The notes beneath the pieces were generated by a model. That model was given only the letters and a program-made list of their open reading frames with translations, was not told where the DNA came from and searched no databases. A program made the position numbers and the translations under genes. Source: Ectopseudomonas composti (GTDB lineage: Bacteria; Pseudomonadota; Gammaproteobacteria; Pseudomonadales; Pseudomonadaceae). Taken from it: a DNA stretch of 64,000 bases. Shown piece after piece: positions 1-64,000 of the stretch (position 1 is the first letter of the stretch; every line of letters begins with the position of its first letter). The stretch spans positions 62,001 to 126,000 of the forward strand of contig NZ_LSSW01000002.1 in NCBI RefSeq assembly GCF_001567565.1. The letters are read 5' to 3'.

Positions 1-1
1 C

Positions 2-1780
2 AATTACGACCAGGCACGGGCCTACTACAAGCAGGCCCTGGCACTGTTCCCCGACGACAATCTGGTGCGTCAACGCATCCTGTGGTTCTACATCGACAAC
101 GCGCAGCGGGACTCGCTGGCGCAACTGTTGCCGGAATGGCGCGCCCGGGCCGTCACGGACAGCCGGCTGTGGTTGCCCTATGCCACCGGCTACATGTTGC
201 TCAACAACACCCAGGAAGCCTTGCGCTGGTTCCGTCAGCACCTCAAGTCCAATCCAAGCGATCGCCTGGTGCTCGCGGCCTATGCCGATGCTGCCGAGGC
301 CGCTGGCTACGAGGACCTGGCCTGGCGTCTGCGCCGCCAGCTGCTGCGTGACTTCAATCTGCAGCGTGTCACCTCGACCCCCGAGGGTTATGCCATGTAC
401 CTGCGTCTGCTGGCTGGGTCGCAGGGTACGCTGACTTCACTGGCACAGGCCAAACGTCTCTGGAACGGCGAGCCGGCGACGTTGCAGCTATGGTTCGAAC
501 ATTTCCTCGAGCGCCTCGACGCCGGTAACCAGTCGGCGCTGAAGGACGACTGGCTGGCCTGGGGCGCAGCACGCGGTCTGAAAGCCGGCAACTATGACGA
601 GATCCAGCAGGCGCTGCGCAACGACAACCACGCGCAGATGCAGCGCCTGCTCGAGCATGGCGGGCTCGATGCCGCGCATACGGTGGAAGTACTCTCGCGT
701 CTCGGTCATGAGGGTGAGGCACTGGCCTCGGGGCTCAGCAGTCAGGGCGATGAGCAACCCGATTCGATTCGCCAGCAATTGCTCTACCAGACCACCGGGA
801 TGCTCGAGAGCTCACCGCAGGGCCTGCAACTTGGCTGGCGCAAGACGGACTACGGCGACCTCGACTTCAAGGGACCGCGCCTGCAGGTGGCCCGTCACCT
901 GGGTGACGACTGGTATGCCGATCTGCAGCTCGAGCAGGGGCGCTACAACAGCTCGAACCTGAACAGCGCGGTGCTCGGCAACGAGCGCAACGTCAAGCTG
1001 GAAGCGCGCCGCAAGTTGGATGATGGCGACCTGCGCTTGATCGTCGACAGCAGCCTGCGTGACGACGATGACCGCCACGGCCTGGGTATCGAGCGCAGCT
1101 GGCGCCTGAGCTCGCGTGATGAACTGGGGTTGGCTTTCGACTGGCATCGTGAGGCCGAGGACACCGGCCTGCTGCGTGCTTTGGGCATGCGCGATGGCGT
1201 GCGTCTCAGAGGGCAACATGGTTTCTCTGCGCGTGACCAGTTGACCTGGTCGCTGACGCACAATCGCTATAGTTCCAGGCAGGGCGACGCCATTGGCAGC
1301 GGCCAAGGCGCATCGCTGGAATGGGGCCACATGGTGTTCTTCGATGACCCGTCCTGGTTGCTGCGTTCCGGTGTGGATTACCAGCGCAACAGCGCGAAGA
1401 GCACGGTTGCCGATGATCTGCTCAGTGCCAATGGCGGTGCCTACATTCCGTTCGACGATGATCCCGAGGCGACGATTCGGGGCGACGAACTGCTGCAGAG
1501 CCGCTATGGCCAGCTTTATGTCGCCAGCACCTGGCGTCGTGGCTTCCCTGGCGCCCTGAACAGAACCCGGCCGCAGTTCACCTGGATGATCGACACCGTC
1601 GCTGGCTGGCAGTGGACGGAGCGGCAATTCAACTACGGCATTAACGTTGGCGTCGGCGTCGAACTGTTCGGCGACGATGAATTGGCCCTGACCCTGGGTT
1701 ACCAGTCCGCGCCCAGAGGCGGGGAAGGTGATCCCGGTGGTTCGCTCGGTATTACCTACAGCACCCGCTTCGGGCGCTAA
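2..1780 (+). CDS. pelB: PelB, C-terminal part (Pel polysaccharide outer-membrane export protein)
   Basis: This is a 3' fragment of about 592 residues, and the reading frame is open from base 2, so the true start lies outside the window. The first part has TPR-like helical repeats (a motif such as YYKQALALFPDDN at the very start, then FRQHLKSNPSD). From about residue 270 on, the sequence alternates short beta strands and Asp/Arg-rich turns and ends in the aromatic ITYSTRFGR, typical of an outer-membrane barrel closing strand. In the Pel system PelB couples a periplasmic TPR scaffold to a 16-stranded export pore. The gene is followed by pelC after 27 bp, in the usual pel order. The N-terminal half cannot be judged. 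Identification rests mainly on pelCDEFG immediately downstream. Confidence 0.93.
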   Translation, partial: NYDQARAYYKQALALFPDDNLVRQRILWFYIDNAQRDSLAQLLPEWRARAVTDSRLWLPYATGYMLLNNTQEALRWFRQHLKSNPSDRLVLAAYADAAEAAGYEDLAWRLRRQLLRDFNLQRVTSTPEGYAMYLRLLAGSQGTLTSLAQAKRLWNGEPATLQLWFEHFLERLDAGNQSALKDDWLAWGAARGLKAGNYDEIQQALRNDNHAQMQRLLEHGGLDAAHTVEVLSRLGHEGEALASGLSSQGDEQPDSIRQQLLYQTTGMLESSPQGLQLGWRKTDYGDLDFKGPRLQVARHLGDDWYADLQLEQGRYNSSNLNSAVLGNERNVKLEARRKLDDGDLRLIVDSSLRDDDDRHGLGIERSWRLSSRDELGLAFDWHREAEDTGLLRALGMRDGVRLRGQHGFSARDQLTWSLTHNRYSSRQGDAIGSGQGASLEWGHMVFFDDPSWLLRSGVDYQRNSAKSTVADDLLSANGGAYIPFDDDPEATIRGDELLQSRYGQLYVASTWRRGFPGALNRTRPQFTWMIDTVAGWQWTERQFNYGINVGVGVELFGDDELALTLGYQSAPRGGEGDPGGSLGITYSTRFGR

Positions 1781-1807
1781 GCAAGGATTCTCAAAGGAGG
1801 AATGAAG

Positions 1808-2326
1808 ATGCAAAGCATACGTTGCCTGGCCCTGGTGGCCATTGCACTGGTCGTCGCGGGTTGCTCCAGTTTCAGCGGCGGTGGTAGTCCAACCTTGTCA
1901 CGTGATGCCTCGTGGGGCGTCGCGCCGCTGGTCAACTTCGCGCAGGCGCCGCAGGCTGGCGAACGCGCCGAGCAGATCCTGATCAGCATCCTGGCTGAAC
2001 AAGGCGTAACCCCGCTGATGTACCCGCAGCAACCGCAGAAGGACCTGCTGCTGCAGGACGACCGTGAGCGTCAGAGCCAGGCGCTGGCCTGGGCGCGTGA
2101 GCAGAAGCTGGCTTACGTGATCACCGGCAGCGTGGAAGAGTGGCAGTACAAGAACGGCCTGGACGGCGAGCCGGCAGTCGGCATCAGCTTGCAGATTCTC
2201 GAGCCGGCTACCGGGCGTGTGGTCTGGAGCTCCAGCGGCGCACGTGCCGGCTGGTCGCGTGAGAGCGTTGCGGGTGCTGCCCAGAAGGTTCTGCGCAAGC
2301 TGGTAGGTAACCTCGACTTCGAGTGA
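1808..2326 (+). CDS. pelC: PelC, outer-membrane lipoprotein of the Pel export complex
   Basis: A 172-residue lipoprotein. The N-terminus is a short hydrophobic signal ending in the lipobox LVVAGC, with the lipidated Cys at residue 19. In the Pel system PelC forms a dodecameric ring at the inner face of the outer membrane and funnels the polysaccharide into PelB. An ATG at 1802 lies directly against the Shine-Dalgarno AAAGGAGG (1793-1800), too close to be used well. The ATG at 1808 has a normal 7-base spacing and is chosen here. The choice changes only two residues. It lies between pelB and pelD and its stop codon overlaps an upstream GTG of the pelD frame. Confidence 0.93.
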   Translation: MQSIRCLALVAIALVVAGCSSFSGGGSPTLSRDASWGVAPLVNFAQAPQAGERAEQILISILAEQGVTPLMYPQQPQKDLLLQDDRERQSQALAWAREQKLAYVITGSVEEWQYKNGLDGEPAVGISLQILEPATGRVVWSSSGARAGWSRESVAGAAQKVLRKLVGNLDFE

Positions 2327-2331
2327 TAACG

Positions 2332-3699
2332 ATGCAGTCTGCCCATAAGGATTTCAATCTTGCGCCAAGGGCCAGCGGTCGCGTTTCCTGGTGGGAAACT
2401 TCGCTGCTGACGCTCCTGGCCCTCGGTTTCGGTTACTGGTTGTCGCCGGCTGACCCGCTGCTCGTGGCAGCGTCATTCCCCTGGATGATCCTGGTACCGA
2501 TACTGCTCGGCGTGCGCTACGGATTCCTGCAAGGGCTATTCAGTGCGGCGCTGCTGATCGCCGCGCTATTCGTGCTGCGCATCGCGGGGCACGAGTTGTA
2601 TGCCGATACACCCGCCTCCTTCATCGTGGGCATGCTGCTGTGCAGCATGCTGGTCGGTGAGTTCCGCGATATCTGGGAACGGCGCCTGGAGCGTCTGAGC
2701 CTGGCCAACGAATACCGCCAGTTGCGTCTCGACGAGTTCACCCGCTCCCACCACATCCTGCGCATCTCCCATGATCGCCTGGAGCAACGCGTGGCGGGCA
2801 ACGACCAGAGCCTGCGCAGCTCGCTGCTCGGCCTGCGCCAGCAATTGCGTGCGCTGCCGGGGGATCAGGACGCGCTGAAGTCGCTGGCCGATACGGTGCT
2901 GTCATTGCTCGGCCAGTACGGTTCGCTGAGGATCGCGGGGCTCTATCGGGTCATCGACAACCAGCGTATCGCGCCACAACCGCTGGCCGTGCTGGGCGAG
3001 ATGGGCGAGCTCAAGGACAACGACATCCTGTTGAAACAGTGTCTGGAGCGTGGCGAACTGGTCAGTGTGCGCTCCGAAGTGCTCGACCGCGGCGAAGGTG
3101 CGCGTCACTCGGTGTTGCAGGCCTGTGTGCCGCTGATCGATACCGAGGATCGCATCCTGGCGGTGCTGGCCATTCAGCAAATGCCCTTCTTCATGTTCCA
3201 TGAGCGCAGCTTCAGCCTGCTGGCCATCCTTGCCGGGCATATCGCCGACCTGCTGATGAGCGATGCGCAGGCCCTGCAGCTGCCGGATGCCGATGCCCAG
3301 CAGTATTCGCAGCTGCTCAAGCGCTCGCTCACCGATGCACGTGACCACCGCCTGCCCGCCAGTCTCTTTGCCTTCGAGCTGGCCGAGGACAATGGCGAGG
3401 AGGTCCAGCGTCTGCTCGAGAGCAGTCAGCGTGGCCTGGACGTGCAACTGAAGGTCATCAACGGGCGCGGCAGTCGCCTGGTGCTGGTGTTGCTGCCGCT
3501 GACCTCGGGTGAAGGCTCCAAAGGCTATCTGGTGCGTCTGAAACAGCTCTTTGCCGAACGCTTCGGCCAGGGACGCGAGCTGGATTCCCTGGGCGTGCAG
3601 ACCCATCAGTTCCTCTTCGAAGGCGGCGCCGAGCGTGATGCGCTGCGCCATTTCCTGTTCAACGAGTGTGCCCTGAATGATCAGCAAGTGGCTGTTTAG
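2332..3699 (+). CDS. pelD: PelD, inner-membrane c-di-GMP receptor activating Pel synthesis
   Basis: A 455-residue protein with four predicted N-terminal membrane segments (about residues 20-110), a helical linker, a GAF domain (about 170-310) and a degenerate GGDEF domain. With the ATG at 2332 as start, the c-di-GMP inhibitory-site motif RGLD falls at R367-D370 and an additional Arg falls at R402, exactly the numbering described for P. aeruginosa PelD. This supports both the start and an intact c-di-GMP switch. An in-frame GTG at 2323 is the alternative. No active GGDEF signature is present, so it is a receptor rather than a cyclase. The 3' end overlaps pelE by 23 bases. Confidence 0.95.
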   Translation: MQSAHKDFNLAPRASGRVSWWETSLLTLLALGFGYWLSPADPLLVAASFPWMILVPILLGVRYGFLQGLFSAALLIAALFVLRIAGHELYADTPASFIVGMLLCSMLVGEFRDIWERRLERLSLANEYRQLRLDEFTRSHHILRISHDRLEQRVAGNDQSLRSSLLGLRQQLRALPGDQDALKSLADTVLSLLGQYGSLRIAGLYRVIDNQRIAPQPLAVLGEMGELKDNDILLKQCLERGELVSVRSEVLDRGEGARHSVLQACVPLIDTEDRILAVLAIQQMPFFMFHERSFSLLAILAGHIADLLMSDAQALQLPDADAQQYSQLLKRSLTDARDHRLPASLFAFELAEDNGEEVQRLLESSQRGLDVQLKVINGRGSRLVLVLLPLTSGEGSKGYLVRLKQLFAERFGQGRELDSLGVQTHQFLFEGGAERDALRHFLFNECALNDQQVAV

Positions 3700-4666
3700 C
3701 GGCGCCGCGCTGCTCGAACTGGGCAGCTGGGCCAGTGCGGTCAGCGATCTGCCGGCACACCAGGCCGCGCTGCTGTATGCCTCTGCCCATGGCCTGGGCA
3801 GCGCCATGCTGACAGCCGGTATCTGGCTGTTGCTGCCTCGGCGCTATCGCTTTCCGTTGCCCTGGAGCCCGCTGTTCATCTTCAGCCTATCGTTCTTCAT
3901 TCCGCTGATCGGCATGATCGGTGTGGCCCTGGCCCTGTTCCCCGCGCTCTACCTGCCGCGCAAGCGCAAGGTCCAGCCCTGGGAAGCGACTGCGGTACCC
4001 GACCTGCCTTTTCGTCCTCGGGAGCGTACGCGCGAGCTGATGTTCAACGATGGCGGCCTGCAGGACGTGTTGCGCCATGCGCCGGACCCGGACCAGCGTC
4101 TGACGGCGATCTTCGCCACGCGGCGCATGCGCAGCAAGGAAGCCATCCCGATTCTCAAGCTGGCGCTGCGCGATCCGTCCGATGACGTGCGCCTGCTGGC
4201 CTACTCCATGCTCGACCAGCGTGAAAGCCGCATCAACCAGCGTATCGAGCAGGCGCTGGCAAGCATGGAAACCACCAAGGCCGACCGCAAGTTTGCCCTG
4301 CATGGCCAACTGGCGCGCTGGTACTGGGAGTTGGCCTACGTCGGCCTGGCCCAGGGCAGTGTGCTCGAGCACGTGCTGCAGCAGGCCTGGAGCCATGTCG
4401 GCAGCGCGTTGCAAGGCGAGCCCAGTGGCGAGCTGCACCTGCTGGCCGGGCGGATTGCCATGGAGCTGGGCAACCTGGACGAAGCGTCTGCGCAGTTCGA
4501 GCAGGCGGCGCACACCGGTACGGGCCCCGCGCAGCTGGCGCCCTATCAGGCCGAGATCGCGTTCCGCCGACAGCGTTACGACGACATCCCGCAGATGCTG
4601 GCCAGCATGCCGGCCGACATGTTGCAACGTCCCCCCTTCGCGGCATTGGCAAGATACTGGCTATGA
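3677..4666 (+). CDS. pelE: PelE, inner-membrane TPR/HEAT-like Pel protein
   Basis: A 329-residue protein. Two hydrophobic segments (about residues 40-55 and 62-90) anchor it in the inner membrane; the rest is helical and cytoplasmic, with repeat-like stretches (ELHLLAGRIAMELGNLDEAS is TPR-like). In the Pel machinery PelE sits in the inner-membrane synthase complex with PelD, PelF and PelG. The start lies inside the end of pelD and the stop overlaps the pelF start in an ATGA, so translation is probably coupled. Function beyond complex membership is not evident from the sequence. Confidence 0.92.
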   Translation: MISKWLFSGAALLELGSWASAVSDLPAHQAALLYASAHGLGSAMLTAGIWLLLPRRYRFPLPWSPLFIFSLSFFIPLIGMIGVALALFPALYLPRKRKVQPWEATAVPDLPFRPRERTRELMFNDGGLQDVLRHAPDPDQRLTAIFATRRMRSKEAIPILKLALRDPSDDVRLLAYSMLDQRESRINQRIEQALASMETTKADRKFALHGQLARWYWELAYVGLAQGSVLEHVLQQAWSHVGSALQGEPSGELHLLAGRIAMELGNLDEASAQFEQAAHTGTGPAQLAPYQAEIAFRRQRYDDIPQMLASMPADMLQRPPFAALARYWL

Positions 4667-6189
4667 CTGAGAAAACTCCTGTTCCCGACGTGCCGAGCGT
4701 CGATGTCTGCCTGTTGCTCGAAGGTACCTGGCCATACGTGCGTGGCGGCGTTTCCAGCTGGATCAACCAGCTGATTCTGGGCTTGCCGGAACTGACCTTC
4801 TCGGTGCTGTTCATCGGCGGCCAGAAAGAGGCCTACGGCAAGCGCCACTACGCCATTCCTGACAACGTCGTGCACATCCAGGAACACTTCCTCGAGGACG
4901 CCTGGAGCGCCATGCCCGCGACCAGCTCGCGGGCGACGCCGGAACTCGCCGAGCTGATGATGGACGTGCACCGCTTCCTGCATTACCCGGACGAGCCGGG
5001 CAGCGAGCAGGGCGATGCGTTCGTCGATACCCTGGCGGTGGGACGCATCGGCCGCGAGGCGTTCCTGCAGAGCCGGGCCAGCTGGGATGCCATCGTCGAT
5101 GGCTACACCCAGCACTGCGCCGACCCTTCGTTCGTCAACTACTTCTGGACCCTGCGCTCCATGCAGGCGCCGCTGTTCATGCTTGCCGAGGTTTCCAGAA
5201 GCCTGCCACGGGCGCGCATGCTGCATTCGATCTCCACCGGTTATGCCGGCCTGCTCGGCAGCGTGCTGCAGCGCCGCTGGGGTTGCCACTACCTGCTCAG
5301 CGAGCACGGTATCTACACCAAGGAGCGCAAGATCGACCTGGCCCAGGCGGGCTGGATCGCCGAGAGCCCGGACGAGCGCCTGAGCACCGGCCTGGATGCG
5401 GAGGTGAGCTACATCCGCCGCTTGTGGATCCGCTTCTTCGAGCGCATCGGCCTGATCACCTACCGCTCGGCACATTCGATCATCGCCTTGTACGAAGGCA
5501 ATCGCCTGCGTCAGGTCAGCGATGGTGCGCCGGCCGAGCGTACCCGGGTCATTCCCAACGGCATCGACCTCGACAGCTGGGACCAGGCGCTGGCCAACCG
5601 CCCCGAGGGCGTACCTGCGGTCGCAGGGCTGGTCGGGCGCGTGGTGCCGATCAAGGACGTCAAGACCTTCATCCGCGCCATTCGCGGGGTGGTCAGTGTC
5701 ATGCCGGAGGCCGAAGGCTGGATCGTTGGCCCGGAAGAGGAAGACCCTGACTATGCCGCCGAATGCCATAGCCTGGTGGCGAGTCTCGGCCTGCAGGACA
5801 AGGTGCGCTTTCTCGGTTTCCGCCAGGTGCGCGAGGTCGTCCCGCAGCTGGGCGTGATGGTGCTGACCTCGATCAGTGAAGCGCAGCCGCTGGTGGTGCT
5901 GGAAGCCTGGGCGGCCGGTACGCCGGTGGTTACCAGCGATGTCGGCTCCTGTCGCGAGCTGGTCGAGGGCTCCAGCGAAGAGGATCGACAGCTCGGTACG
6001 GCCGGTGAGGTGGTGGCGATTGCCGACCCCCAGGCCACTTCGCGGGCCATCCTTTCCCTGTTGCGCGATCCGCAGCGCTGGCACGCCGCCCAGGCGGTCG
6101 GGCTCGAGCGCGTGCGGCGTTACTACACCGAAGAACTGATGCTCGCCCGTTACCGCGAGCTGTACCGCGAAGGCACGGAGAGCGCATAG
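4663..6189 (+). CDS. pelF: PelF, cytoplasmic family-4 glycosyltransferase of Pel synthesis
   Basis: A 508-residue GT-B-fold glycosyltransferase. The N-terminal glycine-rich region reads GTWPYVRGGVSSW. The C-terminal half carries the GT4 signature: GLVGRVVPIKDVKTFIRA followed by SISEAQPLVVLEAWAAGTPV, containing the E-x7-E nucleotide-sugar motif. It is soluble and polymerises the amino-sugar Pel backbone at the inner membrane with PelDEG. It starts in a 4-base overlap with pelE and ends one base before pelG, so the genes are one translational unit. Confidence 0.95.
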   Translation: MTEKTPVPDVPSVDVCLLLEGTWPYVRGGVSSWINQLILGLPELTFSVLFIGGQKEAYGKRHYAIPDNVVHIQEHFLEDAWSAMPATSSRATPELAELMMDVHRFLHYPDEPGSEQGDAFVDTLAVGRIGREAFLQSRASWDAIVDGYTQHCADPSFVNYFWTLRSMQAPLFMLAEVSRSLPRARMLHSISTGYAGLLGSVLQRRWGCHYLLSEHGIYTKERKIDLAQAGWIAESPDERLSTGLDAEVSYIRRLWIRFFERIGLITYRSAHSIIALYEGNRLRQVSDGAPAERTRVIPNGIDLDSWDQALANRPEGVPAVAGLVGRVVPIKDVKTFIRAIRGVVSVMPEAEGWIVGPEEEDPDYAAECHSLVASLGLQDKVRFLGFRQVREVVPQLGVMVLTSISEAQPLVVLEAWAAGTPVVTSDVGSCRELVEGSSEEDRQLGTAGEVVAIADPQATSRAILSLLRDPQRWHAAQAVGLERVRRYYTEELMLARYRELYREGTESA

Positions 6190-7560
6190 ATGGCAGGCAT
6201 AGGTTTTGAACTGAGGAAGATCCTGTCCAAGGACTCCTACACCTCGACGATGCGTGCGTACCTGTATGCCGGCCTGATCAGCTCTGGCCCCTGGGTGCTG
6301 TCGATCATCAGCGTGATGCTCATCGGGGTACTGAGCCTGGGGGCGGTGCTGCCGGAAACGCTGATTGGCCAGTTCCTGGTCACGGTGACGTACCTGATGG
6401 CCTCCTCGCTGATCCTGACCGGCGGCCTGCAACTGTTCTTCACCCGCTTCGTGTCCGATCGCCTGTTCGAAAACCGCCTGGATATGATCCTGCCCAACTT
6501 GCTGGGCATCCTGCTGCTGGTGACGGTGTTCTCCGGGCTGCTGGCCATCGTCGTGCTGAGCCTGCTGTTCGACCAGGGGTTTTCCTACCGCCTGCTGGTG
6601 ATGGCCAACTTCGTGGTGCTGTGCAACCTGTGGCTGGTGATCATCTTCCTGTCCGGGATGAAGGCCTACAACCGCATCCTCGGCGTGATGTTCCTCGGCT
6701 ACTCGCTGATGGTGGCCTCGGCCTACCTGCTGCGCTTCCTCAACATCGACGGCCTGCTGCTGGGCCTGCTGATCGGCCACTCCAGCCTGTTGTTCATCTT
6801 CCTCTTCGACATCCTGCGCGAGTACCCCGCCGAGCGCCTGGTGGCCTTCGACTTCCTCAAGCGTCGCCAGGTGTTCGTCAGCCTGCTGCTGACCGGCCTC
6901 TGCTACAACCTGGGCATCTGGATCGACAAGTTCATCTTCTGGTTCAACCCGGCCACCTCGGAAGCGGTGATCGGCCCGTTGCGTGCTTCGATCCTCTACG
7001 ACCTGCCGATCTTCCTCGCCTACCTGGCGATCATCCCCGGTATGGCGGTGTTCCTGGTGCGCATCGAGACGGATTTTGCCGAGTGGTACGAGCGTGTCTA
7101 CGACGCCATCCGCGGCGGTGAAACCCTGCAGCACATCGGCTGGCTCAAGGAGCAGATGATCCTGGCGATCCGTCAGGGGCTGATGGAAATCTGCAAGGTG
7201 CAGGGGCTGACGCTGGTGCTATTGTTCCTGCTGGCGCCGCAACTGCTGTCGTGGCTGGGCATTTCCCACTACTACCTGCCTTTGTTCTACATCGACGTGA
7301 TAGGGGTGAGCATACAGGTCGTGTTCATGGCCCTGCTCAACGTGTTCTTCTACCTGGACAAGCGCGCCATCGTGCTCGAACTCTGCGTGCTGTTCGTGCT
7401 GGCCAACGGCGCGCTGACCCTGTTCAGCCAGATGCTCGGCCCGACCTTCTTCGGCTACGGCTTCACCCTGTCGCTGCTGCTGTGCGTGTTGCTGGGGCTG
7501 TACCGGCTCAATGACGCACTGGAAGATCTGGAGTTCGAGACCTTCATGCTCGGTCGCTGA
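6190..7560 (+). CDS. pelG: PelG, polytopic inner-membrane Pel transporter component
   Basis: A 456-residue, very hydrophobic protein with about 12 predicted membrane helices, resembling the MATE/Wzx-like superfamily to which PelG is assigned. It is the last gene of the pel operon and starts directly at the pelF stop. In the Pel pathway it is thought to carry the nascent chain across the inner membrane together with PelD, PelE and PelF. Length and position match the family. No obvious T-tract terminator follows; the next gene starts 302 bases later. Confidence 0.95.
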   Translation: MAGIGFELRKILSKDSYTSTMRAYLYAGLISSGPWVLSIISVMLIGVLSLGAVLPETLIGQFLVTVTYLMASSLILTGGLQLFFTRFVSDRLFENRLDMILPNLLGILLLVTVFSGLLAIVVLSLLFDQGFSYRLLVMANFVVLCNLWLVIIFLSGMKAYNRILGVMFLGYSLMVASAYLLRFLNIDGLLLGLLIGHSSLLFIFLFDILREYPAERLVAFDFLKRRQVFVSLLLTGLCYNLGIWIDKFIFWFNPATSEAVIGPLRASILYDLPIFLAYLAIIPGMAVFLVRIETDFAEWYERVYDAIRGGETLQHIGWLKEQMILAIRQGLMEICKVQGLTLVLLFLLAPQLLSWLGISHYYLPLFYIDVIGVSIQVVFMALLNVFFYLDKRAIVLELCVLFVLANGALTLFSQMLGPTFFGYGFTLSLLLCVLLGLYRLNDALEDLEFETFMLGR

Positions 7561-7862
7561 TCAGCTCCCCTCGATAGCCCCGGGCAGGCCACGCCAGTGG
7601 CGCTGCCCACCTGCCTGCCGCCAGCTCGGCCACAAGGCCGTGCGGCGCATCCTCTGCAAACGTCCGTCAGCTCTCCCGCCCCTGAGCCGCGCGTCTGATC
7701 GCGCGCAGAAGCTCCAGCCAATAGATCGAGGACGACAAAAGCTTAGTCGTCACTTATCATACGTCCTACAACTGCGCAGGCGGTTGTGAATCCCGGCACT
7801 GCAGCCGGGCCTCATTCATTGTCCTGGGGCGGCGCCGCCGTCCCTCCTGACAGGAGAACGCC
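7561..7862. other. Intergenic region between pelG and the aldehyde dehydrogenase gene
   Basis: About 300 bases with no convincing gene. It holds two inverted repeats: ACAAC-N10-GTTGT (7768-7787), which could be an operator, and CCCGGC-N6-GCCGGG (7792-7809), a hairpin without a T tract. The promoter of the downstream dehydrogenase must lie here. A good Shine-Dalgarno (CAGGAGAA) precedes the ATG at 7863. Confidence 0.4.
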
Positions 7863-9446
7863 ATGCTGAGTCTGACTGGCCACAATTACATCGGTGGTGA
7901 GCGCCGCGCCGCCGGCACCGTGCAGCACAAAAGCCTCGACGCCAGCAGCGGTGAAGCGCTGCCGTACACCTTTATCCAGGCCTCGCCGGAAGAAGTCGAC
8001 GCTGCCGCCCAGGCTGCTGCCGCCGCTTACCCGACCTATCGCAACCTGTCGGCCGTGCGCCGTGCCGAGTTCCTCGAGGCGATTGCCGACGAAATCGATG
8101 CCCTCGGCGACGACTTCGTGGCCCTGGTCACCCGTGAAACCGCACTGCCGGCTGCCCGCATCCAGGGCGAGCGTGGTCGTACAAGTGGCCAGATGCGCCT
8201 GTTCGCCAAGGTGCTGCGTCGTGGTGACTTCTACGGTGCGCGCATCGACCGCGCCCTGCCGGATCGCCAGCCACTGCCGCGTCCGGATCTGCGTCAGTAC
8301 CAGATCGGCGTTGGCCCGGTTGCCGTGTTCGGCGCCAGCAACTTCCCGCTGGCGTTCTCCACCGCCGGTGGTGACACCGCCTCGGCCCTGGCTGCCGGTT
8401 GCCCGGTGGTGTTCAAGGCGCACAGCGGCCACATGGCCACCGCCGAGTGCGTGGCCGATGCGATCATCCGCGCCGCCGAGAAAACCGGCATGCCCAAGGG
8501 CGTGTTCAACATGATCTTCGGCGGCGGCGTTGGCGAGATACTGGTCAAGCACCCGGCCATCCAGGCAGTCGGCTTCACCGGCTCGCTGAAAGGCGGTCGT
8601 GCCCTGTGCGACATGGCCGCTGCCCGCCCGCAGCCGATTCCGGTGTTCGCCGAGATGTCCAGCGTCAACCCGGTGATCGTCCTGCCGGGCGCCCTGAAAG
8701 CGCGTGGCGCCACCGTCGCCAGGGAGCTGGCAGGCTCCGTGGTACTGGGTTGCGGCCAGTTCTGCACCAACCCGGGCCTGATCATCGGCATTCGCAGCGC
8801 CGAGTTCAGCGAGTTCGTCGCCGGCCTGGCCGACGCCATCGCCAGCCAGCCGGCGCAGACCATGCTCAATGCCGGCACCCTGCGCAGCTACACGGGCGGC
8901 CTGGCTCAGCTCAACGCCCACCCGAAGGTCACGCACCTGGCCGGTAACGAGCAAACCGGCAATCAGGCGCAGCCGCAGCTGTTCAAGGCTGACGTGAGCA
9001 TGCTGCTCGAAGGCGACCACCTGCTGCAGGAAGAAGTCTTCGGCCCGACCACCATCGTCGTCGAAGTTGCCGACAGTGCCGAGCTGAGCCGTGCCCTGCA
9101 GAGCATGCACGGCCAGCTGACCGCCACGCTGATCGCCGAGCGTGACGACCTGAGCGCCTTCCGCGACCTGCTGCCGCTGCTGGAAGTCAAAGCCGGCCGT
9201 GTGCTGCTCAACGGTTACCCGACTGGCGTGGAAGTGTGCGACACCATGGTCCATGGCGGCCCTTACCCGGCCACCTCCGACGCCCGTGGTACCTCGGTCG
9301 GCACCCTGGCGATCCACCGCTTCCTGCGTCCGGTCTGCTACCAGAACTACCCGGACGAAGTGCTGCCGGAAGCGCTGCAGAACGCCAACCCGCTGGGCAT
9401 CCAGCGCCTGGTCGACGGCGTGCACAGCCGTGACGCGCTGAGCTAA
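7863..9446 (+). CDS. Aldehyde dehydrogenase, ketoglutarate-semialdehyde (2,5-dioxovalerate) type
   Basis: A 527-residue member of the aldehyde dehydrogenase superfamily, of the longer class used for alpha-ketoglutarate semialdehyde (NADP-dependent). The cofactor-fold region includes GASNFPLAFSTAGGDTASAL. The general base is E264 in VFAEMSSVNP and the catalytic nucleophile is C301 in GCGQFCTNPG. Known members finish glucarate, galactarate, arabinose or hydroxyproline breakdown by making 2-oxoglutarate. None of those pathway genes are nearby: the left neighbour is pelG and the right neighbour a tiny membrane protein. The substrate is therefore uncertain. A strong hairpin follows. Confidence 0.85.
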   Translation: MLSLTGHNYIGGERRAAGTVQHKSLDASSGEALPYTFIQASPEEVDAAAQAAAAAYPTYRNLSAVRRAEFLEAIADEIDALGDDFVALVTRETALPAARIQGERGRTSGQMRLFAKVLRRGDFYGARIDRALPDRQPLPRPDLRQYQIGVGPVAVFGASNFPLAFSTAGGDTASALAAGCPVVFKAHSGHMATAECVADAIIRAAEKTGMPKGVFNMIFGGGVGEILVKHPAIQAVGFTGSLKGGRALCDMAAARPQPIPVFAEMSSVNPVIVLPGALKARGATVARELAGSVVLGCGQFCTNPGLIIGIRSAEFSEFVAGLADAIASQPAQTMLNAGTLRSYTGGLAQLNAHPKVTHLAGNEQTGNQAQPQLFKADVSMLLEGDHLLQEEVFGPTTIVVEVADSAELSRALQSMHGQLTATLIAERDDLSAFRDLLPLLEVKAGRVLLNGYPTGVEVCDTMVHGGPYPATSDARGTSVGTLAIHRFLRPVCYQNYPDEVLPEALQNANPLGIQRLVDGVHSRDALS

Positions 9447-9458
9447 TCCGAGCGCTGT

Positions 9459-9498
9459 AACGAACAATGCCGCACCCTGGGGTGCGGCATTGTTCGTT
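9459..9498. terminator. Bidirectional hairpin after the aldehyde dehydrogenase gene
   Basis: A perfect 19-bp inverted repeat: AACGAACAATGCCGCACCC (9459-9477), two bases, then its exact complement (9480-9498). The A-rich and T-rich arms would let it act in both directions between the plus-strand dehydrogenase gene and the minus-strand small gene that ends at 9559. Confidence 0.8.
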
Positions 9499-9558
9499 CA
9501 GGCGACTGCAACCGTGCAGGCGTTGAGGCTGGGAATGATCTGAGGCGAGGACGGTGGA

Positions 9559-9753
9559 TCAATCACCACCGCCGCCGCCCCCATCGCCGCCTCCACTGTA
9601 GTCGAAGCCCCCGTCACTGAAACCTGAGCCGGAGTCCTGTCCGTTCAGGCCGCTGCGCTTTCTCTTGCGCGCTAGAGGCTTGGGACGTGAGCGTCGCCAG
9701 CAATAGATGAAGAGCACCACGAAGGCGACGGCGATCAGTAACAGAATGTCCAT
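9559..9753 (-). CDS. Small single-pass membrane protein with Gly/Asp-rich tail
   Basis: A 64-residue protein. One N-terminal hydrophobic segment (DILLLIAVAFVVLFIYCW) is followed by a basic stretch (RRSRPKPLARKRKR) and a low-complexity tail rich in Gly, Ser and Asp, ending GGGDGGGGGGD. The charge pattern predicts N-out, C-in topology. The start at 9753 is chosen because AAGGAG lies 6 bases upstream; an upstream in-frame ATG has no ribosome site and would add non-membrane sequence. Function unknown. The acidic glycine tail could bind metal or be disordered. Confidence 0.7.
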   Translation of the reverse strand: MDILLLIAVAFVVLFIYCWRRSRPKPLARKRKRSGLNGQDSGSGFSDGGFDYSGGGDGGGGGGD

Positions 9754-9967
9754 AGGTGCTCCTTGCAGGATCGGGCGCTCACATCCTATGGGGAATGACG
9801 CGCGAAGTAAGCACTGAAAGACCGCTAAAAGCGTGGAAAGCCGCACGATCTACAGATCACCCGCTCTCTACCCTGACTGACGGCCCGTGGCGATGGCGCA
9901 GGAATGCGACAGTGACGAGAGAAAAGGCCAGCGCGAAGTGCTCGTAATGATCAGTAGCACCGAAGCC

Positions 9968-10004
9968 AGCAACGACCTGCTCATGTCATGAGCAGATCGC
10001 TGCT
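9968..10004 (-). terminator. Hairpin downstream of the aau operon
   Basis: An 18-bp stem around a single central base, with G-U wobbles at two positions; the core is CTGCTCATG/CATGAGCAG. It lies 28 bases past the stop of the cytochrome c gene, on the transcribed (minus) side. There is no clear U tract, so it may be a 3'-end stabiliser or a Rho-assisted stop. The rest of 9754-10031 shows no gene. Confidence 0.5.
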
Positions 10005-10031
10005 TGCAGGTCACCGTCCACAAACAACGGC

Positions 10032-10589
10032 CTATTTCAGACTTCCCTGGGGGGTGGGATCTGACGACGGATGTGCCATGCCGTCGTCGATTTCGATGGA
10101 CTGTTCGACCATCTGATGGATCAAACCGGCCCGTACATCAGGCAGATTGAGCAGCGAAGCCTTGCGGATTCTGGCCACTTCTTCCTCGGTATAGGGCTGG
10201 TAGTGCTCCGGCATGCTGGCACCCGCCATGCCGTTCTTGTCCAGCAACCAGTTGAGCAGGTCGGCCAACTGCGCATTGTTGAGCGCAGATTGCGACATGC
10301 CGGGTACGCGCACCAGGAACTCACGCCCGCCCTCGACCTTGAGGAAGTTGCCGACGAAACCCTTCATCTTCGGCGTGTCGTTGGCCTTGGAGCCGGTGCC
10401 ATCGCTGAGATGGCAACCGGCGCATTGCAGTTGATAGTTCACTGGCGTGCTGTAGCCCGCTTGTGAAATCGGCTTCTGCGGTGCTTCGTTACCTGGCGCG
10501 TGCTTCTGATTCGGATCCGGGATGGCACGTGCCATGGCCTGTGGAAGGACCATGGCAGAGGCCAGCGCAATGATCAGTGGCAAACGCAT
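10032..10589 (-). CDS. Periplasmic monohaem c-type cytochrome of the amine dehydrogenase operon
   Basis: A 185-residue secreted protein with a cleavable signal (residues 1-20, ...QAMA) and one haem-binding site, CAGCH, at residues 56-60. A later Met (in VPGMSQ) could be the sixth haem ligand. It is the last gene of the five-gene minus-strand operon aauB-aauE-aauD-aauA-cytochrome. The Alcaligenes faecalis aau cluster also has a small monohaem cytochrome gene right after aauA. Its likely role is to accept electrons, directly or through a copper protein, from the TTQ enzyme and pass them to the respiratory chain. Confidence 0.85.
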   Translation of the reverse strand: MRLPLIIALASAMVLPQAMARAIPDPNQKHAPGNEAPQKPISQAGYSTPVNYQLQCAGCHLSDGTGSKANDTPKMKGFVGNFLKVEGGREFLVRVPGMSQSALNNAQLADLLNWLLDKNGMAGASMPEHYQPYTEEEVARIRKASLLNLPDVRAGLIHQMVEQSIEIDDGMAHPSSDPTPQGSLK

Positions 10590-10604
10590 GGCAGTGCTCC
10601 TGGC

Positions 10605-11126
10605 TCAGATTGCCACGCCACGGATGATCGAGACCGTGCAGTGGTAAATGTGCGACTTGGCCGCGAGGCACCAGTTCACGTCGTTGTTGTTGAACGGTCG
10701 GTACAGCGGCTCTTCACTGTCGTTGCGGGTGCAGGCGCATTGGGCACAGCTGTGCTTACCGCAGCAGTCGTTGTAGGAAATGATGTAGTCCTTGCCGTCC
10801 GCCGGGTTGCGGCAGGTGCCGATCCAGGTCACCTGAGAAGCTTCGGTGCCCGGTGGGCAGGAGGTGACGGAGCCGCCGCAGCAGCTGCAGAGGAAACCGT
10901 CGATGGAGCAGTAGCGCCAGTAGTCGCAGCTATTGGGGTCGCCCGGATCACCGGCCTGCGGGTTTTCGGCGGCCAGGGCCTTGCTGGTGCGGTCGATGGG
11001 CAGCAGCACGGGCAGGGCGGCGCCGGCGACCATCATTGAGCCGAGGCGACCGAGGAAGTTACGCCGCGAGGTAGTATCGGCCACGTGGCGAGTGGAGCGT
11101 TCGAACAAGCGATCTAGCAATTTCAT
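10605..11126 (-). CDS. aauA: Amine dehydrogenase small (TTQ) subunit, probably aromatic amine dehydrogenase AauA
   Basis: A 173-residue catalytic subunit of the MauA/AauA family. The N-terminus has a twin-arginine signal (SRRNFLG, residues 20-26) followed by a hydrophobic stretch, so it is exported folded. Fourteen Cys residues lie in the mature part, in the family's disulphide-rich pattern (CDYWRYC, CSCCGG). The two Trp residues that form the tryptophan tryptophylquinone are W101 (VTWIGTC) and W152 (DVNWCLA). Their 51-residue spacing equals that of known methylamine and aromatic amine dehydrogenases. The catalytic Asp equivalents D76 and D120 are also present. The phenylacetate genes around it favour aromatic amines over methylamine. 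Start chosen at the conserved basic N-terminus before the Tat motif. Confidence 0.92.
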   Translation of the reverse strand: MKLLDRLFERSTRHVADTTSRRNFLGRLGSMMVAGAALPVLLPIDRTSKALAAENPQAGDPGDPNSCDYWRYCSIDGFLCSCCGGSVTSCPPGTEASQVTWIGTCRNPADGKDYIISYNDCCGKHSCAQCACTRNDSEEPLYRPFNNNDVNWCLAAKSHIYHCTVSIIRGVAI

Positions 11127-11142
11127 GTCAGGGCTCCCTGGC

Positions 11143-11754
11143 TCAGTGGTTGTGCGCGCCGTGGGCGTGCTGGCTGTTGTGCAGGTACTGCTGGAGGGTG
11201 GCGCTACCCAGGTGCTCGGTCTCGAACAGGCTGTCGAGGTGCTCGCGGGAGTTGACCAGGCCCTTGGCGCGCAGCACGCCGGCGTTATCGATCAGGGCGG
11301 CGTAGGGCAGCTTGCCGATCTGGTAGGTCATGCCCACTTCCGGGCCGACCACGTAGGTGGCGTCTTCGAGCTTGTGCTCGGCGATCAGCGCTTTTTGCGC
11401 GTCCATGTCACCGTCGCTGACGTAGATCACGTCGAGGCGATGGGCCTGTTCCTTGGCGATGGATTTGATCGACGGCAACAGCGACTTGCAGATCGGGCAG
11501 GTGGGCGAGAGGAAGAACAGCAACTGCGCTTTCTCGCCGGCGTAGCCGAAGTTCACCGGGCGACCAACGCGGTCGACGGCAGTCACTTGCGGGGCGGGCT
11601 CGTTGACGGCCACGCCCTTGTCGACCATCAGCGCGCCGGCGGGCGCCAGGCGACCATGCAGCACGCCGATCTGGCGTACCAGGCCCATGACGGCGAAGGC
11701 CAGAGCGATCAGCAGGCACCACAGCAGAATGTTAGAAACGATCAGAGCTTCCAT
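11143..11754 (-). CDS. aauD: Amine dehydrogenase maturation protein, thioredoxin-like (MauD/AauD)
   Basis: A 203-residue membrane-anchored thioredoxin-fold protein. One N-terminal membrane helix (about residues 5-27) is followed by a periplasmic domain with the redox motif CPIC at residues 86-89. In the mau and aau systems this protein is needed to form or isomerise the many disulphides of the small subunit. A His-rich C-terminal tail (HAHGAHNH) could bind metal. It sits 3 bases after aauE and 16 before aauA. Confidence 0.92.
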   Translation of the reverse strand: MEALIVSNILLWCLLIALAFAVMGLVRQIGVLHGRLAPAGALMVDKGVAVNEPAPQVTAVDRVGRPVNFGYAGEKAQLLFFLSPTCPICKSLLPSIKSIAKEQAHRLDVIYVSDGDMDAQKALIAEHKLEDATYVVGPEVGMTYQIGKLPYAALIDNAGVLRAKGLVNSREHLDSLFETEHLGSATLQQYLHNSQHAHGAHNH

Positions 11755-11757
11755 GAT

Positions 11758-12297
11758 TCACCTTCCGATGAGTTTGAGCAGACGGGGACCGTTGGCCAGC
11801 AGGCCTTCGGCGGTGACGTAGATGAGCAGGGCCACGGCACTGGCGGCGATGACGACGAAAGCGTCGAACAGTCCCAGGCTGCGGCTCAGTGGCGGCAGGC
11901 TCGCAACCAGCGCCAGACCTACCAGAACGGCATTGCGTGCCAGCAGCACCGGGCGGATTGGCTGAGCTTGCTCCGGGCCCGAGCAGCCGCAGTCGATATC
12001 GCGCCGGCCGCGCCACAGGTTGATGGCGATGGCCAGCGCGTAACTGGCCAGCAGTGCGGCGGCGCCGAGTGCCGCCAGGTGGCGAGTGGCCGGAACCAGC
12101 AGAGCGAAAGCCAGGGCGGCCTCGATCCAGGGCAGTGTCCGGGAAACCGGACGTACCAGGGTCGAGGGCAGCAACTGGTAATCCTCCAGCTGATTGGCGA
12201 AGCGGGCTGGCGCACGCAACTTGTGGGTCGCGGCGCTGGCCAGGATCACCGTCACGGTGAGCGCGGCGGTGATGATGAAGATCGGATCAGGTTGCAT
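11758..12297 (-). CDS. aauE: Amine dehydrogenase maturation membrane protein (MauE/AauE)
   Basis: A 179-residue integral membrane protein with about four or five predicted helices (for example FIITAALTVTVILASAATHK at the start). It belongs to the MauE/DoxX-like family that works with MauD in delivering and folding the TTQ subunit. A Cys pair in the loop DIDCGCSGPEQ could relay electrons to the AauD CPIC motif; this is inference. Gene order B-E-D-A is that of the characterised aau and mau clusters. Confidence 0.9.
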   Translation of the reverse strand: MQPDPIFIITAALTVTVILASAATHKLRAPARFANQLEDYQLLPSTLVRPVSRTLPWIEAALAFALLVPATRHLAALGAAALLASYALAIAINLWRGRRDIDCGCSGPEQAQPIRPVLLARNAVLVGLALVASLPPLSRSLGLFDAFVVIAASAVALLIYVTAEGLLANGPRLLKLIGR

Positions 12298-12306
12298 GGG
12301 GGCACC

Positions 12307-13464
12307 TCACCAGTGGCTGAGGATCTGAGTCGCGGTCTTTTGGATACCTTCCATGGTGCCGGTATGTTTGCCACTTTTCAGATCGAAGACTTCCAGGCCG
12401 CCGCTGATGTTGGTGCCGAGCAGCAGGGGCTTGTCGTCGTTGGTGGCGTTCAGGCTCCAGATCGGGTTAGGTGCCTCCAGTGTGCCGACACGTTTGTGCG
12501 TCTTGAGGTCGAAGGCCCAGATGACCGTGCTCGGGTCTTCCCATTTCATCGGCTCATGGGCGTCGTGCATCAACACGTAGAGACGATTGAGCTTGGGTGC
12601 CACGGTGATCAGTTGCCAGCCGCCCGGTGCCCAGCCAGCCTTCTTGTCGGCGGCGTCGGTCACCAGTTCCCAGGCTGGCAGAATCTTCGGCTTGTCGCCG
12701 GAGAAATCCACGCCGCGCACGGTGCCGGTGGTGCTGACGAAGTAGTAGGTGTCGCCTACCGCGTAGGCGCGTTCCACCAGCTTCTCGGCGTTGGGGTCGA
12801 AGAAGGCGGTATTGCTGCGGGCGATCTCCTTGCCTTCGTCGTTCAGTGTCACCACCTGCAGGTTGCCATCACCGCAGAGGGCGGCGAAGCGGCGCTTGCC
12901 GACCGGGTAGTTGAGTACGCAGCCGGGCATCGCGATCTCGCCCGCAACGACCTTGGCCTTGCTATCCACCACGGTCACCGAGGTGGACGGGGTGAAGTTG
13001 AAGACGTAGACGAAGCGGTCGTCGCTGCTGGTGCCCAGGGAATAGCGCTGGGTCAGAGCCTGGATGCGTTTGCTGGGAATCACCACTTCCCAGTCCGGGG
13101 ACAGGGTGCTGCTGTTCCAGGCGGTGAGCACGTCGGTGCGTGTGCCACGTGTGCCACGTGAATAGAACAAGTCGGCGGAGTACAGGTACTTGCCATCCCG
13201 ACTCAGGGTCGAGGGCGCGGCGAAGCCGGTGCTGACCATCCCGAGCATTTTCTTCTTGTCCGGATCGACGACAACCACACGACCGGTCACGAAGTTATCG
13301 AACTCGACATCGACGATATAGGCGCGATGAGGCTCGGGGGGGAAAGGGAGGGTGGTCTGTCCTATACCTGGGTCAGCCGGTAACTCGGCGTGGGCATTTC
13401 CCAGGCCGATGAGCGTGATGCTCAGTGCAAGCGAGGCGTGGGTGAGGATCCTGTTTATTCGCAT
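12307..13464 (-). CDS. aauB: Amine dehydrogenase large subunit (AauB/MauB), periplasmic beta-propeller
   Basis: A 385-residue protein: signal peptide (residues 1-26, ...GNAHA) then a seven-bladed YVTN-type beta-propeller. Conserved propeller motifs include KKMLGMVSTGF, DGKYLYSADLFYSRGTRG, FAALCGDG, YYFVSTTG and GWAPGGWQLI. Several match the aromatic amine dehydrogenase large subunit (LGMVPTAF, RGKRSDV, ICGDG, WVPGGYNL) better than I recall for methylamine dehydrogenase. It pairs with AauA as an alpha2beta2 periplasmic enzyme oxidising primary amines to aldehydes plus ammonia. It is the first gene of the operon. No mauF precedes it and no di-haem mauG is found anywhere in the window. Confidence 0.9.
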   Translation of the reverse strand: MRINRILTHASLALSITLIGLGNAHAELPADPGIGQTTLPFPPEPHRAYIVDVEFDNFVTGRVVVVDPDKKKMLGMVSTGFAAPSTLSRDGKYLYSADLFYSRGTRGTRTDVLTAWNSSTLSPDWEVVIPSKRIQALTQRYSLGTSSDDRFVYVFNFTPSTSVTVVDSKAKVVAGEIAMPGCVLNYPVGKRRFAALCGDGNLQVVTLNDEGKEIARSNTAFFDPNAEKLVERAYAVGDTYYFVSTTGTVRGVDFSGDKPKILPAWELVTDAADKKAGWAPGGWQLITVAPKLNRLYVLMHDAHEPMKWEDPSTVIWAFDLKTHKRVGTLEAPNPIWSLNATNDDKPLLLGTNISGGLEVFDLKSGKHTGTMEGIQKTATQILSHW

Positions 13465-13523
13465 AGGGGGGCTCCCTGATTTTTTGAATGGATCACGACG
13501 GCGAAGTGGGGCCGCTAGTTTTC

Positions 13524-13587
13524 AGTATGCTGCTGGCCCTCTTTTCGAGTTTTAGTGTCCGTGCCATTCACTTGCGCACTTGTGCCA
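13524..13587 (-). promoter_or_regulatory. Candidate FeaR-type activator site and promoter of aauBEDA
   Basis: Read toward aauB, the region is TGGCA-N16-TGGCA (complements of 13583-13587 and 13562-13566), then 32 bases, then the -10-like hexamer CATACT (13524-13529). The 21-bp repeat equals two helical turns, as for AraC-family direct-repeat operators. The proximal half lies 97 bases before the aauB start. Three other promoters in the island have the same arrangement. Confidence 0.65.
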
Positions 13588-13646
13588 AGACTCCAGCTCC
13601 AAGGCGCGCTCAGTCACCTGCCCAGGCCAGTGGGGCCTTACTGGCG

Positions 13647-13672
13647 CAACGGGGGCATTGCAGCCCCCGTTG
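13647..13672. terminator. Hairpin between the chemoreceptor gene and the aau promoter
   Basis: CAACGGGGGC, a six-base loop, then GCCCCCGTTG: a perfect 10-bp stem. It is followed on the plus strand by GTTTTCC and lies 50 bases past the end of the minus-strand chemoreceptor gene. It probably insulates the aau operon from read-through. Confidence 0.55.
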
Positions 13673-13721
13673 GTTTTCCGCCTGAAATCAGGATGTCAGT
13701 TTCCATCCATTCTAGTCGCGC

Positions 13722-15866
13722 TCAGGTGCGGAACTGTTGCATCAGTTCCTGCTGGTGGTTGGCCAGTTCGTTGAGTTGCTGACTGACATGAGCCGACTGC
13801 TCGGCCTGACCGGACAGGGACTCGGTGACGTTGCGGATCGCCTCGACATTGCGGTTGATTTCCTCGGCCACGCTGCTTTGTTCCTCGGCGGCGCTGGCGA
13901 TCTGCAGGTTCATCTCGGTAATGAGGTTGACGGCCTTGTCGATGCGCTCCAGCGCGGCCACGGCCTGTTGCACCTGGCTGACGTTGCGCTGCGCCTGGCC
14001 ATGGCTGGCTTGCATGCTCTGACTGACTTCATGGGTGCCGTTCTGCAGGTTTTCGATGACCTGGCGGATCTCTTCTACCGAGTCTTGCGTGCGTTTGGCC
14101 AGGTTGCGGACTTCATCGGCGACCACCGCGAAGCCGCGGCCGGCCTCACCGGCACGGGCTGCCTCGATGGCGGCGTTGAGGGCCAGCAGGTTGGTCTGCC
14201 CGGCGATCGAGAGAATCACCTCCAGCACCGAACCGATCTGTTCGCTGCTTTGCGCCAGGTTCTGCAGCTGCAGCATGCCCTCGCTCATTTCCCGGGCCTG
14301 GGCCTGAATCGCTTCGGTGGTCTGGATGATCACCCCCAGTCCTTCGCGGCTGGCCAGGTCGGCATTACGCGCCGCCTCGGCTGCCTGCGCCGCGCTCTGC
14401 GCCGAGGTGTTGGCTGTCGCGGACATCTCGTGCAGGGCGGTGGCGACCTGATCGATCTCGCGAAACTGTTGCTGCATGCCTTCGCTGGTCTGGTGCGCGA
14501 TCTGTGCCGATTGATCGGCGGTTTTGCGGGCGTCGCGCACCGAGCCTTGAACCTTGGCAATCACTGGCTGCAGCTTGTCCAGGAAGCGATTGAAGGCCAG
14601 GGCCAGCCGGCCGAGTTCATCGTTGCGCGCGTAGCTCAGACGGCGGGTCAGGTCGCCCTCACCGTCGGCGATGTCTTCCAGCATCCCTGCCAGGCGCAGC
14701 AGCGGGCGAGTGATCCCGCGTGCGGCCAGCCAGATGATCACCACACCCAGCAGCGCCGCGGCCAAGCCCAGGGCGAACTCCAGGATGGAGCGCTGCACCA
14801 GCTCCTGTTCCATGCGCACCTTCATGGCTTCGGCAGGCGCCTGAAGAACCTGCTCGGGGACTTCCAGCAGCACGCCCCAGGGCTTGCTGCCGGTCACCGG
14901 GATCAGAGGTTGAAGCACGCCGAGACGGCCATTCAGCGAGAGGGTCTGCGGTTGGTTCTTGGCCAGTGCGGAAAACACTTCGCTCGCCTGGTCTGGCAGT
15001 ACCTCCTGCAAGGTCTTTCCCAACTGTGCAGCATCCCGGCTATGGGCGGCCAGCAGGCCGGAGGGACTGATGATGCTGACCGATCCGTGGCCTTCGTACA
15101 ATTCGCTGCTGGCGGTCAGGGCGTCCTGCTGCAGGCTGTCGAGGCTGATGTCGAGGCCGATCACCGCCACGACCTTGCCGTTCTCCAAGAGCGGAAAGGC
15201 GATGCTGGTGACCAGTCTTCGGGTACCTGATGAGTCGTCGAAATAGGGCTCCAGCAGGCAGAGTTGGCCGCTATCTCGCGGGCATGTGAAGAACGCGTTG
15301 AACGGTGCGCCGCTCGGGCCGGGGGAGGTATCGGCCAGAAGCGACTCGTCGCCCATTATGGGCTGCAGCTCTCCGGGTTTGGCCTGCAGCCAGTAGAGGG
15401 CGAATCGCCCGGCATCGTTGCTGCCCAGATCGTTCTGCCCACGGAACTGGCCGTCCTGGCCATCGAGGGCGTCGGGCTGGAAGATGAGGAACAGGCCGAG
15501 CAGCTCCGGGCGCTGCTCCAGGGCCTTGCGCAGCTCGCTGGTCAGCCGGCTGCGCAGTTGCTCGGCGGGCATCTCGCCCTGTGCTGCCAGCTCGCGCAGG
15601 TACATCAGGTGCCGTGCCAGGCCCAGGCCGTATTCGTGAGTGCGAGTGAAGGTACGCTGGATGCGCAGCGCCTGTGCCTGACCCTGCGCCTGCAGGTTCA
15701 GGCGCGCGGCCTCGGCGAGCATCTCCGAGCTGGACTCCTTGACTCGTTCAGTGCTGGCGCGTGTCTCATAAAGAGACAAACCCACCAGCATGGCCACTAT
15801 CAGAATCAGGCAAAAGCTGACTAGCAGGGTGATCTTGCTTTGGATGCTCAAATTGGTTCCGGGCAT
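13722..15866 (-). CDS. Methyl-accepting chemotaxis protein with periplasmic double-CACHE-like sensor
   Basis: A 714-residue transmembrane chemoreceptor. A first membrane helix (about residues 9-31) and a second (about 361-382) enclose a periplasmic sensor of about 330 residues with double-CACHE features (for example [21 protein letters not shown]). Two Cys (195, 203) may form a disulphide there. A HAMP domain (about 384-436) and a full signalling domain with the conserved hairpin tip ([20 protein letters not shown], then [20 protein letters not shown]) follow. It lacks the RxWY amino-acid signature of PctA-type sensors as far as I can see. It lies 47 bases after a porin gene on the same strand, downstream of a FeaR-type promoter, so an aromatic amine or phenylacetate ligand is plausible but unproven. 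Confidence 0.92.
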
Positions 15867-15887
15867 TTTGGAGCGCTCCGCAAGAGC

Positions 15888-15907
15888 GCGGGGCGTCAGC
15901 GCCCCGC
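15888..15907 (-). other. Intercistronic GC hairpin between porin and chemoreceptor genes
   Basis: GCGGGGCG, four bases, CGCCCCGC: a perfect 8-bp stem in the 47-base gap between the porin stop and the chemoreceptor start. A second palindrome, GGAGCGCTCC, lies right before the chemoreceptor ATG and includes its only ribosome-site-like GGAG. Partial termination, 3'-end protection of the porin message or translational damping are possible. Confidence 0.45.
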
Positions 15908-15913
15908 ATACAG

Positions 15914-17239
15914 TCAGAATTGAGTGACGAACACCAGTTGGCTATAGAGGTTGCGGTTGTCGTTGCCGAGCTGGGTACCACCCTGGTTTGCCTGGCGGTC
16001 CGGTTGGTACAGGCCCACCACCGGCATCACGATCAGGTTGTCGCTGACGGCCCATTCCGCATAGAAATCTAGTTCACGTCCGTCGAAATTACCCAGGCTG
16101 CGGTCCAGGGTATTGAAGTCGAACCAGAGGGCGCCGATGCTGAGGTTCTCCAGCGGCGACACCTTGACGGCCACGTGATGGACCTGGGTATTGCTGTTGA
16201 ATGGCCCGGAGTAGTTGGCCGCGACTTCGCCCTGGAACCAGGTGCCATAGCCCCGGCTGAAACCGAAGAACAGCGGGTCGTAGCCTTCCGAGAAGCGGCT
16301 GTAGCGGTAGTTTACGCTGGGGCTCCAGGCCACGTCGGAAAAGGTCCAGCCGGCTTCCAGGTACCAGGCGTCTTCCTTGCCGCCGCTCTTCCTGTCCTGC
16401 CAGGCATATTCGCCGGAGAGGAACAGGTCTTTGACCCCTGCATTGCCCTGGCCGCGCACGCTGTAGGTCTTCATGCCGTCACGTCCAAGTTGCGCGGGCG
16501 AGGCGTACTGCTTGTCGATATCGCGAATATCGATCACGGTCAGGCCCAGGGTACCAGCGTCGGAAACATGCTCCAGGGTGCCCACCAGCATTTCCGGCTT
16601 GGCCTGGGCGCGGTTGTCCGACTTGAGCCACATCAGGTCGCCACGCAGGCCCTGGTTGCCGCCCAGGCGCAACACGGCGGTCTGGTCGAAGGCCTTGCGC
16701 GCCGCCAGCCAGTAGGCGCCGCCACGGTCGTACTCGCCATCGGCCAGGCCGTTGCCCAGGTTCAGGGCGTCGCCATTGATCAGGAACCCATCGCCGACGC
16801 GGACGTTCTGGCGGCCGAAAGACAGATCCACGCCGTCTTCGCCGAGGGCCTCGAAGAGGTTGCCCGAACGCCAGCCCAGGTAGGCGTCCTCGATCTTGGT
16901 GGTGCGCTCGGAGCCGTCGGTGAAACCGGCGGCATCACCGTCGCCCCAGGTGCCCGAACTCAGCAGGTTGAAGGCGCCGTAGCCGGTTCCCGAGCCGGCC
17001 AGGCCCTGGTCGAAGCTGATGCCGTACTTCACGTAGCCTTCACGCCAGGAGGACGAGCCCGCGTTCTTGCTGCCGCTGGTGGCGTAGTTTTCCCGGCTGT
17101 GGAACAGGCCGAAGGCGGCTTCGAGGTTGGCGTTCAGATGAGTGTCATCGTCCGCATATAGCTCGTAGGCGCTGGCTTGAGTCGCGGTGCCGATCAGAAG
17201 GGCGAGAGAGGAGAGTCGTAGTAGACGGGACGTGTGCAT
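15914..17239 (-). CDS. Outer-membrane porin, alginate-export-like barrel
   Basis: A 441-residue protein with a cleavable signal (residues 1-24, ...TQASA) and a barrel rich in aromatic beta strands, ending in QLVFVTQF with a terminal Phe, the signature of outer-membrane insertion. The pattern ([33 protein letters not shown]) matches the alginate-export porin superfamily, used by Pseudomonas for diverse anionic or aromatic substrates. It is the promoter-proximal gene of a porin-chemoreceptor pair with a FeaR-type promoter. It most likely admits the amine or its products. Substrate not determinable from sequence. Confidence 0.85.
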
Positions 17240-17290
17240 GGCGGCTTCCTTTTTTTCTTAGTATGAGTGGAGGTGTGTGGCTCTGACTCG

Positions 17291-17354
17291 ATACTAAGAC
17301 GTTGTGAAGAACCCACCTTGTGCGTCTTTGCCAAGGACTTGATCCTCTGTGCCA
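17291..17354 (-). promoter_or_regulatory. Candidate FeaR-type activator site and promoter of the porin-chemoreceptor pair
   Basis: Toward the porin gene: TGGCA (complement of 17350-17354), 16 bases, TGGCA (complement of 17329-17333), 32 bases, then TAGTAT (17291-17296) as -10 hexamer. The proximal half is 89 bases from the start codon. Geometry is identical to the aau promoter although the sequence between the boxes differs. Confidence 0.65.
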
Positions 17355-17422
17355 GATTAGCCTAGCAGGGCGTGGGTGAGAGCATGGCGAGCCTGCCCGA
17401 TTGAGGGGGCGGGCGATGCAGA

Positions 17423-17442
17423 AACCGGCCCGAGGGCCGGTT
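17423..17442 (-). terminator. Terminator of the paaA-to-paaZ operon
   Basis: AACCGGCCC, two bases, GGGCCGGTT: a 9-bp stem 21 bases past the paaZ stop. On the minus strand it is followed by TCTGC after the TT of the stem, so the U tract is short. Confidence 0.6.
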
Positions 17443-17463
17443 GTTCAGCGGTTGTAACCTGCG

Positions 17464-19524
17464 TTACTGCGCCTGTGGACGTTTCAGTACCAGGGTCAGG
17501 ATGTCGTAGCTGGCTACCAGTTCGCCGAGCTGGTTGCTGACTTCCACGTCCCAGGCCACCACGCCCTGAGGCTCGCCTTTGGGGCTCTTCTTGCCCTGGT
17601 CGATCTTGCGTTTGCAGGTCAGGCGCGCCTGGATGGTGTCGCCGATGCCCACCGGGTTGATGAAGCGCAGGGTGTCCAGGCCGTAGTTGGCCAGTACCGG
17701 GCCCGGTGCCGGGGAGACGAACAGGCCTGCGGCAGCGGAGAGCACGAAGTAGCCGTGGGCGATGCGTTTGCCGAACTGCGACTCCGTGGCTGCCAGCTCG
17801 TCGAAGTGCATATAGAAGTGATCGCCCGACAGGCAGCCGAAGTTGACGATGTCCGCTTCGGTGACGGTGCGGCGGTGCGTCAGCAGGGATTCGCCGATCT
17901 GCAGTTCGTCGAAGTAACGGCGGAACGGATGCACCTCGGTCTCGATCACCTGGGCACCGCGCACGTGCTCGCGGGTCACCGCGGCCAGCATGCTCGGCGA
18001 GCCCTGGATGGCGGTGCGTTGCAGGTAATGCTTCACCGCACGCACGCCGCCCAGCTCTTCGCCGCCGCCGGCCCGGCCCGGGCCGCCATGCTTGAGCACC
18101 GGCAACGGTGAGCCGTGGCCGGTGGATTCGGCAGCGGCTTCGCGGTCGAGGATGTGTACGCGGCCATGCAGGGCGGCCATCACTGGCACTGCACGGGCGG
18201 CGACGGCCGCATCCTTGGTGACCAGGCTGGCCACCAGGCTGCCCTTGCCGCGGGCGGCCAGGGCGATGGCTTCGTCCAGGTCGTCGTAGGCCATCAGGGT
18301 GCTGACCGGGCCGAAGGCCTCGATGTCGTGGGCACCGCCTTCGGCGTGCGGATCGCGTGCACGCAGCAGGGTGGGGGCGAAGAAGGCACCTTCGCTGACG
18401 CCCTCGCCACGGGGGGCGAAGCCGTCCTGGGCGCCGAACAGCAACTCGCTACCGGCCAACAGGGCTTGCAGGCGCTCGCCAACGTCAGCCTGCTGCGCGT
18501 GGGAGGCCAGCGCGCCCATCTTCACGCCCTCCACCGAGGGGTCGCCCACCACTACCTTGGCCAGGCGCTCACGCAGGCGCTCGGCCACGGCGTCGATGTG
18601 TTTCGCCGGGACGATGGCACGGCGGATGGCGGTGCACTTCTGCCCGGCCTTGACGGTCATCTCGCGGGCCACTTCCTTGACGAACAGGTCGAACTCCGCA
18701 TCGTCCGGGGTGACTTCCGGGGCGAGGATGGCGCAGTTCAGCGAGTCGGCCTCGGCGTTGAAGGGGATCGAGTTGCGCACCAGGTTGGCGTTGACCCGCA
18801 GCTTGGCGGCGGTGTCGGCGGAGCCGGTGAAGGTCACCACGTCCTGGCCTTGCAGGCGGTCCAGCAGGTCGCCGGTGCCGCCGATGATCAGTTGCAGGCT
18901 GCCTTCGGGCAGCAGGCCGGACTCGTGCATCAGGCGCACCGTGGCTTCGGTCAGGTAGCTGGTGGCGCTGGCCGGTTTGATGATGCAGGGCATGCCGGCG
19001 AGGAAGGTGGGGGCGAACTTTTCCAGCATCCCCCAGATGGGGAAGTTGAAGGCGTTGATGTGCACGGCCAGGCCGCCGCGCGGCACCAGGATGTGGCTGC
19101 CGGCGAACAGGTTCTTCTTGCCCAGGGGCATGACCGGGCCTTCGTGGACGATGTTGCCGGAGGGCAGCTCACGGGCGCCGACGCCGGCGTAGGCGAACAG
19201 GGTGCCGGTGCCGCCCTCGATGTCGATCCAGCTGTCGGCACGAGTGGCGCCGCTGTGCTGGGAAATGGCGTAGAGCTGTTCCTTGCGCTCGTTGAGGTAC
19301 AGCGCCAGGGCCTTGAGGCACGCGGCGCGCTGCTGGAAGTCCAGGGCCATGAGCGCCGGGATGCCGCGCGAGCGACCGAAGTCCAGGGCTTCGGCGAAGT
19401 CCAGCGCCTCTTCGTGGGTGTGGAACAGGGGCTGGCCGTTGACCGCACTGCGCAGTAGCTGGGCGCCGTGTTGGCCGATCCAGCGGCCACCGATGAAGCT
19501 TTGCAGGGTGGGGGCGTTGCTCAT
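17464..19524 (-). CDS. paaZ: PaaZ, bifunctional oxepin-CoA hydrolase / 3-oxo-5,6-dehydrosuberyl-CoA semialdehyde dehydrogenase
   Basis: A 686-residue two-domain enzyme. Residues 1 to about 520 are an aldehyde dehydrogenase domain with nucleophile Cys in KAGQKCTAIRRA and the family glutamate in FNAEADSLN. Residues about 530-686 are a MaoC-type hotdog hydratase with LSGDHFYMHFDE and HGYFVLSAAAGL. In phenylacetate breakdown the hydratase opens the seven-membered oxepin-CoA ring and the dehydrogenase oxidises the resulting semialdehyde. The start at 19524 has GGAG upstream; an in-frame ATG six codons earlier is less likely. It is the last gene of the large minus-strand paa block and ends before a hairpin. 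Confidence 0.95.
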   Translation of the reverse strand: MSNAPTLQSFIGGRWIGQHGAQLLRSAVNGQPLFHTHEEALDFAEALDFGRSRGIPALMALDFQQRAACLKALALYLNERKEQLYAISQHSGATRADSWIDIEGGTGTLFAYAGVGARELPSGNIVHEGPVMPLGKKNLFAGSHILVPRGGLAVHINAFNFPIWGMLEKFAPTFLAGMPCIIKPASATSYLTEATVRLMHESGLLPEGSLQLIIGGTGDLLDRLQGQDVVTFTGSADTAAKLRVNANLVRNSIPFNAEADSLNCAILAPEVTPDDAEFDLFVKEVAREMTVKAGQKCTAIRRAIVPAKHIDAVAERLRERLAKVVVGDPSVEGVKMGALASHAQQADVGERLQALLAGSELLFGAQDGFAPRGEGVSEGAFFAPTLLRARDPHAEGGAHDIEAFGPVSTLMAYDDLDEAIALAARGKGSLVASLVTKDAAVAARAVPVMAALHGRVHILDREAAAESTGHGSPLPVLKHGGPGRAGGGEELGGVRAVKHYLQRTAIQGSPSMLAAVTREHVRGAQVIETEVHPFRRYFDELQIGESLLTHRRTVTEADIVNFGCLSGDHFYMHFDELAATESQFGKRIAHGYFVLSAAAGLFVSPAPGPVLANYGLDTLRFINPVGIGDTIQARLTCKRKIDQGKKSPKGEPQGVVAWDVEVSNQLGELVASYDILTLVLKRPQAQ

Positions 19525-19582
19525 GGGAATTCTCCGTGACAAAGGCCAGCACCTGGGGTGCCGGCCGGGGTTCGTGGTTGGC

Positions 19583-20815
19583 CTACCAGAGGGCGAGGGT
19601 GTAGCCGAGGATCAGGCGGTTCTCGTCGAGGTCGGTGCTCAGGCCGTTGCCCGAGCGGAAGGTGACGTTGCGCCAGCGCAGGCTCAGGCCCTTGAGGGCA
19701 CCGCCCTGGATGACGTAGGCGAGGTCGCTGTCGCGTTCCCACTCTTCGCCGTGATCACCGCTGGCGGTCTTGGCGTTGCGGCCGTCGACGTAGCGGGTCA
19801 TGAAGCTCAGGCCCGGCAGGCCAACGGCGGCGAAGTCATAGTCGTAGCGCAGTTGCCAGGCGTCCTCCTCGGCGCGGGTGAAGGTGTTGTAGGTCACCAG
19901 GTTCACCACGTAAGGGTCGCCGCCGTTGAGGAAGGGAAAGGCGCTGCTGCCGGACATGCGCTGGAACGCGGCGCTGATGCGGTGCCCACCCTGGCTCAGG
20001 CTGAACATGGCGTTGAGGTTGCGGTTGTCGATGCGCCCGGCACGTGCGGCGCCGTCGCCACGGCTGTCGAAGTAGCGCAGGTCGCTCTTCAGGCTGAAGC
20101 CGCCGGGCAGCGGCAAGCTGTGCACCAGGCCGGCGAACTGCTGACGGTAGATGTCGTCGAGCTTGCCGTAGTAGTAGCTGACCGCCAGCTGCGGGCTGAT
20201 GGCGTAGGTGCCGCCGGCGAAATCGAAGGCATCGCTGCTGACGGCGCCGTAGCCGATGTCGTCACGGCCGGAGGAGTCGCGCAGGTTGACGCGGGTCAGG
20301 CGGCCGCCGTTGAGGGTCAGACCGTCGACCTCCTGGCTGGTCAGCATCCCGCCCTGGAAGGTGGAGGACAGCAGGCGGGTGTCGTTGTAGCTGACTACCG
20401 GTAGCTGCGGCTGCAAGGTGCCCAGGCGCAGCACGCTGTTGGCAGCGCGCAGCTTGGCGGTCAGCCCCAGTTCGCTGTAGTCGTCCACCGGCTGCTTGTC
20501 GGCGGGATCGAAGGGCAGCAGGCCGGTGCCACGGCGGTCGCGGCTGGAATCCAGCTTGACGCCCAACTGGCCGATGGCGTCGAGGCCGATACCGACGCTG
20601 CCTTCGGTGAAACCGGAACTGATCCGCGCGGTGAAGCCCTGGGCCCATTCTTCGGCCTTGGACTGGGCCGCGCCGTGCTGGCGGAAGTCGCGGTTGAGGT
20701 AGTGGTTGCGTAGCTCCAGGCTGGCCTTGCTGTCGTCGATGAAGCCGGCCAGGGCCGGCGTGGCCAGAGGTAGGGCCAGGGTGGCGAGTAGTGCGGTGGT
20801 GCGGTTGAGGTTCAT
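19583..20815 (-). CDS. OprD-family porin, probably phenylacetate-specific (PhaK/PaaM type)
   Basis: A 410-residue outer-membrane protein: signal peptide (...LATPALA), then FIDDSKASLELRNHYLNRDF, the typical start of mature OprD-family porins, then 18-strand barrel-like sequence ending RLILGYTLALW with an aromatic terminus. In Pseudomonas an OprD-type porin within the phenylacetate cluster (PhaK) supports phenylacetate entry. The ATG at 20815 is chosen because it begins a normal signal peptide. It lies between the permease and paaZ on the same strand. Confidence 0.9.
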   Translation of the reverse strand: MNLNRTTALLATLALPLATPALAGFIDDSKASLELRNHYLNRDFRQHGAAQSKAEEWAQGFTARISSGFTEGSVGIGLDAIGQLGVKLDSSRDRRGTGLLPFDPADKQPVDDYSELGLTAKLRAANSVLRLGTLQPQLPVVSYNDTRLLSSTFQGGMLTSQEVDGLTLNGGRLTRVNLRDSSGRDDIGYGAVSSDAFDFAGGTYAISPQLAVSYYYGKLDDIYRQQFAGLVHSLPLPGGFSLKSDLRYFDSRGDGAARAGRIDNRNLNAMFSLSQGGHRISAAFQRMSGSSAFPFLNGGDPYVVNLVTYNTFTRAEEDAWQLRYDYDFAAVGLPGLSFMTRYVDGRNAKTASGDHGEEWERDSDLAYVIQGGALKGLSLRWRNVTFRSGNGLSTDLDENRLILGYTLALW

Positions 20816-20843
20816 TGTTGTTGTGTCCGTCAATCCGTTGGAG

Positions 20844-22487
20844 TCAGTGGCGGCTGGCAGCACTGGCGCCGATGCCGGTCATGGAGCGGATGAACTGCGC
20901 CAGGTAGCGGCCGCGTTCCTGCCGGGCGCGCTCGGAGGTGTCGGTCACCGAGAGCAGCCAGGCACTGAAGAAAGCCAGGGTCATGGAGAACAGCGCCGGG
21001 TTGGCGTAAGGGAACAGCGGCGTTTCGTGGTGCAGCACGTTGACCCACACCGCCGGGCTCAGCACCAGCAGGACGATGGCCGAGAGCAGCCCGGCGAGGC
21101 TGCCGGCGACCGCGCCCCGCGTGGTCAGGCCCTTCCAGAACATGGAAAGGAACAGCACCGGGAAGTTGACCGACGCGGCGATGGCCAGCACCAGGCCGGA
21201 GAGGAAGGCGATGTTCTGCGACTCGAAGAGCAGGCCGAGGATCACCGCCAGCACGCCGATGCCGAGGGTGGCGATACGCGAGACGCGCATTTCCTCGCGC
21301 TCGCTGGCCTTGCCCTTGCGCAGTACGCAGGCATACAGGTCGTGGGACACCGCCGAAGCACCGGAGAGTGCCAGCCCGGCCACCACGGCGAGGATGGTGG
21401 CGAAGGCCACGGCGGAGATGAAACCGAGGAACAGGCTGCCGCCCACCGCCTGGGACAGGTGCACCGCCACCATGTTGCCGCCGCCGATGATGGCGCCAGC
21501 GGCGTCGCGGAACTCGGGATTGGTGCCGACCATGACGATGGCGCCGAAGCCGACCACGATCAGCAGCAGATAGAAGTAACCGATGAACCCGGTGGCGTAG
21601 AACACGCTCTTGCGCGCTTCACGGGCGTCGCTGACGGTGAAGAAACGCATGAGGATGTGCGGCAGACCGGCGGTGCCGAACATCATGCCCAGGGCCAGGG
21701 AGATGGCGTCGATGGGGTTCGACAACAGTCCGCCCGGGGCCATGATCGCGCTGCCCTTGGCGTGCACCTCGGTGGCGGCGGCGAACATCGCCTCGGTGCT
21801 GAAACCGAAGTGGCGCAGCACCATGAAGGCCATGAAACTGGTGCCGGAGAGCAGCAGCACGGCCTTGATGATCTGTACCCAGGTGGTGGCCAGCATGCCG
21901 CCGAAGGTCACGTAGAAGACCATCAGCACGCCCACCAGCAGCACGGCTTGCAGGTACGACAGGCCGAACAGCAGCTCGATCAGCTTGCCGGCACCGACCA
22001 TCTGCGCCACCAGGTAGAGCAGCGCCACGGTCAGGGTGCCGAAGGCGGCGGTGATGCGGATCGGGCTCTGCTCCAGGCGGTAGGACACCACGTCGGCGAA
22101 GGTGTACTTGCCCAGGTTGCGCAGGCGTTCGGCGATCAGGAACAGGATGATCGGCCAGCCGGCGAGCACGCCCAGGGCGTACAGCAGGCCGTCGTAGCCG
22201 TTCATGAACATCATCGCCGAGATGCCCAGGAAGGACGCCGCGCTGATCATGTCGCCGGCGATTGCCAGGCCGTTCTGGAAGCCGCTGAGGCCGCCGCCGG
22301 CGGTGTAGAAGTCGGCGGTGGAGCGGGTGCGCAGCGCGGCCCAGCGAGTAATACCGAGGGTGAACAGGACGAAGGCCAGGAACATGTAGATGGCCGTCCA
22401 GTTCAGCGGGCGGCCGCTGTCGGCGGCGAAGGCCAGCGGCGAGGCCAGCAGGCCGGCGCCGAGCAGCAGGGAAGTGAGTGCTTTCAT
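20844..22487 (-). CDS. paaL: Sodium:solute symporter, phenylacetate permease (PaaL/ActP-like)
   Basis: A 547-residue polytopic protein of the solute:sodium symporter family, with an N-terminal signal-like segment (...[10 protein letters not shown]) and about 13 membrane helices. The family stretch [20 protein letters not shown] is present, as in acetate permease ActP. The Met at 22487 follows the DUF485 stop in an ATGA overlap, the normal arrangement for yjcH-actP-type pairs. The open frame extends further upstream, but that part is the shadow of the preceding gene. In Pseudomonas the paa-cluster copy carries phenylacetate. Confidence 0.92.
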
Positions 22488-22792
22488 GGGGCGAGCACCT
22501 CTTTGACCTTGTCGTTGAGCGGGTCGATGACGCTGTTGGTCTGCGCGACGTAGATGCCGGTCAGGGCGAACGACAGCAGGATCACGCCGACGCCCACCAG
22601 CATGCCGACGCTGGTGACGCCACCGCTGAGGGACTGGCCGAGCGCGCCGGGAGCGAAGGCCACCAGCAGCACGAAGCCGTAGTAGATGACCAGCATGGCG
22701 GCGGTGAGTGACCAGGTGAGGCGCTGCTTGCGCCGTACCAGCTGGATGAAGTCCGGGTGCTGGCTGATGCGTTCGAGGTCGTGCGGGCTCAT
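22484..22792 (-). CDS. DUF485 small membrane protein, partner of the symporter
   Basis: A 102-residue protein with two hydrophobic helices ([20 protein letters not shown] and [20 protein letters not shown]) and a cytoplasmic N-terminus beginning [20 protein letters not shown], the hallmark of DUF485 (YjcH). Such proteins precede ActP-type symporters and are thought to assist them. It overlaps the permease by four bases. Confidence 0.9.
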
Positions 22793-22856
22793 GTTTGCTC
22801 TCTCTTGTTGTGGTTGTAGAGGCGGTGCGACGCAGGTGAAGCGGGTGGAGTCCTTT

Positions 22857-22927
22857 GTAGGAGCGAGCTCTGCTCGCGAGCGAACACATGCTCGAGCCAA
22901 CGTTTCGCCAGCAGAGCTCGCTCCTAC
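22857..22927. repeat. REP doublet (REPIN) within the paa operon
   Basis: GTAGGAGCGAGCTCTGCT (22857-22874) and its inverted copy AGCAGAGCTCGCTCCTAC (22910-22927) flank about 35 bases. This is the usual head-to-head Pseudomonas REP pair. It sits between paaE (ends 22957) and the DUF485 gene (starts 22792), splitting the ring-epoxidase genes from the transport genes. Confidence 0.8.
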
Positions 22928-22956
22928 GATTCGGGTGAGGCCTTGGCAGGGCGCTG

Positions 22957-24033
22957 TCAGAGTTGGTCGAAGTCGAGGACGACCTTTTCGCTGACCGGAT
23001 AGGACTGGCACGAGAGCACGTAGCCGGCGGCCACCTCGTAGTCCTCCAGGGCGAAGTTGCTGTCCATTTCCACCTCGCCTTCGATGACCTTGCACTTGCA
23101 GGTGGAGCACACCCCGGCCTTGCACGAGTAGGGCAGTTCCAGGCCCTGGGCGTTGCCGGCGTCGAGCACGCTCTGGGTGTTGCGTGGCAGCTCGAAGTTC
23201 AGGGCGCGGCCGTCGCTGATGACGGTGATCTGGCTGCTGACGCTGTCGGCGCTGCGGGCTGCCTCGCGTGCTTCGCGGCGAGCGGCGCCGCCTTCGCTGG
23301 CGAACAGTTCGAAGTGGATGCGCTCGCTGGGCATGCCGTGCTCGCGCAATTGCTCCCGCACGGTTTCAGTCATGCTCTGCGGGCCGCAGATAAAGGCGGC
23401 GTCCAGCGCATCGACCTGGATCCAGCGGCTGAACAGCTGGCTGCATTTGCCGGCATCGATATGACCGTTGTACAGATCCACGTCCTGTTGCTCGCGGCTG
23501 AACACGAAGATCAGGTTGAGGCGTTGCAGGTAGCGGTTCTTCAGATCCTCCAACTGCTCACGAAACAGTGCCGAGGCGCTGGAGCGGTTGCCGTAGAGCA
23601 GGGTGAAGCGGCTTTGCGGTTCGCGCTCGAGGGTGGTCTTGATGATCGACAGGATCGGCGTGATGCCGCTGCCGGCGGCCACGGCCAGGTAGTTGCCGCG
23701 ACGGCTGGGCTCGATGGGCACGAAGAAGCGGCCATCCGGCGGCATGACTTCGAGCTGCTGGCCGACCCGTAGCTGGTCGTTGGCGTAGCAGGAGAAACGG
23801 CCACCGGCGACGCGCTTGATGGCCACCCGCAGCTCGCCATCGCCGGTGCCGGTGCAGATGGAGTAGGAGCGCCGTACTTCCTCGCCGTCCAGCTCGGTGC
23901 GCAGCACCAGGTACTGGCCCTGGGTGAAGTGGAAGGCGTCGGCCAGGTCGCCGGGAACGTCGAAGGCGATGGACACCGCGTCACGGGTTTCGGCGCGGAC
24001 GTCCTTGATGGTCAGGCTGTGGAACTTGCTCAT
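22957..24033 (-). CDS. paaE: PaaE, reductase subunit of phenylacetyl-CoA 1,2-epoxidase
   Basis: A 358-residue iron-sulphur flavoprotein. The N-terminal FAD domain has the RxYS motif (RRSYSICTG); the NAD-binding part has [15 protein letters not shown] and a nearby LLYGNR. The C-terminal plant-type ferredoxin domain has [12 protein letters not shown] and a later Cys in VLSCQ for a 2Fe-2S cluster. It feeds NADPH electrons to the di-iron PaaA. Start at 24033 has GGAG at a normal distance. In Pseudomonas literature this gene carries other letters; E. coli naming is used here. Confidence 0.95.
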
Positions 24034-24084
24034 TGTTGTTCTCCGGCGGAGAAACATTGCGCTCGCGACGTTTCTCCCGCTCCT

Positions 24085-24609
24085 CTAGATGCACTTGAAG
24101 TAATCGAATGGTTCCAGGCAGTCCTTGCAGCGGTGCAGGGCCTTGCAGGCGGTGGAGCCGAATTCGCTGAGCCGTTCGGTGTGAGCACTGCCGCACTGCG
24201 GGCAGCAGATCTCCACCTCTTCGCCGAGCAGGCTGCGCTTGCTGGCGCTGCCCTGTGGCGGGGCGATGCCGTAGGCGCGCAGTCGTTCACGGCCTGCGGC
24301 GCTGATCCAGTCCGTGGTCCAGGCGGGCGTCAGGCAGCGCTCCAGGCGCGGGGCGAAACCCGCCTGCAGCAGCGCCTGCTCGATGTCCCGTTCGATGACC
24401 TCGGTAGCCGGGCAGCCGGAGTAGGTGGGAGTCACCAGCACATGCAGGGTGCCGCCGTCGGGGCTCAGCGCGCGCACGATGCCGAGGTCGACCACGCTGA
24501 CCACCGGGACTTCCGGGTCCATCACCGCGTCCAGTACCTGCCAGGCGCGATCGACGTCACCGGCCCCCAGGGGCGCGCGGTCGCTGGCGATCAGCTCACC
24601 AGCTGGCAT
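24085..24609 (-). CDS. paaD: PaaD, iron-sulphur-related maturation factor of the phenylacetyl-CoA epoxidase
   Basis: A 174-residue protein: an N-terminal MIP18/DUF59 domain (DAVMDPEVPVVSVVDLG, then TPTYSGCPATEVIE) and a C-terminal Zn-ribbon-like part with two Cys pairs (CCPQCGS and CKDC). DUF59 proteins assist Fe-S assembly, and PaaD is needed for epoxidase activity in vivo. The Met at 24609 starts 14 bases inside the end of paaC, which fits translational coupling; the longer upstream frame is the shadow of paaC. Confidence 0.93.
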   Translation of the reverse strand: MPAGELIASDRAPLGAGDVDRAWQVLDAVMDPEVPVVSVVDLGIVRALSPDGGTLHVLVTPTYSGCPATEVIERDIEQALLQAGFAPRLERCLTPAWTTDWISAAGRERLRAYGIAPPQGSASKRSLLGEEVEICCPQCGSAHTERLSEFGSTACKALHRCKDCLEPFDYFKCI

Positions 24610-25357
24610 CGGGGTAGGCCCGCTGAAGGAACTGCATTTCGGCCAGCAACAGGCCCAGGTGCTCGGTATGCAGGCCGCGGCGCCCGGAAAGGTAGAAGTG
24701 GCTGGCCGCTTCCGGCACGGGCAGGGTGGCGCGGGCGAAGGTGTCGGCCACCTTGGCTTGCCAGCCGGCGGTGACGTCCTGCTGGGCGGGCGCGATGCCG
24801 GCCTCGCACAGGCGTTGCTCGAGGTCGTCGGCATTCACCAGCTCGACGCTGAAGCGCCACAGTTCCTGCACGGCGGTGAGCATGCGCTGGTGGCTGTGCT
24901 CGGTGCCGTCACCCAGGCGCTGCACCCACTCGCTGGAGCGGCGCAGGTGGTAGGTGACTTCCTTGAGGGCCTTGGCGGCGATGCCGGCGATGCGTGCATC
25001 CGTGGAGCTGGACAGGCCGTGCAGCACCTGGAAGTGCCAGGCGTCGTAGAGGAACTGCTTGGTCATGGTGACGGCGAAGTCGCCGTTGGGCTGCTCCACC
25101 AGCAGCAGGTTGCGATAGGCGCGCTCATCGCGGCGGAAGGCCAGGTGATCGGCATCGCGGCCATCGTTGAGCAGTTCGGCGGCATATTCCAGCCAGTTGC
25201 GGGCCTGGCCCACCAGGTCGAGGCCGACGTTCATCAACGCCAGTTCCTCTTCCAGGGCCGGGGCGCGGCCACACCATTCGCACAGGCGCTGGCCCTGGAT
25301 CAGGGCACTGTCGCCGAGGCGCAGGAGGTATTCGATCAGATCGTGCTGGGCGGTCAT
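24596..25357 (-). CDS. paaC: PaaC, structural subunit of phenylacetyl-CoA 1,2-epoxidase
   Basis: A 253-residue helical protein of the ferritin-like fold. It lacks the full di-iron ligand set and holds PaaA in the PaaAC complex. Recognisable family stretches are LGDSALIQGQRLCEWCG, LALMNVGLDLVGQARN and MTKQFLYDAWHFQVL. The start at 25357 gives the expected N-terminus; the frame is open upstream but unrelated. Confidence 0.95.
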   Translation of the reverse strand: MTAQHDLIEYLLRLGDSALIQGQRLCEWCGRAPALEEELALMNVGLDLVGQARNWLEYAAELLNDGRDADHLAFRRDERAYRNLLLVEQPNGDFAVTMTKQFLYDAWHFQVLHGLSSSTDARIAGIAAKALKEVTYHLRRSSEWVQRLGDGTEHSHQRMLTAVQELWRFSVELVNADDLEQRLCEAGIAPAQQDVTAGWQAKVADTFARATLPVPEAASHFYLSGRRGLHTEHLGLLLAEMQFLQRAYPDASW

Positions 25358-25367
25358 GGCTGGTGCC

Positions 25368-25649
25368 TCACATGTGGCCGACTTCGGCGGGCAACTCGTA
25401 GAAACTGGCGTGGCGGTAGACCTTGTCCTGGGATGGGTCGAACAGCGGCTCTTTCTCATCCGGGGAGGAGGCGGTGATCAGTGCCGAGGGCACCACCCAC
25501 AGGCTCACGCCCTCGTTGCGTCGGGTGTACAGCTCGCGGGCGTTCTCGATGGCCATTGGCGCATCGGCGGCATGCACGCTGCCGACATGCTTGTGGTTGA
25601 GGCCGTGCTTGCTGCGGACGAAGACCTCGAAAAGGGTCCATTCACTCAT
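25368..25649 (-). CDS. paaB: PaaB, small subunit of phenylacetyl-CoA 1,2-epoxidase
   Basis: A 93-residue protein matching PaaB from start (MSEWTLFEVFVRSKHGLNHK) to end. It links PaaAC to the reductase PaaE. It sits 10 bases before paaC and 50 after paaA in the normal order. Confidence 0.95.
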   Translation of the reverse strand: MSEWTLFEVFVRSKHGLNHKHVGSVHAADAPMAIENARELYTRRNEGVSLWVVPSALITASSPDEKEPLFDPSQDKVYRHASFYELPAEVGHM

Positions 25650-25699
25650 GTGCGTATCTCCTCGCGCTGGCCCGCATTGGCGGGGCAGGGGTTGTCGGT

Positions 25700-26692
25700 T
25701 CAGGCGGCGTCGAGTTTGTGTTGTTGTTTGCGCGCATAAGCCACGGCGGCTTCACGCACCCAGGCACCGTCTTCGATGGCCTTGCGGCGGGTGGCGATGC
25801 GTTCGTGGTTGCACGGGCCGTTGCCCTTGAGCACGGCGTAGAACTCGCTCCAGTCGATCTCGCCGAAGTCGTAGTGGCCGCGTTCTTCGTTCCACTTCAG
25901 GTCGGGGTCGGGGGCCGTGCAGCCGAGCAGCTGCAGTTGCGGCATGGTCTGGTCGATGAAGCGCTGGCGCAGCTCGTCGTTGCTCTGGCGCTTGATCTTC
26001 CAGGCCATGGACTGGGCGCTGTTGGGGGAGTCGGCATCGCTCGGGCCGAACATCATCAGGGCCGGCCACCAGAGGCGGTTGATGGCGTCCTGCACCATGT
26101 CCTGCTGCGCCTGGTTACCGTGACGCATCATGTGCAGGAGGATTTCGTAGCCCTGGCGCTGGTGGAAGGACTCTTCCTTGCAGATGCGGACCATGGCGCG
26201 CGAGTAGGGGCCGTAGGAGGTGCGTTGCAGCACCACCTGATTGACGATGGCAGCACCGTCCACCAGCCAGCCCACGGCACCCATGTCGGCCCAGTTCAGG
26301 GTCGGGTAGTTGAAGATGCTCGAGTACTTCACCTTGCCGGCATGCAGCTTGGCGATTTCCTCGTCACGGCAGGCGCCCAGGGTTTCCATGGCGCTGTACA
26401 GGTACAGGCCGTGGCCGGCTTCGTCCTGGATCTTGGCCATCAATTGCAGCTTGCGCTTGAGGGTCGGGGCGCGGGTCACCCAGTTGCCTTCGGGCAGCAT
26501 GCCGACGATCTCCGAGTGGGCGTGCTGGGACATCTGCCGGATCAGCGTCTGGCGGTAACCGTCGGGCATCCAGTTCTTCGGTTCGATCTTGATTTCAGCG
26601 TCGATCTTTTCCTGGAAGGCGCGTTCCTCGGGAGGCATTTCCTCCAGCGTCTTCACGCGCTTCACGCCGGTCTCAACCAATTGTGCGTACAT
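25700..26692 (-). CDS. paaA: PaaA, di-iron oxygenase subunit of phenylacetyl-CoA 1,2-epoxidase
   Basis: A 330-residue ferritin-like monooxygenase subunit. The two di-iron ExxH motifs are visible: EAGH at residues 91-94 and ESFH at 174-177, plus an upstream Glu region (HSEIVG). It converts phenylacetyl-CoA to ring-1,2-epoxyphenylacetyl-CoA. It is the first gene of the operon that runs through paaBCDE, the transporters and paaZ. Directly upstream is an AT-rich promoter with PaaX-type half-sites. Confidence 0.96.
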
Positions 26693-26737
26693 GCCGTTCT
26701 CCAGCTGTGCGGGGTTCGTGGGGTGGCGTTGCCATGG

Positions 26738-26812
26738 TGATATTTTTAAATGATACGTAAAAAAATATCAAACACTAAAATGTGTATCGGATTAGATTTT
26801 TGTATCGTATCT
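26738..26812 (-). promoter_or_regulatory. paaA promoter region with PaaX-type operator
   Basis: TGATAC (26751-26756), 27 bases, GTATCG (26784-26789): the same geometry as the TGATTC-N27-GAATCA operator described for E. coli PaaX. Extra half-sites, GTATCG at 26802-26807 and GTATCT at 26807-26812, follow. A perfect 10-bp inverted repeat TGATATTTTT/AAAAATATCA (26738-26770) overlaps the first half-site. The rest of 26693-27106 is AT-rich for this genome and contains no gene I can support. Confidence 0.65.
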
Positions 26813-27008
26813 GAAAGCCGTCCTCATGCTTTCTGGTCATGAGCGAGGAAGGGGAAAGCGTCATAAGTGCGCTTGGAGTCCGATAGCGTCTAGCGGCAAT
26901 AGAATTTTCCGTGGCGTAGATAGCGCCCAGAGCCGTGGCACGGGATGCTCTATAAAGAGACACAAAAATATATTCTTGTTTTATATTTCGGTTTTATTTG
27001 ATGAGCGA

Positions 27009-27096
27009 ATGCAGCCGTGAGGCAGTCGGCTGCATCTCGGGTTGTTGTCGGTGAGGGGGTAGGCGTGCGAGGCGCTGGCAATGCAGCGCCTCGCAC
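27009..27096 (-). terminator. Hairpins downstream of paaK
   Basis: Two stems follow the paaK stop on the minus strand: GTGCGAGGCGCTG/CAGCGCCTCGCAC (27065-27096, a perfect 13-bp stem, 6-base loop) and ATGCAGCCG/CGGCTGCAT (27009-27035). Neither has a strong U tract. They separate paaK from the paaA promoter. Confidence 0.55.
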
Positions 27097-27106
27097 AGTG
27101 GTGCGC

Positions 27107-28423
27107 TTACAGGTTGCGCTTGTCGTACACGTGGCAGGCCTTGCCTTCGGAGCGTTTCAGCGAATAGCTGGGACGCAGGACGATGCGCGAGCTGATGCCA
27201 ATGTAGGTCTTGATGTGCTTCGACAACTCGTTGCACAGGGACTGCTGCTGGGCTTCGCCCAGGCCATCGTGCTCGTGCTTGAGTTCGACATGGATCTCGA
27301 TGCTGTCCAGATTGCCGTTGCGGAACAGGTGGATCTCATAGTTCTCGGAGAGCTGGCGAACCTTCAGCACCTGCTCTTCGATCTGGGTCGGGAACACGTT
27401 CACGCCACGGATGATCAGCATGTCGTCGCTGCGGCCGGTGATCTTGTCCATGCGCCGCATCGGGCGTGCGGTTCCAGGCAGCAGGCGGGTGAGGTCGCGG
27501 GTGCGGTAGCGGATCATCGGCAGCGCCTCCTTGGACAGGGAGGTGAACACCAGCTCGCCGTACTCGCCGTCCGGTAGCACCTGGCCGGTCACCGGGTCGA
27601 TGATCTCGGGGTAGAAGTGGTCTTCCCAGATGGTCGGGCCATCCTTGCTTTCGGCGCATTCCATGGCGACACCTGGCCCCATGATTTCCGACAGGCCGTA
27701 GATGTCCAGGGCGGTGATGCCCAGGCGCTCCTCGATGGCCCGGCGCAGCTCGGCCGTCCAGGGTTCGGCGCCGAAGATGCCGAGGCGCAGCGCCAGCTTG
27801 TGCGGGTCGATGCCCTGGCGCTCGATCTCGTCCGCCAGGTTCAGCATGTACGACGGCGTGACCATGATGATGTCGGGCTGGAAGTCGCGGATCAGTTGCA
27901 CCTGCTTCTCGGTCTGGCCACCGGACATGGGGATCACGGTGCAGCCCAGGCGCTCGGCGCCGTAATGCGCGCCGAGGCCGCCGGTGAACAGGCCGTAGCC
28001 GTAGGAGACATGCACCTTGTCGCCCTTGCGCCCGCCGGCTGCGCGAATCGAGCGCGCCACCACGTTGGCCCAGGTGTCGATGTCGTTCTGCGTGTAGCCC
28101 ACCACGGTCGGTTTGCCGGTGGTGCCGCTGGAGGCATGGACGCGCACGACCTCGCTCTGTGGCACGGCGAACATGCCGAAGGGGTAGTTGTCGCGCAGGT
28201 CACCCTTGCTGGTGAAGGGGAACTTGGCCAGGTCGTCCAGTGACTTGAGGTCGTCCGGGTGTATGCCGGCCTCGTCGAAGCGGCGGCGGTAGAGTGGCAC
28301 GTTGTCGTAGGCGTGTTTCAGGCTCCAGCGCATGCGCTGCAGCTGGTGCTGGCGCAGTTCATCGACGCTGGCGGTTTCGATCGGGTCAAGCAGGGCACGT
28401 TGGGCATCATGGTACATGTTCAT
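27107..28423 (-). CDS. paaK: PaaK, phenylacetate-CoA ligase
   Basis: A 438-residue adenylate-forming enzyme. The ATP-binding loop is SSGTTGKPTVVGYT and the later conserved element is DIYGLSEIMGPGV; the C-terminal lid region begins RGVNVFPTQIEEQVL. It activates phenylacetate with ATP and CoA, the entry step of the pathway. The ATG at 28423 (MNMYHD) is chosen; a second ATG two codons later is possible. It lies 171 bases after paaJ in the same direction, so it may have its own promoter or be the last gene of the paaFGHIJK block. No YGATAC half-site is seen in that gap. Confidence 0.95.
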   Translation of the reverse strand: MNMYHDAQRALLDPIETASVDELRQHQLQRMRWSLKHAYDNVPLYRRRFDEAGIHPDDLKSLDDLAKFPFTSKGDLRDNYPFGMFAVPQSEVVRVHASSGTTGKPTVVGYTQNDIDTWANVVARSIRAAGGRKGDKVHVSYGYGLFTGGLGAHYGAERLGCTVIPMSGGQTEKQVQLIRDFQPDIIMVTPSYMLNLADEIERQGIDPHKLALRLGIFGAEPWTAELRRAIEERLGITALDIYGLSEIMGPGVAMECAESKDGPTIWEDHFYPEIIDPVTGQVLPDGEYGELVFTSLSKEALPMIRYRTRDLTRLLPGTARPMRRMDKITGRSDDMLIIRGVNVFPTQIEEQVLKVRQLSENYEIHLFRNGNLDSIEIHVELKHEHDGLGEAQQQSLCNELSKHIKTYIGISSRIVLRPSYSLKRSEGKACHVYDKRNL

Positions 28424-28594
28424 GGTTTCACTCGAGTTGTTCTTGTACGCCAGCCCGGCAGGGGCCGCGAGTGTCATGAGGGAGCATAGCGCTCCCGGTT
28501 CTTGGGGTAGTTCGCGCTCCGTGTCAGAGTCTTTGCTGTGCCTGCCAGTCCGCCGCTTTCACGATGAATGGCAGGGCGTGCGCTCCTTCGTGAG

Positions 28595-29807
<1,213 letters not shown>

Positions 29808-29815
<8 letters not shown>

Positions 29816-30257
29816 CAGGGGTCTCCTGCGCCAGCACTGTGCCGCGCACTCTGTAGGATTTGCCGTGGAACAGGGCGATCAGTTGCCCGTTCTGGTTCTC
29901 GATACGCACGTCGTAGTTGCCGGTGCGTCCGCTGCGGCTCTGCTCGCTGGCCTGGGCGGTAAGGGTGTCACCCAGGCTGGCCGGGGCCACATAGTCGATG
30001 CTGCAGCCGATGGCCACGGTGGCCTCGTTATAGCTGTTGCAGGCAAAGGCGAAGGCCGAGTCGGCCAGGGCGAACAGGTAGCCGCCGTGGCAGGTGCCGT
30101 GGCCCTGGACCATGTCGGCGCGCACGCTCATGCCGACCTGTGCCTGGCCGGGTGCCACGGAGATCAGGCGCATGCCCATGGCCTGGCTGGCGCTGTCGCG
30201 CTCGAACAGCGCGCGGCCGCACTCCACTGCCAATGACAGTGCTTCATAGTTGGTCAT
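29808..30257 (-). CDS. paaI: PaaI, hotdog-fold acyl-CoA thioesterase
   Basis: A 149-residue hotdog thioesterase with the PaaI motif [18 protein letters not shown], whose Asp is the catalytic residue. It is thought to free CoA from stalled ring-CoA intermediates. The start at 30257 overlaps paaH by 14 bases. Confidence 0.93.
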
Positions 30258-31767
30258 GGAAGACCCTCCCTTCGACGGCATGACGCCGCAGCAGCAGTGA
30301 TGGGCGGTAGCGGGTTTCGCCGTAGGCCGCCTGCAGGTTGTCGAGAATGCGCAGCACGCTCGGCAGGCCGATGGCGTCGGCCCAGGCCAGCGGCCCCCGG
30401 GGGTAATTGACGCCGGCCTGCATGGCCAGGTCGATGTCCGCCGCCGAGCCAACGCCTTGCAGCACGGCATCGGCGCCCTCGTTGGCGAGCATGGCGACGG
30501 TGCGCAGTACGGCGAGGCCCGGCAGGTCGGCCAGCGGGCTGGCCGTGATGCCGGCGCGTTGCAGCAGCGCCACGGCCTGGTCGCGGGCGAGTTTGGAGGT
30601 GTCGGCTGCCCAGCTGATGCCGAGGCGGCTGGCCTTGGCGTAGTCCAGCGCCAGATCCAGCAGCACCAGGTTGGCCAGGCCATCCTCGCGGGCACGCTGG
30701 CTGGCCAGGCGCCCGTCGGAGAGTGCCAGCACCGCGTCACCGACCCGCAGCAGGCCGGCGCCGTCACGCCGGGTCACCGCCAGACCGGCCGCCTGCAGGC
30801 GTGCCAGCAGCGGCTCGGCCGCACCCAGGTCGCCCTCCACCACGCAGCCGTCGACGCTCAGGTCGCTGCTCAACTCGCTGGCGTTGGGGCGCTGGGCACC
30901 TTCGGCGTAGTCGTAGAAGCCGCGACCGCTCTTGCGGCCCAGGCGGCCGGCGTCGACCAGTTCCTTCTGGATCAGCGAAGGCTGGAAGCGGAAGTCGCCG
31001 TAGTAGGCGTCGAACACCGAGCAGGTGACGGCGTAGTTGACGTCATGGCCGATCAGGTCGGTGAGCTCGAAGGCGCCCATGCGAAAGCCACCGGCATCAC
31101 GCAGCAGCGCATCGAGCGTGGCGCAGTCGGCGGCGCCTTCCTGCAGCAGGCGTAGGCTTTCGGCATAGAAGGGGCGCGCCACGCGATTGACGATGAAGCC
31201 CGGAGTGGAGCGGGTGTGCACCGGCTTCTTGTTCCAGGCTTTGGCGGTGGCATGCAGGCTGTCGGCCAGCGCAGGGTCGCTGTCCAGGCCCGATACGATC
31301 TCCACCAGAGCCATCAGCGGTGCCGGGTTGAAGAAGTGCATGCCGATCACCCGACCAGGGTGCTTCAGGCCGGTGGCCAGGCTGGTGATCGACAGCGACG
31401 AGGTGTTGCTGGCGAGGATGCAGGTGGGGGCGCACAGCGCTTCCAGTTCGCGCAGCAGGCTGCGTTTGACCTCCAGGTTCTCGACTATGGCTTCGATCAC
31501 CAGGTGGGCATCGGCCAGCTCTTGCAGTGCGTCTGCAGGTTGCAGGCGAGCGACGATGGCACGTTGTGCGTCGGCGTCGAGCTTGCCTTTCTCGACCAGG
31601 CGAGCGAGCTGGCGGGCGATGCCCTCCACGGCCTGGGCGGCGGCGCCGGGGCGGTTGTCATAGAGGCGCACCGGATGGCCGGCCTGGGCCGCCACCTGGG
31701 CGATGCCGGCACCCATGGCGCCGGCGCCGATGACGGCGACGAGTGAGGTGTTGGGCAGGGCAGGCAT
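30244..31767 (-). CDS. paaH: PaaH, 3-hydroxyadipyl-CoA dehydrogenase
   Basis: A 507-residue NAD-dependent 3-hydroxyacyl-CoA dehydrogenase. The Rossmann motif is VIGAGAMGAGIAQVAAQAGH at the N-terminus; the family stretch GMHFFNPAPLMALVEI and the substrate-domain stretch VNRVARPFYAESLRL follow. A second, shorter 3HCDH C-terminal domain completes the long PaaH form. It oxidises 3-hydroxyadipyl-CoA to 3-oxoadipyl-CoA. It starts 4 bases after the paaG stop. Confidence 0.94.
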   Translation of the reverse strand: MPALPNTSLVAVIGAGAMGAGIAQVAAQAGHPVRLYDNRPGAAAQAVEGIARQLARLVEKGKLDADAQRAIVARLQPADALQELADAHLVIEAIVENLEVKRSLLRELEALCAPTCILASNTSSLSITSLATGLKHPGRVIGMHFFNPAPLMALVEIVSGLDSDPALADSLHATAKAWNKKPVHTRSTPGFIVNRVARPFYAESLRLLQEGAADCATLDALLRDAGGFRMGAFELTDLIGHDVNYAVTCSVFDAYYGDFRFQPSLIQKELVDAGRLGRKSGRGFYDYAEGAQRPNASELSSDLSVDGCVVEGDLGAAEPLLARLQAAGLAVTRRDGAGLLRVGDAVLALSDGRLASQRAREDGLANLVLLDLALDYAKASRLGISWAADTSKLARDQAVALLQRAGITASPLADLPGLAVLRTVAMLANEGADAVLQGVGSAADIDLAMQAGVNYPRGPLAWADAIGLPSVLRILDNLQAAYGETRYRPSLLLRRHAVEGRVFHDQL

Positions 31768-31771
31768 GGGC

Positions 31772-32563
31772 TCAGCGTCCTTTGAAGGCAGGGGTGCGTT
31801 TGGCCATGAAGGCGCTGACGCCCTCGCGGTAGTCCTCGCTGCGACCGGCCAGGCGCTGCAGATCGCGCTCCAGTTCCAGTTGCTCGTCGAAGCCGTTGTT
31901 CAGGCTGGCGTTGAGGCTGCGCTTGATCAGCGCCAGGCCGTAGGTGGGCTGGGTCGCCAGATGGCGGGCCAGCTTGAGGGCTTCGTCGCGCAGCTCGGCG
32001 TCGTCCACCACGCGGTAGATCAACCCCCACTGCTCGGCCTGCTCGGCGCTGAGGCGCTCGCCCAGCAGGGCCAGGGCCTTGGCACGGGCCATGCCGACCA
32101 GGCGTGGCAGGGTCCAGGTGCCGCCGGAGTCGGGGATCAGGCCGATCTTGCAGAAGGCCTGGATGAAGCTGGCGGAACGGGCGGCCAACACCAGGTCGCA
32201 AGCCAGGGGGATATTGGCCCCGGCGCCGGCGGCGACGCCGTTGACCGCGCAGATCACCGGCATGGGCAGGTCGCGCAGGGTGCGGATCAGCGGGTTGTAG
32301 AACTGCTCGATGGAGGCGCCCAGATCCGGCGCGGCGCTGTCCGGCGCGACGTTGCGGTCGGCCAGATCCTGACCGGCGCAGAAGCCACGGCCCTCACCAG
32401 TCAGCAACAGGACGCGAACCTCCGGGTTCTGGCGTACCTGCTTGAGGGCTTCGCGGACTTCGCCGTGCATCTTGGCGTTGAAGCTGTTCAGTTGCTCTGG
32501 GCGATTGAGGCTGAGGGTGGCGACACCCGCCTCGATGGCAAAGAGGATGTGGTCGAAGGTCAT
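31772..32563 (-). CDS. paaG: PaaG, ring-1,2-epoxyphenylacetyl-CoA isomerase
   Basis: A 263-residue crotonase-fold protein with the oxyanion-hole segment GEGRGFCAGQDLADRNV and the active-site stretch IGLIPDSGGTWTLPRLVG, in which the Asp replaces the usual hydratase Glu as expected for PaaG. It isomerises the ring epoxide to oxepin-CoA and later shifts the double bond of an open-chain intermediate. The ATG at 32563 begins the normal crotonase N-terminus. Confidence 0.94.
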   Translation of the reverse strand: MTFDHILFAIEAGVATLSLNRPEQLNSFNAKMHGEVREALKQVRQNPEVRVLLLTGEGRGFCAGQDLADRNVAPDSAAPDLGASIEQFYNPLIRTLRDLPMPVICAVNGVAAGAGANIPLACDLVLAARSASFIQAFCKIGLIPDSGGTWTLPRLVGMARAKALALLGERLSAEQAEQWGLIYRVVDDAELRDEALKLARHLATQPTYGLALIKRSLNASLNNGFDEQLELERDLQRLAGRSEDYREGVSAFMAKRTPAFKGR

Positions 32564-32604
32564 GTCTCGGGCGCTCCGGTGCGGCGGGAGAGGGTGGCCA
32601 GTGG

Positions 32605-33378
32605 TCACTGGCCGGTGAAGTCGGGACGACGCTTTTCCTGGAAGGCGCGGATGCCTTCGTCGCGGTCGCGGGTGCCGGCCAGCAGGGTGAAGGCGTGGCG
32701 CTCGAAGCGCAGGCCGCTGGCCAGGTCGGTGTCCTCGGCCTTGAGCACGGCCTCTTTCGCCAGGCGCACGGCCAGCGGCGCCTTCTGGGCGATCAGGCGG
32801 GCGATGGCCATGGCCCGCTCGACCGTGAATTCAGGCTGGGTCACTTCGCTGACCAGTCCGGCACGCAGGGCGTGGCGGGCGTCGATGGACTCGCCACCGA
32901 GCACCATCTGCATGGCCAGGGATTTGCCCACCGCGCGTAGCAGACGCTGGGTGCCGCCAGCGCCGGGCATGATGCCGAGGTTGATTTCCGGCTGGCCGAA
33001 GCGCGCGTCCTCGCCGGCGATGAGGATGTCGGCGTGCATGGCCAGCTCGCAGCCTCCGCCCAGGCAGAAGCCATTGATGGCGGCGATCAGCGGTTTGCTG
33101 AAGCGGGTGATGCGCTGCCAGTGCGCCAGGCGTGGGTCATTGAGGATGCCCACCAGATCGCGCTCGGCCATTTCCTTGATATCGGCGCCGGCGGCGAATG
33201 TCTTGCGGCTGCCGGTGATGACCACCACGCGGGTGTTGATGTCCTGCTCGGCGAGATCCAGTTCGCTGGCCAGCTCGGCGAGCAATTCGGTGTTCAGCGC
33301 ATTGAGCGCCTCGGGGCGCTGCAAGGTGATTAGGCGGACGCCCTGCTCTGGCTGCAGGACGGCAAGGGTACGAGGCAT
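32605..33378 (-). CDS. paaF: PaaF, 2,3-dehydroadipyl-CoA hydratase
   Basis: A 257-residue crotonase-fold enoyl-CoA hydratase. The oxyanion hole is GSRKTFAAGADIKEMAERD and the active-site loop INLGIMPGAGGTQRLLRAVG. It hydrates 2,3-dehydroadipyl-CoA to 3-hydroxyadipyl-CoA. The start at 33378 has AGAGGA at a normal distance. It is the first gene of the paaFGHIJ block, reading away from paaN across a shared 398-base promoter region. Confidence 0.94.
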   Translation of the reverse strand: MPRTLAVLQPEQGVRLITLQRPEALNALNTELLAELASELDLAEQDINTRVVVITGSRKTFAAGADIKEMAERDLVGILNDPRLAHWQRITRFSKPLIAAINGFCLGGGCELAMHADILIAGEDARFGQPEINLGIMPGAGGTQRLLRAVGKSLAMQMVLGGESIDARHALRAGLVSEVTQPEFTVERAMAIARLIAQKAPLAVRLAKEAVLKAEDTDLASGLRFERHAFTLLAGTRDRDEGIRAFQEKRRPDFTGQ

Positions 33379-33776
33379 GGCGAACGTCCTCTGCTGCACG
33401 CGCGGCTTGGTGCCAGCCGCTCTTATTGATTAGTGGCTCGGGGCGGTGCCCTTCGCGGAGACGAGCCGCTAGTTCACGGCTCGACCTGGCTTCGAGTATA
33501 TGCACAAAGCGATACAAAACAAGAGTGAAAAATAATATTTACGTGTCTTTTTGTGGTGAGAATGGCGCGGGCATGCGGTCGTGGGATTCCCCGAGCCATG
33601 CTCAGGGCTAGCTTTATTCGGCGTTCTTGACGTGTTTATGGGGTTTGCGCAGGGGTGCCTGGCATCCGATACAGAAACTGGCGCTTTTCTATGTTTTTCT
33701 TATGTGATACAAAAAATGAAACGAAGCGTGTTTATTTGCGCCATTTTCAAGGCCTGTATGGGTCGAGGAGTTCTTC
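33379..33776. promoter_or_regulatory. Divergent paaF / paaN promoter region with PaaX-type half-sites
   Basis: No gene is visible in these 398 bases. CGATAC (33510-33515), 27 bases, GTGTCT (33543-33548) repeats the spacing of the paaA operator with a weaker second half. CGATAC (33667-33672) and TGATAC (33705-33710, in TATGTGATACAAAA) lie nearer paaN. The segment about 33490-33540 is AT-rich and likely holds the paaF promoter. A GAGGAG ribosome site precedes paaN. Confidence 0.55.
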
Positions 33777-35486
33777 ATGTCCACGCAAGCCCAGGTTGCC
33801 GCTATCGAGTTGTTCGAGCGTCACCGCCCGACCCTGCAACGTGCCGTCGAGGCCATTGGCGAGCGGGGCTACTGGTCGCCGTTCCCCGAGAGCCTCAAGC
33901 AGTACCCGGAGGCCTCGGTGCAGAACGCGCAGGCGCAATTCGAGGCGCTGCTGGGGCGGCATTTCGAGCTGGAAGGGCCGGACCCGCTGGCGCGAGTAGG
34001 GAGCGAGCGCTCCCCTTATGGGCTGGAATTGGGCGTGAGCTACGACCAGTACGATGCCGATGCGCTGATGACGCGCCTGCAGGCGGCTCTGCCGGCCTGG
34101 CGTGATGCCGGGCCGCGCGCGCGCCTGGGGGCCTGCATGGAAATACTGCAGCGTCTCAATGCGCTGAGCCCGACGCTGGCGCATGCCGTGATGCATACCA
34201 GTGGGCAGGCCTACATGATGGCGTTCCAGGCTGGCGGGCCGCATGCCCAGGATCGTGCTCTGGAAGTGCTGGCCTATGCCTGGCAGGCCATGGCCGCGGT
34301 GCCGGAGACTGCCAGCTGGATCAAGCCACAGGGCAAGCAGGCGCCGCTGCTGTTGAACAAGCGCTGGCACATCGTGCCGCGTGGCCTGGCGTTGGTGATC
34401 GGCTGTTCCACCTTCCCGACTTGGAACACCTACCCCGGGCTGTTCGCCAGCCTGGTCAGCGGCAACCCGGTCATGGTCAAGGCGCACCCGGGCGCCATCC
34501 TGCCGCTGGCGATGAGCGTCAAGGTGGCGCAACAGGTGCTGGCTGAGCTGGGCTTCGATCCGGCCCTGGTCAGTCTTGTGGTCGATACTCCCGAGGCCCC
34601 CGTGAGTCAGCGCCTGGCGCTGGATGCGCGGGTGAAGTTGGTGGATTTCACCGGCTCCAGCGCCTTCGGCAACTGGCTGGAGGCCAATGCGCGGCAGGCT
34701 CAGGTCTTCACCGAGAAAGCTGGCATCAACAGCGTGATCATCGACAGCGTGCGGGATTTCCAGGCCGTGGCGCGCAACCTGGCGCTCTCCCTGAACCTCT
34801 ATTCCGGGCAGATGTGCACCACCCCGCAGGCCATCTACGTGCCACGCGGCGGTATCGCCACTGCCGACGGCCATCTGTCCTTCGACGAGGTGGCCCAGGG
34901 CCTGGCTGGCGCCATCCGTGACTTTCTCGGCGACAACGAGCGCGCCTGCGCGGTGCTCGGCGCCATCCAGTCGGACGCTACTGCCGAGCGTATCCAGGCT
35001 TGCCGGAGGCTGGGTGAACTACTGCTCGACAGCGAAGTTCGCGAGCATCCGCAATTTCCGGGGGCGCGCGTGCACACGCCGCTGCTGTTGCAGGTCGATG
35101 CCAGCGCCAGGGAGGCCTATGGCGAAGAACGTTTTGGCCCCATCGCCTTCGTCATCGCCACCGACGACAGTGCCCACAGCCTGCAACTCGCCGGTGAGCT
35201 GATCGCCGAGAAAGGCGCCCTGACCCTGGGCGTCTACAGCACCGACGACAAGGTGCTGGAGCGTGCCGAAGCGCTGTCCCAGGAGGTGGCGGTGGCATTG
35301 TCGATCAACCTCGATGGCGGCGTGCTGGTCAACCAGTCGGCTGCCTTCAGTGACTTTCATGCCAGCGGCGGCAACCCGGCGGCGAACGCCTCGATTACCG
35401 ACATGGCCTTCGTCGTGCGGCGTTTCGTCGTGGTGCAGAGTCGCCGTCATGTCGCTGCCTGGGAGCGTGCCGATGACCTGCTATAG
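33777..35486 (+). CDS. paaN: PaaN, phenylacetate degradation aldehyde dehydrogenase-family protein
   Basis: A 569-residue protein of the PaaN family: an aldehyde dehydrogenase fold with [34 protein letters not shown] and the nucleophile region [17 protein letters not shown]. Long annotated as the ring-opening enzyme, a role now assigned to PaaZ; its exact reaction remains unclear. Both PaaN and PaaZ are present here. It is the first plus-strand gene after the divergent promoter and overlaps paaY by 14 bases. Confidence 0.9.
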
Positions 35487-36072
35487 CCTCGATGGCCTGG
35501 TGCCTGTGGTGCACCCCACGGCCTACGTACATCCCAGCGCGGTGTTGATCGGCGACGTGATCATCGGCCCGGGCTGCTATGTCGGGCCGTTGGCCAGTCT
35601 GCGTGGCGATTTCGGCCGGATCATCCTCGAAGAAGGCGCCAACATCCAGGACACCTGCGTCATGCATGGCTTTCCCGACAGCGACACCGTGGTCGGGCGC
35701 AATGGCCATATCGGCCACGGCGCCGTGCTGCATGGCTGCCAAATTGGCGAAGACGTACTGGTGGGCATGAATGCCGTGGTGATGGATGGCGCCGAGATCG
35801 CCGCGCGCTCCTTCGTTTCTGCCACTGCCTTCGTCAAGGCAGGTTTCAGCTGCCCCGAGCAGTCACTGGTGATGGGCGCGCCGGCGCAGGTCAAACGCAG
35901 CCTCAGCGATGAGGAAGTGGCCTGGAAACGCACAGGCACCCATGAATACCAGGTGCTGGCTCGGCGTTGCATGGAGAGCCTCGCGGTCTGCGAACCGCTG
36001 CCGGCCGTCGAGGCGCAGCGGCCACGCATCGCCGACCGGGGACTGCGGCCCAAGGGGAGTTCGTCGCCATGA
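35473..36072 (+). CDS. paaY: PaaY, left-handed beta-helix thioesterase of the gamma-carbonic anhydrase family
   Basis: A 199-residue hexapeptide-repeat protein ([20 protein letters not shown], then isoleucine/valine-rich turns). The three metal-binding His regions are HGFP, GHIGHG and VLHGC. PaaY hydrolyses dead-end ring-CoA products and aids the pathway. The ATG at 35473 lies inside the end of paaN. paaX follows on the same strand. Confidence 0.93.
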
Positions 36073-36163
36073 GCCCGCTGAACTCGAAACGGCGCCCCGC
36101 GCCGATGGTCATGCCGAAGTACCAGCGGGTATATTCGGCATCTTTTCCGCTTCCAGAATGCCC

Positions 36164-37087
36164 ATGACTTCGCTTGCTCCCTTGGACCAACTCATCACCC
36201 GCTTCCAGCAGCAGACGCCGATTCGCGCCAGCTCGCTGATCATCACCCTGTACGGCGATGCCATAGAACCCCATGGCGGTACCGTGTGGCTGGGTAGCCT
36301 GATTCAGTTGCTCGAGCCCATGGGCATCAACGAGCGGCTGATCCGCACCTCGATCTTTCGTTTGACCAAGGAAGGCTGGTTGAGCGCCGAGAAGGTCGGG
36401 CGGCGCAGTTACTACAGCCTGACCGGCGCCGGTCGGCGCCGCTTCGAGAAGGCCTTCAAGCGGGTCTACAGCTCCAGTGTGCCGGTGTGGGACGGTGCCT
36501 GGTGCCTGGTGGTGCTTTCGCAGTTGTCGCAGGACAAGCGCAAACAGGTGCGCGAAGAGCTGGAGTGGCAAGGTTTTGGTGCAATCGCGCCGACGGTGCT
36601 GGCCAACCCCCGCTGCGACCGGGTCGACGTCAGCGCGACGCTGCAGGAGCTCGATGCCCTGGACGACAGCATCATCTTCGAGACCCGCACCCAGGATGTC
36701 CTGGCTTCGAGAGCGCTACGCGCCCAGGTTCGCGAGAGCTGGAACATCGATGAGCTGGGCAGGCATTACAGTGAATTCATCCAGCTGTTCCGCCCGCTGT
36801 GGAAGGAGCTGAGGGAGCAGGAAAGCCTGAAGCCTGCAGACTGCTTTCTGGCGCGAACCTTGCTGATCCATGAGTATCGCCGGTTGCTGCTGCGCGATCC
36901 GCAGTTGCCGGATGAGCTCCTCCCGGGCGACTGGGAAGGGCGTGCTGCACGTCAGCTGTGTCGCAATATTTACCGTCTCATCTATTGCAGTGCCGAGGCC
37001 TGGCTGAATGCCACGCTGGAAACGGCCGATGGCCCTCTGCCTGATGCCAGTGAAAGTTTCTATCAGCGTTTCGGAGGGCTAAAGTAG
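36164..37087 (+). CDS. paaX: PaaX, phenylacetyl-CoA-responsive repressor
   Basis: A 307-residue GntR-like winged-helix repressor of the PaaX family. The N-terminus (PIRASSLIITLYGDAIEPHG) and the helix-turn-helix that follows (INERLIRTSIFRLTKEGWL) are characteristic. It represses paa promoters until phenylacetyl-CoA binds. A second in-frame ATG two codons earlier (36158) is equally possible; neither has a strong ribosome site. The YGATAC half-sites at the paaA and paaF/paaN promoters are its likely targets. Confidence 0.93.
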   Translation: MTSLAPLDQLITRFQQQTPIRASSLIITLYGDAIEPHGGTVWLGSLIQLLEPMGINERLIRTSIFRLTKEGWLSAEKVGRRSYYSLTGAGRRRFEKAFKRVYSSSVPVWDGAWCLVVLSQLSQDKRKQVREELEWQGFGAIAPTVLANPRCDRVDVSATLQELDALDDSIIFETRTQDVLASRALRAQVRESWNIDELGRHYSEFIQLFRPLWKELREQESLKPADCFLARTLLIHEYRRLLLRDPQLPDELLPGDWEGRAARQLCRNIYRLIYCSAEAWLNATLETADGPLPDASESFYQRFGGLK

Positions 37088-37161
37088 TAACTGCTGACGG
37101 TAACAATCTGGCACAGCGGCAACCTATAACAAGATCCAGCCGAGTGTGAGGCTCTAAAGCC

Positions 37162-38082
37162 ATGACGATCTTACGAGCAGAAATAGCCGGCCGCTTCGAT
37201 GGCTGGCTGCATGACGTCAATCAAGTGTGCGGGCATTTCGATGCCCAATGCCTGGGTGAAGGATTCTCCGGCTCCATCCGTGAGCACCAGACGGGTGCGC
37301 TGAGATTGAGTTTCGTTGACATTACCCAGGCGCGCCTGTTTCGCTCGTCGAAGGAAATAGCGCAGAGTGACTGCAAGCATTTCTACCTGGTGTCCCAGTT
37401 GTCGGGGCGTGCAGGCATGGAGCAAGCGGGTAACTGCGTGGAAATGCAGCCAGGCGATATCACCCTGATCGACTCCAGCGTGCCGAACAATTTTCTCTAC
37501 GAGGATTCTTCGCGGCAGATCTCCCTGATCCTTCCGCGCCACCTGCTTGAGCAGAGTCGGCGCTTCACCGAAGTGCATTGCGCTCAGCGCATTCCCGCCA
37601 GCGCGCCGATGGCGGCAATGGCCAACCGCCTGATTCTCGAGTCGACCCAGCAGGGTGCGCTGAGCGTCAGCGAGAGCGAGGCGACCCTTGAGGCGCTGGT
37701 CAGCCTGTTGCGGCCCGTATTGTGTGCCAGCGACAGCGTTCCCGACGCCCACGAGCGGCTGTTCCGCAAGACGCTGCGTTTCATTGACGAACATATCTGC
37801 AGCGAGGAGCTCTGCCCGGAGGCCATCGCCCGGGAGGTGGGTGTTTCGATGCGGGGTCTGTATCGCATGTTCGCCAAGAAGGGCCTGGTCGTGGCGCAGT
37901 ACATCAAGAACCGGCGCTTGGACTTCTGCGCCGAGACGCTGCGTCAGGCCGGCAGCGAGCAGAAGCTCTCGGCTCTGGGCTACGAATGGGGTTTTACCGA
38001 CTCCAGCTACTTCTCCACGGCCTTCAAGGCGCGCTTCGGGGTATCCCCGAGCGATTACCGCAAGCGCTACAGCGGGCGCTAG
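37162..38082 (+). CDS. feaR: FeaR-like AraC-family activator of aromatic amine catabolism
   Basis: A 306-residue AraC/XylS-family regulator. The N-terminal cupin-like sensor includes MQPGDITLIDSSVPNNFLYE; the C-terminal double helix-turn-helix runs from about residue 205, with VGVSMRGLYRMFAKKGL and GFTDSSYFSTAFKARFGVSP. The overall pattern matches FeaR, the E. coli activator of the phenylethylamine oxidase and phenylacetaldehyde dehydrogenase genes. It lies between paaX and a cytochrome c gene. Four nearby promoters share a 21-bp TGGCA direct repeat that would suit a dimer of this protein. One lone TGGCA (37109-37113) lies in its own leader. Confidence 0.85.
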   Translation: MTILRAEIAGRFDGWLHDVNQVCGHFDAQCLGEGFSGSIREHQTGALRLSFVDITQARLFRSSKEIAQSDCKHFYLVSQLSGRAGMEQAGNCVEMQPGDITLIDSSVPNNFLYEDSSRQISLILPRHLLEQSRRFTEVHCAQRIPASAPMAAMANRLILESTQQGALSVSESEATLEALVSLLRPVLCASDSVPDAHERLFRKTLRFIDEHICSEELCPEAIAREVGVSMRGLYRMFAKKGLVVAQYIKNRRLDFCAETLRQAGSEQKLSALGYEWGFTDSSYFSTAFKARFGVSPSDYRKRYSGR

Positions 38083-38153
38083 GCGCAGCCTGTATCAGTC
38101 GTGCGCGTGGCCGCCGGCCTCTGTCAGGGGCTGGCGCGGCGCTTTTCCCATTT

Positions 38154-38217
38154 TGGCAAGTTGGCAAAGGGGCCTGGCACAGGCAATAAAACCCCCTCGC
38201 TGCCGAGCGAGGACAAT
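38154..38217 (+). promoter_or_regulatory. Candidate FeaR-type activator site and promoter of the cytochrome c gene at 38292
   Basis: TGGCA (38154-38158), 16 bases, TGGCA (38175-38179), 32 bases, GACAAT (38212-38217) as -10-like hexamer. A third TGGCA at 38162-38166 lies between the boxes. The proximal box is 112 bases before the start codon. Orientation relative to the gene matches the other three sites. Confidence 0.65.
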
Positions 38218-38291
38218 CCAGAGGGCAAACGGCTGAGTTTGGCGACATCGCCGCTGGCCTGTTCAGAAACTGGATGATGTGAGGTTCTGCT

Positions 38292-38678
38292 TTGAAAACC
38301 CTAACCAAGCTGGCCGGCCTTGGCTGCCTGCTGCTGTCTGCGCCTGTGTTCGCGGCGCAATGCACCACTGCGCAGCAGCACAAGGGTGAGGCGCTGTTTA
38401 CCAGCGAATGCTCGGTGTGCCATTCGGTCGCCGTGGGCGGTGCCACCAAGATGGGGCCGAATCTCAAGGGCCTGTTTGGTCGAACCTCGGGGAGTCTGCC
38501 TGGTTTCAGCTATTCCCAGGCGATGAAGGCGAAGGCGGTCGAATGGCAGATGCAAAGCCTGGAGCAGTTCATCGCTTCACCTCAGGCATTCGTGGCCGGT
38601 ACCTACATGCCCTACATGGGCCTGGCGAATGCCGAGGATCGCCAGGCAGTGGCGTGCTTCCTGAGCACGCAGAAGTAA
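38292..38678 (+). CDS. Periplasmic class I cytochrome c
   Basis: A 128-residue protein: signal peptide (...SAPVFA), haem motif CSVCH, then KMGPNLKGLFGRTSG and TYMPYMGL, whose Met is the likely axial ligand, as in mitochondrial-type cytochrome c. It is monocistronic, preceded by a FeaR-type site and followed by a hairpin. In context it is probably a second electron carrier for amine oxidation. Confidence 0.88.
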   Translation: MKTLTKLAGLGCLLLSAPVFAAQCTTAQQHKGEALFTSECSVCHSVAVGGATKMGPNLKGLFGRTSGSLPGFSYSQAMKAKAVEWQMQSLEQFIASPQAFVAGTYMPYMGLANAEDRQAVACFLSTQK

Positions 38679-38752
38679 CCCGAGCAGCGGGCACTGCAGC
38701 GCAACTGCCCGTCGTTTCAATCTCATCGGCTGCACCCGCGCGCATGCAGCAA

Positions 38753-38783
38753 GGCGCCCGACCAGCGAATCTGGCCGGGCGCC
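38753..38783. terminator. Bidirectional terminator between convergent cytochrome c and aldehyde dehydrogenase genes
   Basis: GGCGCCCG plus CCAG on the left pair with CTGG plus CGGGCGCC on the right, with one unpaired base on each side and a 5-base loop. It lies 75 bases after the cytochrome stop and 7 before the end of the minus-strand dehydrogenase gene. Confidence 0.65.
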
Positions 38784-38789
38784 CTACCC

Positions 38790-40277
38790 TCAGTAGCGAA
38801 TGAGCACCGACTTCAGCTCGGTATAGTCATCGATGAAGGCGCTGCCGAACTCGCGCCCCATGCCGGATGCCTTGATGCCGCCGAAGGGCACCGATGGGTC
38901 GAGGAAGGTGTGCATGTTGACGTAGACCGTGCCTGCCTCGATCTGCGGGATCAGGCGCAGCGCACGGGACAGGTCGTTGGTCCAGATGCTGGCGGTGAGG
39001 CCGAAGGGCGAGTCATTGATCAGTGCCGGCAGTTCATCCACTTCGTCGTAAGGCACTACGCAGAGAATCGGGCCGAAGGTTTCCTCGTGCAGGAAGCGAT
39101 CCTGCGGGCCGTTGGCCAGGAGCACGGTGGGTTCGACGTAGAAGCCCGAGCCCGCAAGCGGGTTGCCGCCACAGATGACCTGGTTGTCATGGCGGGCCGC
39201 GGCGAGAAATTGCGACACCTTGTCGAACTGCGGCTTGTTGGCCAGCGGGCCGAACTGCACGCTCTCGTCCAGTGGCGAGCCAATGCTCATGCCCTTCACC
39301 GCTGCGGCGAACTTGGCCAGGGTTTCATCGAGCTGCGAGCGGTGCACATAGATGCGCTCCGGCGAGGCGCAGACCTGGCCCTGGTGCACGTAGCCCGTCT
39401 GGATCAGGCCGGCCACGGCGGCATCGATATCCGCATCGGGCAAGAGTGCGGCGGCGTTCTTGCCGCCCAGCTCCAGGGTCACGCGGGTCAGGTTGGCGGC
39501 CATTGCGCTCTGACCGACCTTGAGGCCCGTTGGGACCGAGCCGGTGAACGAAACCTTGGCTACCTTGGGGTGTTCGATCAGCTGGGCACCGACTTCACCC
39601 GTACCGTTGACCACGTTCAGTACGCCTGCCGGTAAGCCTGCTTCTATGGCCAGTTCGGCCAGGCGCAGCAGGGTGATCGGGGTGAATTCGCTCGGCTTGA
39701 GGATCAGCGTGCAGCCGGTTGCTAGGGCTGCGCCGAGCTTCCAGATGGCGATCATTACCGAGAAATTCCAGGGCACGATGCCCGCGACCACGCCGACTGG
39801 CTCACGGCGCGTCATGGCGGTGTACTGCTCGCCGGCCATGGACGGGAACGACGGGGTCATGGTCTCGCCGCTGATCTTGGTCGCCCAGCCGGCGTAGTAG
39901 CGCAGGAAGATGGCGCTCTGGCCGACTTCGAACATGCGCGAGAGGTGGATGGATTTGCCCGAGCACAGGGTTTCCAGCTGCGCCAGTTCCTCGCCGTTGG
40001 CTTCCATCAGGTCGGCCAGGCGGTTGAGGACCACGCCGCGCTGATAAGGCGAAGTCTGTGCCCACTCGCCCTTGAAGCTGCGCCGGGCGGCCGCGACGGC
40101 CGACTCGACCTCGTCGGCGGTGGCGCAGGTGATCTGTGCGATCACTTCGCCGTTGGCCGGGTTGACGATGGGAACGTGCCGGCTGGAGGTGCCCGCGCGG
40201 TACTGGCCGTCGATGAAGTGGCCGTGATCGCGTTGCAGGTATTGGCGTACTTTGGGCAGTAACTGAATTTCGCTCAT
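38790..40277 (-). CDS. feaB: Phenylacetaldehyde dehydrogenase
   Basis: A 495-residue NAD-dependent aldehyde dehydrogenase. Catalytic residues are E269 (TLELGGKNAA) and C303 (HQGQVCASPERI); the cofactor region is GIVPWNFSVMIAIWKLG. Length and motifs match phenylacetaldehyde dehydrogenases (FeaB, PadA, StyD). It converts the aldehyde made by the amine dehydrogenase to phenylacetate, the substrate of PaaK. The start at 40277 has AGGAG at a normal distance. The upstream gene on the same strand, a PotF-like binding protein, is 142 bases away; they probably share the FeaR-type promoter. Confidence 0.88.
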   Translation of the reverse strand: MSEIQLLPKVRQYLQRDHGHFIDGQYRAGTSSRHVPIVNPANGEVIAQITCATADEVESAVAAARRSFKGEWAQTSPYQRGVVLNRLADLMEANGEELAQLETLCSGKSIHLSRMFEVGQSAIFLRYYAGWATKISGETMTPSFPSMAGEQYTAMTRREPVGVVAGIVPWNFSVMIAIWKLGAALATGCTLILKPSEFTPITLLRLAELAIEAGLPAGVLNVVNGTGEVGAQLIEHPKVAKVSFTGSVPTGLKVGQSAMAANLTRVTLELGGKNAAALLPDADIDAAVAGLIQTGYVHQGQVCASPERIYVHRSQLDETLAKFAAAVKGMSIGSPLDESVQFGPLANKPQFDKVSQFLAAARHDNQVICGGNPLAGSGFYVEPTVLLANGPQDRFLHEETFGPILCVVPYDEVDELPALINDSPFGLTASIWTNDLSRALRLIPQIEAGTVYVNMHTFLDPSVPFGGIKASGMGREFGSAFIDDYTELKSVLIRY

Positions 40278-40368
40278 GGGGTCTCCTGAGGGGCTTGAGT
40301 GGCCCGAGCTTGTTGGTATTGGCGGGGCCTCGTAGGGGAATTTGCTGCTTTGTCGCTGTGCTGCTTGC

Positions 40369-40388
40369 CGCGCCCTATCCAGGGCGCG
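40369..40388 (-). other. Hairpin between the PotF-like gene and the dehydrogenase gene
   Basis: CGCGCCCT, four bases, AGGGCGCG: a perfect 8-bp stem 31 bases after the PotF-like stop, with no U tract. It may partly separate expression of the two genes. No FeaR-type double site is seen between 40278 and 40419. Confidence 0.4.
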
Positions 40389-40419
40389 CATGCCGAGAGC
40401 GCCTCAATCGCCTGGGGCT

Positions 40420-41481
40420 TCAATAGCGGTTCCTCTTCAGGTCCTGCCAGGCTTCATCGAGGATCTTGCGTTGTGAGGTGGGCACGCTCTCGAGCAGATA
40501 ACTGCGTCGTCTTTGATCGGTCGTCAGCACCTGTGCCGGGTGCGCTTTTGCGAAGCTCTGCATGGCTGGCGTCTCGTTAGGCAGCGGTGCATAGAAACGA
40601 GAGTTGAGCGCGTTGCGCAGTGCGATTGGCGGGTCGATCAGGAAATCGAGCAGGCGGTAGGCCAGTTGCGGGTTGGCGGCATCGCTCGGGATCGCCAGGG
40701 TATCGATGAAGATCGCCGCGCCTTCTTCCGGAATGCGGTAGACGAGCTTCGGATTGTCCTGCATCGCACGCACGGCATGGCCGCTCCAGGCCATGGCCAG
40801 ACACAGCTTGCCGTTTATGAGGTCGTCGACGAAGTCCCAGTTGTTCATCGTGCGAATGAACGGCGTGACGGCCTTCAATCCGTCCAGTTGCTTGATCAAC
40901 TGGCGGTTGGTGATACGCGACAGGCGCCGCCCGCGGTAGTTGAGCAGCACTGATGAGGTCTCATCGGAAGCGTCCAGCATCGCTACGCCGCATGTGCTGA
41001 GCCGTTCTGTTTCGGCGGCCTCGAACATCAGCTTCCAGCTGTTGGGCGGGGGAGCGCCGTAGCTGGCTTGCGCCAGGTCTGGGGCGATTACCAGCCCGGT
41101 GGAGCCCCATAGATAGGGCACCGCGTAACGGTTGGCCTGTGGCAGGCCGGCGAGAATCGTCAGCAGCCAGGGGTCGAGTTCGGCGTAGTGCGTCAGCTGC
41201 CCGGTATCCAACGGCGTCAGCCGCTGCTCCTCGATCAGTTGTTCGAGCATGAAATGGCTCGGCATCACCAGGTCATAGTGCGAGCCATCACTGAGCGCCT
41301 GGCGCAACTCGTCGGTGCTGGTATAGGTCTGGTAATCGACGGTAATACCGGTTTGCTGCTGAAAATCTCTGAGCACGTCAGGGGCCAGGTAGTCCTTCCA
41401 CCCGTACACGCGCACTACCTGTTCGGCATGCGCCTGAGCGATGGTTGCCAGCAGAGCGAGCAAGGCAAGCAGTACTTTCAT
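40420..41481 (-). CDS. PotF/SpuD-like periplasmic polyamine-type binding protein (orphan)
   Basis: A 353-residue exported solute-binding protein: signal peptide (...AQAHA), then VVRVYGWKDYLAPDVLRDFQ, the hallmark start of the PotD/PotF family, and later NYRGRRLSRI and WSGHAVRAMQDNPKLVYRIP. Family members bind putrescine, spermidine or related amines. No ABC permease or ATPase genes are adjacent. It is preceded by a FeaR-type promoter and followed by phenylacetaldehyde dehydrogenase. It may bind an aromatic amine for uptake or for presentation to the chemoreceptor; this is inference. Confidence 0.85.
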   Translation of the reverse strand: MKVLLALLALLATIAQAHAEQVVRVYGWKDYLAPDVLRDFQQQTGITVDYQTYTSTDELRQALSDGSHYDLVMPSHFMLEQLIEEQRLTPLDTGQLTHYAELDPWLLTILAGLPQANRYAVPYLWGSTGLVIAPDLAQASYGAPPPNSWKLMFEAAETERLSTCGVAMLDASDETSSVLLNYRGRRLSRITNRQLIKQLDGLKAVTPFIRTMNNWDFVDDLINGKLCLAMAWSGHAVRAMQDNPKLVYRIPEEGAAIFIDTLAIPSDAANPQLAYRLLDFLIDPPIALRNALNSRFYAPLPNETPAMQSFAKAHPAQVLTTDQRRRSYLLESVPTSQRKILDEAWQDLKRNRY

Positions 41482-41549
41482 CGGGCACCTCCGCAGGCAT
41501 TGACGTTCGTCCAGCGTTCAAACTGCCGAGTGCTGGACTTCTGCAAGCC

Positions 41550-41613
41550 ATTTAAGCCAGATCGGCCCGCTGGAGTTTGCTTCTGGGTGCCAAGTTCTGG
41601 TGTCGGTGTGCCA
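41550..41613 (-). promoter_or_regulatory. Candidate FeaR-type activator site and promoter of the PotF-like / feaB pair
   Basis: Toward the gene: TGGCA (complement of 41609-41613), 16 bases, TGGCA (complement of 41588-41592), 32 bases, TTAAAT (41550-41555) as -10-like hexamer. The proximal box is 106 bases before the start codon. The rest of 41482-41840 shows no gene. Confidence 0.65.
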
Positions 41614-41840
41614 AACGATCACGGGTTGCGGCCGGGGCGATAAGCACCTGCATGCGGGCAGGCCAATGCGCGTGCGGCCCAGTTGCTGCTTCTGGAGAAT
41701 GAGCGAGCTGCTTTGGTATGGCGGTAGCCGGAACGAGCAGGAGATGGGCAACGAGTTAAAAGGCGCGTCGCGGGCGGATCTCATCGTTGCCGTATGACGT
41801 CTATCAGACGGCGCCTTGAGTTGAGTGGCTGCAGAAACAA

Positions 41841-41870
41841 AAAGGCCCCAGATTTTCATCTGGGGCCTTT
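41841..41870 (-). terminator. Terminator of the tRNA-Arg gene
   Basis: AAAGGCCCCAGA, six bases, TCTGGGGCCTTT: a 12-bp stem just downstream (minus strand) of the tRNA, followed there by TTGTTTC. A good Rho-independent terminator. Confidence 0.85.
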
Positions 41871-41877
41871 CGCTATC

Positions 41878-41954
41878 TGGCGCACTCGGCGGGATTCGAA
41901 CCCACGACCCCTGCCTTCGGAGGGCAGTACTCTATCCAGCTGAGCTACGAGTGC
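41878..41954 (-). tRNA. tRNA-Arg (anticodon CCG)
   Basis: A 77-nt tRNA on the minus strand. The acceptor stem GCACTCG pairs with CGAGTGC, followed by discriminator G and an encoded CCA (41878-41880). The D arm contains AGCTCAGCTGGATAGAG, the anticodon stem-loop is CTGCC-CTCCGAA-GGCAG (anticodon CCG), and the T arm contains GGTTCGAATCC. Its 3' end faces the amine/phenylacetate island. Confidence 0.97.
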
Positions 41955-42300
41955 GTTGCGGGGCGCAATCATACGCATCTCGGCGGTTAGCGTCCATTCT
42001 GCATGGCTGTGCATTATTTAAAACGCACTTTACACTTTTGCGCTGCCAGAACGGCCTTCTGAGAAGTTTTTGCCATTATTTTATGGATTTTCCTTGGCCG
42101 CCTATTGCCCTTTACCCTTGCCGATCCTAGGATTCGTTTGAGATTTCAAACGGCGTGTTCAGTCATTCTGAACCCTCGCACGTTCAACGGTTCTGAATCC
42201 ATTATCAGGCCCCGCACGGCTCGTTTCGACCTTGCGGGCTCTGCCCGTGACTCCAACGACTTACGCCGACGCCCGGGTGTCGGAACTGAAGGAGACTGCC
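41955..42300. promoter_or_regulatory. gabD upstream region with one palindrome
   Basis: These 346 bases hold no gene I can support. At 42135-42152 lies CGTTTGA-N4-TCAAACG, a 7-bp-arm palindrome that could be a regulator site; it is 148 bases before gabD. The sequence TTCTGAA occurs twice shortly after it. An AAGGAG ribosome site precedes the ATG at 42301. Confidence 0.4.
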
Positions 42301-43752
42301 ATGCAACTGAAAGACCCCCAGCTGCTGCGCCAACAGGCTTATATCGATGGCCAGTGGTTGGACGCCGACAGCGGTCAGACCATTGCCGTGAACAACCCGG
42401 CCACTGGCGAGATCATTGGCCATGTGCCGAAGATGGGCCGTGCTGAGACCCGCCGCGCCATCGAGGCCGCCGAGAAGGCGCTGCCGGCCTGGCGTGCGCT
42501 GACCGCCAAGGAGCGTGCGAACAAGCTGCGTCGCTGGTTCGAGCTGCTGATGGAAAACCAGGATGACCTCGGCCGCCTGATGACCCTGGAGCAGGGCAAG
42601 CCGCTGGCCGAAGCCAAGGGCGAGATTGCCTATGCTGCGTCGTTCATCGAGTGGTTCGCCGAAGAAGCCAAGCGCGTCTACGGCGACGTGATCCCGGGCC
42701 ACCAGCCGGACAAGCGTCTGATCGTGATCAAGCAGCCGATCGGCGTCACCGCCGCCATTACCCCGTGGAACTTCCCCGCCGCGATGATCACCCGCAAGGC
42801 CGGTCCGGCACTGGCCGCCGGTTGCACCATGGTGATCAAGCCGGCTTCGCAGACCCCGTTCTCCGCCCTGGCCCTGGTCGAGCTGGCCGAGCGCGCCGGC
42901 ATCCCCAAAGGCGTGCTGAGCGTGGTCACCGGCAGCGCCGGCGAAGTGGGTGGCGAGCTGACCAGCAACCCGATCGTGCGCAAGCTGTCCTTCACCGGCT
43001 CGACCGAGATCGGTCGCCAGCTGATGGCCGAATGCGCCCAGGACATCAAGAAGGTGTCGCTGGAACTGGGTGGTAACGCGCCGTTCATCGTCTTCGATGA
43101 CGCCGACCTGGACGCTGCCGTCGAAGGCGCGCTGATCTCCAAGTACCGCAACAACGGCCAGACCTGCGTCTGCGCCAACCGCATCTACGTGCAGGACGGT
43201 GTCTACGAGGCCTTCGCCGAGAAGCTGATCGCCGCCGTGGCGAAGCTGAAGATCGGCAACGGTCTGGAAGACGGCACCACCACCGGTCCGCTGATCGACG
43301 AGAAGGCCGTGGCCAAGGTTCAGGAGCACATCGCCGATGCCGTGAACAAGGGCGCCAAGCTGGCCCTGGGCGGTAAGCCGCACGCCCTCGGTGGCACCTT
43401 CTTCGAGCCGACCATTCTGCTCGACGTGCCGAAGACCGCCGCCGTGGCCAAGGAAGAGACCTTCGGCCCGCTGGCGCCGCTGTTCCGCTTCAAGGACGAG
43501 GCCGAGGTGGTCGCCATGGCCAACGATACCGAGTTCGGCCTGGCCTCCTACTTCTATGCCCGCGATCTGGGCCGCGTGTTCCGCGTGGCCGAGGCGCTGG
43601 AGTACGGCATGGTGGGTATCAACACCGGCCTGATCTCCAACGAAGTCGCGCCGTTCGGCGGTGTGAAGGCTTCCGGCCTGGGCCGCGAAGGATCCAAGTA
43701 CGGGATCGAGGACTATCTCGAGATCAAGTACATGTGCCTGGGCGGCATCTAG
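42301..43752 (+). CDS. gabD: GabD, NADP-dependent succinate-semialdehyde dehydrogenase
   Basis: A 483-residue aldehyde dehydrogenase with E255 (SLELGGNAPF) and C289 (NNGQTCVCANRI); the paired C289/C291 is the GabD redox-switch arrangement. The cofactor motif is TPWNFPAAMITRK. It oxidises succinate semialdehyde to succinate in GABA use. The start at 42301 follows AAGGAG; the frame stays open upstream but without coding features. gabT follows after 260 bases, which contain no evident gene. Confidence 0.95.
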   Translation: MQLKDPQLLRQQAYIDGQWLDADSGQTIAVNNPATGEIIGHVPKMGRAETRRAIEAAEKALPAWRALTAKERANKLRRWFELLMENQDDLGRLMTLEQGKPLAEAKGEIAYAASFIEWFAEEAKRVYGDVIPGHQPDKRLIVIKQPIGVTAAITPWNFPAAMITRKAGPALAAGCTMVIKPASQTPFSALALVELAERAGIPKGVLSVVTGSAGEVGGELTSNPIVRKLSFTGSTEIGRQLMAECAQDIKKVSLELGGNAPFIVFDDADLDAAVEGALISKYRNNGQTCVCANRIYVQDGVYEAFAEKLIAAVAKLKIGNGLEDGTTTGPLIDEKAVAKVQEHIADAVNKGAKLALGGKPHALGGTFFEPTILLDVPKTAAVAKEETFGPLAPLFRFKDEAEVVAMANDTEFGLASYFYARDLGRVFRVAEALEYGMVGINTGLISNEVAPFGGVKASGLGREGSKYGIEDYLEIKYMCLGGI

Positions 43753-44012
43753 TCGCTGCTGCACTCGGTCGGGCGTCGTTGGTGCAAACTGGAAAATGCT
43801 CATTGGCTACAGCCAACTGCGCTTTTCCCGCTTGCGCCGCCTAGCCCGACCATCGCTCGCGACGCGCCTGGCGCTTTGAGCTGGAGCGTAGCGAGCCAGA
43901 ATTTCCCCCGCCTCCGGCGGCCCGACGCAGTCGATCATCGTATGCTGCGGCGAACCACCTCCAGAGGCATTTCCTTGCAACCGAGCCGCCCGATGACGGC
44001 CATGAGGACACC

Positions 44013-45293
44013 ATGAGCAAGACCAACGAATCCCTGCTGCAACGCCGCCAGGCCGCCGTACCGCGCGGTGTCGGTCAGATCCACCCGATCGTCGCCGAGC
44101 GCGCCGAGAACGCCACCGTGTGGGACGTCGAAGGCCGCGAGTACATCGACTTCGCCGGCGGCATTGCGGTGCTGAACACCGGCCACCTGCACCCGAAAGT
44201 GGTCGCCGCCGTTCAGGAACAGCTGACCAAGCTGAGCCACACCTGCTTCCAGGTGCTGGCCTACGAGCCCTACATCGAGCTCTGCGAAGAGATCGCCAAG
44301 CGCGTGCCGGGTGACTTCGCCAAGAAGACCCTGCTGGTCACCTCCGGCTCCGAAGCCGTGGAGAACGCGGTGAAGATCGCCCGTGCCGCCACTGGCCGCG
44401 CCGGCGTGATTGCCTTCACCGGCGCCTACCACGGCCGCACCATGATGACCCTGTCGCTGACCGGCAAGGTGGTGCCGTACTCCGCCGGCATGGGCCTGAT
44501 GCCCGCTGGCGTGTACCGCGCCCAGGCGCCGTGCCCGCTGCATGGTGTGAGCGAGGACGAGTCCATCGCCAGCATCGAGCGCGTCTTCAAGAACGACGCG
44601 CAGCCGCAGGACATCGCCGCGATCATCATCGAGCCGGTGCAGGGTGAGGGTGGCTTCTACGTCAACTCCAAGCCGTTCATGCAGCGCCTGCGTGCCCTGT
44701 GCGACCAGCACGGCATCCTCCTGATCGCTGACGAAGTGCAGACTGGCGCTGGCCGTACCGGCACCTTCTTCGCCACCGAGCAACTGGGCGTGATCCCGGA
44801 CCTGACCACCTTCGCCAAGTCCGTTGGCGGCGGCTTCCCGATCTCCGGTGTATGCGGCAAGGCCGAGATCATGGACAAGATCGCCCCCGGTGGCCTGGGG
44901 GGCACCTACGCTGGCAGCCCGATTGCCTGCGCCGCGGCCCTGGCCGTGCTCAAGGTGTTCGACGAAGAGAAGCTGCTGGAGCGCTCCAACCTCGTCGGCG
45001 AGAAGCTCAAGGCGGGCCTGAACAAGATTGCCGAGAAGCACAAGGTGATCGGTGATGTGCGCGGCCTGGGTTCGATGGTCGCCATCGAGCTGTTCGAAGG
45101 CGGTGACCACAGCAAGCCGGCTGCCGAGCTGGTTGGCAAGATCGTCGCCAAGGCGCGCGACAAGGGCCTGATCCTGCTGTCGTGCGGCACTTACTACAAC
45201 GTCATCCGCTTCCTGATGCCCGTCACCATCCCTGACGCGCAGCTGGAGAAGGGCATCGCCATAGTCGCCGAGTGTTTCGACGAACTGGCCTGA
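44013..45293 (+). CDS. gabT: GabT, 4-aminobutyrate aminotransferase
   Basis: A 426-residue class III aminotransferase. The PLP lysine is K269 in TTFAKSVGGGFPI; the phosphate-binding stretch is SGSEAVENAV and the ring-stacking aromatic lies in FTGAYHGRT. It moves the amino group of GABA to 2-oxoglutarate, giving succinate semialdehyde for GabD. A good terminator follows. Confidence 0.95.
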   Translation: MSKTNESLLQRRQAAVPRGVGQIHPIVAERAENATVWDVEGREYIDFAGGIAVLNTGHLHPKVVAAVQEQLTKLSHTCFQVLAYEPYIELCEEIAKRVPGDFAKKTLLVTSGSEAVENAVKIARAATGRAGVIAFTGAYHGRTMMTLSLTGKVVPYSAGMGLMPAGVYRAQAPCPLHGVSEDESIASIERVFKNDAQPQDIAAIIIEPVQGEGGFYVNSKPFMQRLRALCDQHGILLIADEVQTGAGRTGTFFATEQLGVIPDLTTFAKSVGGGFPISGVCGKAEIMDKIAPGGLGGTYAGSPIACAAALAVLKVFDEEKLLERSNLVGEKLKAGLNKIAEKHKVIGDVRGLGSMVAIELFEGGDHSKPAAELVGKIVAKARDKGLILLSCGTYYNVIRFLMPVTIPDAQLEKGIAIVAECFDELA

Positions 45294-45344
45294 GTCGTTC
45301 CTGCTGTACCTGCGCCCGTGGCTGACCGCACCGGGCGCACCTGA

Positions 45345-45368
45345 GACCCGCCGCGTGCGGGTCTTTTT
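45345..45368 (+). terminator. gabT terminator
   Basis: GACCCGC, five bases, GCGGGTC then TTTTT: a standard Rho-independent terminator 52 bases after the gabT stop. Confidence 0.9.
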
Positions 45369-45435
45369 GTCTGGAGCCAGGGGCTTCGGCCCTGGCCAGT
45401 CGCCGCTGAAGCGCCTGCCACAGGTGCGCTACAGC

Positions 45436-45460
45436 CTGTGGGAGGGGCTTTAGCCGCGAC
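45436..45460. repeat. Single REP-type element
   Basis: CTGTGGGAGGGGCTTTAGCC followed by GCGAC, the common Pseudomonas REP form. It lies in the gap between gabT and the convergent chemoreceptor gene. A related copy is at 53614. Confidence 0.7.
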
Positions 45461-45497
45461 GGATTCCCTACCCGCTGCATCCGGGCTACGGCTGGGC

Positions 45498-46583
45498 TCA
45501 GTGTCCTCGGCTCAGCGAGTCGAGTTGCTGGCTGACGTCATGGCTGGCTCGCTCCATCTGCGCCACAGCCTGCAGGGTGCGCGACCAATCCTGGTTCTGC
45601 GCGGCGTGCAGGGCTTCGTGCGCAGCCTCATGCACCTGGCGATGTGGAGCCTCCAGTTGCTGATAACCGCGCGTCTTGCCGTAACGAGCGACGGTTTCGC
45701 CATCCTGATACCAGCGGCCCAGGCGGCAGCTCTGGTGGTCGGTCATCCCGGTATTGCTGTCGTTGCGCAGCAGGCGCTGGTAGACCTCGAACTTGAACAG
45801 CAGGTGGTCGAGTTTGACCGCTTCGCAGAAGGAGCCGAGGGCGATGCGCTCGATCAGGGCATTCATGTGCTCGCCCAATTCGACCATCCGATCTAGTGTG
45901 CTCGCCGACTGCGAGACGTCACCGGACAGCCGTGAGGCCTCGCTGGACAGTTGACCGATGGCACTGCTGGCGCGCTCGGTTTCCTGGTTGATGCTGGCGA
46001 CGAGCTGGCTGATCTCCTGGGTGGCCTGATGGGTGCGCTGCGCCAGGGCCCGCACCTCATCAGCGACCACGGCAAAGCCACGACCCTGCTCGCCGGCGCG
46101 GGCCGCTTCGATGGCGGCGTTGAGGGCCAGCAGGTTGGTCTGGTCGGAAATGGCCTTGATCAGCTCGACGATGCGGCTGATGTCGCCGACCCGCCCCTGC
46201 AACAGTTCGACGCTCTGCACGCTCTGCACGCCCTGCTCGGACATGCCGCCGAGTGCGTTGGAAAAACCGGCGAGCAGGGTCGAGGTTTGCTGGAACACGC
46301 CTTGGTGCTCACGCTGCTTTTCGACCTCGACACGCAACTGTTCCGCTTGCGCGACTACGCCGTCACGGGTGGCCGAGAGTGACTCCTGGAAGTTGTTCAG
46401 TTCGACCTGCAGTTGCTCGCGAAAGCGGCTCATGGCGTTGAGTCGATGCTGCTCCTGCTGCGTCTGTCGCTGCAGTTCGCGGGCATCCTCCAGCTCGCGC
46501 TGCATGGCCTGCTTCTCGGCAACAAGACGCTCGACCTGATTCTGTAGGTCTTGGCATTGCTGGCGCAATTTACGGTCGAACAT
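45498..46583 (-). CDS. Soluble chemoreceptor with C-terminal CZB zinc-binding domain
   Basis: A 361-residue cytoplasmic chemoreceptor with no membrane helix. An N-terminal coiled coil (1-110) leads to a methyl-accepting signalling domain (about 110-240, with [20 protein letters not shown]). The CZB domain has the conserved ligands H260 (LDHLLFK), C286 (SCRLGRWY), H314 and H318 ([10 protein letters not shown]). CZB domains bind zinc through three His and one Cys; the Cys can sense oxidants such as hypochlorous acid. The gene is transcribed toward gabT. Confidence 0.92.
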
Positions 46584-46695
46584 GGGGTGCTACTCCAGGC
46601 GGGAAACTACGGATGACGTTGGTCTTTGTTATCGGTATCAAATTATCGAGCTGTAGCCCGTACGCCGCATTGACGCCGAGCAGCAATGCAGACGG

Positions 46696-46719
46696 AAAAA
46701 AGCCCGCACATGGCGGGCT
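46696..46719 (-). terminator. Terminator of the cupin gene
   Basis: AGCCCGC, five bases, GCGGGCT, followed on the minus strand by TTTTTCC. It lies 32 bases past the cupin stop. Confidence 0.85.
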
Positions 46720-46750
46720 AGAGGGAGACACGCAACTGGAGTTCGGGAAC

Positions 46751-47110
46751 TTACTTGGGCTCGAAGATTACATACACCTTGCGGCAGGTTTCGAGTACTT
46801 CCCAGGTGCCGGAGAAACCGGCGGGAATCACGAAACGGTCGCCAGCGCGTACGGTCTTGGCATTGCCGTCGGCGTCACGCAGCACGGAAACGCCCTGGAG
46901 AATCTCGCAGTATTCGTGTTCGGTGTAGCTCACCTTCCACTGACCGACTGCGCCTTCCCAGATGCCGGTGCTGAACTGGCCGCACGGGCTGCTGTAGTGA
47001 TTGCGCACGCTTTGCTCGGGGTCGCCCTTGAGCACCTTTTCTGGCGCCGGGCGGTAGTGTTCGGCGGCCGTGCCGGCCTGGGCGAAGTCGACGATCTGCT
47101 CGATGTTCAT
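46751..47110 (-). CDS. Cupin-domain protein (DUF861-like)
   Basis: A 119-residue single-domain cupin. Motifs such as EHEYCEILQGVSVLRDADGN and VRAGDRFVIPAGFSGTWEVL fit the small cupin family that includes ureidoglycine aminohydrolase-like proteins. It is divergent from kauB across 255 bases; similar genes sit beside polyamine catabolic genes in Pseudomonas. Catalytic or regulatory function is not evident. Confidence 0.85.
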   Translation of the reverse strand: MNIEQIVDFAQAGTAAEHYRPAPEKVLKGDPEQSVRNHYSSPCGQFSTGIWEGAVGQWKVSYTEHEYCEILQGVSVLRDADGNAKTVRAGDRFVIPAGFSGTWEVLETCRKVYVIFEPK

Positions 47111-47365
47111 CTGGCTGTTCCGTGGTTTCGGTGGCGGCTACCGCGCGATCGGCAGGGCGGCCGCGGGTGAAATCGTGGTAGCAGTCTATGTTTAAAAAAA
47201 CGAACATGACAAGGGCTTTTTCCAGTCTTTGTCAAAAATATTGAAAAGCCACAGCCCTCTGGTTTAGTGTGGCGGACAGGATTTGGCCAGCGATCTGGCC
47301 TTGCAGAATTATTGACAGTGCGCGCCCCTTTGGGCGCCGCTTCCACCCATTGAGAGGATGCCGGA

Positions 47366-48859
47366 ATGACTAGCCTGACTCGTGCCGACTGGGAACAGCG
47401 TGCCAAGACCCTGACCATCGAAACGCGTGCGTTCGTACATGGTGAGTACCGTGCCGCCGCGTCCGGCGCCACCTTCGAATGCATCAGCCCGGTCGATGGC
47501 CGCTTGCTCGGCCTGGTGGCCAGCTGTGACCAGGCCGACGCCGACCTGGCGGTCAAGGACGCCCGCGCCACCTTCGACTCTGGCGTGTGGTCACGCATGG
47601 CGCCGGCCCAGCGCAAGAAGGTGATGATCCGTTTTGCTGCGCTGATCGAGCAGCATGGCGAAGAGCTGGCTCTGCTGGAAACCCTGGACATGGGCAAGCC
47701 GATCAGCGATTCGCTGAGCATCGACGTCAGCAGCGCGGCCAATGCCATTCGCTGGAGCGGCGAGGCCATCGACAAGGTCTATGACGAAGTCGCCGCCACG
47801 CCGCATGACCAGCTCGGGCTGGTTACCCGCGAGCCGGTGGGTGTGGTCGCCGCCATCGTGCCGTGGAACTTCCCGCTGCTGATGTCCTGCTGGAAGCTCG
47901 GCCCGGCGCTGGCCACCGGTAACTCGATCATCCTCAAGCCGTCCGAGAAATCGCCGCTGACCGGCATCCGTGTCGCCCAGCTGGCCATCGAGGCGGGTAT
48001 TCCGGCGGGCGTATTCAACGTGCTGCCTGGCTTCGGCCACACCGTGGGCAAGGCTCTGGCCCTGCACATGGACGTCGACACCCTGGTGTTCACCGGGTCG
48101 ACCAAGATCGCCAAGCAACTGATGGTTTACGCCGGCGAGTCGAACATGAAGCGCGTCTGGCTGGAAGCCGGCGGCAAGAGCCCGAACATCGTCTTCGCCG
48201 ACGCGCCGGACCTGCAGGCCGCAGCCGAGTCAGCCGCCAGCGCCATCGCCTTCAACCAGGGCGAAGTGTGCACCGCCGGCTCGCGCCTGCTGGTGGAAAA
48301 CAGCATCAAGGACCAGTTCGTGCCCATGGTGGTCGAGGCGATCAAGGCCTGGAAACCGGGCAACCCGCTGGACCCGGCGACCACCGTTGGCGCGCTGGTC
48401 GACACCACGCAGATGAACAACGTGCTGAGCTACATCCAGGCTGGCCATGACGATGGCGCCAAGCTGGTGGCCGGCGGCAAGCGAGTGCTGGAAGAGAGCG
48501 GCGGCACCTACGTCGAGCCGACCATCTTCGACGGTGTGAACAACGCCATGCGCATCGCCAAGGAAGAGATCTTCGGCCCGGTGCTGTCGGTGATCGGTTT
48601 CGACAATCAGGACGAAGCCATCGCCATCGCCAACGACACCGTCTACGGCCTGGCCGCAGCGGTATGGACCAGCAATCTGTCGCGCGCCCACCTGGTCGGC
48701 AAGGCGCTGCGCGCCGGCAGTGTGTGGATCAACCAGTATGACGGCGGCGACATGACCGCACCGTTCGGTGGCTTCAAGCAGTCCGGTAACGGCCGCGACA
48801 AGTCGCTGCATGCGTTCGACAAGTACACCGAGCTGAAGTCCACCTGGATCAAGCTGTAA
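47366..48859 (+). CDS. kauB: Aminobutyraldehyde dehydrogenase of polyamine/agmatine catabolism (KauB/PuuC type)
   Basis: A 497-residue aldehyde dehydrogenase with E267 (VWLEAGGKSPN) and C302 (NQGEVCTAGSRL). Its N-terminus (LTRADWEQRAKTLTIETRAF) matches the Pseudomonas KauB/PauC enzymes, which oxidise 4-guanidino-, gamma-glutamyl- and 4-aminobutyraldehydes. Together with gabT, gabD and the PuuB-like oxidase it forms a polyamine-to-succinate route. A clear hairpin follows. Confidence 0.9.
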   Translation: MTSLTRADWEQRAKTLTIETRAFVHGEYRAAASGATFECISPVDGRLLGLVASCDQADADLAVKDARATFDSGVWSRMAPAQRKKVMIRFAALIEQHGEELALLETLDMGKPISDSLSIDVSSAANAIRWSGEAIDKVYDEVAATPHDQLGLVTREPVGVVAAIVPWNFPLLMSCWKLGPALATGNSIILKPSEKSPLTGIRVAQLAIEAGIPAGVFNVLPGFGHTVGKALALHMDVDTLVFTGSTKIAKQLMVYAGESNMKRVWLEAGGKSPNIVFADAPDLQAAAESAASAIAFNQGEVCTAGSRLLVENSIKDQFVPMVVEAIKAWKPGNPLDPATTVGALVDTTQMNNVLSYIQAGHDDGAKLVAGGKRVLEESGGTYVEPTIFDGVNNAMRIAKEEIFGPVLSVIGFDNQDEAIAIANDTVYGLAAAVWTSNLSRAHLVGKALRAGSVWINQYDGGDMTAPFGGFKQSGNGRDKSLHAFDKYTELKSTWIKL

Positions 48860-48986
48860 GGATAGCGGGGCGATCTACTGGTCGTCGGCCAGGTAATCGG
48901 CTTCCCTCTCCCATTCATGGCAGAGGGGCTGGGGGAGAGGGCCGAGAACGCAGCGACACTACTGGCTATATCGCTCCCGAAACCTG

Positions 48987-49015
48987 CGGCCGGGCTCCCT
49001 TAGGGAGTCCGGCCG
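48987..49015 (+). terminator. Terminator after kauB
   Basis: A long stem: CGGCCGG with GCTCCCT on the left pairs with AGGGAGT and CCGGCCG on the right around one base, followed by TTGTCTTTG. The real loop must be larger than one base. Confidence 0.75.
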
Positions 49016-49053
49016 TTGTCTTTGCAGCCGCTCGTCAACCAAGGAATTTGGCA

Positions 49054-50211
49054 ATGCGTTGGGGCACCTATTTCGCCGTCTGCTCGGCAGTCATCAGCAT
49101 CGGTCTGGCACTGGGCGTGACCATGCCACTGGTCTCGTTGCGCCTGGAAAGCTGGGGCTACGACTCCTTCGCCATCGGCGTGATGGCGGCGACTCCGGCC
49201 GTCGGCGTGCTGCTCGGCGCCTTGCTGGCCGGTCGCCTGGCGGCGCGCTTCGGCACCACCGTGCTGATGCAGCTGTGCCTGCTGCTGGGCGCACTGTCGG
49301 TAGCGGGGCTGGCGCTGGTGCAGAACTACGCGGTGTGGGTCGGCCTGCGCCTGTTCATCGGTGTGGCCCTGACCGTGGTGTTCATCCTTGGCGAAAGCTG
49401 GATCAACCAGCTGGCGGTGGAGAAGTGGCGCGGTCGGCTGGTGGCGCTGTACGGCACCGGTTATGCCCTCAGCCAGCTCAGTGGACCGTTGTTGCTGACG
49501 GCGCTCGGTACGGCCACCGACGCCGGTTTCTGGACGGGCGTATGCCTTTTGATCGGCGGCTCGCTGATTCTGCTCGGGCGCAGTGGCGCACCCCAGGTGG
49601 ACGCGCACAGCGCTTCGGGGCGCGGGTTGCTGGTGTTCTGCCGCAAGCTGCCGGCGATTGCCTGGGCGGTGATGCTGTTCGCTGCCTTCGAAGCCATGAT
49701 GCTGACCCTGCTGCCGGTCTATGGCCTGCGTCAGGGTTTCACCCAGGAGGTGGCGCTGTTCATGGTCAGCGTGGTGGTGGTCGGCGATGCGGTGTTGCAA
49801 CTGCCCATTGGCTGGCTGGCCGACCGCATGTCGCGACAGTTGCTGTTCCGCGCCTGCGGCAGTGTGCTGCTGGTCTCCAGTCTGGCGATTCCGCCGTTGC
49901 TGCATACGCCGATCATCTGGCCGGTGCTGGTGGCCTTCGGGGCCAGTGCGGGCGGTCTGTTCACCCTGTCGCTGATCATGATCGGCGAGCGCTATCGCGA
50001 TGACGAGCTGGTGCGCGCTAATGCCCATGTCGCCCAGCTGTGGGGCCTGGGCTGCCTGATCGGGCCGCTGACCACCGGCGCGGTCAGCCAGTGGCTGAGC
50101 GGCCACGCGCTGCCGCTGCTGATGGCCGTCGGGGCCTTCGTGTTCATCATCCTCGCCAGCCGGCAGGGCGCCTTCAGCGAGATAGAAACGGCGGGTGCGG
50201 CGCGCTCCTGA
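49054..50211 (+). CDS. MFS transporter, YcaD-like
   Basis: A 385-residue major facilitator protein with 12 predicted membrane helices. The loop 2-3 region GRLAARFGTTVLMQ and the loop 8-9 counterpart GWLADRMSRQLLFRACG are visible. The ATG at 49054 has AAGGAA seven bases upstream; a TTG two codons earlier is also in frame. The pattern is closest to the YcaD subfamily, with unknown substrate. It converges with the MocR gene. Confidence 0.88.
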   Translation: MRWGTYFAVCSAVISIGLALGVTMPLVSLRLESWGYDSFAIGVMAATPAVGVLLGALLAGRLAARFGTTVLMQLCLLLGALSVAGLALVQNYAVWVGLRLFIGVALTVVFILGESWINQLAVEKWRGRLVALYGTGYALSQLSGPLLLTALGTATDAGFWTGVCLLIGGSLILLGRSGAPQVDAHSASGRGLLVFCRKLPAIAWAVMLFAAFEAMMLTLLPVYGLRQGFTQEVALFMVSVVVVGDAVLQLPIGWLADRMSRQLLFRACGSVLLVSSLAIPPLLHTPIIWPVLVAFGASAGGLFTLSLIMIGERYRDDELVRANAHVAQLWGLGCLIGPLTTGAVSQWLSGHALPLLMAVGAFVFIILASRQGAFSEIETAGAARS

Positions 50212-50217
50212 CGCGGT

Positions 50218-51672
50218 TCAGCGCCACTGCCCGAGGTCCTGCGTCTGCTGCAGGTCGGCCTCTTCGATCAGCTCGGCGATGGTCGCGCCGATCTGCTTCA
50301 CCGCCGCCTCGATCACTTCGCTCGGCGGTTCGGCGTAGTTGAGGCGGATGCAGTTACGGTATTTGCCCGCCGCAGAGAAGATGCTGCCCGGCGCGATCTG
50401 AATCTTGTGCGGCAGCAGGGCGCGATTGAGCTTCAGGCTGTCGAAACCCTGCGGCATCTCCACCCACAGCATGAAGCTGCCCTGCGGGCGACTGACCCGC
50501 GTGCCGGCCGGGAAGTAGCGGCTGACCCAATCCACCATCAGGTCGCGGCTGCGCAGGTACTGCGCGCGCATTCGCCGCAGGTGCGGTTCGTAGTGCCCGT
50601 CCTTGAGGTACTCGGCGATGGCCAGCTGCGGCAGTTGCGCGGTGCTGCCGGTGCCCAGGTACTTCATGTGCACCACCTGCTCCAGATAACGCCCGGGGGC
50701 GATCCAGCCGACCCGCAGGCCCGGCGCCAGAGTCTTGGAGAACGAGCTGCAGAACAGCACGCGGCCGTCCTCATCGAAGGACTTGATGCTGCGCGGGCGC
50801 GGGTAACTGTAGGCGAGGTCGGCGTAGACATCGTCCTCGATGATGGCCACGTCGAAGCGCTGCGCCAGAGCCACCAGTGCGCGCTTGTTGGCGTCGGGCA
50901 TGATGTAGCCGAGCGGATTGTTGCAGTTCGGGGTGAGCTGGATGGCCTTGATCGGCCACTGTTCCAGGGCCATTTCCAGGGCGTCGAGGTTGATCCCGGT
51001 GAGTGGATCGGTGGGCAGTTCCAGGGCCTTCATGCCGAAGCCCTTGAGCGCCTGCATCACGCCATGGAAGCTCGGCGAGTCGACCGCGACGATATCGCCG
51101 GGCTGGCAAATGGCACGTACCGCGGCCGACAGCGCCTCGTGACAGCCGGTGGTGATCACCAGGTCCTCGGCGGCCAGCCGGCAGCCAGAGTCGAGCATCA
51201 GCCGGGCGATCTGCTCGCGCAGGCGGATATCGCCACGAATACCGCCGTAGGTGAGCACGTCCGGATCCTGCCGGCGCGCCTGACGCGACAGGTTGCGCAG
51301 CAGCGGTTTCAGCGTTGGGCCGCCTATGTCCGGGCGACCGCGACCCAGCTGCAGTATGTCGTGCTGCGGTGAGCTGCTGATCAGCTCCAGCACGTGGTCC
51401 CACTGCGATACCTCGACCGGCCGCTGCGCTGCCCGGCTGATCTGCGGCAGTGCGGGCATCTGTCGCCCCAGCGGTACGAAGTAGCCGGACTTCGGCCGTG
51501 GCGAGGCCAGGCCCATGTCCTCCAGATGGCGGTAGGCCTGCTGCACCGTGCTGAGGCTGACGCCATGCTCCTGGCTGAGGCTGCGTACCGACGGTAGGCG
51601 GTCGCCAGGGCGGTACAGCCCCTGCTCGATGCGGGTGCCGAGCAGCTCGGCCAGGTTCAGATAGAGCGTCAT
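50218..51672 (-). CDS. MocR-type GntR regulator with aminotransferase-like domain
   Basis: A 484-residue fusion of an N-terminal GntR winged helix (LYRPGDRLPSVRSLSQEHGV, residues about 19-38) and a fold-type I aminotransferase domain with the PLP lysine in SSFSKTLAPGLRVGW. Such MocR proteins usually regulate an adjacent divergent gene in response to PLP or amino acids. The divergent gene here encodes a DUF1127 protein, and three copies of an ATCTGT-type motif lie between them. Confidence 0.9.
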   Translation of the reverse strand: MTLYLNLAELLGTRIEQGLYRPGDRLPSVRSLSQEHGVSLSTVQQAYRHLEDMGLASPRPKSGYFVPLGRQMPALPQISRAAQRPVEVSQWDHVLELISSSPQHDILQLGRGRPDIGGPTLKPLLRNLSRQARRQDPDVLTYGGIRGDIRLREQIARLMLDSGCRLAAEDLVITTGCHEALSAAVRAICQPGDIVAVDSPSFHGVMQALKGFGMKALELPTDPLTGINLDALEMALEQWPIKAIQLTPNCNNPLGYIMPDANKRALVALAQRFDVAIIEDDVYADLAYSYPRPRSIKSFDEDGRVLFCSSFSKTLAPGLRVGWIAPGRYLEQVVHMKYLGTGSTAQLPQLAIAEYLKDGHYEPHLRRMRAQYLRSRDLMVDWVSRYFPAGTRVSRPQGSFMLWVEMPQGFDSLKLNRALLPHKIQIAPGSIFSAAGKYRNCIRLNYAEPPSEVIEAAVKQIGATIAELIEEADLQQTQDLGQWR

Positions 51673-51710
51673 GACAGTCGTCCGGTTGGCGTGGGGTATG
51701 TGAGCTTGGA

Positions 51711-51798
51711 CCAGTACAGATCAGTGCGAAAATTCCCATTCAGGGAAAAAAAGCGAAATCTGTATGGGGTTAATAAGAGTTTTTTGGATCTGTCATGG
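51711..51798. promoter_or_regulatory. Triple ATCTGT-type motif between MocR and DUF1127 genes
   Basis: GATCTGTACTGG (complement of 51711-51722), ATCTGTATGG (51758-51767) and GATCTGTCATGG (51787-51798). One copy faces the MocR gene and two face the DUF1127 gene, with the last two 30 bases apart. This is a likely MocR autoregulatory operator. Confidence 0.6.
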
Positions 51799-51854
51799 CT
51801 TTTCTGCTGACGGCATTCTGATCTCCCATGACAGAAGGCTAGGGGAGCGCAAAG

Positions 51855-52079
51855 ATGACTGGGTTCAGCAAGACAGATTTTGCCGCAGCGGGTGAGCTTG
51901 TACGGGGCGCGACAGGGCAGGGCGAAGCTCGCTACTTCGGGCGCGACTGGCCGGCCTTCTGGCGGCGCCTGAACACCCGCCGTGTGCTGCTCAAGCTCAA
52001 CGACCAGCAACTGCGCGACATCGGCCTCAGCCGCGCGCAGGCCGAGCGCGAGGCGAACCTGCCGTTCTGGAAGTTGTAG
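51855..52079 (+). CDS. DUF1127 small protein
   Basis: A 74-residue basic protein with the C-terminal DUF1127 motif (VLLKLNDQQLRDIGLSRAQA). Small DUF1127 proteins occur widely in proteobacteria, some linked to RNA turnover and phosphate or carbon regulation; the role here is unknown. It is divergent from the MocR regulator. Its stop codon lies inside a repeat. Confidence 0.88.
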   Translation: MTGFSKTDFAAAGELVRGATGQGEARYFGRDWPAFWRRLNTRRVLLKLNDQQLRDIGLSRAQAEREANLPFWKL

Positions 52080-52147
52080 CCCGGAAGCAAGCCGGGTTGC
52101 GTCGCTGCATCGCCTGCGTAGGAGCGGCTTCAGCCGCGAATCCCTAC
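52076..52147. repeat. REP elements filling the DUF1127 / oxidase convergent gap
   Basis: Two REP types: GTAGCCCGGAAGCAAGCCGG at 52076-52095 and GTAGGAGCGGCTTCAGCCGC followed by GAATCCCTAC at 52118-52147. The TAG stop of the DUF1127 gene is in the first bases of the left element, and the TAG stop of the minus-strand oxidase gene (52144-52146) is in the last bases of the right element. Confidence 0.75.
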
Positions 52148-53457
52148 AGCAGCTCTTTCAGCCGGTGCCAGGCCATGCCCAGCGCCAGCAGTGGCGAGCG
52201 CAGGTGCTTGCCGCCAGGGAAGGTCATGTGCGGCACCTGAGCGAACAGCTCGAAACCGCTGCTTTCCTGGCCGGCGATGGCCTCGGCGAGCAGCTTGCCG
52301 GCCAGGTGCGTGGCGTTGACGCCGTGGCCGGCATACGCCTGGGCGTGGAACACGTTGGGCTGCTCCTTGAGTCGGCCGATCTGCGGCAGGCGGTTGGCGC
52401 CGATGCCGATCATGCCGCCCCACTGGTAGTCGATGCGCACGTCGGCCAGCTGCGGGAAGACCTTGAGCATCTTCGGTCTCATGTAGCCGGCGATATCGGC
52501 CGGATCACGCCCGGAATAGTGGCAGGCGCCGCCGAACAGCAGGCGCCGGTCGGCGGAGAGGCGGTAGTAGTCCACCGTCACGCGCTGGTCGCACAGCGCC
52601 ATGTTCTGCGGGATCAGTTGGCGCGCCTGCGCTTCGGAGAGCTGTTCGGTAGCGATGACGTAGCTGCCGGCCGGGAGCACCTTGCCGCTGAGGGTCGGGT
52701 TGAGGCCACTGATATAGGCGTTGCAGGCCAGCACCAGGTACTTGGCGCGCACCTGGCCATTGGCGGTGTGCACGCGCACCTCGCTGCCGTAGTCGATGCG
52801 GGTCACCGCTGACTCTTCGAACAGCTGTACGCCCAGCGACTGGGCGGCGGCGGCTTCACCGAGCGCCAGGTTGAGTGGGTGCAGGTGGCCCGAGCCCATG
52901 TCGATCATGGCGCCGTGATAGTTGTCTGAGCCGACCACCTCATGAATGCGCTCCTTCGGCAGCATGCGCAGCTCGTGACGATAGCCGAGGCTCTCCAGCT
53001 CGGCCTTGTCTTCGGCGAAGCCCTCCAGATGCGCCGGCTTGTTGGCCAGGTCGCAGTAGCCCCAGGTCAGGTCGCAGTCGATCTGAAAGCGCTCGACGCG
53101 CTCGCGCACGATCTCCACTGCCTCCAGGCCCATCAGCTTGAACTGGCGCACGCCGTCCTTGCCCACCACCGATTCGAACTGCTCGACATCATGGCCGACG
53201 CCGCGAATCAGTTGCCCACCGTTGCGGCCGCTGGCGCCCCAGCCGATCTGGCGTGCTTCCAGCAGCGCCACCGACAGGCCTTTCTGGGCCAGCTCGATGG
53301 CCGTGTTCAGGCCGCTGAAACCGCCACCGACGATGCACACGTCCACCTGCAGCTCACCACCCAGGGGTGGGTAGGCCTGCTGGCGGTTGACGCTGGCGGC
53401 GTAGTAGGAGGCGGCATGCTGCGGGCTGTGGACGGGCTGTTGAACGCGGGCGTTCAT
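52144..53457 (-). CDS. FAD-dependent oxidase, gamma-glutamylputrescine oxidase-like (PuuB/PauB)
   Basis: A 437-residue DAO-family flavoenzyme. The dinucleotide-binding motif VDVCIVGGGFSGLNTAIELA starts near residue 38; SGRNGGQLIRGVGHDVEQ and, near the C-terminus, MIGIGANRLPQIGRL with AYAGHGVNATHLAG follow. It matches the PuuB/PauB oxidases that deaminate gamma-glutamylated polyamines in Pseudomonas. The Met at 53457 is chosen; only a weak AGGAT lies upstream. The frame is open further upstream without coding features. Confidence 0.88.
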   Translation of the reverse strand: MNARVQQPVHSPQHAASYYAASVNRQQAYPPLGGELQVDVCIVGGGFSGLNTAIELAQKGLSVALLEARQIGWGASGRNGGQLIRGVGHDVEQFESVVGKDGVRQFKLMGLEAVEIVRERVERFQIDCDLTWGYCDLANKPAHLEGFAEDKAELESLGYRHELRMLPKERIHEVVGSDNYHGAMIDMGSGHLHPLNLALGEAAAAQSLGVQLFEESAVTRIDYGSEVRVHTANGQVRAKYLVLACNAYISGLNPTLSGKVLPAGSYVIATEQLSEAQARQLIPQNMALCDQRVTVDYYRLSADRRLLFGGACHYSGRDPADIAGYMRPKMLKVFPQLADVRIDYQWGGMIGIGANRLPQIGRLKEQPNVFHAQAYAGHGVNATHLAGKLLAEAIAGQESSGFELFAQVPHMTFPGGKHLRSPLLALGMAWHRLKELL

Positions 53458-53588
53458 GTGCGAAATCCTGATTTCGTTGTGTGGAAAATTCAACGCAGGA
53501 TAAGCGCGTGATCCGTCCGACGCCAAGAGACAAGGAGAAAAAAGCCTGCTGCGACTGCTTGTGCATGTGGCCTGCCGGCGCTGAAACA

Positions 53589-53637
53589 CCTCCCACATGC
53601 AGCGCCACGGCATTGTGGGAGGAGCTTTAGCCGCGAC
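53589..53637. repeat. REP-type inverted repeat
   Basis: CCTCCCACA (53589-53597) and TGTGGGAGG (53614-53622), the latter extending as AGCTTTAGCCGCGAC. It lies between the divergent oxidase and YkgJ-like genes. Confidence 0.7.
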
Positions 53638-53707
53638 CAGACAGATCGCATTGCATTCGGGCCTGCGTGGCGCAGTAAACTGCCGCCTTCGCCTCAGGAC
53701 GACACCG

Positions 53708-54061
53708 ATGAGTTGCACCGACCGCAAGATCGACTACCTGCGCCGGCAGATTCCGCGCTTCGACTGCATACCTGGCTGTCACGACTGCTGCGGGCCGGTT
53801 ACGGCGTCGTCCGAGGAGCTGGCGCGCCTGCCGGTCAAGAGCGATGCCGAACATGATGCGGCGCTCGCCGAGTACAACTGCGTACACCTGGGGCCCAATG
53901 GCTGCGAGGTCTATGACCAGCGTCCGCTGATCTGCCGCCTGTTCGGCACTACGCCAAAGCTGCCCTGCCCGCATGGCCGTGGACCTGAGCAGCCCATCGA
54001 GCCGGCAGTGGAGCGTCAGGTGCACCGCCTGATCGCCAGCACGCGCCAGCGGCTGGTGTAA
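53708..54061 (+). CDS. YkgJ-family cysteine-cluster protein
   Basis: A 117-residue protein with the CxxCxxCC-type zinc or iron binding cluster: CIPGCHDCCGP, then CVHLGPNGCEVYDQRPLICRLFG. The family is called YkgJ/UPF0153; its function is unknown. The ATG at 53708 follows an AGGA; longer frames upstream run through a REP element and are unlikely. Confidence 0.88.
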   Translation: MSCTDRKIDYLRRQIPRFDCIPGCHDCCGPVTASSEELARLPVKSDAEHDAALAEYNCVHLGPNGCEVYDQRPLICRLFGTTPKLPCPHGRGPEQPIEPAVERQVHRLIASTRQRLV

Positions 54062-54077
54062 ACGCCCCGCCTAGCGC

Positions 54078-54566
54078 TCACTCCGGCACCGGCAGCGCCA
54101 GGCTCTCCTTCACCTCTTCCATGACGATATAGCTCTTCGATTCGCGCACGTGCGGCAGCTTGAGCAGGATGTCGCCGAGCAGCTTGCGGTAGCTGGCCAT
54201 CTCGTTGATGCGCGCCTTCACCAGGTAGTCGAAGTCGCCGGACACGAGGTGGCATTCCAGCACGTGCGGCAGCTTGAGCACGGCGCGGCGGAATTCCTCG
54301 AAGGTGTCGCCGGACTTGTAGTCCAGGCTGATTTCGACGAACACCAGCAGGTTGGCCTTGAGGTGCTGCGGGTTGAGGCGGGCGTGGTAGCCCATGATGA
54401 TGCCCTCGCGCTCCAGGCGGCGTACGCGCTCGGTGCAAGGCGTGGTCGACAGCCCTACGCGCTCGCCCAGCTCGGTGAAGCTGATGCGCCCGTCCTCCTG
54501 CAGGATGCGGAGGATGTTGCGGTCGATCTTGTCCAGTTCACGACGGCTTTGATGCTGGGTTCTCAT
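54078..54566 (-). CDS. dadR: DadR, Lrp/AsnC-family activator of alanine catabolism
   Basis: A 162-residue Lrp-type regulator: helix-turn-helix (RISFTELGERVGLSTTPCTER) and a RAM ligand domain (FVEISLDYKSG..., CHLVSGDFDYLVKARINEM). It is divergent from dadA, the arrangement in which the Lrp protein activates dadAX with L-alanine. The Met at 54566 starts the normal Lrp N-terminus; the much longer open frame on this strand is a shadow of dadA and dadX. Confidence 0.93.
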   Translation of the reverse strand: MRTQHQSRRELDKIDRNILRILQEDGRISFTELGERVGLSTTPCTERVRRLEREGIIMGYHARLNPQHLKANLLVFVEISLDYKSGDTFEEFRRAVLKLPHVLECHLVSGDFDYLVKARINEMASYRKLLGDILLKLPHVRESKSYIVMEEVKESLALPVPE

Positions 54567-54722
54567 GGTGAATCCGCCTCTGTAAAACGGCTTTTTGCCA
54601 AGAATTCTCGCCAAATATAGCCGTGTATATGGTGAAAAGCACTGCACGGCTCTTCCTATACTGCGCCCATCGACAACAATGGCCTGTAACGCACGTGCCT
54701 TGGGCGCGGCGGGGAGAAAAAC
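54567..54722 (+). promoter_or_regulatory. dadR-dadA divergent promoter
   Basis: An AT-richer 156-base gap. TATACT (54657-54662) is a good -10 for dadA. The segment about 54595-54645 is where Lrp-type binding is expected. A GGGGAG ribosome site precedes the dadA ATG. Confidence 0.5.
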
Positions 54723-56021
54723 ATGCGTGTTCTGGTTCTCGGCAGCGGTGTAATTGGTACCGCCAGTGCTTACTACCTCGCCCGTCAGGGTTTCGAGGTG
54801 GTGGTGGTCGACCGTCAGAACGGCCCGGCGTTGGAAACCAGCTTCGCCAACGCCGGCCAGGTGTCTCCCGGCTATGCCTCGCCCTGGGCCGCTCCGGGCG
54901 TGCCGCTGAAGGCCATCAAGTGGTTGCTGCAGAAACACGCCCCGCTGGCGATCAAGGCCACCGGTGACGTCGACCAGTACCTGTGGATGGCGCAGATGCT
55001 GCGCAACTGCACCGCCAGCCGCTATGCGATCAACAAAGAGCGCATGGTGCGCCTGTCCGAGTACAGCCGCGACTGCCTCGACGAGCTGCGTGCCGAGACC
55101 GGCATCGCCTATGAAGGCCGCCAGCTCGGCACCACCCAGTTGTTCCGCACCCAGGCCCAGGTCGATGCCGCCGCCAAGGACATCGCCGTGCTGGAAGCCT
55201 CCGGCGTGCCGTTCGAGCTGCTCGACCGCGACGGCATCGCCCGCGTCGAACCGGCCCTGGCTGGCGTCAAACACAAGCTGGCCGGCGCCCTGCGTCTGCC
55301 CAACGACCAGACTGGCGACTGCCAGATGTTCACCACCAAGCTGGCGGACATGGCCAAGGCGCTGGGCGTCGAATTCCGTTTCGGCCAGAACATCCAACGT
55401 CTGGACGCCGTGGGCGACCGTATCAATGGCGTGTGGATCGATGGCAAGCTGGAAACCGCCGACCGCTACGTGCTGGCTCTCGGCAGCTACAGCCCGCAAC
55501 TGCTCAAGCCGCTGGGCGTGCGCGCTCCGGTCTATCCGCTCAAGGGCTATTCGCTGACCGTGCCGATCGTCAACGCCGAGATGGCGCCGAACTCCACCAT
55601 TCTCGACGAGACCTACAAGGTTGCCATCACCCGTTTCGATGGCCGCATCCGTGTCGGTGGCATGGCCGAGATCGCCGGTTTCGACCTGTCGCTCAACCCG
55701 CGTCGTCGCGAGACCCTGGAGATGATCACCGCCGACCTCTACCCGGAGGGCGGCGACCTGCAGCGCGCCGATTTCTGGACCGGTCTGCGTCCGGCCACGC
55801 CCGATGGCACGCCGATCGTCGGCGCCACCGCGTACCGCAACCTGTTCCTCAATACCGGTCACGGCACCCTGGGCTGGACCATGGCCTGCGGCTCCGGTCG
55901 CCTGCTTGCCGACCTGATGGCCAACAAGCGCCCGCAGATCAGCGCCGACGGCCTGGATATCTCGCGTTATTCGCGCACGGCGCGTGAAGTGCAGGGCGCA
56001 CCGCAGCCGCTGCGCACCTGA
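54723..56021 (+). CDS. dadA: DadA, D-amino acid dehydrogenase small subunit
   Basis: A 432-residue FAD enzyme. The nucleotide motif is [20 protein letters not shown] at residues 2-21; [20 protein letters not shown] and the C-terminal [19 protein letters not shown] are family signatures. It oxidises D-alanine and other D-amino acids to 2-oxo acids, feeding electrons to the respiratory chain. Followed after 39 bases by the RidA gene. Confidence 0.96.
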
Positions 56022-56060
56022 TAGCCTTCGCGCTTTCGCAATCCAAGGAGCTTTACCCTT

Positions 56061-56408
56061 ATGTCGATCCAGCGCCTGCATGTGGCCAAACGCTACAGCG
56101 AAGTGGTGATCCACAACGGCACCATCTACCTCGCCGGCCAACTGGCCGATGACTTCGACGGCGACATTCGCGAGCAGACCCGCCAGACCCTGGCCAACAT
56201 CGACAAGATGCTGGCCGAAGGTGGCAGCGACAAGAGCAAGATCCTCTCGCTGACCATCTTCCTCAAGGACATGGCCGACTATGACGGCCTCAACGCCGAG
56301 TACGACGCCTGGGTTGCCGACGGTCATGCGCCGGCCCGTGCCTGCGTCGAGGCGAAGATGTACAAGCCCGAAGTGCTGGTGGAAATGTGTGTGGTGGCTG
56401 CCGTCTGA
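56061..56408 (+). CDS. RidA-family imine/enamine deaminase
   Basis: A 115-residue YjgF/RidA trimeric protein (HNGTIYLAGQLADDF near the start; ARACVEAKMYKPEVLVEM contains the substrate-binding Arg). Downstream of dadA it would hydrolyse the imino acids DadA releases. A strong terminator follows, so dadX may be expressed separately. Confidence 0.93.
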   Translation: MSIQRLHVAKRYSEVVIHNGTIYLAGQLADDFDGDIREQTRQTLANIDKMLAEGGSDKSKILSLTIFLKDMADYDGLNAEYDAWVADGHAPARACVEAKMYKPEVLVEMCVVAAV

Positions 56409-56442
56409 GGCGGCCATCGCCTCTATTTGTGTTGGCTTTTCA

Positions 56443-56468
56443 CCCGGCTCCCCCGCCGGGTTTTTTTT
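56443..56468 (+). terminator. Terminator after the RidA gene
   Basis: CCCGGC, six bases, GCCGGG followed by eight T. A textbook Rho-independent terminator between the RidA gene and dadX. Confidence 0.9.
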
Positions 56469-56488
56469 GAGTGACGACGTACCTGCAT

Positions 56489-56548
56489 GTAGCCCGGATG
56501 CAATCCGCGAGCCTCTGCCGGAATGGCCCCGGATTACATCCGGGCTAC
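56489..56548. repeat. REP-type inverted repeat before dadX
   Basis: GTAGCCCGGATGCAATCCG (56489-56507) and CGGATTACATCCGGGCTAC (56530-56548) face each other; 22 bases separate them. This is another REP doublet, placed 31 bases before dadX. Confidence 0.8.
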
Positions 56549-56579
56549 CCAAAAATGAACGATTGAGAAATAGCGAACC

Positions 56580-57653
56580 ATGCGTCCTGCCCGTGCCCTG
56601 ATTGACCTCGATGCCCTGCGTCATAACTACCGCCTGGCCCGCGAAATGAGCGGCGCTCGCGCCCTCGCCGTGGTCAAGGCCGATGCCTACGGGCATGGCG
56701 CGGTGCGCTGTGCGCAGGCACTCGAAGCCGAGGCCGACGGTTTTGCCGTGGCCTGCATCGAAGAGGCGCTGGCGTTGCGCGAGGCGGGGATTCGCGCACC
56801 GATCCTGCTGCTCGAAGGTTTCTTCGAGGCCGACGAGCTGACGCTGATCGACCAGCATGACCTGTGGTGCGTGATTCATGCGCAGTGGCAGATCGAAGCC
56901 GTCGAGCAGGCCCGGCTGAGCAAGCCGCTGACCCTCTGGCTCAAGCTCGACAGCGGCATGCATCGCGTCGGCCTGCATCCGGCCGACTACCAGGGCGCCT
57001 ATCGGCGCCTGCTGGCCAGCGGCAAGGTCAGCAAGATCGTGTTGATGAGCCACTTCGCCCGTGCCGACGAGCCCGAATGTGAACGGACGGCCGAGCAACT
57101 GGCGCTGTTCCAGCAGGCGCGCGAAGGTCTGAGCGCCGAGGTCAGCTTGCGCAATTCGCCGGCCGTGCTCGGCTGGCCGCAGGTGCCAAGCGACTGGGTG
57201 CGCCCTGGCATCATGTTGTACGGTGCCACGCCGTTCGAGCAGGCTCAGGAGCAGGCCGCGCGTCTGCAGCCGGTAATGACTCTGGAATCGAAGGTCATCA
57301 GCGTGCGTGAACTGCCGGCCGGTGAGCCGGTGGGCTACGGGGCGCGTTTCGTGTCCGAGCGGCCGACCCGTGTCGGTGTGGTTGCCATGGGCTATGCCGA
57401 CGGTTATCCGCGCCACGCGCCGACCGGCACCCCGGTGCTGGTCGACGGCCAGTTGACCCGTCTGATCGGCCGGGTATCGATGGACATGCTCACCGTCGAT
57501 CTGACCGATCTGCCGCACGCCGGCCTCGGCAGCCATGTCGAATTGTGGGGCAAGCGGGTGCTGGCCAGCGAAGTGGCCATGGCGGCCGGCAGCATTCCCT
57601 ATCAGATTTTCTGCAACCTGCGGCGAGTGCCGCTGCTCTATTTCGGGGGCTGA
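56580..57653 (+). CDS. dadX: DadX, catabolic alanine racemase
   Basis: A 357-residue fold-type III PLP enzyme. The cofactor lysine is K33 in [11 protein letters not shown]; the opposing tyrosine region is [20 protein letters not shown] is the C-terminal signature. It makes D-alanine from L-alanine for DadA. A terminator and a REP doublet separate it from dadA and the RidA gene. Confidence 0.95.
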
Positions 57654-57756
57654 GCTTGCCGTGTAGGTGAAGGGTGAACGCAAGTGTTGTAAATTCCGAA
57701 CGCTATGCCATGATACGGACACTTTTCCGTCTCATGTCCCAAGGGGGATTCCAGCA

Positions 57757-58305
57757 TTGGACGTCGGCGTTCGACTGCAATCGATTCGTAAGCTCAAAGG
57801 TCTATCCCAGCGTGAACTCGCCAAACGTGCGGGGGTCACCAACAGCACCATTTCCATGATCGAGAAAAACAGCGTGAGCCCCTCGATCAGTTCGCTGAAA
57901 AAGGTGCTCGGCGGTATTCCCATGTCGCTGGTGGAATTCTTCTCGCTCGACATGGAGCAGGAAAACCAGATTCAGGTGGTCTATCGGGCCTCCGAGCTGA
58001 CCGATATCTGCAGTGGCGCCATCACCATGAAGCTGATCGGCAAAGCTCACCCGAGCCGCGCCATCTCCTTCCTCGATGAGACCTACCCGGCGGGTAGCGA
58101 CACCGGCGACGAAATGTATGCCCACGAGGGCGAGGAAGCCGGCATGCTGGTCGAAGGCAAGCTGGAGCTGACCGTCGGCAACGAGGTGTTCGTCCTCGAA
58201 CCGGGCGACAGCTACTATTTCGAAAGCAGCAAGCCGCATCGCTTCCGCAACCCGTTCGATGTGCCGGCGCGGCTGATCAGCGCCACCACTCCGGCGAACT
58301 TTTAA
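57757..58305 (+). CDS. XRE-family regulator with cupin sensor (PuuR-like)
   Basis: A 182-residue regulator: helix-turn-helix at the N-terminus (GLSQRELAKRAGVTNSTISM) and a C-terminal cupin (PAGSDTGDEMYAHEGEEAGM, ending KPHRFRNPFDVPARLISATT). No suitably placed ATG exists; a TTG at 57757 has AAGGGGGA 8 bases upstream and gives the normal N-terminus DVGVRLQSIRKLKG, so a TTG start is chosen. Relatives respond to polyamine or amino-acid metabolites. Confidence 0.85.
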   Translation: MDVGVRLQSIRKLKGLSQRELAKRAGVTNSTISMIEKNSVSPSISSLKKVLGGIPMSLVEFFSLDMEQENQIQVVYRASELTDICSGAITMKLIGKAHPSRAISFLDETYPAGSDTGDEMYAHEGEEAGMLVEGKLELTVGNEVFVLEPGDSYYFESSKPHRFRNPFDVPARLISATTPANF

Positions 58306-58312
58306 GCACTGC

Positions 58313-58340
58313 AAGCCCCTTCCCTGGCGGTGGGGGCTTT
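58313..58340 (+). terminator. Terminator of the XRE-cupin gene
   Basis: AAGCCCC, about 13 bases, GGGGCTT and one more T. It lies eight bases past the stop. Confidence 0.65.
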
Positions 58341-58449
58341 CGCCGATTCGCCAACTCGTCGAGCGTCAGCCTGCTGTCAGGGCGCTAGACTGGCGCGCTT
58401 TCTCAATGGATTAGCCCGGTTTCGTCCGGCATGGCAAGGAGCCTGCAGC

Positions 58450-58989
58450 ATGGCAGCCAGCAACAAGTGGTTGATGTCGTCGTTCGCCTATTACCTGGAT
58501 TTCTTCACCGTCCCGCTGCTGTTCGTGGGTGCTTTGCTGTTGGGGCCGGTGTTGCTCTGGCAGATCGCGGCCGGGGTGCTGATCTGGAGTTTCGTCGAAT
58601 ATGCCATGCATCGTTTTCTGTTCCACGCGCTGTACCGGCGTGAGCATTGGACGCATCACCTCGACGTCCTGGCCCTGATCGGCATATCCAGCTGGAAGAC
58701 CACGGCGACCTTCATCGTGCTGCTCGTCCTGTTCCAGGTACTGAACCTGACTTCCCTGATCGCGGGGGTCATGCTTGGCTATCTGGCCTACATCTCGCTG
58801 CATTACGTCATGCATCGCCCCCAGCACCCTCTCTACCGGCTCATGCCCGGTTTGGTGAGCAACCATGATCTGCACCATCAGCGCGGTGTGGAAAAGAATT
58901 TCGGCGTTTCCTCTCCGCTCTGGGATCATGTTTTCGGGACCTACGTGCGGGTGCGAAACGACGCGCTCACGGAAGGCGTGAAGAGCTGA
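58450..58989 (+). CDS. Fatty acid hydroxylase / sterol desaturase family membrane protein
   Basis: A 179-residue protein with about four membrane helices and the His-box series of the superfamily: HRFLFH, HWTHH, HYVMHRPQH and NHDLHH, which would hold a di-iron centre. The ATG at 58450 has AAGGAG 7 bases upstream; the open frame extends 40 codons further without a ribosome site. Substrate unknown; relatives hydroxylate fatty acids, sterols or carotenoids. Confidence 0.88.
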   Translation: MAASNKWLMSSFAYYLDFFTVPLLFVGALLLGPVLLWQIAAGVLIWSFVEYAMHRFLFHALYRREHWTHHLDVLALIGISSWKTTATFIVLLVLFQVLNLTSLIAGVMLGYLAYISLHYVMHRPQHPLYRLMPGLVSNHDLHHQRGVEKNFGVSSPLWDHVFGTYVRVRNDALTEGVKS

Positions 58990-59126
58990 GCGGGCTACGC
59001 TGTTATCGTTGGCGCAAATAACCCTGCGACAATCTGGGTTGTTTCGGCCAGGCCCGCTTGCCGTTATACTGTCGCCCGCTCGCGAACCGTGGCCGCGGGC
59101 GTGACTAGCCACGAAGAGGGTGTACC

Positions 59127-59549
59127 GTGAATCTGATGAAGAAAATGCTGGCAGTACCGGCTGCCGTATTGGCCCTGTGGGCAGTGACTGCTCAGGCCAC
59201 GACCGATGAAGCCATCGCCGAGCGCCTCAAGCCGGTCGGTGAAGTGTGCATCATGGGCGAAGAGTGCAAGGGCGTGGAAACCGTCGCTGCAGCCGCCAGT
59301 GGTGGTGCACGTAGCGCTGATGACATCATCGCCAAGCACTGCAACGCCTGTCATGGCTCTGGCGTGCTGGGCGCACCGAAGATCGGTGACACCGCTGCCT
59401 GGAAAGATCGTGCCGACCACCAGGGCGGCCTCGACGGCATCCTGGCCAAGGCCATCTCCGGCATCAACGCCATGCCGCCGAAAGGCACCTGCGCGGATTG
59501 CTCGGAAGACGAACTGCGTGAAGCGATCAAGAAGATGTCCGGTCTGTAA
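59127..59549 (+). CDS. Cytochrome c5
   Basis: A 140-residue periplasmic cytochrome: signal peptide (...VTAQA), a short acidic linker, then haem motif CNACH and the axial-ligand region INAMPPKGTCADCSED, whose CADC disulphide is typical for cytochrome c5 (CycB). It is a soluble electron carrier of the respiratory chain and is unrelated in position to the amine operons. Confidence 0.92.
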   Translation: MNLMKKMLAVPAAVLALWAVTAQATTDEAIAERLKPVGEVCIMGEECKGVETVAAAASGGARSADDIIAKHCNACHGSGVLGAPKIGDTAAWKDRADHQGGLDGILAKAISGINAMPPKGTCADCSEDELREAIKKMSGL

Positions 59550-59565
59550 GACTCGCCTCTTCCCT

Positions 59566-59594
59566 GAAAAAACCGCCCTCCGGGCGGTTTTTTC
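59566..59594. terminator. Terminator after cytochrome c5
   Basis: AAAA-CCGCCC, three bases, GGGCGG-TTTTTT: a strong hairpin with A and T flanks that works in either direction, 17 bases past the cytochrome stop. Confidence 0.92.
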
Positions 59595-59675
59595 GTTTTC
59601 GCCAGAGGCATGCAACCATGCCGGCGGCTATACAGTCCAAGCAGCATTCGCCATGGATGCCGCGAGGAGCGCCAG

Positions 59676-61808
59676 ATGCCGCACGCCTGTACCCTCGAAC
59701 AAGCCGTCGACCGCGTATTGAGCGAAATCGACGGGCCGATTCATCTGGGCCTGCCACTGGGCCTGGGCAAGCCCAATCGATGGGTCAACGCGCTCTATGC
59801 CCGAGTGCGGGAAACGCCCGAGCGCCAGATGACCATCTACACCGCGCTGTGCCTGGCACGTCCACGCGCCGACCAGGACTTGCAGCAGCGCTTTCTCGAG
59901 CCTTTCGTCGAGCGGGTCTACGCGGATTACCCCGAGCTGGATTTTCTCGCTGATCTGCACGCAGACAAGCTGCCGGCTAACGTGCGCGTCGAACAGTTCT
60001 TCTTTCAGCCGGGTAGCCTGCTCGAGTGCGAGCCGGCGCAGCAGGACTACATCAGCAGCAACTACAGCCACGTCGCGCGTGACCTCAATGCCAAGGGGCT
60101 GAATCTGGTCGCCCAGCTGGTCGCCGTCGACGCTGCGCAACCCGAACATTTCAGCCTGAGCTGCAACCCCGACGTCACCCTCGACCTGCTGCCGCTGCTG
60201 GAGCGCCGTCGTGCAGCCGGTGAAACCGTGCTCAGCGTCGCCCAGGTGCACAGCGACCTGCCGTACATGGCTGGAGACGCCAGTGTGCCGCGCGACACCT
60301 TCGATATTCATATCGTCGAGGACGAGAGCAGCAGGCTGTTCTCCACGCCGAACCTGCCGGTGACCCTGCAGGATCACTGCATCGGCCTGCTCGCCAGCAG
60401 CCTGGTGCGTGACGGCGGCACCCTGCAGATCGGCATCGGCGCGATGGGCGATGCATTGGCCTCGGCCCTGCTGGCCAGGCAGGACGACAATGGTCGCTAC
60501 CGTGCACTTGTGCAGGCGCTGTGTGCGGAGGAGTGGTCTGGGGAAATTGCCGCCAATGGCGGCCTGGCGCCCCTTGAACGGGGGCTGTATGGCTGCAGCG
60601 AAATGTTCGTCAACGGCCTGCTGGTGCTGGCCGAGGCCGGCCTGGTGCGCCGCCGGGTCTACCCGGATCTGCTTCTGCAGCGCCTGGCCTTTAGCGGGGC
60701 GCTGGATGAGCAGGGCCGGCCACATAGCGTGCAGGCCCTGCTGGATGCCGGGCTGGCCGCGCAGCTGCAGCCGAGTAACCTGGCCTGGCTGTGCGACAGC
60801 GGTCTGCTACGCGGCGATCTGCGACTGCAGGCGGGTGAGTTGCACCTGCCCGACGGTAGCCGAGTCGCGGCTGATCTGCGCGATCCGCGAACGCAGGCGC
60901 GCCTGAGCGACCATCTGGGCGCTGCCGAGGGTGGCGTGGTGCTGCACGGTGGCTTCTTTCTTGGCCCGCAAAGCTTCTACCAGCGCCTGCGTGAACTGGA
61001 CGAGGCCCAGCGTCAGCGCTTCGCCATGACCGGCATTCGCTACATCAACGAGCTGTACGGTCAGGAAGAACTCAAGCGCCTGCAGCGCCGCGATGCGCGC
61101 TTTATCAACACAGTGTTCACCATGACCCTGCTCGGTGCAGGTGTGGCTGACCAGTTGGAAGACGGCCGCGTGCTCAGTGGCGTCGGCGGGCAATACAACT
61201 TCGTCGCTCAGGCCCATGCGCTGGAGGATGCGCGCTCGATCCTGCTGCTGCGCAGCTGGCGCGAGTCGGCTGGCGAGGTGAACTCGAACATCGTCTGGGA
61301 GTATGGCCATGTCACCATCCCTCGGCACCTGCGTGACATCGTGGTTACCGAGTACGGCATTGCCGATCTGCGCGGCAAGACCGACGCCCAGGTGATCGAG
61401 GCGCTGCTCAAGATCAGCGATTCACGTTTCCAGGGCGAGCTGATCGAGCAGGCGCAGCAGGCCGGCAAGCTGCCCATGGACTTTCGACTCGACGAGCGCT
61501 TCGGCAACAACTTGCCCGAGCGGCTGCAAGCGCTGCGCGCGGAGCATTCATCGCTGTTCGGCGAATACCCGCTGGGCAGCGATTTCAGTGCGGTGGAGCA
61601 GGACCTGCTGCGGGCGTTGAGCTGGCTCAAGAGCAAGCTGCGCCTGAGCGAGGTGCTGGAGCTGGGCAAGGCCGCGCTCGATGCGCCGGAGCCGGCAGCC
61701 TATCCCGAACACTTGCGGCGCATGAGTCTGGAAGCGCCGGACGGTGCGCGTGAGGCCCTGTACCAGCGCCTGCTGCTGGCTGGTCTGCAGGCCAGCACCT
61801 CGTCCTAG
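59676..61808 (+). CDS. Acetyl-CoA hydrolase/transferase family protein, long form
   Basis: A 710-residue protein whose C-terminal half matches the acetyl-CoA hydrolase/transferase C-domain (SGVGGQYNFVAQAHALEDAR and VVTEYGIADLRGKTDAQVIE). The N-terminal half resembles the matching N-domain (GLPLGLGKPNRWVNALYARV). The ATG at 59676 has GAGGAG upstream. The length exceeds that of simple CoA transferases (about 500). The true acyl-CoA substrate is unknown. It converges with xpt, 13 bases apart. Confidence 0.85.
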   Translation: MPHACTLEQAVDRVLSEIDGPIHLGLPLGLGKPNRWVNALYARVRETPERQMTIYTALCLARPRADQDLQQRFLEPFVERVYADYPELDFLADLHADKLPANVRVEQFFFQPGSLLECEPAQQDYISSNYSHVARDLNAKGLNLVAQLVAVDAAQPEHFSLSCNPDVTLDLLPLLERRRAAGETVLSVAQVHSDLPYMAGDASVPRDTFDIHIVEDESSRLFSTPNLPVTLQDHCIGLLASSLVRDGGTLQIGIGAMGDALASALLARQDDNGRYRALVQALCAEEWSGEIAANGGLAPLERGLYGCSEMFVNGLLVLAEAGLVRRRVYPDLLLQRLAFSGALDEQGRPHSVQALLDAGLAAQLQPSNLAWLCDSGLLRGDLRLQAGELHLPDGSRVAADLRDPRTQARLSDHLGAAEGGVVLHGGFFLGPQSFYQRLRELDEAQRQRFAMTGIRYINELYGQEELKRLQRRDARFINTVFTMTLLGAGVADQLEDGRVLSGVGGQYNFVAQAHALEDARSILLLRSWRESAGEVNSNIVWEYGHVTIPRHLRDIVVTEYGIADLRGKTDAQVIEALLKISDSRFQGELIEQAQQAGKLPMDFRLDERFGNNLPERLQALRAEHSSLFGEYPLGSDFSAVEQDLLRALSWLKSKLRLSEVLELGKAALDAPEPAAYPEHLRRMSLEAPDGAREALYQRLLLAGLQASTSS

Positions 61809-61821
61809 GGCGCGGCAGCGC

Positions 61822-62436
<615 letters not shown>

Positions 62437-62488
62437 TCAAAATGCCCTGCATTGTGTAGTGATACCTGAGGCGGGCCGACGATTGCAG

Positions 62489-62508
62489 CTGTCTGACCGG
62501 TCAGACAG
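62489..62508. promoter_or_regulatory. Perfect 20-bp palindrome upstream of xpt
   Basis: CTGTCTGACCGGTCAGACAG reads the same on both strands. It lies 95-114 bases before the xpt start and 31 bases past the stop of the upstream UPF0158 gene. The form (TGACCGGTCA core) is typical of TetR-type operators. A terminator role is less likely because there is no loop and no T tract. Confidence 0.55.
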
Positions 62509-62538
62509 GTTGTCTGGTCTGGCCACGCCGGCATGTGT

Positions 62539-63021
62539 CTAAGCGCTCTTGGTCAGGCGCCGCAGGATGTCTTTGGGAATGCCCCGTGTGTCGAGCGGCA
62601 GCTTGTCCGGCGCCGGCTCCAGGCCCAGTTCGTACAGCCAGTTGAGCGTGTATTCGCGCAGCTGCTTGAGCGCATAGGCCTGCCACTGTTCACGAATTGC
62701 CGGCAAGGACTCGATCTCGTAGTCGAACGCACGCAGCGGCCTGCGCCCGGTCAGCGCGGCGCTGAGCAGCGGGTGCGCATGCACATCGTCGAGGGTGAAC
62801 AGGAAAGACTCACGCAAGGCCACGCGCTGGGGAACATCGAGATTGGGGATCTGGATATAGCGCTCAGGCTCCAGCTCGACCAACTGGTGCTCCTCGCTGT
62901 GCGGGTCGTCCGCCGACAGGGTCAGGACACTGCCGCTTTCCAGATCCAGCCAGTTCTCTTGTGGCTCGCGGCTGTTGATCAACTGAGTCAGGGCGTCGAG
63001 GTCGAGCGTGAATGTGCGCAT
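62539..63021 (-). CDS. UPF0158 family protein
   Basis: A 160-residue acidic protein beginning MRTFTLDLDALTQLINSREP, with FLFTLDDVHAHPLLSAALTG and the C-terminal WLYELGLEP. It matches the uncharacterised UPF0158 family. It lies between rep and xpt on the same strand. The ATG at 63021 gives the normal family N-terminus. No function can be assigned. Confidence 0.8.
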   Translation of the reverse strand: MRTFTLDLDALTQLINSREPQENWLDLESGSVLTLSADDPHSEEHQLVELEPERYIQIPNLDVPQRVALRESFLFTLDDVHAHPLLSAALTGRRPLRAFDYEIESLPAIREQWQAYALKQLREYTLNWLYELGLEPAPDKLPLDTRGIPKDILRRLTKSA

Positions 63022-63147
63022 GGTTTCAGTCCCTGTGTCCGAACGATATCTTCTTCTGACTGGCAAATATGACGAGGGTGCCGGAGGCATTGAAGGGGTG
63101 GGCCGGGCGGCGATCCGCTCAGCCCACAGGGCAGCAAACCCCAGGCT

Positions 63148-64000
63148 TCAGCGCTTGAGCATTGCGCGCATATTGGCCAGCGCGTCGTTGCCACGGGCGG
63201 CCTTGGCCTCCACGGGCGCCTCTTCAAGGCCTTCCCAGACCAGATCTTCGGGCGGCAATTCGTCGAGGAAGCGGCTCGGTGAGCAGTCGATGATTTCACC
63301 ATACTGCTTGCGCTTGGCGGCGAAGGTCAGCGCCAGGTTGCGCTTGGCGCGGGTGATGCCGACGTAGGCCAGGCGGCGCTCCTCCTCGATGGTGTCGGCC
63401 TCGATGCTGGAGCGGTGGGGGAGAATCTCCTCCTCGAAGCCGATGATGTACACCGACGGAAACTCCAGGCCCTTTGAGGCGTGCATGGTCATCATCTGCA
63501 CGCCTTCGGCGCCTTCCTCCTCTTCCTGCTGGCGCTCGAGCATGTCGCGCAGCACCAGCTTGCCGATGGCGTCCTCGATGGTCATGTCGCCGTCTTCGTC
63601 GCGCTCCAGGGTGCCTTTCAGGGCCTCGACGAGGAACCAGACGTTGCCCATGCGCGCCTCGGCGACCTTGTCACTGGAGGCGTTCTGGCGCAGCCAGTTT
63701 TCGTAGTCGATGTCCATGACCATGCTGCGAATGGCGGCGATCGGGTCGTTCTGCGCGCATTCCTGGCGCACGCGATCCATCCACTTGGTGAAGCGTTGCA
63801 GGCGCTCGGTGAAGCGCGCGTCGAGGTGCTCGCCGAGACCGATCTCGCCGGCGGCGGCGTACATGCTGATCTTGCGCTCGTTGGCGTAGTTGCCGAGCTT
63901 TTCCAGGGTGGTCGAGCCGATCTCGCGGCGCGGCACGTTGATCACGCGCAGGAAGGCGTTGTCGTCATCCGGGTTGACCAGCAGGCGGAAGTAGCTCATC
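63148..64000 (-). CDS. rep: Rep ATP-dependent DNA helicase, C-terminal part
   Basis: The final 283 or more residues of a UvrD/Rep superfamily 1 helicase; the gene runs out of the window at 64000. Visible motifs are V (MTMHASKGLEFPSVYIIGFE) and VI (EERRLAYVGITRAKRNLALT). The short C-terminus (ending NDALANMRAMLKR) fits Rep rather than UvrD. Rep unwinds DNA 3' to 5' and clears proteins ahead of forks. Confidence 0.92.
   Translation of the reverse strand, partial: MSYFRLLVNPDDDNAFLRVINVPRREIGSTTLEKLGNYANERKISMYAAAGEIGLGEHLDARFTERLQRFTKWMDRVRQECAQNDPIAAIRSMVMDIDYENWLRQNASSDKVAEARMGNVWFLVEALKGTLERDEDGDMTIEDAIGKLVLRDMLERQQEEEEGAEGVQMMTMHASKGLEFPSVYIIGFEEEILPHRSSIEADTIEEERRLAYVGITRAKRNLALTFAAKRKQYGEIIDCSPSRFLDELPPEDLVWEGLEEAPVEAKAARGNDALANMRAMLKR

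Follow-up and report, generated by a model that had tools for sequence, protein, structure and literature searches.

Linked porin and chemoreceptor genes in Ectopseudomonas composti as a likely FeaR-regulon unit for aromatic amines, with a putatively monoamine-tuned TlpQ-type sensor

Introduction

Does a bacterium that oxidizes an amine also place entry of that compound and movement toward it under the same control? The question is raised by a locus of Ectopseudomonas composti, lying in a stretch of 64,000 nucleotides that was analysed as a whole (the window), in which a porin gene and a chemoreceptor gene lie between an amine dehydrogenase operon and a phenylacetate gene cluster. To our knowledge, the ligands of most chemoreceptors are unknown. 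A first-pass annotation made from the sequence alone had proposed that the pair belongs to an amine-degradation regulon and that its sensor may recognize a new class of ligand. Here, we consider it likely that the porin and the receptor form one FeaR-regulon unit for aromatic amines and that the receptor is a TlpQ-type sensor tuned to monoamines. The regulatory box, the company of genes and one pocket residue are three independent lines of evidence, which point to one ligand class.

Results

Layout of the porin-receptor pair

The gene pair and its immediate surroundings comprise the following features.

17464..19542, minus strand: paaZ, the border gene of the phenylacetate cluster, immediately upstream of the porin gene (TIGR02278, 975 bits, cut-off 562.8)
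15914..17239, minus strand: porin, outer-membrane beta-barrel of 441 aa, encoded by the leading gene of the pair (open reading frame; predicted AlgE-like barrel)
15867..15913, minus strand: 47-bp spacer with a G+C-rich hairpin, without a T-run
13722..15866, minus strand: methyl-accepting chemoreceptor of 714 aa with dCache sensor, HAMP and signalling domains (domain search)
14787..15773, minus strand: TlpQ/McpU-type sensor domain, residues 32-360, with I170 for E170 of TlpQ (sequence and structure comparison)

The porin and chemoreceptor open reading frames are both complete and lie on one strand 47 bases apart, as the first-pass annotation had described, and the second gene does encode a double-CACHE-like chemoreceptor. 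Its sensor scored over the cut-off of MCP-like_PDC_1 (29.6 bits, cut-off 27) and under that of dCache_1 (35 bits, cut-off 45), HAMP and MCP signalling domains were also matched, and transmembrane stretches lie near residues 5-37 and 359-390. The two genes are probably co-transcribed, since they share a strand, the gap is 47 bp and a scan of 10000-19600 detected no terminator-like site on the minus strand; the same scan of that strand detected no sigma-70-like promoter.

No Pfam or NCBIfam model matched the porin at E 0.001, and Alginate_exp gave a weak match (E 0.042; 13.1 bits, cut-off 25.2). The label "porin" is given because structure prediction yielded a beta-barrel, with moderate confidence (mean pLDDT 66.5) and with AlgE as the nearest solved structure (Foldseek E 1.5e-9, TM 0.54-0.58, 12% identity). 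In 29 related loci, the receptor gene is preceded by a gene for a relative of this putative porin, with 71-84% identity to it.

A FeaR-type box shared with the amine-oxidation genes

The porin promoter and the amine dehydrogenase operon have in common a 21-bp direct repeat. Its strict pattern was defined as TGGCA-N16-TGGCA-N8-(A/C)AA and its loose form as TGGCA-N16-TGGCA. The strict boxes in the window and the genes of amine oxidation are as follows.

17318..17354, minus strand: FeaR-type box upstream of the porin and receptor genes, 78 bp from the start of the porin gene (strict pattern)
13551..13587, minus strand: FeaR-type box ahead of the operon for the amine dehydrogenase (strict pattern)
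12307..13464, minus strand: amine dehydrogenase heavy chain, aauB-type (Pfam Me-amine-dh_H, 161 bits)
11758..12297, minus strand: MauE-like maturation protein (domain search)
11143..11754, minus strand: MauD-like maturation protein (TIGR02661, 208 bits, cut-off 188.6)
10605..11126, minus strand: amine dehydrogenase light chain (Pfam Me-amine-dh_L, 175 bits; TIGR02659, 179 bits, under the cut-off of 196.85)
10032..10589, minus strand: probable cytochrome c, encoded at the end of the operon (Cytochrom_C matched weakly, 19.4 bits against a cut-off of 21.3)
37162..38082, plus strand: FeaR, AraC-family regulator of 306 aa (NCBIfam NF007243, 370 bits, cut-off 199)
38154..38190, plus strand: FeaR-type box before the small cytochrome c gene (strict pattern)
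38292..38678, plus strand: small cytochrome c with a TTG start and the box upstream (Cytochrom_C, 40 bits)
38790..40391, minus strand: FeaB-like aldehyde dehydrogenase, with 48% identity to FeaB of E. coli across 495 aa; its true start is probably near 40279
40420..41481, minus strand: PotF-like periplasmic solute-binding protein (SBP_bac_8, 77 bits; PotF, 193 bits, under the cut-off of 636)
41577..41613, minus strand: FeaR-type box before the genes for the solute-binding protein and the FeaB-like aldehyde dehydrogenase (strict pattern)

The promoter likeness noted in the first-pass annotation thus stands, with a strict box before both the porin and the operon. The strict box has five matches in the whole 5.27-Mb genome and none in the reversed control, and the loose repeat has 29 against 15, so specificity is limited to the strict form. 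All five strict boxes fall in two amine-oxidation loci, four of them in the window and the fifth on another contig (C29), flanked by a second operon for an amine dehydrogenase and a further porin gene. The same repeat is found at -130 of E. coli tynA, and feaB has a TGTCA variant. Because the repeat also precedes tynA and FeaR is encoded in the window, it is, as far as sequence tells, the FeaR box; the FeaR consensus is reportedly TGNCA-N8-AAA, from a 2013 source. Control shared with amine oxidation, as the annotation had suggested, is supported by the presence of this box on the porin-receptor, dehydrogenase, cytochrome c and binding protein-aldehyde dehydrogenase units together with that of FeaR.

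The tryptophylquinone amine dehydrogenase set comprises heavy and light chains with their MauE and MauD partners, and the operon genes are presumably those named aauBEDA. Two observations hint indirectly at aromatic amines and not methylamine as its substrates: the surroundings hold FeaR, the FeaB-like gene and paa genes, and the heavy chain, at 170 bits, falls well short of the cut-off of 454 for TIGR02658, the equivalog of methylamine dehydrogenase. A pea pathway has been described in P. putida U.

Conservation of the unit among relatives

Among 298 Pseudomonas genomes, FeaR is present in 27 of the 28 genomes in which a receptor of this clade was found, against 21 of the 270 others (the Fisher tests on such counts ignore kinship). 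The 28 are the window's own genome and 27 found among the best-scoring matches listed, and the 40 regions inspected are a subset of the TlpQ-type matches. Three further genomes (G015, G278 and G121), whose receptors have Val or Ile at position 170 and other surroundings, lie outside the 28; with them, FeaR occurs in 28 of 31. Among the three, only G278 has FeaR at E 1e-60, and G121 encodes a diverged member of the FeaR family that passes the cut-off of the NCBIfam model. FeaR occurs without the receptor in 21 genomes, and a porin with 66% identity or more does so in 15.

Of the 29 related loci that contain the porin, 26 have a strict box upstream of it, ending 73-82 bp short of the start codon; of the other three, L080 and L081 have the loose form and L075 has none. 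L075 has kept porin and receptor without box or FeaR, and its genome (G136) is the one among the 28 that lacks FeaR. In L067, where there is no porin, the box lies directly before the receptor gene, and P. citri (L035) has the receptor without porin or box. Five named species have no aau operon within 10 kb of the receptor; the box precedes the porin in all four that have one, and elsewhere in the genome FeaR is found in 5/5 and aauB in 4/5.

The sensor domain and its ligand pocket

The sensor is a TlpQ/McpU-type dCache domain of the biogenic-amine family. It is 52% identical to TlpQ (6FU4; phmmer E 9.7e-96) and also matches 6F9G (E 2.3e-74), and its predicted structure (pLDDT 90.4) aligns to TlpQ with Z 40.2 over 297 residues without gaps; with 6F9G, Z is 35.3. 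According to excerpts of PMC6234866, TlpQ and McpU are receptors for histamine and polyamines. A new ligand class, as the first-pass annotation had considered, is accordingly rejected. Its remark that the RxWY signature is lacking holds, no match being found in the sensor domain; an amino-acid sensor is rejected on this ground, and the absence says no more than that the domain falls outside the dCache_1AA (amino-acid) type. The structure prediction and search for amine motifs that it had recommended gave a TlpQ-like fold with the primary-amine triad Y208/D210/D239 retained (TlpQ numbering throughout).

In addition to Y158 and the triad, the window receptor shares with TlpQ (PA2654, Pseudomonas aeruginosa) the fold and the gapless alignment, but belongs to a separate clade, is coupled to a porin and FeaR boxes, and has Ile170 in place of E170; further changes are Ala to Leu at 160, Met to Gly at 172 and Trp to Phe at 192. 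McpU (PP_1228, Pseudomonas putida KT2440), a polyamine receptor of the same family with 43-47% identity in structure alignments, has Glu at position 170. In TlpQ, E170 holds the second basic group of histamine, and D210 and D239 hold the amino group (excerpts of PMC6234866). Since the primary-amine site is kept and E170 is lost to Ile or Val, a ligand with one amino group and a hydrophobic aromatic tail should be preferred, suggesting that the pocket has been retuned from polycations to aromatic monoamines, namely phenylethylamine, tyramine and perhaps tryptamine. The change of E170 to Ile would make phenylethylamine or tyramine more likely as ligand, and the retention of the amine-binding residues makes phenylacetate less likely. 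E170 does not itself forbid the former two, because TlpQ binds both, weakly (410 uM and 100 uM, respectively; excerpts of PMC10653921).

Position 170 is Val in 31 and Ile in one of the 32 linked receptors, a set that excludes L075 for want of a box (it also has Ile or Val); the position is Glu in eight, Gly in one and Met in one of 10 unlinked relatives, the TlpQ-like paralogue of the same genome being among those with Glu. Y158, D210 and D239 are present in all 32 and Y208 in 31. The hydrophobic-170 receptors, 36 of the 49 rows in the tree, form one clade with support 98/98. L037, which has a Leu near position 170 beside an alignment gap and 41% identity, was placed with the outgroup. Because the 36 form a single clade, the change at E170 and the link to amine genes amount to about one event, and because the acidic residue 170 is missing, the window receptor belongs to a sister clade in the superfamily and is not a TlpQ orthologue. 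Three V/I170 receptors adjoin genes taken for indole-3-acetate catabolism (iac-like, iac being the name we presume for such genes), and an indole-acid ligand would also fit these three.

The sensor was also compared with the dCache_1AM group (PctD, PacA and McpX). The AM motif of PctD comprises R103, D133, W155, F188, Y189, M215, S217 and D235 in excerpts of PMC10104139. In one pairwise alignment read by eye, at about 23% identity, five of these eight are identical (R103, D133, F188, S217 and D235 correspond to R105, D135, F192, S221 and D239), and three are replaced conservatively (W155, Y189 and M215 by Tyr158, Phe193 and Val219). The P. putida 1290 receptor for indole-3-acetate, PcpI, was discarded as a relative, its sensor being described in excerpts of PMC9543091 as "small unknown" and not dCache_1. 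PA4915 of P. aeruginosa, a phenylethylamine chemoreceptor with a KD of 58 uM in excerpts of PMC10653921, has a 4HB domain unrelated in type to the dCache sensor of the window.

Discussion

FeaR responds to aldehyde products, and metabolism of aromatic amines would switch it on in the arrangement we propose. FeaR would bind paired TGGCA-N8-(A/C)AA half-sites spaced 21 bp and activate the porin, through which the amine may enter across the outer membrane, together with the chemoreceptor, whose retained Y208/D210/D239 site and Ile or Val for E170 would favour the monoamines named above. At the same time, it would activate the periplasmic tryptophylquinone-type amine dehydrogenase, acting presumably on aromatic amines and not on methylamine, with its cytochrome, and also the FeaB-like aldehyde dehydrogenase; the resulting phenylacetate would be channelled into the adjacent paa pathway. 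The E. coli FeaR regulon (feaR, feaB, tynA) is alike in its regulator (FeaR 49% identical), its FeaB-like enzyme, the tynA repeat and the adjoining paaZ, but in the window an aau-type dehydrogenase replaces the copper amine oxidase, and a porin, a receptor, a cytochrome c and a binding protein are added.

That the neighbourhood and the promoter likeness are due to chance might be argued from the loose repeat, with 15 matches in its reversed control for 29 in the genome, but the strict-box counts, the position of the box kept in 26 of 29 relatives and the co-occurrence of receptor and FeaR leave this a negligible probability, and it was ruled out. The porin and the receptor might also be expressed apart, a hairpin ending or separating the porin message and the receptor being under its own control. 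The spacer does open with a stable G+C-rich hairpin, equalled by at most 3% of mononucleotide shuffles in the window and similarly stable by this measure in 18 of 29 relatives, and the gap is longer (100-264 bp) in 10 of 29. However, no T-run follows the window hairpin, no terminator-like site was detected on its strand in the scan above, and against dinucleotide shuffles its stability stands out only moderately (z -1.95, 9 of 200). Moreover, the lone receptor of L067 carries its own box, and such hairpins may merely yield porin in excess over receptor. Separate expression is therefore rather improbable.

As to the ligand, an ordinary polyamine or histamine receptor of the TlpQ/McpU type could be expressed with the amine genes by happenstance, the FeaR regulon also serving polyamines. 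TlpQ and McpU are indeed the closest solved relatives, the amine triad is retained and the PotF-like gene has a FeaR box too; against this, E170 is replaced by Ile or Val in 33/33 clade rows linked to porin, paaZ or boxes (the 32 linked receptors and L075), the genome has a separate TlpQ-like paralogue with E170 (L104, contig C15), and the PotF match is far below its cut-off, making such a receptor unlikely here. It is likewise improbable, and slightly more so, that the receptor senses a pathway product or another aromatic (phenylacetate, 4-hydroxyphenylacetate, the aldehyde or indole-3-acetate) instead of an amine. The adjacent paa cluster, the iac-like neighbours of three relatives and the hydrophobic turn of positions 160 and 170 would suit such a ligand, but D210 and D239, which hold the amino group in TlpQ, are invariant in the clade rows counted and, being acidic, would repel a carboxylate. 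The reading of an aromatic-monoamine sensor under FeaR is thus preferred.

In open-licence titles and abstract openings, with subscription literature mostly outside, we found neither a receptor-porin-amine-dehydrogenase regulon nor FeaR control of a chemoreceptor described for Pseudomonas, which does not prove that no such description exists; no paper on structure entry 9KP3 was found in the open-licence literature. If our reading is true, the FeaR regulon of pseudomonads reaches beyond the catabolism known from E. coli to include behaviour and entry through the outer membrane, and the one residue at position 170 should switch sensing from polyamines to aromatic monoamines. There is about an even chance that the whole clade lacking an acid at position 170 consists of dedicated high-affinity aromatic-monoamine sensors, for phenylethylamine and tyramine beside paa genes and for tryptamine beside iac-like genes, which are FeaR-dependent and move as cassettes that also include the porin and amine dehydrogenase genes. 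Pseudomonads would then acquire, along with the ability to import and oxidize an amine of plant, food or gut origin, an attraction to it. In one relative (G202), the paa-feaR stretch shared with the window has 98-99% DNA identity, and the whole aau operon-receptor-porin block (window 9508-17421) is replaced by other genes, of which one carries a box of its own.

A FeaR-type box precedes the porin-chemoreceptor pair

The porin and chemoreceptor genes lie between paaZ and an amine dehydrogenase operon, and the genes and strict boxes (TGGCA-N16-TGGCA-N8-(A/C)AA, a 21-bp direct repeat) of the window are as follows.

17464-19542, minus strand: paaZ, phenylacetate cluster
17318-17354: strict box before the porin
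15914-17239, minus strand: porin, next after paaZ
13722-15866, minus strand: chemoreceptor, next after the porin
13551-13587: strict box before the dehydrogenase operon
12307-13464, minus strand: amine dehydrogenase heavy chain, first of the operon
11758-12297, minus strand: MauE-like
11143-11754, minus strand: MauD-like
10605-11126, minus strand: amine dehydrogenase light chain
10032-10589, minus strand: probable cytochrome c, end of the operon
37162-38082: FeaR gene (FeaR model, 370 bits, cut-off 199)
38154-38190: strict box before a small cytochrome c gene, which follows the FeaR gene
41577-41613: strict box before genes for a PotF-like binding protein and a FeaB-like aldehyde dehydrogenase

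A scan of the whole genome (5.27 Mb, 34 contigs) gave five matches to the strict box and none for the reversed control; the fifth is on contig C29, flanked by a second amine dehydrogenase operon and another porin, with a further FeaR-family gene alongside. The regulator-type promoter that the first-pass annotation had assigned to both the porin and the dehydrogenase operon is thus borne out as a shared repeat. Since the window FeaR passes its family model and shares 49% identity with its E. coli counterpart, and since E. coli carries the same repeat at -130 of tynA and a TGTCA version at feaB, with N8-AAA after both half-sites, this repeat is in all likelihood the FeaR box, and the regulator of the porin-receptor promoter can be named. 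The original observation of a porin, a receptor and a common promoter type was right, and is better supported than could have been known at first reading. Chemoreceptors linked to metabolism are known in pseudomonads, so the system is not wholly new in kind. The PotF-like periplasmic binding protein gene with its FeaR-type box lies at 40420-41613, ahead of the FeaB-like gene; an ABC permease gene was not seen next to it.

The heavy chain scores 170 bits against the methylamine dehydrogenase equivalog, far short of the cut-off of 454, which agrees with an aromatic-amine enzyme without proving it. The mauD-like genes of the two operons (window 11195-11795 and locus L113 on contig C29) share an identical DNA stretch of about 600-700 bp, and elsewhere the two operons show about 70-98% identity per 100-bp step; the identical stretch reflects either gene conversion or an assembly artefact.

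The 47-bp gap between porin and receptor holds a G+C-rich hairpin and no T-run. The hairpin lies within the spacer's first 45 nt. Both in the window and in 18/29 relatives, whose letters differ, no more than 3% of mononucleotide shuffles fold as stably; against dinucleotide shuffles the window hairpin has a z of -1.95. If, of the start candidates, the one most distant from the porin is used, the gap spans 45-79 bp in 19/29 relatives and 100-264 bp in 10/29. Such a hairpin is likely a way to let a single message yield porin in excess of receptor, and it could alternatively act as a partial terminator.

Distribution of the porin, receptor and box in Pseudomonas

All named relatives found belong to Pseudomonas. 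In five of them (P. sp. BN411, P. sp. JM0905a, P. resinovorans, P. citri and P. taiwanensis; receptor 70-76% identical), paaZ is always followed by the receptor, and four have the porin in between with a box before it; the P. citri locus has neither porin nor box. The dehydrogenase operon is absent within 10 kb downstream in all five, and elsewhere in their genomes aauB, the heavy-chain gene, is found in four and FeaR in five, with a box near FeaR as well in four.

TlpQ-type sensors (E 1e-60) occur in 248 of 298 genomes of the genus, and 40 regions were read from these matches. In the conservation set of 33 relative loci (L032-L036 and L067-L094), the porin is present in 29, of which 26 carry a strict box ending 73-82 bp before the porin start. 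At locus L067, which has no porin, the receptor gene is itself immediately preceded by a box. The 63 strict boxes in 596.5 kb precede the porin (26), cytochrome c (20), aldehyde dehydrogenase (1), the receptor (1) or other sequence (15). Where an open frame follows the last group (15 loci read), it encodes an ethanolamine-permease-type permease (336 of 382 bits) or an aldehyde dehydrogenase; no frame was readable after the box in the truncated loci L084 and L094. In fluorescens-type loci such as L080:11438-15189, a FeaR-type box lies ahead of an ethanolamine-permease-like gene, after which come genes for a class-III aminotransferase and a kinase of the APH type, apparently a further branch of the FeaR regulon.

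Among the matches listed, receptors of the window's clade (Ile or Val at position 170) occur in at least 28 genomes. FeaR (E 1e-60) accompanies them in 27/28, versus 21/270 other genomes (Fisher p 3e-24); for a porin at 66% identity or more the counts are 27/28 and 15/270 (p 2e-26). Both tests ignore kinship. The sole receptor genome without FeaR among the matches listed (G136, locus L075) also has its porin without a box, so the pair, kept there, must be under different control.

A further genome, G202, has 98-99% DNA identity to the window over 17421-43750, FeaR included, and 91% over 7731-9508. Window 9508-17421, which holds precisely the dehydrogenase operon, the receptor and the porin, is replaced there by 6.3 kb (L115:5982-12276), so the three functions are gained and lost together as a block. 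In this insert, a gene of the PQQ alcohol-dehydrogenase family (TIGR03075, 664 bits against a cut-off of 480) has a FeaR-type box to itself and is accompanied by a Phenol_MetA_deg outer-membrane protein and a long frame resembling an outer-membrane receptor. On this comparison, putative oxidation cassettes are exchanged at one FeaR-controlled place.

A changed putative specificity residue in a known amine-receptor fold

The nearest sequences to the window sensor are TlpQ (6FU4, E 9.7e-96; 9KP3) and McpU (6F9G, E 2.3e-74). The predicted model of residues 32-360 (pLDDT 90.4) superposes model positions 17-313 on TlpQ 48-344 (Z 40.2, rmsd 1.6, 297 residues) with zero gaps, so that the same residue numbers apply to both. 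In TlpQ, according to PMC6234866, histamine is bound through its primary amine by Y208, D210 and D239 and through its imidazole nitrogens by D210 and E170, with Y158 holding a water; affinities for polyamines and histamine are 0.06-1.7 uM there, and those for phenylethylamine and tyramine 410 and 100 uM in PMC10653921. The window receptor shares Y158, Y208, D210 and D239 with TlpQ but has Ile at 170. The suggestion of a new ligand class accordingly gives way to a known TlpQ/McpU-type fold with a changed specificity residue.

The 32 receptors linked to the porin, paaZ or boxes all have Y158, D210 and D239, and 31 have Y208 (one Phe). Position 170 is Val in 31 and Ile in one, whereas it is Glu in eight, Gly in one and Met in one of ten unlinked relatives; the L075 receptor, counted apart from both groups, has Val. 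Unlinked and linked receptors also differ at positions 160 (Ser/Ala versus Val/Leu/Ile), 172 (Met/Leu versus Gly) and 192 (Trp versus Phe). Residues 158 and 160 share a strand in the model, and 170 lies on the next. The window's genome also has a TlpQ-like paralogue with Glu (contig C15). In a tree built from 49 sensors, all 36 whose residue 170 is hydrophobic fall on one side of one branch (support 98/98, length 0.6). This indicates one origin, and the large number of sequences therefore does not amount to independent evidence.

Loss of E170 together with more hydrophobic neighbours is as would be expected for a receptor of a single amine on an aromatic tail, because the acid that holds a second positive charge is gone. 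The FeaR regulon may indicate which amines the receptor would sense.

Clade receptors near putative indole-catabolism genes

The second dehydrogenase locus on contig C29 (L113:10000-19741, L114) comprises the operon, a porin, a FeaR-family gene, an aldehyde dehydrogenase, a binding protein and a MarR gene, with iac-like genes further along and no chemoreceptor in the stretch examined. Clade receptors at loci L092, L099 and L100 neighbour genes that we take to be for indole-3-acetate catabolism (iac-like); a Rieske oxygenase was confirmed in L099, and at L100 there are, in addition, genes for a FeaR-family regulator, for an aldehyde dehydrogenase and for a porin (48% identity). The three receptors beside iac-like genes have Val (two) or Ile (one) at position 170; tryptamine is the obvious candidate for their ligand, with indole-3-acetate as a possible alternative.
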